The notes beneath the pieces were generated by a model that saw nothing but the letters and a program-made list of their open reading frames with translations, ran no database searches and was not told where the DNA came from. A DNA stretch of 32,745 nucleotides from Rhodothermia bacterium. GTDB taxonomy: Bacteria > Bacteroidota > Rhodothermia > Rhodothermales > UBA2364. A program made the position numbers and the translations under genes. Position 1 is the first letter of the stretch; each line of letters starts with the position of its first letter. Below are positions 1 through 32,745 of this stretch, piece by piece. The stretch is taken from assembly GCA_017303715.1 (NCBI GenBank), contig JAFLBZ010000047.1, positions 1 to 32,745 on the forward strand, given 5' to 3'.

Positions 1-212
1 CCGATAGGATGAATTATCCATCGTATTTAAAACGAGGTCTGTGTATCGGTAATGGGGCAATGGAAGCCGCAAACCGAACGTTGGTTCAGACCCGTTGCAA
101 ACGCAGTGGCCAACGATGGAGCGAACAGGGGGTCAATCATATTTTGAACCTCAGATGTGCTTGGCAATCTAACAATTGGACGTGTGTTACTAAACTCTTG
201 GTAGAGCATTAG
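1..212 (+). pseudogene. ISKra4-like transposase, C-terminal part (cut by window edge)
   Basis: The frame is open from the first bases of the window and ends at a stop at 210-212, so only the C-terminal ~70 residues are visible. The segment GLCIGNGAMEAANR followed by RCKRSGQRWSEQG and LNLRCA matches the end of ISKra4-type transposases (GxxIGSGxxESAxxxxVxxRxKxSGMRWS...). Whether the gene is intact upstream cannot be seen. There is no recognisable terminal inverted repeat between 213 and 331. Family assignment is from remembered motif pattern, not a search. Confidence 0.7.
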
Positions 213-331
213 AGGAACTTTTGAAATGCACCCTCTCAAGATATCGCCCAGACGTTGTAAAAGGTAGCCAAATACGCTTGGGAGTGTGCAAAATTTGACT
301 ATCTATAGTTTATTCACCCATAACTCAGGTT
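213..331. other. Short intergenic region, no feature seen
   Basis: This stretch lies between the transposase fragment and the end of the Dabb gene on the opposite strand. No hairpin with a T tract, no open frame and no clear IS end was found. Confidence 0.5.
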
Positions 332-628
332 TTACACCACATAATCCACACACACCCTGCCCGTAACCAACCGTTTAATGATAGGGATACCCGCTTGGTG
401 CGCGGGATGGTTCTGGTACGCCTCCAAGCCTGCCATGTCCTCAAATTCCGAAAAAAGCGCAACATCCCAGTTGTTATCTGGCGTTCCGGGTGCATTAATC
501 CCTACTTCAAGGTGGCGGATCGTGGGAATTTCCCCGACCAATCCCTCAAGTAAGTCCTTAATTTGTTGAGCGTTGGCGTGTTTTTCTGGGCCATCGGGCA
601 AAGACCAAAGTACGATATGTCTAATCAT
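332..628 (-). CDS. Dabb (stress-responsive alpha/beta barrel) domain protein
   Basis: A 98-residue protein beginning MIRHIVLWSL, the typical start of the dimeric ferredoxin-like Dabb family. The family pattern continues with a helix (ANAQQIKDLLEGLVGEIPTI), LEVGINAP, WDVALFSEFEDMAGLEAYQNHPAH and a C-terminal VxxRVCVDYVV strand. Length is normal for a single-domain member. These proteins are small homodimers; some are enzymes, many have no assigned reaction, and none can be assigned here. The start lies 6 bases after the stop of the GNAT gene on the same strand, so the two are probably cotranscribed. Confidence 0.88.
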   Translation of the reverse strand: MIRHIVLWSLPDGPEKHANAQQIKDLLEGLVGEIPTIRHLEVGINAPGTPDNNWDVALFSEFEDMAGLEAYQNHPAHQAGIPIIKRLVTGRVCVDYVV

Positions 629-634
629 GTTCGG

Positions 635-1561
635 TTAAGAGTTGGGTTGAAGGTTTTTCTGAAAGCGCCAAAAAATCCGTGAGATTTCGGCGCCAGTATG
701 AGCGGCATAAAAGGCATATGGCCCAACCCAAGGTATCACACTATAGGTATATCCTTGTTCCTTTTGGTCGCGCAAACAACGCCGAAGTAACACTGCACCA
801 ATGCCTAATTTACGTTCATTGGGATCGGTTCCCATTGGCCCAAACCACGGGAGGCCGCTATGCGTTCCGTCAAATGCGGCAAAGCCGAGAATTTGCCCGT
901 CTCTTAGGCCAAGATGTACAGCAATAGGCGTTCTTTGAAACGAGGCCGCCACTTCAAATTGCCAAGCCTTGAAGAATCGTTCCAAAAAAACCATCATAGG
1001 CCCAAAGTCCGATGCGGTGGCACGGCGTATTTCCAATCCTTTTTGGCGCAATTGGTGTTCAGCTGTTGCGGTTTCCCAGTCCTCTGCCACCAAATTACAG
1101 TGCATATGATACCCCTCACCAAAGCGTTCGTATCCGTTTTTCTGAAAAAAAGCGACCGTAGCGGTAGATCGCGGGTCTATGCCGGGGATAAAATAAGCGG
1201 GTGGCGCCTCGCCTGCCCGTATGGAAAAAGCCTTCTGTTTGGCTAATTTTTCTTCCATCAGTTGTAAAAGCCACGTACCCATTTTTTGGCGACGGTAACT
1301 TTTGGCGACCAACATCATTTTGATGTAACCAATCCCACTTTCGCGAACAACACCCATGATGAATGCAATAGGTTTATCTCCATCGAAGGCCACGAGCGTC
1401 GTTTCGGGCTTAAAATCAGGATCGTTATAGACAAACTCCTGCCAAAGCTCCGGTGTAAGCGGGTCGAGGTCTGCGGAAGAGTTCCACATATCCAATACAG
1501 CAGAATCTATGTGATGGGTCAGCGTTATTGGTTTAATCGTTACATTAGGGTTGTATGGCAT
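635..1561 (-). CDS. Tandem GNAT acetyltransferase
   Basis: Predicted protein of 308 residues from the ATG at 1561 (MPYNPNV). An in-frame ATG at 1594 would add 11 residues. Two GNAT folds are visible: an N-terminal one with the acetyl-CoA loop around YRRQKMGTWLL, and a C-terminal one with NERKLGIGAVLLRR. The C-terminal half ends in a YAFYAAHTGAEISRIFWRFQ segment like the last strands of a GNAT domain. The substrate cannot be told. It lies downstream of the ahcY terminator hairpin, so it needs its own promoter, and directly precedes the Dabb gene. Confidence 0.82.
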   Translation of the reverse strand: MPYNPNVTIKPITLTHHIDSAVLDMWNSSADLDPLTPELWQEFVYNDPDFKPETTLVAFDGDKPIAFIMGVVRESGIGYIKMMLVAKSYRRQKMGTWLLQLMEEKLAKQKAFSIRAGEAPPAYFIPGIDPRSTATVAFFQKNGYERFGEGYHMHCNLVAEDWETATAEHQLRQKGLEIRRATASDFGPMMVFLERFFKAWQFEVAASFQRTPIAVHLGLRDGQILGFAAFDGTHSGLPWFGPMGTDPNERKLGIGAVLLRRCLRDQKEQGYTYSVIPWVGPYAFYAAHTGAEISRIFWRFQKNLQPNS

Positions 1562-1604
1562 TCGGATGGTGATGATGAAAGGAAAGTACTTCAATGTACA
1601 AAAA

Positions 1605-1633
1605 AAGCCGCCCCCATCGGATGGGAGCGGCTT
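1605..1633 (-). terminator. Intrinsic terminator of metK-ahcY
   Basis: Arms AAGCCGC (1605-1611) and GCGGCTT (1627-1633) pair perfectly. Inside them CCCAT pairs with ATGGG around a CGG loop, with one mismatch. On the minus strand the hairpin is followed by a run of seven T, and it starts 20 bases after the ahcY stop codon. On the plus strand the T tract is less regular, so its main role is to end metK-ahcY transcription. Confidence 0.9.
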
Positions 1634-1653
1634 GAAAAATTTTTGCGGGAAGA

Positions 1654-2931
1654 TCAGGTTCCGGCAGCATAATCGGTTGCATAAGCGATTTGCTCTTCCG
1701 TCAAATGGTCAATCTCAATGCCCATCGTTTCCAACTTGATCCGAGCAATTTCTTGATCCAATTCTTCGGGAAGGTCAATAACACGCGGACTGAGATCGCC
1801 ACCATTTTCATGTGCCTGAATCAGGTTCAGGTGTGCCATAAATTGGTTAGCAAAACTCATGTCCATCACCTCCGAGGGGTGTCCTTCGGCAGCCGCCAAG
1901 TTCACGAGGCGTCCATCGGCCAAAACATAGATTTTTTTACCATTTTCCAAGGTATATTCAACGTTGTTGTCGCGGATGGTACGGACGTCAATGGCCAATT
2001 CACGGAGTTCTACGAGATTCAACTCTACGTCATAGTGTCCTGTATTCGAGACGATAGCCCCTTCTTTCATGGAAAGGAAGTGTTCGCCACGGATGATGTC
2101 GCGCATGCCCGTCGCGGTTACAAAGATATCGCCCACTTTTGCGGCCTCTTCCATCGTCATCACGCGATGCCCCTCAAGAATAGCTTTCAGAGAAGCGGTT
2201 GGTTTAACTTCGGTGACAATGACATTTGCGCCCATGCCTTTTGCCCGCATCGCAACCCCACGTCCGCAGTGACCATAACCAGCGACCACAAAATTCTTTC
2301 CCGCAAGCATCACACTGGAAGCCCGCAGAATCCCATCTAACGTGGATTGTCCGGTTCCATACACGTTGTCGAAGTCCCACTTCGTTTCCGCATCGTTTAC
2401 GGCATACACGGGATAGAGCATTTTACCATCCTCGGCCATTGCCCGTAGGCGATGAACACCGGTAGTGGTTTCTTCGGATCCACCAATAATATGGTCTGCG
2501 AGATGAGGATATTTATGATGGACGGTAAAAATAAGGTCTGCCCCGTCATCTAACGTGGTATGTGGAGGTTTATCAATGGAGCGTTCGATACACCAATAGA
2601 ACTCTTCGGTATTCATTCCGTGCCACGCATAGATTTCGATACCGGCTTCTGCGAGTGCGGCGGCCACTTCGTCGTTGGTGGAGAGGGGATTACAACCACT
2701 CCATGCAACCTCGGCTCCACAAGCGGCAAGGGTTTCGATCAGAACAGCCGTTTCTTTGGTTACGTGCAAACATCCGGTAATTTTGTATCCGGCAAAGGGT
2801 TTGAGCTTGGCGTATTTCTCACGCAGGCTCATCAAAACGGGCATACGACTTTCAGCCCATTCAATGCGCAACCGACCTTGAGGGGCTAAGCTCAGATCTC
2901 GGACTTTGTAAGCGCCTTCTTTGTGATCCAT
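1654..2931 (-). CDS. ahcY: S-adenosylhomocysteine hydrolase
   Basis: Hydrolyses S-adenosylhomocysteine to adenosine and homocysteine with a tightly bound NAD, removing the inhibitory product of methyltransferases. The 425-residue protein carries the catalytic/substrate motif YAVNDAETKWDFDNVYGTGQ with its conserved Lys, Asp and Asn. The NAD loop GYGHCGRG lies in AGYGHCGRGVAMRAKGMG. The motifs VSNTGHYDVEL and LADGRLVNLAAAEGHPS are also present. The C-terminus (LTEEQIAYATDY) is typical. It follows metK by 54 bases on the same strand, and a strong terminator follows it, so metK-ahcY form a methyl-cycle operon. Cytoplasmic. Confidence 0.97.
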   Translation of the reverse strand: MDHKEGAYKVRDLSLAPQGRLRIEWAESRMPVLMSLREKYAKLKPFAGYKITGCLHVTKETAVLIETLAACGAEVAWSGCNPLSTNDEVAAALAEAGIEIYAWHGMNTEEFYWCIERSIDKPPHTTLDDGADLIFTVHHKYPHLADHIIGGSEETTTGVHRLRAMAEDGKMLYPVYAVNDAETKWDFDNVYGTGQSTLDGILRASSVMLAGKNFVVAGYGHCGRGVAMRAKGMGANVIVTEVKPTASLKAILEGHRVMTMEEAAKVGDIFVTATGMRDIIRGEHFLSMKEGAIVSNTGHYDVELNLVELRELAIDVRTIRDNNVEYTLENGKKIYVLADGRLVNLAAAEGHPSEVMDMSFANQFMAHLNLIQAHENGGDLSPRVIDLPEELDQEIARIKLETMGIEIDHLTEEQIAYATDYAAGT

Positions 2932-2985
2932 GTAATTTTTTAGGTTGGATTTAAGTAGATATTATAAAGCTGATTTAGCGGATTT

Positions 2986-4155
2986 TCAAGCATATTTGGC
3001 AGCCGCTTCTTTGAGGGCGTCCACAAAATCTAATTGTTCCCATGAAAAGGAATCGCGACCAAAATGGCCATACGCTGCCGTTTCTTTAAATCCGGGTTTC
3101 TGGAGGTTCAATCGGGTGATAATGGCACTTGGGCGCAGATCAAAGACCTCATTAACCAACTCGGCCAAGGCCACGTCCGAGATTTTTCCCGTCCCATATG
3201 AGTTCACATTCACCGAGACGGGGTCAGCCACGCCAATGGCATAAGCCACTTGGACTAAAATCTGCTCTGCTAAACCCGCAGCCACCACATTTTTCGCCAC
3301 ATGCCGTGCGGCATAAGCGGCAGAACGATCCACCTTAGACGGGTCTTTTCCAGAGAAAGCGCCTCCACCATGCGCACCCCAACCACCATACGTATCCACA
3401 ATAATTTTTCGTCCGGTTAATCCGGTATCTCCATGTGGCCCACCGATCACAAAACGTCCGGTTGGATTTACATGCAAAATCAATTCATCATCCAACATCT
3501 CCGCAGGAATAACCGCAGGAACCAGGTATTTCCGCACATCTTGTTCAATTTGTTCCTGACTGACTTCTTCGTCGTGCTGGGTGGACAAGACAATGGTGTG
3601 TACACGCAATGCTTTGGTGCGGTCGTCGGAATACTCAATGGTTACTTGGCTCTTTGCATCTGGCCGGAGGTAGGGCATCCAATCCGTTTCCTTCCGAATA
3701 CGTGCCAATTCTTGTACCAACCGATGTGAAAACTGGATGGACATAGGCATAAAGGAGGGCGTCTCGGTACAGGCATAGCCAAACATCATGCCTTGGTCGC
3801 CGGCGCCTTGTTCTTGGTGTAAACCCGCCCCTTCATCCACTCCTTGCGCAATATCGGGGCTTTGGGCATGAATTGAGGAAATCACACCGCAAGACTCGGC
3901 GTCAAAGCGTAAAAGAGGATCTGTGTAACCAATTTCGCGGATCACCTGACGTGCAACTTCCTGAACATCTACATACGCATTGGTCGTCACTTCGCCGGAG
4001 AGTACCACTAAACCGGTTGTGACCAAGGTTTCTACCGCTACACGGCTTTTGGGGTCTTGTTCCAACAAGGCATCCAAAATGGCATCCGAAATTTGATCCG
4101 CCACTTTATCTGGATGACCTTCCGAAACCGACTCTGAGGTAAAAAGATACGCCAT
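2986..4155 (-). CDS. metK: S-adenosylmethionine synthetase
   Basis: Makes S-adenosylmethionine from methionine and ATP. The start at 4155 ([17 protein letters not shown]) is chosen because this is the universal N-terminus of MetK; an in-frame ATG at 4209 would add 18 unrelated residues. The 389-residue length is normal. Visible motifs are [15 protein letters not shown] (metal/ATP), the [12 protein letters not shown] loop region, the P-loop-like [21 protein letters not shown] and [19 protein letters not shown]. The neighbour ahcY completes the cycle. The 162-base region upstream holds no riboswitch I can recognise. Confidence 0.97.
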
Positions 4156-4317
4156 AAAAACTTGACAAATAATGGGTTGATTGCTGGCTGCGGAATAACC
4201 GCTAAACAATTAAGTTAGGAAAAAAAAACACTCCAATGACTGTATTCTCTATGAATTAGGCGCTACCCATAGACGTCCTTAAAGATTTTGATTCCAAACA
4301 TGGCTTTCTTCTTGGGA

Positions 4318-6276
4318 TTATTCGTTTAGCGGCCAGAAAATGGAGAATCGTATGTTTTGTGCCTGCAAAGGAAAGGTTGGAACCCGATAGGTTCCGGGAA
4401 AAAAGGAAAGTCCCGCCAGAAGGTTCTCCGCAGATAGTTGCAAGGTGGCAGAACGAACATCCGCCTCCGCAACCACATCTAAGCGCACGGTGGCCGGAAC
4501 GGCTGGGTACTCGTCAGGTGGCTTACCCCAAACATCCATCCGGTTAGACCAAGCAAGCCCTTTGTGCTTTGTCCAAAATTGCATCTGTATAAAAGTGCGT
4601 GCAATAAGGTCTTTTTCAAAGCCTGTAAACCGAAGACCAAATTGGGCATTTCCGGAAAACATCGGCGTCATTGCAGCTAACGTCAGGGTTTGAATTTGTG
4701 TTTGCAGGCGACCGAATAAACCTTTTACGGCTTGGTTGCGCCACCCGATGATCATGCCCCCCCCAACGGAAGTTGTGTTTTCCGACGCACTGTAAACGAG
4801 AAGATCCGTCCCAATCGCATAGGATTGCCCATAGCTTCCGGCAAATCCAGCCAGTTCTCCCTGCCAGTTGCCCCAGTGCCGCATCATACCAACCTTTAAC
4901 CAAGCAAAAGTAGAGGTCCCCGCAAAACTGGGAGTTGACACAAGCAAGCGATTAATCCCCGTTGAAGTAAAACGATTAGAAGCCTCGATGCCAGCACCAG
5001 ATAGTACAAAAAAGTTCCTTTTGGTAAAGCGGAAAGACCCATTCGGCAAAAGACCACTGGAAGTCCAACGCAGGTTTGCGTGCCAAGTAAGCCTAAACCC
5101 TTGCCAACGGAGGGAATCACGCAGGCCAAACCGTGCTTCAGGCCACCAAAGCGCATTGGTGGTGATGGATGCCGTGGGTTTTAGGTGATGTGTAAAGAGG
5201 TCTAATGACCACATTTTGCCCTTAACCGTAGCTTGCTCTAACCGCAGGCCATACCGATGAAGCCGTACCTCCTGTGTATCCGATACGGTTTGGGTGTAGG
5301 AACGGAACAACTCGGACTGCCAAAAAAAGGTGGCGGTAAATGGCTTAAGTGCTTTTCGAGACCATTTCCGGCGATACACCAAGGCCAAATCGTTCCATTG
5401 AGTTTGACGATTCCACCCAGCATCCCGAACCAAGCCAATTCGGGTATCATAAACCGTATCAAAGTCTGTACCCGAAGGCAAGACGCCCGCATGAGCGCCT
5501 CCTCGGCGACGGGTATGCAGGTTGCGGAGTTCTGCACTAAAAACAGGCCGTTCGTACCGTAACCGGAACAAAAATGCAGATCCTACCGATTTTGAACCTG
5601 TGTAGGCATTATTGGCTTTATCAGAAGCAACTCCAAACAAAAACTGGGTACGGGCAGGTTTTTTGAACCATTTTGTGTAGCGATTTTGGACATGCAGCGC
5701 CGAAGCCGATTGCAAGCCGCCGCCACCCGTATCGTAGCGCATTTCGGTGGAGGTAGCCGTTGTAGCGAATGCACCAAACCCCGCCGAAAAGCCCGGTAAA
5801 CCATTGTTCCCTTCAGGGGCAAACCGAAGGGGCGACAGCCAAGCACGCGGCACGAGGTCATATCGCGGGGTATCGCTCATTAAATCTCGGAAGGAATTTC
5901 CCGCAATTTGCAAACCCGTTTGTTGGGGCAGAAAACCAAAACCTGACCAACCATGTGCCCAGCCCTCAGCGCCTAAATCATAGAGATAACCACCCGAAAA
6001 CGATGCTATGCGTTGAATGTTTTGGTGTGGCGGCAAGGTCGTCGGTAAATCCTTTCCAAAAACTTCGCCCTCGTCGTCGTCCCGAAATCCAATCCGCAAG
6101 CTATCGGATGCAATCGGACGCTTTTTAACAAGGAGCGAGTCTGGCGGCGTTTGAGCAATTAACGTTGGACGCCACAGTGCGAACAAGGCCATCAAAAGCG
6201 CACCGAATTTGGCCGTTAAGAGGCGATGATTGCCCGCATCCCGCCGGCGTTTTGTCGTATCCCGCCTCATTTTCAT
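4318..6276 (-). CDS. Outer-membrane beta-barrel protein (TonB-receptor-like or porin-like)
   Basis: A 652-residue predicted outer-membrane protein. A basic N-terminus (KMRRDTTKRRRD) is followed by a hydrophobic stretch, and an AQT signal-peptidase site lies near residue 42. The body is rich in alternating aromatic and polar strands, for example SGGYLYDLG, QFLFGVAS, FTATFFWQSELFRSY and ARTFIQMQFWTKH. It ends in a short strand IRFSIFWPLNE, as expected for a barrel. A short plug-like region around residues 90-130 recalls TonB-dependent receptor plugs, but no TonB box or carboxypeptidase-like domain is clear. It lies 6 bases after the deoxynucleoside kinase stop on the same strand. The substrate is unknown. 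Confidence 0.7.
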   Translation of the reverse strand: MKMRRDTTKRRRDAGNHRLLTAKFGALLMALFALWRPTLIAQTPPDSLLVKKRPIASDSLRIGFRDDDEGEVFGKDLPTTLPPHQNIQRIASFSGGYLYDLGAEGWAHGWSGFGFLPQQTGLQIAGNSFRDLMSDTPRYDLVPRAWLSPLRFAPEGNNGLPGFSAGFGAFATTATSTEMRYDTGGGGLQSASALHVQNRYTKWFKKPARTQFLFGVASDKANNAYTGSKSVGSAFLFRLRYERPVFSAELRNLHTRRRGGAHAGVLPSGTDFDTVYDTRIGLVRDAGWNRQTQWNDLALVYRRKWSRKALKPFTATFFWQSELFRSYTQTVSDTQEVRLHRYGLRLEQATVKGKMWSLDLFTHHLKPTASITTNALWWPEARFGLRDSLRWQGFRLTWHANLRWTSSGLLPNGSFRFTKRNFFVLSGAGIEASNRFTSTGINRLLVSTPSFAGTSTFAWLKVGMMRHWGNWQGELAGFAGSYGQSYAIGTDLLVYSASENTTSVGGGMIIGWRNQAVKGLFGRLQTQIQTLTLAAMTPMFSGNAQFGLRFTGFEKDLIARTFIQMQFWTKHKGLAWSNRMDVWGKPPDEYPAVPATVRLDVVAEADVRSATLQLSAENLLAGLSFFPGTYRVPTFPLQAQNIRFSIFWPLNE

Positions 6277-6282
6277 GAAGGT

Positions 6283-6936
6283 TTATTCCGCAAAAAGACC
6301 GTAAAGCCTGCCTTCGATCTGAGAAATGATCTCTGCTCGGCTTTCTTCGTGGTTCACAAAATCCAAATCGTCCACATTGATAATCAACTTAGGGCCAACA
6401 TGATAACGATCCACCCAATCCTCATACAGTTCATTCAGCCGTTTTAGGTAATCTATGCTGATATTGCTCTCAAATTCTCTCCCACGCGACTGAATATGCT
6501 CGACCAATGTTGGAACAGAAGCCCGAAGGTAAACCAACAAATCCGGTGGCGTTAGATAGGATGTCATTATTTTAAATAGTTCCGTGTAGTTTTCATAGTC
6601 ACGTTGAGACATGAGCGCCATATCGTGGAGGTTCCGCGCAAAAATTTCGGCATCCTCGTAGATAGAGCGATCTTGCACCACCGAGTGCGGCAAATTCTCA
6701 ATTTCTTGTTGTTGATTAAACCGGCTTGAGAGGAAGAAAACCTGTAGGTTGAAAGACCAACGCCTCATATCGGCATAAAAATCTGCCAAATATGGATTGT
6801 CTTCGACCCGCTCGAAATAGGCTTCCCATTTAAAATGGTTGCTCAATAGACGGGTGAGCGAGCTTTTGCCTGCGCCAATATTTCCGGCGATGGCCACGTA
6901 TTTTTTTCCGGTTGAGGTTTTTGCAATTTTTGGCAT
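6283..6936 (-). CDS. Deoxynucleoside kinase (dNK/dGK-dCK family)
   Basis: A 217-residue cytoplasmic kinase that phosphorylates deoxynucleosides in nucleotide salvage. The P-loop GNIGAGKS lies at residues 18-25. The substrate region ERVEDNPYLADFY follows, then the DRS motif in VVQDRSIYEDAEIFA, and the lid-like arginine segment IQSRGREFESNI. VYLRASVPTLVEHI and YLKRLNELYEDW complete the family pattern, and the length is normal. Which base it prefers cannot be told. It is the promoter-proximal gene of a pair with the outer-membrane barrel gene. Confidence 0.93.
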   Translation of the reverse strand: MPKIAKTSTGKKYVAIAGNIGAGKSSLTRLLSNHFKWEAYFERVEDNPYLADFYADMRRWSFNLQVFFLSSRFNQQQEIENLPHSVVQDRSIYEDAEIFARNLHDMALMSQRDYENYTELFKIMTSYLTPPDLLVYLRASVPTLVEHIQSRGREFESNISIDYLKRLNELYEDWVDRYHVGPKLIINVDDLDFVNHEESRAEIISQIEGRLYGLFAE

Positions 6937-7074
6937 GGACGTATAAACATGTAAAAACCTTCCGACGGCACGTTGATCAGAAGGAGGGCTAAAGCATAAT
7001 TGGCGTAAGATAATGGATTTATGCTCGGATTTTTATGGGTATTTTTAGGGAAGTCGCGGATTTTAACGCGGTCA

Positions 7075-7590
7075 TCAGGTACGGAGGGTTTTGCGGCTTA
7101 CCACAAATCCCAACATGAGCAGCGCCAGCACAATGCCAATGAGGATAAACTTAACCAAGGCACTCCACCAAGCAGCCAGCACCCATCCCTCCAAATTGCC
7201 TTGTAAAACCTGTAAAAGAGCTATATTCTCGGTTATATCCAAGACAACCGCAGCCACCACGATGCTTTTAACCGCCCAAATCCGCGAAGGTTTTATGCGC
7301 CGATGACGCCGTGCGATCTGGCGTACCAGCAAGACCAATGCACCGCCATAAGCCAACATAAACAAAAAGTCCCACCACAAACTAGTGTAAGCAGCTCGCT
7401 GCCCCGCACTTCCCCAGTCTCGCAAGAGGTTAAACGCTTGTTCTGGGGTTCCCGCAAATTCAAACGCCACAATGCCATGCCCTTTCGCCAAAAGCGGAGC
7501 ATCCAAAAGGCGCATCACCACGAACATCACCACGGCAAACACGCAAAAACCGATAGTGGCAAGGGTTTGTTTGGATTGGGGTGGCTTCAT
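7075..7590 (-). CDS. Four-helix integral membrane protein, unknown function
   Basis: A 171-residue protein with four predicted membrane helices: near residues 10-27, 70-88, 106-128 and 140-163. A periplasmic-looking segment FEFAGTPEQAFNLLRDWG lies between helices 1 and 2. Similar small membrane proteins with an FEFA...W segment and a conserved DxxEN in the third helix (here LDITENIALL) are widespread but unassigned. Its ATG overlaps the stop of the TPR gene (ATGA at 7587-7590), implying translational coupling. Confidence 0.75.
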   Translation of the reverse strand: MKPPQSKQTLATIGFCVFAVVMFVVMRLLDAPLLAKGHGIVAFEFAGTPEQAFNLLRDWGSAGQRAAYTSLWWDFLFMLAYGGALVLLVRQIARRHRRIKPSRIWAVKSIVVAAVVLDITENIALLQVLQGNLEGWVLAAWWSALVKFILIGIVLALLMLGFVVSRKTLRT

Positions 7591-9683
7591 GGTTGTGGGG
7601 AGTTGGAATTGGTTTTTGGTTTTTCCGCTTGAACTTTCTCCGCAATGCGTCGGGCTTCCTCTAAACGTCCTGCTTTGTGCAGCGCCTCAATCAAGTGTTC
7701 GCGCAGCACCACATTATTAGGTATTGCCTCATGACGCGCCAACCATTTGTCCGCCAATGCGTTGAGTTGCCCTTGTGCACGGTAGAGGTCTATCAAAGCA
7801 CGATGGGCTGGCGCAAAATCCGGTTTTACGGTCAAAATCCGTTCATACGCCAAAATGGCCATTGGTAGATTGCCTTCCGATCGGTATAATTCACCAAGCG
7901 CCTCTTGGTTTTCGGTGAGTTGTGGCGCAAAGTTGGCCGCCTCATTAAAATAAATCCGTGCGCGTTCTATTTCGCCCATCCTTCTGTAATGGGTTCCAAC
8001 ATAATAGAACAATTTTCCCGACCCTTGATAGGTATGGAGCAAGTCCGTAATAACGCCTTCTACGGAGGCTTGTGGGCAAGTTGTGGTAAAGAATTGAAAG
8101 GCTCGACCACCCAAGGCGTCATATTCTTCTAAAGCCTCTTTGGTACTTTGCCGGTTTTCGGCTTCTTCCACGCTGCGGTTTTGCACCTGCGACACCTGTT
8201 GCTCCTGCAAGGCTTTCACCCCTCGGAGTGCTTTCCGCAAGCCTGTTTCGGCCCATTCGCACTGTTTTGGATCGTCCTTAGTGGCCAATTCTGCCAGCCC
8301 GATGTAGGGCAAAGGATGCTGCGTCAGTTTGTCGAGGGCACTTAAATACCCTCTTTTGGCCTCTTCTTTATGGCCCAAATTGGCTTGCATTTCGCCCCAG
8401 CGTACCCAAGCCGCTGTTGCCTGAGTCGTATCTGTGGCAAGTGTGGCATAAGTTGTCGCCGCCTCTTGCCAACGCTTCATCCGGCGTTGCAATGCTCCAA
8501 GTGCATTTAGCACCTCCGGATCTTTTGGCGTGCTACTACGGAGGGCTTCTAATTTTTCTAATGCCACCGCAAGACTATCTTGTAGCTCATAGGTTCGGGC
8601 AATGGCCAATTTAGCCTTCCCCGCAGCGCCCGTCAAGACGGCCAAGGAGTCGTAATATGCACGAGATTTCTCCCACTCTTGGGTAATTTCATGCGTTTGT
8701 GCCAATTTCTTAACGATGCCCGGATCCTGTGGAAAGATTTTCCTTTGCCGCCGAAGCAGTTCTAAAACCGCTGTATAATTAAAACCTTGCTCATTGATCT
8801 GAACCAAAGCATCATACAGCCGCTTTTCTTTGGGGTTTTCCCGAAGGAGCTTATCAAAAACTGCTTGGGCATCACTGTTTTTCTGGTTTGCCAACAAGAT
8901 TTGTCCGTACATCAATCCCACATCCAAATTGCGTGGGCTACGGTCATAGATCACCTTCCACGTCTCCTCCATTTCTTTGTATCGGCGGAGTTCCAAGAGG
9001 CATTTTCCCTTCATTTGCAAAAGTTGGCTATTGTTCGGCCATTTCCCCAAGGCTTCCTCCGAGGCTTGCAGCGCCTCCTCCCATGCCCCTTCCTCCAAAT
9101 GCAAAACAATCAGGTTGTGCCGTGCGGAGAGCGAATCAGGCAAATATTGCACCGCCAACTTAAATTGGCGCATGGCCTCGTCTCTTTTTTGGGCTTGGTA
9201 CGCCAAACCGCCAAACCGCTGGGCAATAGCGCCCAATTGTGCCCGAATTTGTGCGCGACCAAAGCCTTCCACTTTGGCACCTTTTCCCAATGCCTCGTCT
9301 ATTTCCTCTAAAATCCGCTTGGCATCCATCAATTTTCCAGACTGTAGCCAAATATCAGCCTGAAGAGACTTAAGGCGGAGGTCTTTCGGGAATTTCAACA
9401 AACCCCGCGTAAGGGTGGCCTCGGCACGTATGGTGTTTTTGGACTGGAGGTAACAAAAGGCCAATGCTCGGTATGCCTCGTTATTTTGGGGATTTTGCCG
9501 GAGGGCTTCTTCAAATTTTATAGCGGCTTGTGCATATTGCCCCTTCTGGAACAAACGAATACCCTCGTTATAGGGCACATTCTGCGCAAAGACGAACCCA
9601 AACAGGCCCCAAAAAACAACAAGCACCCCCAACAAATGATGACGGTGCTTCCACCTAAAACCTTGAATGTGTTGCGTTTTCAT
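7587..9683 (-). CDS. Exported TPR-repeat protein
   Basis: The start at 9683 (MKTQHIQ) is preferred because it gives a normal signal peptide: basic n-region, hydrophobic LLGVLVVFWGLFGFVF, then AQN. An in-frame ATG at 9755 adds 24 residues that spoil it. The mature ~670 residues are almost wholly tetratricopeptide repeats, with signatures such as NEGIRLFQKGQYAQAAIKFEEAL, AYRALAFCYLQ and APAHRALIDLYRAQG. TPR arrays act as protein scaffolds; no enzymatic domain is visible. It is the first gene of a pair with the four-helix membrane protein and is divergent from the effector-like locus. Confidence 0.85.
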   Translation of the reverse strand: MKTQHIQGFRWKHRHHLLGVLVVFWGLFGFVFAQNVPYNEGIRLFQKGQYAQAAIKFEEALRQNPQNNEAYRALAFCYLQSKNTIRAEATLTRGLLKFPKDLRLKSLQADIWLQSGKLMDAKRILEEIDEALGKGAKVEGFGRAQIRAQLGAIAQRFGGLAYQAQKRDEAMRQFKLAVQYLPDSLSARHNLIVLHLEEGAWEEALQASEEALGKWPNNSQLLQMKGKCLLELRRYKEMEETWKVIYDRSPRNLDVGLMYGQILLANQKNSDAQAVFDKLLRENPKEKRLYDALVQINEQGFNYTAVLELLRRQRKIFPQDPGIVKKLAQTHEITQEWEKSRAYYDSLAVLTGAAGKAKLAIARTYELQDSLAVALEKLEALRSSTPKDPEVLNALGALQRRMKRWQEAATTYATLATDTTQATAAWVRWGEMQANLGHKEEAKRGYLSALDKLTQHPLPYIGLAELATKDDPKQCEWAETGLRKALRGVKALQEQQVSQVQNRSVEEAENRQSTKEALEEYDALGGRAFQFFTTTCPQASVEGVITDLLHTYQGSGKLFYYVGTHYRRMGEIERARIYFNEAANFAPQLTENQEALGELYRSEGNLPMAILAYERILTVKPDFAPAHRALIDLYRAQGQLNALADKWLARHEAIPNNVVLREHLIEALHKAGRLEEARRIAEKVQAEKPKTNSNSPQP

Positions 9684-10112
9684 GCGTTGATCCGATGAAT
9701 GGGTTTCTACAAAAGCAGGCCGCCCCCTGTTGATAGAAAATACGATGGAATCCACCCCGATTCATCTCGCTATGTGCAATTCTTGTTCCCGAACACCTTT
9801 TGGTGCTTTTAAAGGAACGATCTTGTGACGTCTGTCTCGCAAGGATGACCATACATTCTAAGCAAAAGCACTTGAAAATATTAAATTTATAAATAAAATT
9901 TTTACTATAGTCTTACGACCAAATCTTATGCTTAATACAACGGTAATGATGTTGGTTAGAATCATGAATATCTATTCAGACCTTATCTATAAAATTTAGA
10001 TTACATCAAAGAAATTATTTTTTTCCTCCTAAAACAACTTTTTTTCTTGACATGTAGCATTTCTTAAACTAAATTCCTTTTAAACACTTTTTTTCATCAA
10101 AACACGTCAAGT
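9684..10112. other. AT-rich intergenic region between divergent genes
   Basis: About 430 bases, strongly AT-rich compared with the genes on its left. It holds several T and A runs and the plus-strand promoter-like pair at 10047-10075. No protein-coding frame or structured RNA was recognised. It must also hold the promoter of the TPR gene on the other strand. Confidence 0.6.
10047..10075 (+). promoter_or_regulatory. Promoter-like -35/-10 pair ahead of the poly-C locus
   Basis: TTGACA at 10047-10052, a 17-base spacer, then TAAATT at 10070-10075. This would start transcription near 10082, about 30 bases before the ATG at 10113 and upstream of the poly-C tract, so the tract would be transcribed. 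The match is to the general sigma-70 consensus; Bacteroidota often use a different -7 motif (TAnnTTTG), so this is a candidate only. Confidence 0.5.
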
Positions 10113-10125
10113 ATGTATATTTTCT

Positions 10126-10139
10126 CCCCCCCCCCCCCC
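10126..10139 (+). repeat. Poly-C tract, 14 cytosines (candidate phase-variation switch)
   Basis: A run of 14 consecutive C, the longest homopolymer in the window. From the ATG at 10113 the sequence reads MYIFSPPPP and then stops at TAG 10176-10178 with 14 C. With 13 or 16 C the same ATG enters the frame of the lipoprotein gene through KYWLRKKPFLYFSQL, which supplies a basic n-region and hydrophobic core. With 15 C it stops at TAA just after the tract. This is the behaviour of a slipped-strand contingency switch. Confidence 0.8.
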
Positions 10140-10182
10140 GAAATATTGGCTAAGAAAGAAGCCTTTTCTGTATTTTAGCCAA

Positions 10183-11349
10183 TTGGCACTTTTTTGCATG
10201 ATCTTGTTTATGCTACCCGCTTGTGATTCGGCGTCGGTGACACCAGAAACGCATCAAGGAAAAGAAAAGCCACACCTTGCTTTACGGCAGTATTCTCCAA
10301 TTTCCTTTTATATTGCCCATCGCGAATTTGTGAACCTGAACCCGAATTTGAAAGAAGGATCGGAATTTGAAGAAAAGGTAACGGCTTATGTTGAAAAGCG
10401 CCTTTTTGAGATGGAGCCAGAGAAAAAAGGATATGTGGGGATGTTAAAAGCATTTGACGACCAACAAAAAGAAAGCATAGCGGCTTATAAGCTCCAGTCT
10501 GCACTCACTGGGCTTTCAAAAACCGAAAATGAAGATGTGCCAGAGCCAGACTTCCCCGGTTTTGTGACCACCATCCAACAAGAGTTGGCCTTCCTTAAAC
10601 CCGCCGAGGCTGAAAGAAATGACCTATTGGCTGTGGATGCCTTGGTGAAGCAGATGACCAATCCCAGCAAGACCTTCTCGGCAGATGCCTATCAAGGACA
10701 AATACGGGAACTTAGGAAAACGTTGGTCACCACTTGGTTGAATGACGAAGAGACGTGGCAAGCTGTTACAACGCCATGGGAGCAAGGATTTACTCCTGCA
10801 TATGCGATGAGTGACCAAGCATTAAAGAATATATTGATAGCTTTGGGAGTTGGGATAGCTTATGTCGGTACTGTTTATGCACGCGCAGCTTTAGCAAAAA
10901 AATATGCCTCCGATGAACAAATTCGGTTATTCCCTTATAGCATAAGTGGTGACAAAGGTGATGCCTTCCGACACGTTTATGCAAATGTTTTGCTAAGGAG
11001 ATGGGTACGCCTTATTAATGCTAATATTGTTTCATGGGCTTATGAACAGCTAAATCCAAATGAACCACGCCATCGGGCCATGGACTTTCATAACAACAAT
11101 GTGGGACATTATACGCGATATTATGAATTAAACGGCAATTGGTTATTAGACTTTTTTGACTGGCGGGAAATGAGCAAGCTAACCCATGCTTTTGTCCAAA
11201 ACAGCAATAATGGGCACTATATCGCGGCGTGGAGGGATAAAGATAAAAATACGCCAGGTCCTACAATTATTCACCCCAGCACGCACAATGATGCAAAAGC
11301 CATAACCAGCTCAATTTCTGATGGAAAATACATTTTTATTAACCCATAG
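10183..11349 (+). CDS. Lipoprotein with C-terminal DUF6973-like domain; candidate polymorphic effector
   Basis: Coordinates follow a TTG start at 10183 (388 residues); an ATG lies at 10198. The likelier start is ATG 10113, reached only if the poly-C tract is 13 or 16 long, because the basic signal-peptide residues are encoded between the tract and 10183, where there is no start codon. The lipobox is LPAC (Cys14 in the TTG numbering) followed by Asp. Residues 30-210 are helical and of unknown fold; 214-232 is a hydrophobic helix. Residues 256-310 carry GDKGDAFRH and HRAMDFHNNNVGHY, resembling DUF6973. Residues 326-350 are the anchor repeated twice downstream, and 351-388 a variable tail ending KYIFINP. 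The first of the array, it is followed 9 bases later by L1. A toxin role is inferred from architecture; no catalytic activity is assigned. Confidence 0.75.
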   Translation: MALFCMILFMLPACDSASVTPETHQGKEKPHLALRQYSPISFYIAHREFVNLNPNLKEGSEFEEKVTAYVEKRLFEMEPEKKGYVGMLKAFDDQQKESIAAYKLQSALTGLSKTENEDVPEPDFPGFVTTIQQELAFLKPAEAERNDLLAVDALVKQMTNPSKTFSADAYQGQIRELRKTLVTTWLNDEETWQAVTTPWEQGFTPAYAMSDQALKNILIALGVGIAYVGTVYARAALAKKYASDEQIRLFPYSISGDKGDAFRHVYANVLLRRWVRLINANIVSWAYEQLNPNEPRHRAMDFHNNNVGHYTRYYELNGNWLLDFFDWREMSKLTHAFVQNSNNGHYIAAWRDKDKNTPGPTIIHPSTHNDAKAITSSISDGKYIFINP

Positions 11350-11940
11350 GAGGGCAAGATGAAACCCGTATCCATTTTTGTATTCTTTCTGTTTCTGTTT
11401 GTGGGTGGATGTGATCTCTTAATAGAAGAAACGTATTACAAACTTGCTTCCCCAGAAACCATGGACATCGTAAAAGAGAAGGTTGTATTGCGTGGTATTG
11501 GCGAAGGTAACCCCGGAGATGGTGTTGTGGGGCTTCTTTTTGAGCGATTGCGATATACCGAGAAGGACTTACTCCTCGATATTAATCGTGCTGTTCTCGC
11601 AGACAATTCGCTTATTCCTAATCTTATCCCTGAAAAGGATTATAAAATTGGGGTGACTTATGAGATAACTGCCAAATATGACGAAACTGTTTGGTTGCAA
11701 GACTGCAAGGCCATTGTACCTGACCATCTTTTTTGTACTACGCGAAACCGGCATTGGGAATATTTCCCGATGGCCACATTTCTATTAACGGAAATCAAGG
11801 AGGTGCCGTGAGGTTTTAGGTGCAAACAAATGCACTCATCTCTTGCATCCCAAACGTACACCAACAACATCGGTGCAGACAGTGACCTTATAAACGAGAC
11901 AATCATGATCAAACAAGTCATTTTGCTGAGTATCTTCTTT
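11154..11940 (+). repeat. Long direct repeat, copy 1 (effector tail + L1 + start of L2)
   Basis: This 787-base block recurs at 13099-13885, offset 1945, almost unchanged. It begins at the TTTT before the GACTGG that opens the tail anchor. It runs through the tail, all of L1 and the L1-L2 spacer, and ends a few codons into the L2/L4 signal peptide. Most differences fall in the last ~120 bases of L1. Confidence 0.95.
11359..11811 (+). CDS. Lipoprotein L1, candidate immunity protein
   Basis: A 150-residue protein with a clear lipoprotein signal: MKPVSIFVFFLFLFVGGC, Cys18 followed by Asp. An unusually good ribosome site (AGGAGG) lies 5 bases before the ATG and overlaps the end of the effector gene. 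The body is predicted mainly beta. The segment VVLRGIG...GLLFERLRYTEKD...NRAVL is shared by all lipoproteins of the array, and a Cys pair (C-x9-C) lies near residues 115-125. It ends in EVP. It sits directly after the effector tail, where a cognate immunity gene is expected. That role is inferred; I know no named family. Confidence 0.8.
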   Translation: MKPVSIFVFFLFLFVGGCDLLIEETYYKLASPETMDIVKEKVVLRGIGEGNPGDGVVGLLFERLRYTEKDLLLDINRAVLADNSLIPNLIPEKDYKIGVTYEITAKYDETVWLQDCKAIVPDHLFCTTRNRHWEYFPMATFLLTEIKEVP

Positions 11941-12368
11941 TTAGGACTAAACGGTTGTGATGGATTCTGGGAAAACATCTACGTTGGGGATAAGGTCTAT
12001 AAAAATGATGTAAGGGAAAACAATATTGTTGAAGAGATTTTGGTCTTAAGGAACACGGTAGATACCCCTTCTTTTATCTCTTCTTATCTCTTTGAGCGGG
12101 TGAGTTATGCAGAAGAACACGAACCATATAAAAAGAAAGACAGTGCAAACCGGATTTTGTAGCTTCATTCTTTTTAATCCGACCGCAATTTGATCCTAAA
12201 TTGATGGTCAAAGACAAGAAGTACCGCGTTAGTGCTGTGTTTGACCGCGTCTTTCAAGTCAATAGCGATACCTTTTGCAAGATCGAAAACTATCGTCCCT
12301 GCTTGGAAAAGTACGACTTAATGTGGACCGGAAAGTTCCACATTGTCTCCATCGAGCCTGTACCGTAA
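11905..12368 (+). pseudogene. Lipoprotein L2, interrupted by a one-base frameshift
   Basis: The start is ATG 11905 (MIKQVILLSIFFLGLNGC, Cys18 then Asp). The frame runs through VEEILVLRN, SYLFERVSYAEE and DSANRIL to a stop at 12160-12162. The missing part continues in the next frame from 12159 (VASFFLIRPQFDPK... KYRVSAVFD... FCKIENYRPC... SIEPVP) to TAA 12366-12368. That continuation aligns with L3 and with the repaired L4. Adding one T to the TTTT run at 12155-12158 restores a full-length protein of about 154 residues. Either a real inactivation or a homopolymer read error. The 5' end matches L4 and the 3' end matches L3, so the gene is mosaic. Confidence 0.8.
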
Positions 12369-12480
12369 TGCTTGTGGGGTGTGGCCACAACCGCACCCCG
12401 TTTTGACTGGCGGGAAATGAGCAAGCTAACCCATGCTTTTGTCCAAAACAGCAATAATGGGCACTATATCGCGGCGTGGA
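12361..12480 (+). repeat. Direct repeat at lipoprotein-tail junction, copy B
   Basis: These 120 bases recur at 13059-13178 (offset 698). They comprise the last codons of the preceding lipoprotein, a terminator-like hairpin, and the 80-base tail anchor (12401-12480). The anchor also occurs at 11154-11233 in the full-length gene. Confidence 0.95.
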
Positions 12481-12578
12481 ATAACGACAATCGGAGTACC
12501 CATCCTATTTCACATAGTGATGCGCAAACTGGCACAGAAAACATAAGTCCTAACAAGTACATTTTTATTAACCCATAG
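12372..12578 (+). pseudogene. Orphan effector tail B (5'-truncated cassette)
   Basis: Open from just after the L2 stop, in the frame of restored L2. It can start only at a TTG (12372), with no ribosome site and a hairpin in between. Residues after FDW match the full-length effector exactly through the shared anchor. A different tail follows (about 25 residues, NNDNRSTHP... ending NKYIFINP). The 3' 25 bases (12558-12582), with stop and AGGAGG, are again shared with the full-length gene. It lacks the lipoprotein signal and the DUF6973-like core, so it is a displaced C-terminal cassette and unlikely to make a working protein by itself. Confidence 0.8.
12376..12404 (+). terminator. Terminator-like hairpin between L2 and tail B
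   Basis: GGGGTGTGG (12376-12384) pairs with CCGCACCCC (12391-12399) over nine positions, one of them G-T, around the loop CCACAA. G and TTTT follow. The T run is also the first bases of the tail anchor. It lies 8 bases after the L2 stop, as a terminator would. The T run is short, so termination may be partial. Confidence 0.55.
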
Positions 12579-12586
12579 GAGGTTGT

Positions 12587-13066
12587 ATGATTTACCATTT
12601 TATGGTTCGGCTATTCGGTTTTCTTGGACTGTTGTTTTTGTTTCAGGGTTGCGACACTATAGCCGATAGCGTTTTTTTTCGCACAAAAGTCTATGGAGAT
12701 ATACCTTTAACCAATGATATTGTCTTAGAGACGGTGGTGTTACTTAAGGATAAACCTCAAGATTATGATCCATCAGTGTCCGGGCTATTGTTCGAGCGCA
12801 TACGCTATAAGGAAGGAGATAAAAACGGGGATGTGAACCGCGTATTTTTGGGGGTTGGGAAAGATGTCACATCATTCTTCATGAGCGATCAACTCCAAAA
12901 AGGAAGATCATATCGTGTTAGTGGAAAGTATTTTGGAACTTCATGGTATGGATGTAATAGCCAACCGAGCCTAATCCCAAACTTCCCGCCTTGTATGGAC
13001 ACAACTGGTCTGATGGTGTTTAATATTGCAAGTTTCTATATCAAATCCATCGAACCGATACCGTAA
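12587..13066 (+). CDS. Lipoprotein L3, candidate immunity protein
   Basis: A 159-residue protein with signal MIYHFMVRLFGFLGLLFLFQGC, lipidated Cys22 followed by Asp. AGGAGG lies 4 bases before the ATG, as for L1. The array family motif reads IVLETVVLLKD...GLLFERIRYKEGDKNGDVNRVFLG, then KGRSYRVSGKYF and a Cys pair C-x12-C (GCNSQPSLIPNFPPC), and the protein ends SIEPIP. It follows tail B as L1 follows the full-length effector, which pairs each tail variant with a distinct lipoprotein. It is the only intact array member apart from L1 and L1'. Confidence 0.8.
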   Translation: MIYHFMVRLFGFLGLLFLFQGCDTIADSVFFRTKVYGDIPLTNDIVLETVVLLKDKPQDYDPSVSGLLFERIRYKEGDKNGDVNRVFLGVGKDVTSFFMSDQLQKGRSYRVSGKYFGTSWYGCNSQPSLIPNFPPCMDTTGLMVFNIASFYIKSIEPIP

Positions 13067-13069
13067 TGC

Positions 13070-13294
13070 TTGTGGGGTGTGGCCACAACCGCACCCCGTT
13101 TTGACTGGCGGGAAATGAGCAAGCTAACCCATGCTTTTGTCCAAAACAGCAATAATGGGCACTATATCGCGGCGTGGAGGGATAAAGATAAAAATACGCC
13201 AGGTCCTACAATTATTCACCCCAGCACGCACAATGATGCAAAAGCCATAACCAGCTCAATTTCTGATGGAAAATACATTTTTATTAACCCATAG
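13070..13294 (+). pseudogene. Orphan effector tail C (5'-truncated cassette, copy of effector 3' end)
   Basis: Open after the L3 stop in the same frame, with TTG as the only start and no ribosome site. After the junction segment it encodes the same anchor and the same tail (RDKDKNTPGP... GKYIFINP) as the full-length effector, so it is a partial duplicate rather than a new variant. Recombination with the head gene would be silent for the tail but could exchange the linked lipoprotein. L1' follows 9 bases later with the same AGGAGG. Confidence 0.8.
13074..13102 (+). terminator. Terminator-like hairpin between L3 and tail C
   Basis: Identical copy of the hairpin after L2: GGGGTGTGG (13074-13082), loop CCACAA, CCGCACCCC (13089-13097), then G and TTTT (13099-13102). 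It lies 7 bases after the L3 stop codon. Confidence 0.55.
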
Positions 13295-13885
13295 GAGGGC
13301 AAGATGAAACCCGTATCCATTTTTGTATTCTTTCTGTTTCTGTTTGTGGGTGGATGTGATCTCTTAATAGAAGAAACGTATTACAAACTTGCTTCCCCAG
13401 AAACCATGGACATCGTAAAAGAGAAGGTTGTATTGCGTGGTATTGGCGAAGGTAACCCCGGAGATGGTGTTGTGGGGCTTCTTTTTGAGCGATTGCGATA
13501 TACCGAGAAGGACTTACTCCTCGATATTAATCGTGCTGTTCTCGCAGACAATTCGCTTATTCCTAATCTTATCCCTGAAAAGGATTATAAAATTGGGGTG
13601 ACTTATGAGATAACTGCCAAATATGATGAAACTGTTTGGTTTCAAGACTGCAAGGTCATTGTACCTGACCATCTTTTTTGTACAACGAGGTATCGGCGTT
13701 GGGAATATTTCCCGATGGCCTCGTTCAACTTAACGGAAATCAAGGAGGTGCCGTGAGGCTTTAGGTGCAAACAAATGCACCCATCTCTTGCATCCCAAAC
13801 GTACACCAACAACATCGGTGCAGACAGTGACCTTATAAACGAGACAATCATGATCAAACAAGTCATTTTGCTGAGTATCTTCTTT
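13099..13885 (+). repeat. Long direct repeat, copy 2 (tail C + L1' + start of L4)
   Basis: Second copy of the 787-base block at 11154-11940, in the same orientation. Recombination between the copies would delete or amplify a 1945-base unit holding L2, tail B and L3. The boundaries are a TTTT at the left and the hydrophobic part of the L2/L4 signal peptide at the right. Confidence 0.95.
13304..13756 (+). CDS. Lipoprotein L1', near-identical copy of L1
   Basis: 150 residues, same signal (MKPVSIFVFFLFLFVGGC) and AGGAGG site as L1. The first ~111 residues are identical to L1. Six substitutions all fall in the last ~39 residues: L to F, A to V, N to Y, H to R, T to S and L to N, around the Cys pair (DCKVIVPDHLFC) and the terminal strands (RYRRWEYFPMASFNL). 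The clustering suggests either a mosaic donor or selection on the C-terminal face. Role as for L1. Confidence 0.8.
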   Translation: MKPVSIFVFFLFLFVGGCDLLIEETYYKLASPETMDIVKEKVVLRGIGEGNPGDGVVGLLFERLRYTEKDLLLDINRAVLADNSLIPNLIPEKDYKIGVTYEITAKYDETVWFQDCKVIVPDHLFCTTRYRRWEYFPMASFNLTEIKEVP

Positions 13886-14313
13886 GTGGGACTTTGTGGT
13901 TGCGATCTGTTCAAAGCGTTCCCTGATGATAGAGTGTTTCGTGGAAGTATATGGAAAAAGGACATTGTCAATGAGGAAGTCCTTCTTCGCGAAATCCCAA
14001 AGGTAGATTTGGATGGTTCACCTATCTTTCTTCTATCTCATCTATTTGAACGAAAAGGGTTTACTACTTTAAGTGAGAAAGATGAGGCCAATAGGATTCT
14101 TTATGCCAGCTTTGCAAGGATACCATGTGCTTATGATGACTTAGACCTCAAAGAAGGCAACAATTACAAAATAAGTGCTAAGTTCATTAAATTTACGAGT
14201 ACTGGTATTGTTGAGTATTGTAAAAAAATGCAGACTTTCAGCCTTGTAAAGAAGGCTATCGAAATATTGAGATAGGTTACTTCCAGCTAACGTCTCTCGA
14301 ATCTGTACCGTAA
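13850..14313 (+). pseudogene. Lipoprotein L4, frameshifted near the 3' end
   Basis: Start ATG 13850 (MIKQVILLSIFFVGLCGC, Cys18 then Asp). The unbroken frame ends at 14275 with KKAIEILR, unlike its relatives. Adding one A to the A7 run at 14222-14228 gives YCKKNADFQPC... then GYFQLTSLESVP and TAA at 14311-14313. This matches the ends of L2 (FCKIENYRPC...SIEPVP) and L1 (..YFPMATFLLTEIKEVP). The intact part has VNEEVLLRE, SHLFERKGF and DEANRILYASFARI. So L4 is a frameshifted member of the family, or has a homopolymer read error. If taken as it stands it is a 141-residue lipoprotein with an aberrant end. Confidence 0.75.
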
Positions 14314-14410
14314 CCGATCATTTTGGCACAGCGTAGTTTGTGTAGAGTAAGCCAATTTGCGTTGTTTATGGGCCTCACCAAGCGTTTATAGACATTACCC
14401 TATAAGCCTA

Positions 14411-14701
14411 TCAGTTCAAGAACAAAAACCGAATGACTTCTCCGCCACGCATCATCGGGGCATATACATTGGGCATCATTTCCGGAAATAGGGCGTATTG
14501 CCGGTAATGGCCGTTACATTGCCAAAACCAACCTTCTTGGACGGCCACTTTCTCCATAATTGCCGAGACCTCGGCTTGTAATGCCCAGTAGCCCTGTACA
14601 CGTAGGTGGTTTTTCACCGCCAAAGTGGTGGTGTTTCCATTTTCCTGCATTAGTTGTATTGCAGCTTTACGAATTGCTGAAACCGTAATTCTTTTGTTCA
14701 T
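14411..14701 (-). CDS. Small protein of unknown function, possibly winged-helix
   Basis: A 96-residue protein starting MNKRITVSAIRKAAIQLMQENG. The pattern is two or three helices (TTTLAVKNHLRVQGYWALQAEVSAIMEKVAVQEG) then a beta-hairpin-like WFWQCNGHYRQYALFP, which would suit a small winged-helix fold. I do not recognise the family. It is downstream of the PARP gene on the same strand, 241 bases away, so cotranscription is possible but not shown. The coding frame is uninterrupted, and the composition resembles the PARP gene more than the lipoprotein array. Confidence 0.6.
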   Translation of the reverse strand: MNKRITVSAIRKAAIQLMQENGNTTTLAVKNHLRVQGYWALQAEVSAIMEKVAVQEGWFWQCNGHYRQYALFPEMMPNVYAPMMRGGEVIRFLFLN

Positions 14702-14942
14702 GGTGTTTGCTGTCTATGAAGGATAAAAGAAACTGCTTGCATGGTTGAGTCGGAAAATTGCGATTCCTTATCGGCAGTACAATTACCCCTATAAGTTTTT
14801 ATATTATAAATATTTAATATAGATAACAATCAAGTCATCCATTTCTATGGAACACTTATTGAGTGCTTGCCCCTCGGTTATAAATCCGTGTGAGATCCAC
14901 TGGCTAAGCTCAATAAGCAATCCCCGAAAAGTTGGGTTAGGG
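14702..14942. other. Intergenic region with a distant inverted repeat
   Basis: CTTATTGAG (14855-14863) and CTCAATAAG (14909-14917) are perfect complements 45 bases apart. The left third is AT-rich and could hold the promoter of the small minus-strand gene. No coding frame of note. Confidence 0.45.
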
Positions 14943-16184
14943 TTAATGGGCCACTTCGATCAAATATTTGATGGTACTTTGTGCCTCGTTATAGACAATA
15001 AACTCGTTGTTCACCAAATCGGCTCCACCCTTTGCAAAAACAGAGTCGTACTGCCGCCGCAACAGCCCCCGCGACTTTAGCTTCTCGGCGTCTAATTTGT
15101 AGCACCAAGGCTTGTGTTGGCGGATGGTAAGTGCGTTTCCGGTATGCACTTCGTATAGGGCCAAGTAACCGCGATCCGCTCTACCGCCTGTCCAAAAAGC
15201 ACCTGATAAAGAGCTGTAATTTAGAGACTTCTGGAAATGATCGGCAAAGTACAACCCATAGCCAAACATCTTACCGGTAATAATGGCATTGGCAGGCCGA
15301 AGTACCAAGCCATTGCCCAAAATCGAGAGCCAATTTTCGTTACGGCTACCATGCCAGAGCAGCTCTGTTTTTTGGTTTGTGGCTGTATGTAAGTGGTTTT
15401 GGAAGCGCCGTCGGTGCTGGCGGTGGGTTACTTCAAACACCCGCACCATTTTTTTGGCGTGGTGTTGCATTTTCGCACGGATTTGGGCCATAACGGTTGC
15501 ATCTTCAACCACCCGAATTTCCAAACCCAATTTTTCACATACATTCACTGGCTTGGCATCGGATGTATTATGGTTCATTTGTACTTGGCCTACCATAACG
15601 TCTAAAGTGGCTTGTTCCATCGCCAGCATATTGCGAATGACGGCCTCGTCGGAGTCGGGTTGTACCAAGTGGTTCCGAACATTGGTCATGCGTCGTGGGA
15701 TTATAGCATAGAGGCGAATCAGTTGGCGGTTTAGGGCCTCCCTTGTTTGCCCCAATTCGTAGTCCGTTATCACTTCATTAATCAATCCTTGGGCTTCGGC
15801 AATTTGCGCAGCCGTCACTTCGTCTGACCCAACCAAATAATTGGCCAAAACGGAACTTCGGGCATAGCCCTGCAAACGGTTCATTAAGCCATCTATCCAA
15901 ACATTTCCGGTCGTGCAAAGATTGATTTCTTCTCTTTTATCTGCAAATAAATAGCTCACATCGGTATATCCTTTTCGGATTTTTTCGCGGTATTTTTTTT
16001 CCCAATGGGCCAAATCGTAGGTGGCGGTCGCGGCACGGCTCCCCACACGGCCATACTCCACCGAGAACGTCCCATCTGAAAGGGCATTCATGTTATAAAA
16101 TTTATTGTTATTGGCATCCGAGACCATGATGAGTCGTGCGCGGCGCTGTTGTGTGGGAGCGGTTTGCAAAGTAGCTGTGTTCAT
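14943..16184 (-). CDS. Bacterial poly(ADP-ribose) polymerase with WGR and PARP catalytic domains
   Basis: The start at 16184 (MNTATLQTAP) is preferred over ATG 16244, which adds 20 unrelated residues; length 413. Residues 20-85 form a WGR-type domain (KFYNMNALSDGTF, SVEYGRVGSR; the motif reads YGRVG). Residues ~100-200 are helical and resemble the PARP regulatory domain (LINEVITDYE, LIRLYAIIPRRM). Residues 240-413 are the catalytic domain, with the H-Y-E triad: His278 in LLWHGSR, Tyr312 in GYGLYFAD and Glu394 in NNEFIVYNEAQ. The triad predicts NAD-dependent poly- or oligo-ADP-ribosylation, with WGR sensing nucleic acid. Cytoplasmic, no signal peptide. PARPs of this build are uncommon in bacteria and are probably acquired. 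Confidence 0.9.
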   Translation of the reverse strand: MNTATLQTAPTQQRRARLIMVSDANNNKFYNMNALSDGTFSVEYGRVGSRAATATYDLAHWEKKYREKIRKGYTDVSYLFADKREEINLCTTGNVWIDGLMNRLQGYARSSVLANYLVGSDEVTAAQIAEAQGLINEVITDYELGQTREALNRQLIRLYAIIPRRMTNVRNHLVQPDSDEAVIRNMLAMEQATLDVMVGQVQMNHNTSDAKPVNVCEKLGLEIRVVEDATVMAQIRAKMQHHAKKMVRVFEVTHRQHRRRFQNHLHTATNQKTELLWHGSRNENWLSILGNGLVLRPANAIITGKMFGYGLYFADHFQKSLNYSSLSGAFWTGGRADRGYLALYEVHTGNALTIRQHKPWCYKLDAEKLKSRGLLRRQYDSVFAKGGADLVNNEFIVYNEAQSTIKYLIEVAH

Positions 16185-16233
16185 GAGTTCCAAGTATTTT
16201 TGCTGATGTACCCTGTATTGATTCCATAATACA

Positions 16234-16269
16234 AAAAGAGGCATGACAACATTGTGTCACACCTCTTTT
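16234..16269 (-). terminator. Intrinsic terminator of nirK-nirV-sco
   Basis: AAAAGAGG (16234-16241) pairs with CCTCTTTT (16262-16269). Inside, TGACA pairs with TGTCA around a six-base loop, with a CA/CA internal mismatch. On the minus strand the hairpin is followed by five T. It lies 30 bases after the SCO gene stop and ahead of the PARP start, so it separates the two units. Confidence 0.88.
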
Positions 16270-16298
16270 CCTGTTTCACCTTAATTCAGCTTTTTGTA

Positions 16299-16892
16299 CT
16301 ATCGCACCGAAGCGGTTTTGCGCATGATCGCCACAACCTCATTTGGACTTGCCCCGATGCCTTCTTGTTGGAAGATCATCTCGCCTTGCGGATTAAAGAC
16401 CGAAAGAAGGTTGGAATGGGCAAAATCAATGGGGCTAATCTTCTGGAACCGGAATCCAAGCACGGCGGAAAGTTCTTCCAAGTCTTCTTGCGACCCTCGT
16501 AACAAGGTCCAATGAGCCAAATCCAAGTGATTATCTTGGGCAAATTGCTTTAGTTTCTTAGGCGTATCCCTTTCTGGGTCTATGCTGATCAACACAAATT
16601 CCATATTTTCCCGCTCGTTTGCAGGTATTTTGGCCTCAATTCTTCTCATGTCTGCCAACAATCGTGGACAAGCGAAGGTGCAAGAGGTGTAAATCATGGC
16701 AACCAATGTTGTCTTTCCCTTTAGGTTGCCCAATGTTACTTGCAGGCTGTCTTGGGTTACCCACGAACCGGGTAGCTGAAAAATAGACTGCCCATCGCCT
16801 TTTTTAAGGGTTAGGGTTTTTGCGGAAGGGAGAGATTCTTCCTTTTGACAACCCATCAGAAGCAAGAAACTGGCTAAAAAAAACGTTTTCAT
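16299..16892 (-). CDS. SCO1/SenC-type copper chaperone lipoprotein
   Basis: A 197-residue thioredoxin-fold protein that binds copper and delivers it to, or reduces, copper enzymes. It has a lipoprotein signal (MKTFFLASFLLLMGC, Cys15). The copper-binding CxxxC is YTSCTFACP (Cys71, Cys75), and the distant His ligand is probably His159 in PIDFAHSN. FVLISIDPERDTPKKLKQFA is the usual SCO signature. It is the third gene of nirK-nirV-sco with a 10-base gap, which points to copper supply for NirK rather than for a cytochrome oxidase. Inferred to act in the periplasm, membrane-anchored. Confidence 0.92.
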   Translation of the reverse strand: MKTFFLASFLLLMGCQKEESLPSAKTLTLKKGDGQSIFQLPGSWVTQDSLQVTLGNLKGKTTLVAMIYTSCTFACPRLLADMRRIEAKIPANERENMEFVLISIDPERDTPKKLKQFAQDNHLDLAHWTLLRGSQEDLEELSAVLGFRFQKISPIDFAHSNLLSVFNPQGEMIFQQEGIGASPNEVVAIMRKTASVR

Positions 16893-16902
16893 TTTGATTA
16901 TC

Positions 16903-17748
16903 TTACCTTTTTTTAGATCTGGCGCAGCGGAATCCTAATGTTTGGATGGCATAACGGGCTTTTAGGCTACCTCGAAAGGCGTACCGCATAAAAGCCGCAT
17001 AGTTTTTCAGGTCTTCTACCCCCACTGCTCCACCGGAACAAAACAGACCCTTATCATCTACTTTGGCATCTTTCCGAGATTCCCCCGAAATCAAAACGGC
17101 GTTAAAATCGGACACCCATTCCCAAACCAAGCCATATTGGTCAAATACCCCCCAATAATTGGGCGGTGTACGGCGAACATCACGGAGAATTTGCTGGGGC
17201 TTCTCGCTGTACCAATCCAACCATCGTTGGTAAGCCGCCGGATTGTTGCGTGCATCGGCTTTGTTTTCATCCGCTCTGGCCACAAATTCCCACTCATCCA
17301 TGGTAGGTAATTTTTTGCCCATACAGGCACAGTAGGCTTTTGCAGCAAACCAAGAAACATTCACTACGGGTGCATTGGCTGGGGCTTTTTCGCCCAACCT
17401 AAGCGCGCCCTCCCAATGTGCCAAGTAGGAAGAATCCGAACGAATGCTGGCCACTTGGCCTTTTTGCCATTCCGGATTCTCCGCTACAAAGCGTAAGAAC
17501 TGTGCATTGGTCACGAGTGTAACGTCCAATTCAAAATCCCCTACATTAACCAATGCCTCATCCTTTCCATAAAAAGCCCGATATTCGCCGCCTTTTATGG
17601 AGGCCATTTGCACTTGGTTGCGCGCCATCAGCAAGGCATTTTCTACTGACTTCGAGAGTGTTTTCACCTTTCTCCCCTCTTGCGGAAGGTCAGAATGTGG
17701 CTGGCAAGCCGCTATAAACACCAAGCCAAGCACAAAGAAGCGTCTCAT
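16903..17748 (-). CDS. nirV: NirV-like lipoprotein (formylglycine-generating-enzyme/SUMF1 fold)
   Basis: A 281-residue lipoprotein (MRRFFVLGLVFIAAC, Cys15) with a SUMF1 domain. Visible are the opening IKGGEYRAF, then VTNAQFLRFV, PVVNVSWFAAKAYCACMGKKLPTMDEWEFVA, YGLVWEWVSD, the GLFCSGGAVG region, and LGFRCAR at the end. NirV proteins of this fold sit next to nirK in other denitrifiers, where their role is unclear. Here the gene starts 16 bases after nirK and precedes sco. The catalytic Cys pair of true sulfatase-activating enzymes is not evident, so a formylglycine activity should not be assumed. Confidence 0.85.
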   Translation of the reverse strand: MRRFFVLGLVFIAACQPHSDLPQEGRKVKTLSKSVENALLMARNQVQMASIKGGEYRAFYGKDEALVNVGDFELDVTLVTNAQFLRFVAENPEWQKGQVASIRSDSSYLAHWEGALRLGEKAPANAPVVNVSWFAAKAYCACMGKKLPTMDEWEFVARADENKADARNNPAAYQRWLDWYSEKPQQILRDVRRTPPNYWGVFDQYGLVWEWVSDFNAVLISGESRKDAKVDDKGLFCSGGAVGVEDLKNYAAFMRYAFRGSLKARYAIQTLGFRCARSKKR

Positions 17749-17764
17749 ACCGGTTTTGTTTACC

Positions 17765-19186
17765 TTATTTGCGGAGGGCTTTCACTTGAACCGGGGTAAT
17801 TTCCCCACCTTTATTCCCCCAACTGTTCAGCACATACGTCAGGACATTTGCTGTTTGCTCGTCCGTCAACGCCATTTTGGGCATTATACTGTCATAGTTT
17901 TCTCCGTTCACGGTGATTTTGCCACTGAGTCCATTGACGATGGCTTGAATCCCGCGCTTGGGATCGGCATTTAAGAAGTCCGATTTGGCCAATGGTGGGA
18001 AAGCCCCTTTCAGTCCTTGCCCTTCGGCTTGGTGACACGCCTGACAGTTTGCCGTATAAAGCGTTTTGCCCATCGCAATGCGTTCTTGGAGGTTTTTCGC
18101 TACGGGAGCAGCGGGCTTATCGGCGGTAATGGTCTGGATGGTTCCGCCTTCGGGCTGATAAATTCGATCGTCTTGTTTCCCGGAATAGATCGTTTTGTCT
18201 TCTTGGCCCTCCACCTTCAACATCCCCAGCGCACCTTTATTAAAGGCCCTAAAGATGGAGTGATCCACCAGAATAAACGTACCCGGCACATCCACCTTAA
18301 ATTCCGCGATTGCAGATCCCCCGGCGGGTATCAAGGTGGTTTGGATGTTGTTATTTATGGCATCCCCTCCTTCTATATACACTTTGTCAAAGATTTCGCC
18401 AATCACATGGAAAGAAGAAACCATGTTTGGCCCACCATTTCCGATGTACAAGCGAACCGTTTCGCCCACATTGGCTTTTAGCGCCTTATCGCCCGTCAAA
18501 GCACCCACGGAGCCATTAAAGACCACATAATCGGGCTTTTCAGCAATGGCTTTTTCCATATCGAAAGGTTGTAGGCCTTGTTCCCCATAAGCGCCCTTGG
18601 TGTAAAAATCACCTTGCATCACATAATACTCCCGATCAACTTTGGGCAAACCACCTTTTGGCTCAACCAAAATAAGCCCATACATGCCGTTGGCTACGTG
18701 CATCCCGACGGGCGCCGTGGCGCAGTGATACACATATAACCCCGGATTGATAAGTTTGAACGAAAAGACGGATTCATGTCCAGGAGCGGTAAATGAAGCG
18801 GCAGCACCACCGCCTGGCCCTGTGACCGAGTGCAGGTCAATATTGTGCGGGAGTTTGCTCGTAGGGTTGTTCTTTAGATGGAACTCTACTTCATCACCCA
18901 CACGGGTACGGATGAACTTGCCCGGAACCACACCGCCAAACGTCCAAAACGTATATTCTACACCGTCGGCCATCCGTGCTGTTTTTTCGATAACCTCCAA
19001 GTCCACACGCCATTTAATGGGTGCCCGATCGCCAATATCGGCTTTTGGAACAAAGGGTGGATCGGTCAACTCCGCATTGACCATTTTGCCCGAAATCGGC
19101 TCGTCTGTCTTAGAGAAGCAACCTACGAAAGCCGTTCCCAACCCCAATACGCTCAAGCATAGCGCAAGTGTTCTTATGTATTTCAT
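17765..19186 (-). CDS. nirK: Copper nitrite reductase fused to a C-terminal cytochrome c
   Basis: Reduces nitrite to nitric oxide. The start at 19186 ([10 protein letters not shown]) gives a lipoprotein-like signal with Cys23 (TAFVGC); an ATG at 19258 would add 24 residues. The 473-residue protein has two cupredoxin domains. Type 1 copper ligands: His114, Cys155, His163, Met168. Type 2 ligands: His119, His154, His309. Catalytic Asp117 and His260 ([10 protein letters not shown]) are present. Residues ~365-473 form a class I cytochrome c with CQACH (381-385) and an IMPKM methionine. The fused heme probably feeds electrons straight to the type 1 copper. First gene of the nirK-nirV-sco operon. 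Confidence 0.96.
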
Positions 19187-19290
19187 ATCAAAACCGTTTA
19201 GGTGAATTTTTTTTGATGAGCCAGCCCAAGCCCTCATCTTTGCGTTCAATTTTTTCAAAACAAGTCATTCAAGATTAGACGATGTTTTGA

Positions 19291-19340
19291 ATACACGATT
19301 AAAAGATAAAAAAGTCTTTTATTATTATTTAATCGTGTAT
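19291..19340. promoter_or_regulatory. 13-base inverted repeat in the nirK / rrf2 divergent promoter region
   Basis: ATACACGATTAAA (19291-19303) and TTTAATCGTGTAT (19328-19340) are perfect inverted copies 24 bases apart. A nested TAAAAGA/TCTTTTA pair lies between them. The element sits 105 bases from the nirK start and 35 bases from the Rrf2 start, so it could control both. Candidate operator; it could also form an RNA hairpin, but it lacks the GC-rich stem of a terminator. Confidence 0.6.
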
Positions 19341-19374
19341 CCTCTTTACCCAGCGTAGTGAAAACACCTACAAC

Positions 19375-19824
19375 ATGTTTTCTAACTCTTGCATTTATGC
19401 CTTACGTGCCGTTTTGCATTTGGCACAACAACCCACACCACAGGAACGCTTGGGCGTTAAAAGCATGGCGGCGGTCTTGGAAATTCCAGAGCCTTATCTG
19501 GCCAAAGTCCTCCAAGTACTGGCACGGTTTGGGGTGATTTCCTCTGCAAAAGGCCCTGGAGGTGGTTTTTACCTGACCCCTGAGCAATTGGATGCCCCAA
19601 TTTTACGTGTTGTTGAGGTAACAGACGGCTTAGGAGAGTTGATGCGGTGCGTAATGGGCTTCACCTCTTGCTCGGCGGAGAACCCCTGCTTTCTACATGA
19701 TAGCTTTTCAACAGCCCGTCACAAGGTCATGCACCAACTCAAACACCATTCTATCCGCGAAAGTGCCCAAAACCAAGCGGCGCTTCTGGAGCGTCAGGGC
19801 TTATTAACCTTCAGTCCCGACTAA
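19375..19824 (+). CDS. Rrf2-family regulator with three Cys, likely Fe-S NO sensor (NsrR-like)
   Basis: A 149-residue regulator. An N-terminal winged helix (YALRAVLHLAQQ... LEIPEPYLAKVLQVLARFGVISSAKGPGGGFYL) is typical of Rrf2. Three cysteines (Cys92, Cys99, Cys105; C-x6-C-x5-C) are placed as the cluster ligands of NsrR and IscR. Divergent from nirK, with the inverted repeat in between, so nirK is the obvious target. Proteins of this class release DNA when NO attacks the cluster. Here that is inferred from cysteines and position. Confidence 0.9.
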   Translation: MFSNSCIYALRAVLHLAQQPTPQERLGVKSMAAVLEIPEPYLAKVLQVLARFGVISSAKGPGGGFYLTPEQLDAPILRVVEVTDGLGELMRCVMGFTSCSAENPCFLHDSFSTARHKVMHQLKHHSIRESAQNQAALLERQGLLTFSPD

Positions 19825-20311
19825 AACCGTGCGTTACGGGTTGATCAGGCCATTGTCAAGATGGGCTACAAATCATGCCTCTTCTACTACTGCTAAGACC
19901 ATTTAGACAACAGTTAGCACCAATTAGTCTGTTTCTGGGCTTATGGCAAGACCCCATTGGGTTGATATATTCCTTTGGCGAGGGTGTAGCTCGCTGAGCT
20001 TAGTGAACACCCCTTCAACTCACAATCCATTTCCCATTTTAAAAGATCGAGGTATCTTCAACCCATGTTCGCACCAAACATACCGGTTGAAGGAACGCAC
20101 CAAGAGCAGCCTTTACCGAAGTTTTACTTAGATTCTAAGTTCACAAAAATACAGCATGAAATTGAATTCATTCTTTTGGGCATATACAATACAAAAACAT
20201 CTTTTATTCTTTTTTCTTGAATACCGGACAAAAGAGTCCTTTACTTGAAATGATTTCATATTTTCCACACACTTGGCATCGGTTCTCGAAAATTCTCAAC
20301 CCCTCTTTACC
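19825..20311. other. 487-base noncoding region with several complementary segments
   Basis: No credible coding frame. TGGGTTGA (19958-19965) can pair with TCAACCCA (20058-20065), and the overlapping CTTCAACC (20056-20063) can instead pair with GGTTGAAG (20085-20092). Between them, AGGGTGT (19981-19987) with ACACCCCT, enclosing AGCTC-GCT-GAGCT, forms a further stem. The right part (20130-20270) is AT-rich and is the likely promoter of rrf2-norCBQD. Could be a structured leader or decayed sequence. Confidence 0.45.
20246..20258. promoter_or_regulatory. Palindrome upstream of rrf2-norCBQD
   Basis: TGAAATGATTTCA is a perfect palindrome apart from its central base, 54 bases before the second Rrf2 gene, within the AT-rich promoter region. 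It is a candidate operator for one of the two Rrf2 proteins. Palindromes this short can arise by chance in AT-rich DNA. Confidence 0.35.
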
Positions 20312-20737
20312 ATGTTTGCAAAAGGAACCACCTATGCGATTAAAGCCATGTGTTTTCTGGCTTTACAAACAAAGAAAGAGGAATGGGTAAGCCTTGCCAC
20401 CATCTCATCGGGGATTCAATCTCCCATTGCCTTCACGGCAAAAGTGATGCAACGATTGCGCAAGGCCGCATTGATAATTTCGGCAAATGGGCCTAAAGGT
20501 GGTTTCCGATTACCGCAAAACCAGCGGATCAGCCTAAAAGAAATTGTTGTAGCGATTGAGGGAAGTGGTCTATTCGAGCGATGTGGTTTGGGCTTGGAGA
20601 CCTGCTCTGCCGATTCCCCCTGCCCCATTCATCCATACTACGAGGGCTTAAAAGCGGACTTGAACCGGATTTTGGAAGAAGCCTATTTGGATGAATTGAC
20701 ATGGGATTTGGTGAGCAAAAGAATTGGTCTTGGCTAA
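20312..20737 (+). CDS. Second Rrf2-family Fe-S regulator, heading the nor operon
   Basis: The start at 20312 (MFAKGTTYAIKAMCFLA) matches the Rrf2 N-terminus; a TTG at 20273 would add 13 residues. 141 residues. Winged helix with TAKVMQRLRKAALIISANGPKGGFRL, and cysteines Cys91, Cys98, Cys104 (C-x6-C-x5-C), the same spacing as in the regulator at 19375. It lies 31 bases before a possible norC start on the same strand, so it is probably cotranscribed and controls its own operon. NO sensing is inferred. Confidence 0.9.
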   Translation: MFAKGTTYAIKAMCFLALQTKKEEWVSLATISSGIQSPIAFTAKVMQRLRKAALIISANGPKGGFRLPQNQRISLKEIVVAIEGSGLFERCGLGLETCSADSPCPIHPYYEGLKADLNRILEEAYLDELTWDLVSKRIGLG

Positions 20738-20810
20738 TCAACACCTTAAAAAACTATCGAAATTGCCAATGGGCAATTCAAAATATGATCACCTTAAACC
20801 TTTAGACGCT

Positions 20811-21503
20811 ATGCTTTCAAAATCTCAGGCAAGGCTTTTTTTTATTGTTGGTACTATTTTCTTCTCTGGTATTTTCCTATGGCTAACGGTAGATACCATC
20901 CAACAAGTACCCAACCAAACAAAAGCCGCCAACATCACACCAGCCGTTGACCGTGGCAAGCAAATTTGGGAGGCCAATAACTGCATGGGTTGTCACACCA
21001 TCTTCGGAGAAGGGGCTTATTATGCACCCGAATTGACCAAAGTTGTGGAAAGACGGGGCGAAGTTTGGCTTAAAACCTTTTTGAAAGACCCCGAGGCCAT
21101 GTATCCAGGGGAGCGCAAGATGACGAATTACCATTTCTCGGATAGCCAAATTAATGACGTGATTGCTTTTCTAAAGTGGGCTGGCGAGGTGGACCTGAAC
21201 GGCTTTCCGGCAAAACCGACGTTAACCGCCAATACCGTCTCCGCACCTGCCGCCAATACGGACTTATTAAAAGGCGCCCCCGCCACGTTTTCGCAGTTGT
21301 GTACAGCATGTCACAGTGTTGGAGGCAAAGGTGGAAATGTGGGGCCGGCGTTAGACGGCATTGCCACACGAATGTCTCCAGAGGAAATGACGAAGCGGAT
21401 AAAAGACCCTATGTCGGTTAAAGCAGATTCCAAGATGCCAAAATTGGGATTGCCGGACGGAGATATTACGCAAATTGTTGCCTTCCTTCAAACTTTAAAA
21501 TAA
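20811..21503 (+). CDS. norC: Nitric oxide reductase cytochrome c subunit with an extra heme domain
   Basis: Takes electrons from periplasmic donors to NorB. The start at 20811 (MLSKSQARLFF) resembles the short N-terminus of known NorC; ATG 20769 would add 14 residues. A single anchor helix spans residues 9-26. A typical NorC domain follows, with CMGCH (58-62), EGAYYAPELT and Met104 (GERKMTNYHFS). Unlike ordinary NorC, which ends soon after, residues ~150-230 form a second class I cytochrome c with CTACH (164-168) and Met209 (DSKMPKLGL). norB follows 19 bases later. Confidence 0.93.
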   Translation: MLSKSQARLFFIVGTIFFSGIFLWLTVDTIQQVPNQTKAANITPAVDRGKQIWEANNCMGCHTIFGEGAYYAPELTKVVERRGEVWLKTFLKDPEAMYPGERKMTNYHFSDSQINDVIAFLKWAGEVDLNGFPAKPTLTANTVSAPAANTDLLKGAPATFSQLCTACHSVGGKGGNVGPALDGIATRMSPEEMTKRIKDPMSVKADSKMPKLGLPDGDITQIVAFLQTLK

Positions 21504-21522
21504 CCCTCATCAGGTCTGAACT

Positions 21523-22878
21523 ATGAAATACGCATCTCAAAAAGTAGCTTTTTGGTTTTTCGCAACCTGCATGTTACTGCTAACGCTCCAGTTGATTTAT
21601 GGATTCATCATGGGGTTTGCCCATATGGGGTATGATGTTTTACATGATTATATCCCCTTTAATGCAGCCCGTGCCGTTCATACCAATTTATTGGTGGTTT
21701 GGTTATTGACGGGTTTTATGGGAGCCGCCCACTACATCATACCGGACGAAGTTCAAAGCGAGTTGTACTCCGTTAAGTTGGCCTACATTCAATTGGTCTC
21801 CTTGGTTGTGGTAGGTGTTATTGCGGTCATTGGGTTTCACCTGAATTGGTGGGAAGGCCGGAAATTCCTTGAAATCCCACGACCGTTAGACTATTTGGTG
21901 GTCGTAAACGTCCTTACGTTTTTGTTCAACATTGGTATGACGGTTTTCAAAGCCAACCGCGCCTCAACCACTTCTATTGTACTATATACAGGCTTGGTGG
22001 CGGCGGCCTTACTCTATTTACCGGGCATGATTTACTTTGAAAACCAGACCATGGATTCTTATTTCCGTTGGTGGGTGGTACATTTGTGGGTAGAGGGTGT
22101 TTGGGAATTGATTATGGGGGGGATTTTGGCTTATTTGCTCATCAAGTTGACGGGTGTGGATCGCGAGGTCATCGAAAAATGGTTGTATGTCATCGTTGGG
22201 CTTACCTTTTTATCGGGTATTTTGGGGACAGGACACCATTACTACTACATTGGTGCACCGAAGTATTGGCTTTGGGTAGGCGGCATCTTCTCGGCCTTAG
22301 AGCCATTAGCCTTCTTGGGAATGGCGCTTTTTGCCATCAATATGTACCGCCGGAGTGGTCGTGAACATCCGAATAAATTAGCCCTTATGTGGACGATCGG
22401 CTGCGCAATCATGTCTTTTGTGGGTGCTGGATTTCTTGGCTTTGCCCACACCTTGCCACAAGTAAACCTCTACACGCATGGTACTTTGGTAACGGCTATG
22501 CACGGTCATTTGGCCTTTTGGGGGGCATATGCCATGATTGTTCTGGCCATCATCAATTATTCCATGCCGCTTATGACTGGACGCAAACGCTATTCGAGTA
22601 TGAATGGTAATCTCGCCTTTTGGTTATCGAATATCGGCATGTTAGGCATGACAGGGGCTTTTGCTGTGGCCGGAATTGCCCAGGTGTACTTGGAAAGAAA
22701 AACAGGTATGGACTTTTTGCAGGTTCAGCGCGAGATCGAACCTCATTTCTTGGGTTTGGTATTGGCGGCAACTTTGTTTACCTCCGGTATTGCTCTCTAC
22801 ATCTACGAATTTATACAATTTGGAAGCCCATCCGATGAAGCACTTGGCGTGCCAGAAGATACTGCTATTGCAGTCTAA
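21523..22878 (+). CDS. norB: Nitric oxide reductase catalytic subunit
   Basis: Reduces 2 NO to N2O at a heme b3/non-heme iron centre. 451 residues, twelve predicted membrane helices, normal for cytochrome-c-dependent NorB without the quinol-type extension. Heme and iron ligands are all in place: His53 (AVHTN), His187 and Glu191 (HLWVEGVWE), His238-His239 (GTGHHYYY), and His327 and His329 (MHGH). Glu260 in SALEPLAF matches the conserved second glutamate. Partner of the adjacent NorC. A hairpin separates it from norQ. Confidence 0.97.
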   Translation: MKYASQKVAFWFFATCMLLLTLQLIYGFIMGFAHMGYDVLHDYIPFNAARAVHTNLLVVWLLTGFMGAAHYIIPDEVQSELYSVKLAYIQLVSLVVVGVIAVIGFHLNWWEGRKFLEIPRPLDYLVVVNVLTFLFNIGMTVFKANRASTTSIVLYTGLVAAALLYLPGMIYFENQTMDSYFRWWVVHLWVEGVWELIMGGILAYLLIKLTGVDREVIEKWLYVIVGLTFLSGILGTGHHYYYIGAPKYWLWVGGIFSALEPLAFLGMALFAINMYRRSGREHPNKLALMWTIGCAIMSFVGAGFLGFAHTLPQVNLYTHGTLVTAMHGHLAFWGAYAMIVLAIINYSMPLMTGRKRYSSMNGNLAFWLSNIGMLGMTGAFAVAGIAQVYLERKTGMDFLQVQREIEPHFLGLVLAATLFTSGIALYIYEFIQFGSPSDEALGVPEDTAIAV

Positions 22879-22888
22879 TTTACCACAC

Positions 22889-22920
22889 AAAAGGGTTTCG
22901 TCGACAAACGGAACCCTTTT
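22889..22920 (+). terminator. Hairpin between norB and norQ (attenuating terminator)
   Basis: AAAAGGGTTTCGT (22889-22901) pairs with ACGGAACCCTTTT (22908-22920) over 13 positions with one T-G pair, around the loop CGACAA. It starts 10 bases after the norB stop and ends 17 bases before norQ. The T run is part of the stem, so termination is likely partial. Its place would make norCB transcripts more abundant than norQD. Confidence 0.7.
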
Positions 22921-22937
22921 ACTCCTTCGTCTAAATT

Positions 22938-23735
22938 ATGGAAATGTTAGTCTCACCCGCAGTTGACCACGTTTTTTACAAACCCATTGGCCGTGAGATC
23001 GAGGTTTTTGAACATTGCTTTCGGAACCGGCTTCCCCTTTTGTTAAAAGGCCCAACAGGATCGGGCAAGTCGCGCTTTGTAGAATATATGGCCCAAAAGT
23101 TAGACCTACCGTGTCTTACGGTGATGTGTCATGAGGAAACCTCGACGGTGGACTTGCTGGGGCGCTACATCATCAAAGGCCACGATACCGAATGGATAGA
23201 CGGGCCACTAACGCAGGCCGTTAGGAGCGGCGGCATCATCTATTTGGATGAAATTGCCGAAGCCCGCCCCGATGTAATGGTGGCCATTCACTCGCTTACC
23301 GACCATCGGAGGATGTTGTATTTGGATCGGCATCACGAAAATCTAAAGGCTCCCGACCATTTTATGTTGGTGGCATCGTTTAATCCGGGCTATCAGAAGG
23401 GGTATAAAGAGCTAAAACCCTCCACGCGGCAGCGCTTTGTTACCCTGTCTTTTCAATATCCCGCCAAAGAGTTAGAAACCGAAATCATTGCCACAGAGAC
23501 AGGCGTAGAAAAAGCCGTGGCGCAAAAACTGGTAGCCATTGCTGCAAAAATCCGAAATAGCGTAGAATTGGGCCTTACCGAAACCGTTTCTACACGCTTA
23601 TTGGTGGACGCGGGCATATTGATTGCAAGTGGTTTACCGCCCAGATTGGCTTGCACCGTTTCGATTGCCGAAACCCTCACCGATGACGAGGATGTGAAAG
23701 CATCCCTAAAAGACCTTATCGCATTGATTTTTTAG
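22938..23735 (+). CDS. norQ: MoxR-type AAA+ ATPase, NO reductase activation protein
   Basis: A 265-residue AAA+ protein of the CbbQ/NorQ group needed to assemble active NorCB, probably by inserting the non-heme iron. Walker A is GPTGSGKS (38-45). Walker B is IIYLDEI (100-106). The sensor region is LVASFNPG, and the arginine-finger region lies around STRQRFV. It acts in the cytoplasm with the VWA protein NorD encoded 9 bases downstream. Confidence 0.94.
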   Translation: MEMLVSPAVDHVFYKPIGREIEVFEHCFRNRLPLLLKGPTGSGKSRFVEYMAQKLDLPCLTVMCHEETSTVDLLGRYIIKGHDTEWIDGPLTQAVRSGGIIYLDEIAEARPDVMVAIHSLTDHRRMLYLDRHHENLKAPDHFMLVASFNPGYQKGYKELKPSTRQRFVTLSFQYPAKELETEIIATETGVEKAVAQKLVAIAAKIRNSVELGLTETVSTRLLVDAGILIASGLPPRLACTVSIAETLTDDEDVKASLKDLIALIF

Positions 23736-23744
23736 GCGACACTT

Positions 23745-25538
23745 ATGGAATGGGACCAGTTTATCTTCAAGAAAATCCACCAGTTGGTCACGTTTGTACG
23801 TTCCGAGAAGCCCGATCCCGAACGTATGGCGCGTGCTGTTACGCTCGAAGAAATGGCGCCTCGTTTAACCTCCTTGGCGCGGCTCTTGTGTGGAAAGGCT
23901 ATCACGTTGCACCCCTCCGAGGATGTTGGCGGCTTCAAGGGGACTTCCTTTTTCCTGCCCCGTCAGTACGATCATGGCCATTCACGAGAAGCCAACGAAG
24001 CCTTCTACTTGTTTCGCACCTTGTTCCTTTATGGACAGTTTATCCTTAGACAGGCTTGGACTGACCATAACAACCACACCCACGAAGAGTCGGTAAGCAA
24101 GGCACGAGAGCAAGCCCAAGCCGTTCTCCAATTCCTGAGCAAAGAATTTGAGACCTTTCCAGACGTATATCGCTCGGTCTTGCATCAGGAAACAGCCTTC
24201 CAACAGAGCAGAAAAAAAACCGGAATCGCAGAATCACCAACCGATGTCTCATTGGTCTATGGCAAATGGCTGTACCTAAATCCTGACGAACTTGAGGCTT
24301 TAGAGGCACTAAAAGGCGTTGTTAACCGCAATACCGTCGCCGAGGACAAAGACAAAAATGAATTTACCGAACACCAAGCACCAGCTAAAGAAGAAACAGA
24401 GGTGCTTAAGGTTGATACCCGCGAACAAGAAAACTATACCCTAACCCATAACTTCGAGAAAATAGAGACCTTAGACGAGTTTTCGGGGCGTTGGCGCAAC
24501 TTTGACGGAAGTGACGACATGGAGGAACACAGCGAAGCCTTGCGCGACCTTGATCTAAGGCACTTGGTGCGGGTAGATAACCCCGTTCATTCTATTTATA
24601 AATCGGAATTTGTGAACTCGCTTGGACTAATCGAAATCCATTCCCCAGAGCAACAGGCGTTCTATCTACAATATGATGAATGGGATCGGAATAAAAAACA
24701 GTACAAAGCCGGTTTTTGCAAGGTTTATCCAGCATTTATTAAAGAAAAAAAACCACACTATACGCAAAAAATCATCCGTGAAAACCAAGGCCATATCCGC
24801 CAAATGCTCAAACATGCCGAGCGGTTCTTGACGGATTATCACGTAAAAAAAAGGTTAATATGGGGCGACGAACCAGACTTAGACGCCACCGTAGAAGCCT
24901 TTGTGGATCGGTGGTGCGGCATCGCACCCAACGAAAATCTCTATGTCGCGAAGCGGAAACGAACCAAAGAAATCGCCATTTTGGTGCTGACCGATGTGAG
25001 CCTGAGTACAGACGGATACAGCAACAACAAACGGATTCTAGATACCGAAAAAGAAGCATTGGTGATGGTTTCGGAAGTCTGGCGACAATTAGGCGTGCGT
25101 TTTCAGTTAGATACATTCTCCAGCCGTACACACAACCACTGCTATTATCATACCGCAAAAGCATTCCATCAGTCATGGGAAGACAGCCGAGACCATATCG
25201 GAGCCATCGAAAGCAGTGGATACACCCGCATTGGCCCCGCCATTCGACATGCCACCTATCTACTGGAACAAGTGCGGGCAGATACCAAATGGCTCTTGCT
25301 CTTGACCGACGGAAAACCCAACGATTACGACACCTATGAGGGACAGTATGGGATCTTCGACACACAAAAAGCCATCAACGAAGCACGAGAAAAACAAATG
25401 CACGCCTCGGCAATCGCCATAGACGAAACCGCCAAGTTTTATCTCCCACAAATCTTTGGGCGGGGTGGTTATCAAATTCTCCGACATGCCAACCAATTGC
25501 CCGATGCTCTCCTAAACTGCTATTTGAACATTCTGTAA
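23745..25538 (+). CDS. norD: VWA-domain NO reductase activation protein
   Basis: A 597-residue cytoplasmic partner of NorQ. The N-terminal ~400 residues are helical and divergent. The C-terminal von Willebrand A domain starts near residue 410 with the metal-site motif DVSLS (Asp417-Ser421). It continues with GYTRIGPAIRHATYLL (the Thr-Gly part of the site) and LLLLTDGKPNDYDTYEGQYG. The length is normal for NorD. Short spacing after norQ and the unique NorQ-NorD pairing make the assignment firm. Confidence 0.93.
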   Translation: MEWDQFIFKKIHQLVTFVRSEKPDPERMARAVTLEEMAPRLTSLARLLCGKAITLHPSEDVGGFKGTSFFLPRQYDHGHSREANEAFYLFRTLFLYGQFILRQAWTDHNNHTHEESVSKAREQAQAVLQFLSKEFETFPDVYRSVLHQETAFQQSRKKTGIAESPTDVSLVYGKWLYLNPDELEALEALKGVVNRNTVAEDKDKNEFTEHQAPAKEETEVLKVDTREQENYTLTHNFEKIETLDEFSGRWRNFDGSDDMEEHSEALRDLDLRHLVRVDNPVHSIYKSEFVNSLGLIEIHSPEQQAFYLQYDEWDRNKKQYKAGFCKVYPAFIKEKKPHYTQKIIRENQGHIRQMLKHAERFLTDYHVKKRLIWGDEPDLDATVEAFVDRWCGIAPNENLYVAKRKRTKEIAILVLTDVSLSTDGYSNNKRILDTEKEALVMVSEVWRQLGVRFQLDTFSSRTHNHCYYHTAKAFHQSWEDSRDHIGAIESSGYTRIGPAIRHATYLLEQVRADTKWLLLLTDGKPNDYDTYEGQYGIFDTQKAINEAREKQMHASAIAIDETAKFYLPQIFGRGGYQILRHANQLPDALLNCYLNIL

Positions 25539-25548
25539 CCACTTAAAA

Positions 25549-25992
25549 ATGAGCCTTACCTATAAAATTGCCCTTTTCTTTCACCTCCTTGGTGCAACCG
25601 TCTGGGTAGGCGGACACTTGTTATTGGCCTTACGGTATTTGCCCTTGGCTTTGAAGAATAAAGAAGTTTCCATTCTTCGGACGTTTGAACATCAATACGA
25701 AACCATTGGGATTCCGGCCTTGTTCGTACAAATCCTTTCCGGCCTCTGGATGGCTTTTGGGCACTTTGGGCTTTCCTTTATGTCCTTTAGCACCCCCCTC
25801 CAACGTGTGGTTTCCGTAAAGTTACTCTTCTTGTTCTTCACGTTTGTCTTGGCCATTCATGCGCGTTTTTTCATCATTCCACGTCTTACCCCGGAAAAAC
25901 TCCCCCTTATGGGATTTCATATTGTGGCCGTAACTCTTATAGGGGTGTGTATGTTGTTTCTGGGACTGCTTTTCAGGATGGGCGGATTATGA
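25549..25992 (+). CDS. CopD-family four-helix membrane protein
   Basis: A 147-residue membrane protein with four predicted helices. Histidines sit near helix ends: FFHLLGATVWVGGHL, FEHQYETIG, IHARFFI and GFHIVAV. The HLLGATVWVGGHL start is characteristic of CopD-like proteins, which are linked to copper import or heme-bearing membrane functions. It lies 10 bases after norD and is probably the last gene of the nor operon. A link to copper supply for NirK is possible but is an inference. Heme binding by the histidines is an alternative. Confidence 0.78.
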   Translation: MSLTYKIALFFHLLGATVWVGGHLLLALRYLPLALKNKEVSILRTFEHQYETIGIPALFVQILSGLWMAFGHFGLSFMSFSTPLQRVVSVKLLFLFFTFVLAIHARFFIIPRLTPEKLPLMGFHIVAVTLIGVCMLFLGLLFRMGGL

Positions 25993-26309
25993 GGCAAGCA
26001 CGATGTTTAAAAACGCCATTTGGGTAAAAGTAGAAAAGTGACTTGAATGTGGTACAAACTCAGCTCCGTCGGAGTTGTATTTTCCTACGAGGCGCGTATT
26101 TGCTGTCAGAGCAAAGTCAAAGCCATCCTTGTTCTAAAACCCACCCTGCTATTCGAGTCTGATGAAAAATCTCGTGATTGTGTTGCTGGAAGAAATTAGA
26201 CAAAATTGAAAGTGCTAACCCGTTTAACAACCCTTTCAAGCCTACAACTCAGGTTATGTGCGACAAGAAATCTATCGCAACAAGTAGCCATCCAAATATT
26301 TTGCCGCCC
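25993..26309. other. Intergenic region between convergent genes, with a short hairpin
   Basis: About 317 bases. CTCCG-T-CGGAG (26064-26074) is a small palindrome within AAACTCAGCTCCGTCGGAG, a form that recalls interspersed palindromic repeats of some Bacteroidota. Only one copy is in this window. No clear terminator for either flanking gene and no coding frame were found. Confidence 0.45.
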
Positions 26310-28874
26310 CTAAACCACCTCAGCCGCTTTTCTTCGCTGGACAAAGGCCAGCGCCAATAGCGCCAAGATACCGCCATAACACACCAATGTGGCAAGACCA
26401 GAGACCGTTTTGCTCATGGTATGGCGATCTGGGGCAAACGTCATCACCACCGTATGGCTTCCGGCAGGAACCACCACCCCACGTAGAATATGATCGGTTT
26501 GGATGATTTCCGCTGGTTTTCCGCTCACCGTTGCGCTCCATCCAGCCGGATAATACACCTCCGAAACCACCATAAAACGTGGGGCATCCGTTTGGGCTTT
26601 CCATTCAATACGGTTTGCGGTAAAGGATTTTAGTTTTACAGAAGCTTGTTTGCCGAGAGAGTCTAATGGTGCGGGTTTGAGACCTGTATCTTTGGCCACC
26701 AAAGCTGTTTTTCGCGGATTAAACGCAGGGTCTTGCAAGAATCGCCATTTTTCTTGTGGCGAAGTCACGGTTTTTGTCTCACCCACAAACCAAGCACGAG
26801 GCATTGGGTTTTCACGCTCTAAGATCATCATGGAGGAGTCGGCGGCAAGCTGAACAGGTTTTGTACCGGGCAACATACCGCGTGCGACAATGTACCGAAC
26901 CGCCATCAGGTCGAGGCCCGTCATATTAATCCGCCCGTCTTTGTCTTGCAAAATATGGTCTTGGAAGTCTTGATAAACACGAAGTTTGGCCGCGCTGTAC
27001 CCCGATACGGTTTCGTAGAAATACGGCGAACGTCCATCTTGGAAAGGATTTAGAGCCATCGGAAACGTCCGGAAATGCCCCGAACCTCCAGCCTCTTTCA
27101 CTTTTTCCTGAATCCAATCGTCTATACCAGGGATAAGCTGTGCAGCGGCCTGCTCTTCCACATTTGTCTTGGGTTTTAGCAAATCCGCCGAATAATATCG
27201 GCTCGCCACTCCCCAAAGATCCACCAAAACCAAGAACGAAAGTGCGAGTTTGGCCGTCCATGCGGGGATTTTATCCAACTTTGCTAAAATCAACAAAAGT
27301 CCTGCAATTACAACAAAAAACAGGGTTCGGAGTGCGTCCGACTGGTACTTTTCGATCCGTTCTGTTCTGAATTGGGCGATGTATTGCGGAGCTTCTGCAC
27401 GTGCAGTTGCCATGTCTATCTGCTGCCCTTGTTGCTCGTATTGTTGTACCATCATCTTAGCGATTTCTTCGGTCTCATTGGGCTTTTCAAACGAGAAGAG
27501 CGAAGACTTAAACACGATTAAGATGAGCATAAGGGCAATCACTCCTCCCAACGTATAATAAAGTGGTTTGGGATTGGCTTTTTCCTGTTGCGAAGGCTTT
27601 AGCGCGTATTTCATCCCAAAAAGAGCCAGTAAGACCATGCCCATAACCGAAATTAGCAACCATGTTTCTGGCACGCGGAACGCATTAAACAGCGGGAAAT
27701 AGTGGAACATTGGTTCGTTGATGAACGCCGCATTTTTCCCCAATGCAAACAAGACAGTAACGATTGTAGCCGTCCCCAAGGCCCAAATAATGGGCTTACG
27801 CACCCAAATCAGGGCAAAAACAGTTAGAAGTAAAACAACACCACCGATATAATGCGGCCCGCCGGTAAAGATTTTATCGCCCCAGTACGCCTCGTGCGAT
27901 CCACCACCATATGCACGAGAAAACAGCAAACTCCATAGCTCTCCCCAGCCTTGGCTCCAGTTCATGGCATACGTCCAATCCAATGCACCTGCGCCACCGC
28001 CTTCCGAGGCTCCCCGCGTGGTAAATGCTTTATACTCCGCTAACGGCCAGTAGGGTTGTGCCACCATCAACACGGCTAATACAGCCCCAGCCGCCAATAA
28101 TCCGGTGGCCAGACCAAAGGTCTTCATCTCGCCTTTACGCGCCGCAACACCTGCTTCAACAATCCACCAAATCCCTAAAAGAAATGCGAGATAATAGGTG
28201 ATTTGGATGTGATTGGCGCGAAGGTTTACGGCTAAGGCAGCCGCAAAAAGCAAACCAGAAAGCAACTTGGGTTGACGTAAAACGTGCGCAAAGGCTAAGA
28301 TCAACCACGGCATCCAAGCCAAGGTGGAGAATTTAGTATTGTGCCCCGCCAATAAAAGAAGCGGGAGAAAAGTGGTAAGCCCATACGCAAATGCGCCAAA
28401 AAGCCCCAACAGTTTGTCCTTGGTCAAATAAAACCCTAACCAATACATCCCAAAGAGCATAATCAAGAAGGGTACAAATGGAAAGGCCAGCACTTGATTG
28501 AGGCCACGAACCACCGTATCCACCTGCGGAATACTTACGGGGTAATAGATTGAGAAGGCGGGCATCCCACCAAAACCATTTGGAATCCAGAGCGTTTGCT
28601 CACCCGTTTTCGCCTCAAAATCTAACGCCGATTTGGCCATAGCACGTGCATGTACTACGTCCGAACCCACCAGCGACTTGTCGCCGAAGGTGGTGTCCGA
28701 AAAAAATGCCACCGCAACCAATAGCATAAGTGCGGCACAAATCAGATGTTGTACGGGTTCGGAAAGTCCGTCCCAAAGCGATTTTTTGGGGGATTGGGGA
28801 GCCGTTCGCACTGGGCGCGTGGGAACAGGAGTTGGCTCCGGTGTGGTACGGGCAGAACGGTTGGTCTTGGCCAT
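26310..28874 (-). CDS. YfhO-family large integral membrane protein
   Basis: An 854-residue protein. After a Pro/Arg-rich cytoplasmic N-terminus come about twelve membrane helices (residues ~45-560). A large extracytoplasmic C-terminal part follows (residues ~570-830), with a final helix near 830-848. The segment LLLLAGHNTKFSTLAWMPW matches the GHNxK motif of Bacteroidota YfhO proteins. GT-C-like helices with early Asp (LVGSDVVHARAM) are consistent with a lipid-linked sugar transferase, but the reaction is not known here. It follows gatC by 28 bases on the same strand. Confidence 0.85.
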   Translation of the reverse strand: MAKTNRSARTTPEPTPVPTRPVRTAPQSPKKSLWDGLSEPVQHLICAALMLLVAVAFFSDTTFGDKSLVGSDVVHARAMAKSALDFEAKTGEQTLWIPNGFGGMPAFSIYYPVSIPQVDTVVRGLNQVLAFPFVPFLIMLFGMYWLGFYLTKDKLLGLFGAFAYGLTTFLPLLLLAGHNTKFSTLAWMPWLILAFAHVLRQPKLLSGLLFAAALAVNLRANHIQITYYLAFLLGIWWIVEAGVAARKGEMKTFGLATGLLAAGAVLAVLMVAQPYWPLAEYKAFTTRGASEGGGAGALDWTYAMNWSQGWGELWSLLFSRAYGGGSHEAYWGDKIFTGGPHYIGGVVLLLTVFALIWVRKPIIWALGTATIVTVLFALGKNAAFINEPMFHYFPLFNAFRVPETWLLISVMGMVLLALFGMKYALKPSQQEKANPKPLYYTLGGVIALMLILIVFKSSLFSFEKPNETEEIAKMMVQQYEQQGQQIDMATARAEAPQYIAQFRTERIEKYQSDALRTLFFVVIAGLLLILAKLDKIPAWTAKLALSFLVLVDLWGVASRYYSADLLKPKTNVEEQAAAQLIPGIDDWIQEKVKEAGGSGHFRTFPMALNPFQDGRSPYFYETVSGYSAAKLRVYQDFQDHILQDKDGRINMTGLDLMAVRYIVARGMLPGTKPVQLAADSSMMILERENPMPRAWFVGETKTVTSPQEKWRFLQDPAFNPRKTALVAKDTGLKPAPLDSLGKQASVKLKSFTANRIEWKAQTDAPRFMVVSEVYYPAGWSATVSGKPAEIIQTDHILRGVVVPAGSHTVVMTFAPDRHTMSKTVSGLATLVCYGGILALLALAFVQRRKAAEVV

Positions 28875-28902
28875 AACGAGAAAAATGGGGTGTAAAAATG
28901 GA

Positions 28903-29187
28903 TTATTCGATCACTTTAGGCACTCGGAAGTAGTCTGCATCAGCATCTGGCGCATTTTTGAGGGCTTCTTCGTGTGTAATCCGGCGGAGGTGTACATCTT
29001 CCCGAAGTACATTCCCCCAATCTTGGATATGGGTCATGGGTTCAATACCATCGGTATCTACCGCATTTAATTGCGCCATATAGTCCAGAATCCGGTTTAA
29101 ATCATGCTGATAATGCACAACTTCTTCTTCGGTTAAGCGCAGACGTGCTAAAGCAGCTATTTCCTGAACGTCTTCTTTCGTTACCAT
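28903..29187 (-). CDS. gatC: Asp-tRNA(Asn)/Glu-tRNA(Gln) amidotransferase subunit C
   Basis: A 94-residue stabilising subunit of GatCAB, which amidates misacylated Glu-tRNA(Gln) or Asp-tRNA(Asn). The start at 29187 (MVTKEDVQEIAALARLRLTEEEV) matches the family; an ATG at 29199 adds four residues. Later motifs ILDYMAQLNAVDTDGIEPM and LREDV are classic. gatA and gatB are not in the window, as is usual for scattered gat genes in this group. Confidence 0.95.
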   Translation of the reverse strand: MVTKEDVQEIAALARLRLTEEEVVHYQHDLNRILDYMAQLNAVDTDGIEPMTHIQDWGNVLREDVHLRRITHEEALKNAPDADADYFRVPKVIE

Positions 29188-29319
29188 AATAAAAGACAAA
29201 AATTAACCTGTGGGTGCGCAAAAGAAACACTTTACAGGCAAAACATGTGGTCAATAACACGATAAGATAATGAACTTAGGGTCTAATGAGCGAAAAACAG
29301 GGATGAACTTTTTAAAGGG

Positions 29320-30510
29320 TCACATTTCCGGCTTTTCCATTTCCCCCTCTTTGCGAAATCGGGCAGGTGTTCGCCCTGTATGCCGCTTGAATGCCTCGTA
29401 AAAAGCCGTTCGTGAGCTAAAGCCGCAATTCTCCGCAATGGCCTCAATGCTCAAATACGTTAAGACGGGATCTAACAACTGGGTTTTAGCCGCTGCAACT
29501 CGGTATTGGTTCACAAATTCAAAAAAGGATTTTCCGGCACCGCGATTGATCGCCTGAGAAACCACATAAGCCTTCATTCCTAACTTTTCCGCCAATTTGG
29601 CAACCGTGAGGTCGGCGTCGCGATAGACTTCCTCAACCTCAAGCGCTTGGAGGATACGTAGAAACTCGGCCTCGCGGGAAGGCGGTTTGATATCTTGCGG
29701 CAAGGCCAAAGGCGGGAGCGGCGCAGCATCAAACGATGCACCATCCGAGGTGTTCACCCGCAGTTCTATTTGTAAGTTTTGCGGCCCCACAGAGGGTGGC
29801 ACAATAATGGGCTTCGTTATATTCCGCCACATCACATAAAGGAGGGCTGGAATCATAAAAACGGCGGTATTTATCTGCAAAACCACAGGCCGCTTTAAGA
29901 CCATAATCAAGCCCAAGAACACCACAAAAGCAATTAAGTTAATCCACAACAATTCGTAAACCCACTTCGCATGAAAACGCCGAGCATCCGAATAATAGTC
30001 TTTTGCCGCTTTCAGATAAACATGCAAATAATAAATAGAAGCAATCGTATATCCAACAAAAACAAATAAATAGCTCAGATTAAAAAAGAAATATCGCCCC
30101 TTCAAATCGCGCATTTGCCCATAGTTTTCTGCTAAAGTACGCATCTGGTCATAAGGTGTGAACAACCCATCGTAGCCCATAAACAAGAAGAAATAGGTAA
30201 CGGGAATCAGCCAATGCGCCCAAAACCCGAAACCGCGTCCAATGGACTTTCCCGCAAGACGCACCGCGTAAAAAAAGACCAAAATCCGGACGATAGGAAT
30301 GGTGACCAGGTTTATATCTAAGAGATATGGCGCATGAACAAAAAAATGATTGGCTTTAAGAAAGCTAAGGCCAAAATTGACAGACTGAAGCCCAAAAACA
30401 GCAAACAAATACCAATTACTCCACCGTTCCCCTTTCATCCCTAAGAAGAAAAAGGAAAATAAAATCCCTTGGACAACAAGGGCAATGTTGATCACCTCGA
30501 TGGTTGACAT
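29320..30510 (-). CDS. AraC-family regulator with N-terminal membrane domain
   Basis: A 396-residue protein. The first ~235 residues hold seven hydrophobic helices, for example VINIALVVQGILFSFFFLG, IPVTYFFLFMGYD and TAVFMIPALLYVMW. A linker follows, and then an AraC DNA-binding domain (about 280-390) with VAKLAEKLGMKAYVVSQAINRG and IEAIAENCGFSSRTAFYEAFKRHTGRTPARFR. Such membrane-anchored AraC proteins are common in Bacteroidota; their signals are mostly unknown. It is divergent from the phosphodiester-glycosidase gene, separated by 125 bases, and may regulate it. Confidence 0.9.
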   Translation of the reverse strand: MSTIEVINIALVVQGILFSFFFLGMKGERWSNWYLFAVFGLQSVNFGLSFLKANHFFVHAPYLLDINLVTIPIVRILVFFYAVRLAGKSIGRGFGFWAHWLIPVTYFFLFMGYDGLFTPYDQMRTLAENYGQMRDLKGRYFFFNLSYLFVFVGYTIASIYYLHVYLKAAKDYYSDARRFHAKWVYELLWINLIAFVVFLGLIMVLKRPVVLQINTAVFMIPALLYVMWRNITKPIIVPPSVGPQNLQIELRVNTSDGASFDAAPLPPLALPQDIKPPSREAEFLRILQALEVEEVYRDADLTVAKLAEKLGMKAYVVSQAINRGAGKSFFEFVNQYRVAAAKTQLLDPVLTYLSIEAIAENCGFSSRTAFYEAFKRHTGRTPARFRKEGEMEKPEM

Positions 30511-30635
30511 GATGCTGTGCTAGAAGGATATTGGCACTTAGATTAATTAGATTAAGTTGGCTGCTAAAATACGACGCCATCACTTCTTTTGACGTATTTT
30601 TATCTGGACTCTCAACCCAAACCAATGCCTTTACC

Positions 30636-31592
30636 ATGCCTTACCGCTTCACTTTACTGTTTCTATTGAGCTTATGGGGCTGCTCAACACCTCTACCCGA
30701 ACTCAAAGAGATGTCGGGTAGCCCAAGTCTAACACTCAACTGGGTTCCGGTGGATAGCCTCAACACCGAATTACCGCCCCATATTCGGGTTTTTCATGGG
30801 CATCACACCACTTTGCCCCTAAAGGCTTGGTATGTGGAAGTTCGGGCGACCAATGGGCGTTTGCCGTTGAAGGTCTTGACCGCCGAGGATCCCGAAGACC
30901 GACGCGAAACCGCCACTCAATTTGCAACACGAACCGATGCTTGCGTTTTACTGAACGCCGGATACTTTACCATGAACAAAAAACCTGCAGACCATGTAGG
31001 CTTGCTGATGACAGATGGAAAAATACACTGGCCCGCAACGGGCACGATGGAACGCAAAAAAGAACAATACCACGTAAGCCGTGCCGCTTTTGGAATTACT
31101 CCCGCCGGAAAACTTGAACTCGGTTGGGCAATTTCGGCAGAAAATACGGTTTATCGCTTAGACCGCCCGCTCCCCAACTTTCTCGGCCATCCTTCGCCTG
31201 CGTATCAACCCAGTGCCTCCCAAATTTGGCACGTCAGCGAAGCGCTGGGTGCTGGCCCGATGTTGGTCTGGGATGGCAAAACCATCTATTCCGCTATGGA
31301 CGAATTGTTCTGGGAAACATCCATTCCCAATATCCATCCCCGGAGTGCCATAGGCGTTCGGCGTGATGGATCGGCAGTGCTGATGGTTGTTGATGGACGG
31401 CAGGCCGCCAGTCGTGGCGTCTCCCTCACAGAATTGGGCGATTTAATGCGCAGTGCCGGCGCCTTCCGTGCCCTCAATTTAGACGGCGGAGGGTCCTCCG
31501 CTTTGGTTGTTCACCGGCAATTAATCAACCGTCCCGCCGGAGGAACCTTCCAACGCGAGGTCGTCAGTGCCGTCGGAGCATGGTGCAGGTAG
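30636..31592 (+). CDS. Phosphodiester glycosidase (NAGPA-like) family lipoprotein
   Basis: The start at 30636 (MPYRFTLLFLLSLWGCS) gives a clean lipoprotein signal with Cys16; an ATG at 30531 in the same frame would add 35 residues that hide it. 318 residues. NAGPA/DUF2233 motifs are visible: CVLLNAGYFTMN, SRAAFGITPAGKLELGW, ALGAGPMLVWDGK, PRSAIGVRRDGSAVLMVVDGRQ, and NLDGGGSSALVV, the conserved active-site glycine motif. Members cleave sugar-phosphodiester linkages, such as those on glycoconjugates. The substrate here is unknown. Envelope-located. Confidence 0.9.
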   Translation: MPYRFTLLFLLSLWGCSTPLPELKEMSGSPSLTLNWVPVDSLNTELPPHIRVFHGHHTTLPLKAWYVEVRATNGRLPLKVLTAEDPEDRRETATQFATRTDACVLLNAGYFTMNKKPADHVGLLMTDGKIHWPATGTMERKKEQYHVSRAAFGITPAGKLELGWAISAENTVYRLDRPLPNFLGHPSPAYQPSASQIWHVSEALGAGPMLVWDGKTIYSAMDELFWETSIPNIHPRSAIGVRRDGSAVLMVVDGRQAASRGVSLTELGDLMRSAGAFRALNLDGGGSSALVVHRQLINRPAGGTFQREVVSAVGAWCR

Positions 31593-31703
31593 GAGAGGAC
31601 TGGAAGTCAAAAACCAAATTGTACTGAACTGCAATAGGAGAAAGTTGACGGCCAGCACCTTGTCCCGTGGGTTGTGGTGGGCGCTTCCACTGACCCATAC
31701 CTT

Positions 31704-32144
31704 TTAACATATCCTCAATTGCTTGTACAATAGCCAAAATTCATGTTTTGAATTTTTAAGCTTTAAATTGCATAATCCTGCACAAATTTCCAGTATCATT
31801 TCAGCAGTCTCTCTTTTCATACGTCTAAGTTTTTCAGACAATACTCGGAATCGTTTTAAGAACCCAATTACATGCTCGATTGTGATTCTTGCAGAACTCT
31901 TTTTTCGATTTTCTATTTTATCCACTTCTGTTAATATTCCTCCTTTGGGTTTCTTTTTTGGCATAATAGCTTCTACTGCAACAAAGTGTTTATCTACGCC
32001 TAAAAAACCCAAGTCTGCAAGCAGTTTTGTATGAGCAAAAAAGTCTGGGGGGAACTCAATCTTCATCATGCCGAAGTCATGTCGGGCGCCTTCATACCAA
32101 CGACTCAAGTACAAAATCGCTTTATGGACGTTTGCAATCATCAA
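31704..32144 (-). CDS. Transposase part 2 (DDE domain, reached by -1 frameshift)
   Basis: A 146-residue C-terminal part. It contains HDFGMMK, LLADLGFLGVDKHF (second catalytic Asp), MPKKKPKGG and SARITIEHVIGFLKRFRVLSEKLRR (catalytic Glu), as in IS5-family DDE transposases. In the same frame the sequence reads back to the A9 run (32162-32170 on the plus strand), giving YSGKKKTHTIKT, the expected IS5 sequence. So it is translated as a fusion with part 1 by slipping back one base, not from its own start. Confidence 0.8.
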   Translation of the reverse strand: MMIANVHKAILYLSRWYEGARHDFGMMKIEFPPDFFAHTKLLADLGFLGVDKHFVAVEAIMPKKKPKGGILTEVDKIENRKKSSARITIEHVIGFLKRFRVLSEKLRRMKRETAEMILEICAGLCNLKLKNSKHEFWLLYKQLRIC

Positions 32145-32149
32145 GGTCT

Positions 32150-32665
32150 TTATGGTGTGAGTTTTTTTTTACCAGAATAATGTATTTTCTGTTTTTCCAA
32201 TACTTTAGGTCGTTCTATAGGACGCTCTGTGACATCAATTAGAAGGACTTCTTCCATCTTTAAGGCTAACCCTTCTGCATCTCGTGCTGGAAGCACCCCT
32301 TCAAGCGCTAATACTTGCCTTAGTAGAGGAAGTAAACGTTCAAAACTACGATGAGCGGTAGAGGCATCCATCGAAAAAATTAAGCCCATTAAATCCCATG
32401 TTGGATAGTTTTTGAGGTAAAATAAAACAAAAAATAAACGTATTTCAGGGCTATCCAAAATCTCAACGGAAGGTAAGGTTGTATCGTAAGAAGGTAAGGT
32501 TGTATCGTGTTCAGCCTTCGTGCAAGACGGAAATGATGTCCTGATTTGAGATTCTATTTGCTCAAATTCACAAAGAAGCATTAGAAAATCTGTCTTATTT
32601 ATACCTGTTGACGCTAAGAAGTCACGATCTGTTTTGACATTTGAATATATCGAAAAATCTTTCAT
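32150..32665 (-). CDS. Transposase part 1 (N-terminal HTH and first catalytic Asp)
   Basis: 171 residues. A helical N-terminal region with SPEIRLFFVLFYLKNYPTWDLMGLIFSMDASTAHRSFERLLP matches the helix-turn-helix part of IS5-family transposases, and LLIDVTERPIERP holds the first catalytic Asp. It ends YSGKKKLTP right after an A9 run, where -1 slippage would continue into part 2. A 21-base tandem duplication (32469-32489, 32490-32510) gives DTTLPS twice, a probable recent insertion in a linker. Confidence 0.82.
   Translation of the reverse strand: MKDFSIYSNVKTDRDFLASTGINKTDFLMLLCEFEQIESQIRTSFPSCTKAEHDTTLPSYDTTLPSVEILDSPEIRLFFVLFYLKNYPTWDLMGLIFSMDASTAHRSFERLLPLLRQVLALEGVLPARDAEGLALKMEEVLLIDVTERPIERPKVLEKQKIHYSGKKKLTP
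32469..32510. repeat. 21-base tandem duplication inside the transposase gene
   Basis: GAAGGTAAGGTTGTATCGT followed by two bases occurs twice in a row (32469-32489 and 32490-32510), in frame. It duplicates seven residues (HDTTLPS/YDTTLPS) between the N-terminal helices and the helix-turn-helix. Confidence 0.9.
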
Positions 32666-32745
32666 CGTTTTATATAGATTAATATTGAGAGGAATACACG
32701 TTTAAACTAATGTAAACATTATACTTATCCCAATGCAACAAGTCT

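What the first reader, a model, noticed from the sequence alone, without database searches (positions are those of the whole stretch)
10113..10200. A C14 tract switches the reading frame of a lipoprotein effector gene on and off
Seen directly: with 14 C, the ATG at 10113 reads a 21-residue peptide and stops at 10176. With 13 or 16 C it enters the frame of the 388-codon gene, adding SPPPP and then KYWLRKKPFLYF. The known downstream starts (TTG 10183, ATG 10198) give a signal peptide with no basic residues; these are encoded just upstream, where no start codon exists after the tract. A TTGACA-N17-TAAATT pair sits 38 bases before this ATG. All this fits slipped-strand phase variation, with the sequenced state OFF. 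Poly-C is also error-prone to sequence.
Basis: partly seen in the sequence, partly recalled or inferred. Interest (0 to 1): 0.88.

Follow-up and report, generated by a model that had tools for sequence, protein, structure and literature searches.

The report
Poly-C on/off switch of lipoprotein effector
A run of 14 C bases right after a start codon probably switches a bacterial surface-anchored, toxin-like gene on and off by gaining or losing bases during copying, and the same gene also carries spare interchangeable ends downstream.

Summary
In detail: ATG 10113, exactly 14 C at 10126-10139, stop at 10176, long gene in another frame. It is the only run of 11 or more C in the 4.35 Mb assembly. 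A second species of the genus has ATG, poly-C (8 C), basic residues and lipobox at the same place, also out of frame; in a third, one contig ends and another begins at the tract. The coding sequence is under purifying selection (dN/dS about 0.1, dS high), so it must be read sometimes. A lipoprotein gene without detectable similarity in the second species has the same design (12 C). In another family of the order, tracts of 12 or more C/G often lie at gene starts, of secreted-protein and DNA-methyltransferase genes among others. Slipped-strand phase variation is well supported, but switching was not seen (no reads), nor any in-frame genome of this genus. The protein carries DUF6973, a domain also found ending an RHS protein and other Bacteroidota lipoproteins, each followed by a small exported ORF. 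Downstream lie orphan tip + small-lipoprotein cassettes, one a 97% copy of the expressed end. Best reading: a phase-variable, cassette-diversified interbacterial effector with immunity lipoproteins; a new variant of known kinds.

The parts
10047..10075 (+). promoter-like pair TTGACA-N17-TAAATT
   Evidence: G002 TTGACA-N17-TAATTT, 38 nt before its ATG; G001 C47 TTGACA-N17-TAGTTT, 35 nt before its ATG; L008 TTGCAA-N17-TATATT
10113..10125 (+). start codon and first codons (ATG TAT ATT TTC T) before the tract
   Evidence: in G002 the tract begins 12 nt after the A of its ATG, here 13
10126..10139 (+). homopolymer of 14 C: proposed slipped-strand switch
10113..10178 (+). reading from ATG 10113 in the sequenced state: 21 codons then TAG (OFF)
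10141..10221 (+). signal-peptide codons of the gene frame (KYWLRKKPFLYFSQLALFCMILFMLPA), Cys at 10222
   Evidence: by eye; no signal-peptide predictor available
10141..11349 (+). gene frame downstream of the tract: lipoprotein with C-terminal DUF6973
   Evidence: dN/dS to G002 0.10-0.11 in two parts, 0.16 over all
10891..11109 (+). DUF6973 (PF22322) match
   Evidence: E 7.4e-13, residues 251-323 of the 402 aa read from 10141
11154..11233 (+). 80-bp seam, identical at 12401-12480 and 13099-13178
11234..11349 (+). variable C-terminal tip of the expressed gene
11359..11811 (+). small lipoprotein gene, putative immunity partner
11907..12162 (+). frameshifted remnant of another small lipoprotein gene
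   Evidence: stop at 12160-12162; similarity goes on in another frame, by eye
12399..12578 (+). orphan tip cassette (no signal peptide)
12587..13066 (+). small lipoprotein gene, cassette partner
13097..13294 (+). orphan tip cassette, 98% identical in protein to the expressed tip
13304..13756 (+). small lipoprotein gene, near-copy of 11359-11811
   Evidence: 11154-11961 vs 13099-13906, 97.0% over 808 bp
13850..14275 (+). further small lipoprotein gene of the same family

Best explanation
ATG 10113 is the true start of a lipoprotein gene, and the C tract four codons in is a slipped-strand (contingency) switch. When the tract length is of the form 3n+1, translation runs through a short oligo-Pro stretch into a signal peptide with a charged n-region (KYWLRKKP) and a lipobox-like LPAC, and the DUF6973 lipoprotein is made and exported. 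At other lengths, including the 14 C sequenced, translation ends early (here after 21 codons). The product is most likely an interbacterial effector whose C-terminal tip matches the small lipoprotein encoded just downstream (immunity). Orphan tip + lipoprotein cassettes downstream can be copied into the expressed gene at an 80-bp seam. Shown: tract, frames, conservation of design, purifying selection, cassette copies, domain context. Inferred: actual switching, export, toxicity, immunity.
For: Exact tract and frames. Only run of 11 or more C in the assembly, about 0.0016 expected. G002 orthologue has ATG + C8 + GRKR...LPAC at the same place, out of frame. In UBA2364 one contig ends ATGTACACACTTC and another begins CCCCCCTGTAG; by synteny with G002 these are the two sides of the tract. 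Promoter spacing 37, 38 and 35 nt in three species. dN/dS own-G002 0.11 in the N part and 0.10 in the DUF part although both are out of frame. A G002 lipoprotein gene without significant similarity to this one (BLASTP E 0.85) has C12 after ATG + 11 nt, also out of frame. 31 of 40 tracts of 12 or more C/G lie at the 5' edge of an open frame versus 18% of 7589 random positions and 4 of 37 short C/G runs; 13 of 40 have a signal-like segment next to the tract versus 1.5% and 0 of 37. Of 20 of their proteins scanned, 6 are DNA methyltransferase/restriction and 3 fn3/Ig-like. DUF6973 ends an RHS protein and lipoproteins followed at once by a small exported ORF. Cassette array.
Against: No read data: mixed lengths were not seen, and a single assembly may have miscounted 14 C. 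G002 has only 8 C, a length expected to slip slowly; as sequenced its gene frame also stays open upstream of the tract to a TTG, though that TTG is the first half of the -35 box. No genome of this genus was seen in frame. The UBA2364 copy has a further 2-base difference in an A-rich stretch that breaks its frame again. dS is near saturation for own-G002 (pS 0.57-0.73), and G002-G001 gives 0.42 over all and 0.56 in the N part on very few changes. LPAC is not a textbook lipobox. The 5'-edge statistic is partly circular, because any frameshift splits an ORF; several of the 40 tracts are homologous, and 38 of 40 come from one other family. Toxicity and immunity were not tested; the structure model was too poor to use (pLDDT 46).
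Confidence: 0.82

Rival explanations
1. Sequencing or assembly error: the true tract is in frame and fixed, so there is no switch, only a miscounted homopolymer.
For: Long C runs are error-prone; only one consensus is available for this genome.
Against: The 8-C orthologue in G002, a length that is read more reliably, is also out of frame. The design recurs in another gene and in another family. A miscount would not explain why so long a C run sits just after the start codon.
Confidence: 0.07
2. The gene starts downstream (TTG 10183 or ATG 10198), or is re-initiated there after the short upstream ORF, whose oligo-Pro acts as a leader; the tract tunes the level rather than switching the frame.
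For: The short ORF stops at 10178 and TTG is at 10183. An in-frame ATG after the tract exists in G002 as well. No in-frame genome of the genus was seen.
Against: Those starts give a very short uncharged signal peptide (MILFMLPAC or MALFCMILFMLPAC). Basic residues are kept just upstream in own, G002 and L008. In G002 the next in-frame ATG lies about 33 bases after the stop of the short ORF, so the close stop-to-start spacing is not kept.
Confidence: 0.06
3. Transcriptional slippage or programmed ribosomal frameshifting on the C run makes a constant fraction of full-length product from one DNA length (phenotypic noise, not heritable phase variation).
For: Frame junction inside a long homopolymer; selection keeps the coding sequence while both assemblies are out of frame.
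Against: Tract length differs between the two orthologues that can be measured (14 and 8). Of 13 signal-bearing tract genes, an upstream ATG is in frame in 5 and out of frame in 6, as expected for heritable length variation; recoding sites usually keep their length (general knowledge).
Confidence: 0.08
4. A decaying pseudogene: the frameshift is a dead allele, and the cassettes are debris.
For: Second frame break in UBA2364; a frameshifted lipoprotein remnant in the array (11907-12162).
Against: dN/dS about 0.1 own-G002; reading frames of 402 codons (own) and 401 (G002) after the tract without a stop; conserved promoter.
Confidence: 0.06

Closest known systems
Homopolymer (SSR) contingency genes of Neisseria, Campylobacter and Helicobacter; 5' homopolymers as general switches (PMC2831843, passages read; review PMC11868660, passages read)
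   Same: Long tract in the first codons of a gene for an exported protein; frame decides expression; surface-protein and DNA-methyltransferase genes among the tract-bearing genes of the order
   Different: Found in an uncultured-type Bacteroidota lineage (NCBI places UBA2364 in unclassified Bacteroidota Order II). Where the review passages I read name a mechanism for Bacteroides, it is inversion. Controls an effector-like lipoprotein with a cassette array.
Meningococcal tpsA/tpsC islands (PMC3848433, passages incl. parts of the abstract read) and mafB/mafI islands (PMC4287609, passages read)
   Same: Full-length gene, immunity gene just downstream, then 5'-truncated cassettes with other 3' ends, each with its own small ORF; recombination into the expressed gene
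   Different: No TPS domain found here; lipoprotein; short tip (about 40 residues after the seam); exported lipoprotein partners; a poly-C switch at the start
SitA lipoprotein toxins of myxobacteria (PMC5562445, passages read; PMC8546572, abstract and outline read)
   Same: Lipoprotein signal peptide, C-terminal effector part, adjacent immunity gene
   Different: DUF6973 instead of nuclease tips; sitB and TraAB were not looked for; 'phase variation' does not occur in PMC5562445
DUF6973 (PF22322)
   Same: Domain match above Pfam cut-off; shares the residues invariant in 14 aligned proteins: A, R, H of DAxRH, E, M-D-N-N-G of MDxxNNxxG, G
   Different: No function described: no paper in the held library names it

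Membership tests
SSR-mediated phase-variable (contingency) locus | repeat tract in or before the 5' part of the gene, unlikely by chance | tested here: met
SSR-mediated phase-variable (contingency) locus | change of tract length moves the gene in or out of frame with its start | tested here: met
   (arithmetic on the sequence)
SSR-mediated phase-variable (contingency) locus | tract kept in relatives with varying length | tested here: met
   14 C own, 8 C in G002, contig ends at the tract in G001; absent in the more distant copy L008
SSR-mediated phase-variable (contingency) locus | reversible high-frequency length change in a population | not testable with these tools
   no reads available
SSR-mediated phase-variable (contingency) locus | expression follows tract length | not testable with these tools
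   needs a bench test
Polymorphic toxin system with orphan cassettes | variable C-terminal tip on a conserved body | tested here: met
   G001 vs G002 in 60-base windows: 97-100% over the first 1020 bases after the tract, then 92, 75 and 65%
Polymorphic toxin system with orphan cassettes | orphan tip + partner modules downstream, sharing a seam with the expressed gene | tested here: met
Polymorphic toxin system with orphan cassettes | effector domain shared with other polymorphic-toxin carriers | tested here: met
   RHS core TIGR03696 followed by DUF6973 in one protein, L152
Polymorphic toxin system with orphan cassettes | toxicity neutralised by the adjacent gene | not testable with these tools
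   only gene order and family relations seen
Two-partner secretion TpsA/CdiA | TPS/haemagglutinin domains and TpsB partner | tested here: not met
   only DUF6973 found by Pfam, nothing by NCBIfam; no TpsB-like ORF recognised by eye next door
SitA (outer membrane exchange) toxins | lipoprotein signal peptide | tested here: inconclusive
   signal-like segment and Cys by eye; LPAC is atypical; no predictor available
SitA (outer membrane exchange) toxins | SitA escort domain and TraAB delivery | not tested
   not searched

The most novel reading that the evidence does not exclude
Long C/G tracts form a repertoire of contingency loci in this Bacteroidota order, and here such a tract is coupled to a cassette-shuffled interbacterial effector: one element decides whether the weapon is worn, the other which tip and immunity it carries. 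The tract may also serve as a recombination edge, since between two species the effector body is nearly identical from the tract to the tip seam while both sides are diverged.
Probability: 0.4. Interest if true: 0.8.

Novelty: new variant of a known kind. Interest (0 to 1): 0.62.

Why it matters
Slipped-strand switching is textbook for host-adapted pathogens. In the passages of a recent review that I read, the Bacteroides cases with a named mechanism are inversions, and I found no held paper joining Rhodothermales with 'phase variation'. If true, this extends SSR contingency genes to a little-studied Bacteroidota lineage. It also gives a case of an interbacterial effector whose use is gambled on cell by cell while immunity genes keep their own starts, and it proposes an envelope-acting effector role for DUF6973, a family without function.

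Tried and rejected
Structure of the mature protein (3-row alignment) came out at pLDDT 46, so no fold search was run. PDB sequence search with alignment A2: no match. PADLOC: none for 3 window proteins. NCBIfam: none for the focal protein. Viral contigs: none of 75 candidate stretches encodes a relative. Genome contigs: 2 loci, both of UBA2364. Order-wide protein search: 3 of 114 genomes, all of the genus. Considered and set aside: regulation by promoter spacing (the tract lies after the start codon), two-partner secretion (no domains). One search compared nine small-lipoprotein rows; two were in a wrong frame (the 11907 remnant and the G001 C57 gene) and are ignored, so 7 of 9 are used. In the tract survey 2 of 40 fetched regions (L115, L125) were dropped as N-rich before counting. 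Stretches L132 and L165 were fetched and not used. Literature searches that gave only listings without a case like this one.

Full report
Observation. The window holds ATG at 10113, then TATATTTTCT, then 14 C (10126-10139), then GAAATATTGG. In the sequenced state the ATG frame stops at TAG 10176-10178 after 21 codons, while the 388-codon ORF listed from TTG 10183 to 11349 lies in another frame. Read upward from 10183, the gene frame is open through the tract back to 10084 but holds no ATG, GTG or TTG there, so without a frame change no usual start lies upstream of the signal peptide; CTG, ATA and ATC codons do occur. The promoter-like pair is 37, not 38, bases from the ATG.

Chance. The tract is the only run of 11 or more C on either strand of the 4.35 Mb, 62-contig assembly. 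Leaving it out, there are 125 overlapping matches of 7 C, 5 of 9 C and none of 11 C, a fall of 0.2 per base, which predicts about 0.0016 places with 14 C. That it lies four codons into a gene makes chance less likely still.

Relatives in the genus. Three genomes of the genus are held (own included) and all three have the gene; no other of the 114 genomes searched in the order has it. The records L048 and L049 name G001 as Bacteroidetes bacterium UBA2364, which NCBI places in unclassified Bacteroidota Order II. In G002 the orthologue (65% identity) reads ATG CAC AAA TCT, 8 C, then CSLGRKRSLSEYGRMILVCMILFILPACD in the gene frame, again out of frame with the ATG, whose own frame stops at once. 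As sequenced, the G002 gene frame also stays open upstream of the tract to a TTG, but this TTG is the first half of the -35 box. In G001 the downstream contig starts CCCCCCTGTAGTTTAGG, and the contig with the upstream neighbour gene ends ...CACATGTACACACTTC. The promoter pair is TTGACA-N17-TAAATT in own (37 nt before the ATG), TTGACA-N17-TAATTT in G002 (38 nt) and TTGACA-N17-TAGTTT in G001 (35 nt). A more distant copy in G001 (L008, 55%) has no C tract but three tandem copies of an 8-base unit around its start, one of whose ATGs gives MFKSRLMYAFGLMV...TGCD, i.e. a charged n-region; this supports a start upstream of 10183 for the window gene.

Selection. Between own and G002 dN/dS is 0.11 in the N-terminal mature part, 0.10 in the DUF6973 part and 0.16 over all, with dS near saturation, although both assemblies are out of frame. 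A gene that is always off would not be kept so. Between G002 and G001 the ratio is 0.42 over all and 0.56 in the N part, but there on very few changes. Against: the UBA2364 copy carries a further 2-base difference in an A-rich stretch that breaks its frame again, and no in-frame genome of the genus was seen.

The design is not unique to this gene. In G002 a lipoprotein ORF of about 340 residues, with no significant BLASTP similarity to the window protein (E 0.85), has ATGTGTAATTTTCT, 12 C, then TFLFLFLILLVAGCD in the gene frame, also out of frame with the ATG; it has no homologue in the two other genomes. In the order, 53 of 114 genomes have a run of 12 or more C. I fetched the tracts shown by the capped listing of that call (genomes G004, G005, G007-G014, all of one other family; 40 regions), dropped two N-rich regions (L115, L125) and added the two genus tracts. 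Of these 40, 31 lie at the 5' edge of an open frame on one strand (18% of 7589 random positions in the same loci; 4 of 37 C/G runs of 6-8), and 13 are also followed within 45 codons by a signal-like hydrophobic segment (1.5% of random positions; 0 of 37). The first figure is partly circular, because any frameshift splits an ORF, and several tracts are homologous to each other, so the p-values printed there are not to be taken literally. Among the 13, an upstream ATG open through the tract is in the gene frame in 5, out of frame in 6 and absent in 2, the mixture expected of switching loci. Of the 29 candidate proteins listed I scanned 20 with Pfam: six are DNA methyltransferase/restriction proteins (L087, L089, L104, L108, L113, L119), three have fn3 or Ig-like domains (L098, L103, L107), two match a LapA domain weakly (L088; L093 below its cut-off), two match an oxygenase (L106) and a FixG-C Ig-like fold (L110), and seven have no match. 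Methyltransferases and surface proteins are classic phase-variable classes (established knowledge; PMC11868660, passages).

What the gene encodes. The protein has DUF6973 near its C-terminus. In the phylum 28 of 394 genomes have a DUF6973 match, 27 over the cut-off; of 14 control genomes one, Corynebacterium glutamicum, has it. Of the 30 loci with ids I tried 15 and recovered the ORF in 11; L133, L134, L137 and L148 gave no usable ORF in my scripts. Of the 11, one is an RHS protein with DUF6973 after the RHS core (L152; TIGR03696), five are lipoprotein-like by eye with DUF6973 at the end (L145, L149, L151, L155, L157), and eight (these six plus L150 and L156) are followed within -11 to +8 bases by a small ORF with a hydrophobic N-terminus, six of them with a lipobox-like Cys (by eye). 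The three small stand-alone DUF6973 proteins (L135, L144, L147) have no ORF that close downstream; L147 has an unrelated one at +102. G083, of the same order, has two lipoprotein + small-lipoprotein pairs in tandem. In an alignment of 14 proteins the invariant residues are A, R, H of DAxRH, an E, M, D, N, N, G of MDxxNNxxG and one further G. An exported partner suggests that the effector acts in the cell envelope (inference).

Cassettes. Downstream of the gene lie a small lipoprotein gene, a frameshifted remnant, and then orphan copies of the last 60-65 codons (12399-12578, 13097-13294), each followed by a small lipoprotein gene. The block 11154-11961 (expressed tip and its partner) is 97.0% identical over 808 bp to 13099-13906, and 80 bp at the seam are identical in all three places. 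G002 and G001 have the same layout with other tips, and in G001 the expressed end matches an orphan module at 99% over 215 bp. Seven in-frame small lipoproteins of own and G002 are linked by phmmer matches, some weak, into one diverged family (E-values for a nine-sequence set). Between G001 and G002 DNA identity is 88% over 2293 bp with the upstream neighbour gene, 74% in the last 184 bp before the tract, 97-100% in 60-base windows over the first 1020 bases after the tract, then 92, 75 and 65% at the tip and 95% in one window past it: the body was probably exchanged recently, with edges near the tract and at the seam. This layout is that of the tpsA/tpsC and mafB/mafI islands of Neisseria (PMC3848433, PMC4287609; passages), with a lipoprotein carrier as in SitA (PMC5562445, passages; PMC8546572, abstract and outline).

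Mechanism and rivals. Best supported: replication slippage in the C run toggles the frame between ATG 10113 and the lipoprotein, giving ON and OFF cells; the effector is worn only by ON cells, while the small lipoproteins have their own starts and may be made in both. Constant recoding on the C run, downstream re-initiation, base-calling error and plain decay remain possible and are scored separately. Not shown here: any length change, any product, any toxicity.

Literature limits. In the held library, searches for Rhodothermales with phase variation, DUF6973 and UBA2364 gave no paper; a search joining slipped-strand mispairing, phase variation, homopolymer and Bacteroid- gave 8 papers, none of which, by title and abstract start, describes such a switch in this group. 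This covers open-licence PMC papers only.

Noticed in passing
G001:C57 (L008 1473-1500): The tract-free homologue has three tandem copies of an 8-base unit (ATGTTCAA) around its start, giving ATGs in all three frames: possibly another kind of repeat switch.
   Followed up: partly
L007/L054 120-135 (G001): A second frame break relative to G002: a 2-base difference in an A-rich stretch early in the mature part.
   Followed up: partly
L024 1501-1509 and L043 1501-1511: Related ORFs (MELELITL...) in G001 and G002 carry a 9- and an 11-base C/G run near the C-terminus; a candidate second variable gene of the genus.
   Followed up: no
L117, L123, L124 (G014): Three tracts (12, 12 and 15 C) preceded by the same 50-base sequence, as if a repeated element carries a start codon and poly-C to several genes.
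   Followed up: partly
L113 859-2502 (-), L119 2525-4258 (+), L089 2507-4999 (+): DNA methyltransferase genes with 12-16 base C/G runs at their 5' part: candidate phasevarions in this Bacteroidota order.
   Followed up: partly
17765-25538: By eye a denitrification cluster: nitrite reductase-like multicopper protein with cytochrome c, two Rrf2-type regulators, NorC/NorB-like and NorQ/NorD-like genes (names recalled, no call).
   Followed up: no
14943-16244 (-): Bacterial PARP catalytic domain with WGR domain.
   Followed up: no
31704-32665 (-): Two adjacent ORFs at the contig end that look like pieces of a transposase (by eye, no call).
   Followed up: no

What the first reader, a model, noticed from the sequence alone, without database searches (positions are those of the whole stretch)
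14943..16184. Bacterial PARP with intact H-Y-E triad
WGR, regulatory-like helices and a PARP catalytic domain with His278, Tyr312 and Glu394 predict real poly(ADP-ribose) synthesis, which is rare in bacteria. It lies between the effector array and the denitrification genes, with its own unit and a small unknown gene downstream. A role in DNA damage response or defence is possible. No ADP-ribose glycohydrolase is in the window.
Basis: partly seen in the sequence, partly recalled or inferred. Interest (0 to 1): 0.6.

Follow-up and report, generated by a model that had tools for sequence, protein, structure and literature searches.

The report
Bacterial PARP with conserved DNA-binding partner
This bacterium carries a poly(ADP-ribose) polymerase like the enzyme human cells use to sense broken DNA, and the overlooked small gene beside it is a predicted DNA-binding protein that keeps company with this enzyme across many Bacteroidota and large phages, which suggests a two-part bacterial and viral DNA-damage module.

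Summary
The PARP is real. Window 14943-16184 (-) encodes WGR, helical and ADP-ribosyltransferase domains with His, Tyr and Glu in place. All three are invariant in 74 aligned homologues. It belongs to the known bacterial PARPs (WGR-PARP, 'Clade 1'), so the enzyme itself is a new member of a known kind.

What is new is the small downstream gene (14411-14701 -). It is under purifying selection (dN/dS 0.06-0.08), is predicted to be a winged-helix (wHTH) protein, matches no Pfam, NCBIfam or PADLOC family, and is tied to this PARP. It sits beside the PARP in 5/5 PARP-bearing genomes of the order and in two Saprospiraceae. Searches with the wHTH alone found the PARP beside it in 26 of 29 informative loci of a Cytophagales-like family and in 10/10 virus contigs. 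Cellulophaga phage phi4:1 has the order PARP, wHTH, DNA ligase.

The chromosomal Bacteroidota PARPs form one clade nested among phage PARPs. DNA ligase genes cluster near phage PARPs (10/18 groups within 3 kb; 1.2 expected).

Best reading: a strand-break-activated PARP working with a co-expressed DNA-binding partner in DNA-damage response or repair. Enzyme activity, DNA dependence and the wHTH's role are inferred, not shown.

The parts
14943..16184 (-). PARP gene, WGR-helical-ART, from the ATG at 16184 (an ORF from 16244 gives 433 aa)
   Evidence: Pfam PARP/WGR, PDB and fold matches, 43-73% identity to cellular Bacteroidota relatives
15960..16142 (-). WGR domain (YGR signature, G65 R66 invariant)
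   Evidence: Pfam WGR; invariant columns
15573..15902 (-). helical domain (auto-inhibitory-type helices) before the catalytic domain
   Evidence: AlphaFold2 helices 115-224; no Pfam PARP_reg match
14949..15527 (-). ART catalytic domain; H298 15351-15353, Y332 15249-15251, E414 15003-15005; M326 and K339 align with PARP1 M890 and K903
14411..14701 (-). 96-aa winged-helix protein, conserved partner of the PARP
   Evidence: A2/A3/A5 alignments, AlphaFold2 pLDDT 88, fold matches, dN/dS 0.06-0.08, linkage
14702..14942 (-). PARP-wHTH spacer; 241 nt here against about 20 nt or less in the two congeners; holds a 9-nt inverted repeat 14855-14863/14909-14917 and an AT-rich palindrome
16234..16269 (-). 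terminator hairpin with T-run after sco1, upstream of the PARP start; conserved in the genus
   Evidence: alignment, fold -22.4 kcal/mol, z -4.2

Best explanation
A two-gene DNA-damage module. The first gene makes a poly(ADP-ribose) polymerase. Its WGR domain recognises strand breaks, which releases the auto-inhibition imposed by the helical domain, so that the H-Y-E catalytic domain uses NAD+ to ADP-ribosylate itself and proteins at the break. The second, co-expressed gene makes a small winged-helix DNA-binding protein that works with the enzyme. Most likely it is an accessory subunit that brings the PARP to DNA or is modified by it; second, it may be the module's own repressor. Removal of the mark would fall to a macrodomain protein elsewhere in the genome. 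Shown here by computation: the domains, the catalytic residues, the partner's fold and the gene linkage. Inferred: break activation, chain synthesis, and physical or regulatory contact between the two proteins.
For: WGR-helical-ART order and fold match DNA-bound PARP1/2. H, Y, E, the WGR glycine-arginine and K339 are invariant in 74 homologues. Partner linkage in cells: 5/5 in the order, Saprospiraceae L011 and L013, 26/29 in a search that used only the wHTH. In phages: wHTH-only searches of IMG/VR returned 10 contigs and all 10 encode the PARP. The wHTH is the most recurrent neighbour of the PARP, 18 of 48 PARP groups, mostly directly downstream. Function by association: DNA ligase within 3 kb of the phage PARP in 10 of 18 groups against 1.2 expected; macrodomain directly upstream in the Clostridia-phage branch; macrodomain, NADAR and a nicotinate/nicotinamide phosphoribosyltransferase gene upstream of PARP-wHTH in L139. 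Both genes are under purifying selection. Related WGR-PARPs of Herpetosiphon and C. difficile are active enzymes (PMC4245714, PMC5966428).
Against: No activity was measured. In this genome the two genes are 241 nt apart, not overlapping. Some wHTH genes have no PARP nearby (L162, L175, L177), and two sit beside a PARP that has lost the helical domain and the catalytic Tyr (L165, L169), so the wHTH may have a role that does not need an active PARP. L012 and the Clostridia contigs have the PARP without the wHTH. No PARG was found, which argues against heavy PAR turnover. Ligase clustering is in phages, not at this locus.
Confidence: 0.55

Rival explanations
1. The wHTH is only the transcriptional repressor of the PARP operon. 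It binds the promoter and lets the PARP be made on a signal, for example DNA damage or NAD+ change, and takes no part in the enzyme reaction.
For: Typical small wHTH of the repressor kind: near folds include Fur, PadR, MecI/BlaI and ArsR-like repressors. The Q-x-x-V-S helix resembles that of ArgR, which gives weak hits. It survives beside a decayed PARP.
Against: The gene is downstream of the PARP, and the upstream region shared in the genus is accounted for mainly by the sco1 terminator. Many phage versions carry additional domains on either side, more than a simple repressor needs.
Confidence: 0.25
2. A defence or toxin-antitoxin module: the PARP depletes NAD+ or modifies DNA or proteins on phage infection, and the wHTH neutralises it.
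For: Two-gene layout, ART fold, and losses in which the wHTH survives the PARP (L162) fit an antitoxin. ADP-ribosylation defence systems such as DarTG are known, and this genome has one.
Against: No PADLOC match. The PARP is at the same place in the congeners and the cellular Bacteroidota enzymes form one clade, and phages carry the same pair, often beside ligase genes, which is odd for an anti-phage toxin. The PARP is kept without the wHTH in L012. The helical domain suggests regulation by DNA, not by an antitoxin.
Confidence: 0.12
3. A phage-derived gene pair carried by chance, with no conserved role in the host.
For: Cellular PARPs of Bacteroidota form one clade inside the diversity of phage PARPs.
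Against: dN/dS of 0.06-0.15 for both genes, intact triad, conservation in several families of cells. No phage genes were recognised beside the gene in the window.
Confidence: 0.08

Closest known systems
Bacterial WGR-PARPs, Clade 1 (Cytophagales/Clostridiales type; PMC5966428) and Herpetosiphon aurantiacus PARP (PMC4245714)
   Same: WGR then helical region then PARP catalytic domain; H-Y-E; PARP_reg not recognised by Pfam although helices are predicted; sporadic distribution
   Different: Plasmid-borne PARPs of other phyla (Variovorax, Vibrio, Pseudomonas, Clade 2 type) are only about 25-29% identical. The conserved wHTH partner is not mentioned in the parts of these papers read here.
Eukaryotic PARP2/PARP1 (ARTD1/2)
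   Same: WGR, helical and ART domains; catalytic residues and the M890/K903 equivalents
   Different: About 20-24% identity in the structural alignment; no zinc fingers, BRCT or basic N-terminus. A separate wHTH protein is encoded next door.
Phage PARPs (XacN1 BBA65562 in PMC7824862; Cellulophaga phi4:1 gp031)
   Same: Same domain order; phi4:1 type and many IMG/VR phages carry the wHTH gene downstream
   Different: 30-43% identity to the window PARP. XacN1, RAS14 and FBKp34 PARPs fall with Clade 2 and lack the wHTH.
DarTG toxin-antitoxin
   Same: Two-gene ADP-ribosylation system, present elsewhere in this genome
   Different: DarT is a different ART family and its partner is a macrodomain, not a wHTH.

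Membership tests
PARP / ARTD, bacterial Clade 1 | PARP catalytic (ART) domain | tested here: met
   PF00644 1.2e-28; Foldseek PARP1 1e-22
PARP / ARTD, bacterial Clade 1 | H-Y-E triad | tested here: met
   H298, Y332, E414 aligned and invariant in 74 homologues
PARP / ARTD, bacterial Clade 1 | WGR domain | tested here: met
   PF05406 1.6e-5, above the curated cut-off; YGR form
PARP / ARTD, bacterial Clade 1 | helical (PARP_reg) domain | tested here: inconclusive
   No Pfam match at E<=1; long helices predicted in the right place
PARP / ARTD, bacterial Clade 1 | DNA-dependent synthesis of ADP-ribose chains | not testable with these tools
   needs enzyme assay
Complete PAR cycle (writer plus PARG-type eraser) | bacterial PARG (PF10021) in the genome | tested here: not met
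   absent in G000, G106, G107 while the model rings in G021 of the same order
Complete PAR cycle (writer plus PARG-type eraser) | ARH3-type hydrolase (PF03747) | tested here: not met
   no match, controls ring
Complete PAR cycle (writer plus PARG-type eraser) | MacroD-like macrodomain | tested here: met
   L006 ORF, PF01661 2.7e-34
Winged-helix DNA-binding proteins (the partner) | three helices followed by a beta hairpin | tested here: met
   AlphaFold2 pLDDT 88, H7-21 H26-35 H42-56 E59-62 E67-70; VIA Z 7-8 to many wHTH proteins
Winged-helix DNA-binding proteins (the partner) | membership of a named wHTH family | tested here: inconclusive
   no Pfam, NCBIfam or PADLOC match; related to phrog_33401 of unknown function through the phi4:1 protein
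Anti-phage defence systems | match to a catalogued system | tested here: not met
   PADLOC none for PARP or wHTH; library dated 2023

The most novel reading that the evidence does not exclude
The wHTH family is a dedicated PARP cofactor: a separate DNA-binding or activating subunit that does for prokaryotic and phage PARPs what zinc fingers or HPF1 do for eukaryotic PARPs. The pair is a phage-borne strand-break response exchanged with Bacteroidota chromosomes, often next to the phage ligase that would seal the break.
Probability: 0.35. Interest if true: 0.75.

Novelty: new variant of a known kind. Interest (0 to 1): 0.55.

Why it matters
What PARPs do in bacteria is unknown: only two had been shown active as of the papers read, and no partner protein is described in the held literature that was searched. 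A conserved second gene gives a direct handle on that question. It can be deleted, purified and tested for effects on PARP activity. Finding the same pair in isolated phages of Cellulophaga, beside a DNA ligase gene, makes the test possible in a phage-host system and ties bacterial PARPs to phage DNA metabolism. The placement of cellular Bacteroidota PARPs inside phage diversity also bears on how PARPs moved between genomes.

Tried and rejected
Genome-contig search with the single protein: no relatives; with the alignment: 7 loci. Foldseek of the wHTH gives no match at E<=0.001, only generic wHTH matches, so no specific family can be named. Chance ORF: rejected for the PARP (E-values, fold) and for the small gene (dN/dS 0.06-0.08, conserved in cells and phages). 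Start at 16244: rejected, it lies in the sco1 terminator. Prophage context of the window: no phage genes recognised among the neighbours tested. WGR-like N-terminus on the phage ligases in L090/L095/L097: suspected by eye, not supported by Pfam. Ligase clustering: p about 3e-8 assumes independent groups, which 70% clusters are not, so it is indicative only. Literature searches found no description of the partner, but only open PMC papers are held. The consensus scan for sigma-70 promoters and terminators gave no excess over shuffles.

Full report
Observation. The ORF at 14943-16244 (-) carries a PARP catalytic domain (E=1.2e-28) and a WGR domain (E=1.6e-5). Solved PARP1 and PARP2 are its best PDB relatives. 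The AlphaFold2 model (69 sequences, pLDDT 89) shows WGR at about 35-95, helices at 115-224 and the ART fold at 240-432, and Foldseek's best matches are human PARP1 bound to a DNA break. They are invariant in 74 homologues, as are G65-R66 of the WGR and K339, the equivalent of PARP1 K903; M326 sits at the place of M890, and both are residues that PARP1 needs for chain elongation (own knowledge, not tested). The start at 16184 is right: the ATG at 16244 lies within a strong hairpin with a T-run that ends sco1 and is shared by both congeners.

The partner. Directly downstream lies a 96-aa gene, 14411-14701 (-). It is conserved beside the PARP in all five genomes of the order that have a PARP, at 36-75% identity. 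Codon comparison within the genus gives dN/dS of 0.06-0.08 (PARP 0.09-0.15), although dS is near saturation for the window pairs. Its model (pLDDT 88) is a winged helix, H-H-H-beta-beta. No Pfam, NCBIfam or PADLOC family matches.

Linkage tested both ways. Starting from the PARP: Saprospiraceae L011 and L013 carry the wHTH downstream; Cytophagales L012 does not; L010 ends at the contig edge; the Clostridia contigs L014 and L015 do not and have a macrodomain-like gene upstream instead. Starting from the wHTH alone: in 222 genomes of family f48 (Spirosomaceae-like, judging by the PARP-bearing genera listed in PMC4245714; inferred), 48 genomes match. Of 30 loci fetched, 26 have the PARP directly upstream on the same strand; one is cut by the contig end, and three lack it. 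Two of the 26 PARPs are decayed, without the helical domain and with Tyr changed to His. In IMG/VR, wHTH-only searches gave 10 contigs, and all 10 encode the PARP, nearly all directly upstream; five of the ten had already been met in the PARP search, and one is a near copy.

Phages. At least 108 IMG/VR contigs encode relatives, the 80 kept being 30-43% identical and many of them 100-480 kb long, as do 15 phage records. Among 48 PARP groups (70% identity), the wHTH family is the commonest neighbour (18 groups), mostly within 30 nt downstream. In isolated Cellulophaga phage phi4:1 the order is PARP (gp031), wHTH (gp030), DNA ligase (gp029). Phage wHTH proteins are longer, with extra sequence before or after the wHTH; the C-terminal part of two (L098, L101) matches phrog_2267. 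Of 50 PARP-bearing phage records, 14 have the wHTH anywhere, all in the Bacteroidota-like and phi4:1-like branches and none in the Clostridia-phage branch. ATP-dependent ligase genes lie within 3 kb of the PARP in 10 of 18 groups, 1.2 expected if placed at random; groups are not fully independent. In L139 macrodomain, NADAR and a phosphoribosyltransferase of NAD+ salvage lie upstream of PARP-wHTH.

Phylogeny. A careful tree separates Clade 1 from Clade 2 enzymes and PARP1/2 (100/99). Bacteroidota cellular PARPs are together (89/39), next to phage L042 (89/90) and nested among phage PARPs. With ten f48 enzymes added and four long branches removed, the cellular clade has 97% SH-aLRT support. So one chromosomal lineage sits inside phage diversity; the direction of transfer is not resolved.

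Erasers. The genome has no PF10021 PARG (the model rings in G021 of the same order) and no ARH-type hydrolase. It has a MacroD-like protein (L006) and a DarTG pair (L007). PF05028-type PARG was not searched.

Mechanism. Steps shown by computation: domain order, active site, fold, partner's fold, linkage, selection. Steps inferred: break recognition by WGR, release of the helical domain, PAR synthesis, and cooperation with the wHTH. The accessory-subunit role is preferred over simple repression because the wHTH is downstream, carries extra domains in phages, and the PARP has no recognised DNA-binding domain other than WGR. The retention of wHTH beside dead or lost PARPs keeps the repressor reading alive.

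Known or new. Bacterial WGR-PARPs of this type are described (PMC4245714, PMC5966428), and so are jumbo-phage PARPs (PMC7824862, PMC9503650). In the passages and searches available I found no mention of the wHTH partner. The PARP alone is ordinary for its kind; the PARP-wHTH pair is the finding.

Noticed in passing
L021/L165 (G338) and L169 (G707): Decayed PARPs that lost the helical domain and the catalytic Tyr (now His) but stay beside an intact wHTH gene; L162 (G444) has the wHTH without any PARP.
   Followed up: partly
L175 and L177: Loci with two wHTH paralogues about 1 kb apart and no PARP within the 3.2 kb held; L174 and L178 have a PARP followed by two wHTH genes.
   Followed up: no
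L014:5534-7188 and L015:4660-7215, and many IMG/VR loci (L036, L040, L041, L051 and others): A small macrodomain-like gene lies directly or closely upstream of the PARP in the Clostridia-phage branch, a likely writer-eraser pair; the R. bromii contig L015 looks like a phage genome (DNA polymerase III alpha, ribonucleotide reductase and primase-like genes around it, by eye).
   Followed up: partly
L007 (G000 contig C4, 823-2484): DarT (PF14487 2e-41) followed by a DarG-type macrodomain protein: a DarTG system elsewhere in the window's genome.
   Followed up: yes
window 14702-14942: The PARP-wHTH spacer is about 220 nt longer than in the congeners, very AT-rich in part, with an inverted repeat CTTATTGAG/CTCAATAAG; possibly a small insertion that gave the wHTH its own promoter.
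   Followed up: partly
L039:8585-9406: A 482-kb phage contig has a wHTH fused to an acyl-carrier-protein-like domain (phrog_5934) near an enlarged PARP.
   Followed up: no
L090, L095, L097, L099, L101 ligase ORFs upstream or downstream of the PARP: The N-terminal 90 residues of these phage ATP-dependent ligases look WGR-like by eye (Pfam does not score it).
   Followed up: partly
   Followed up: no
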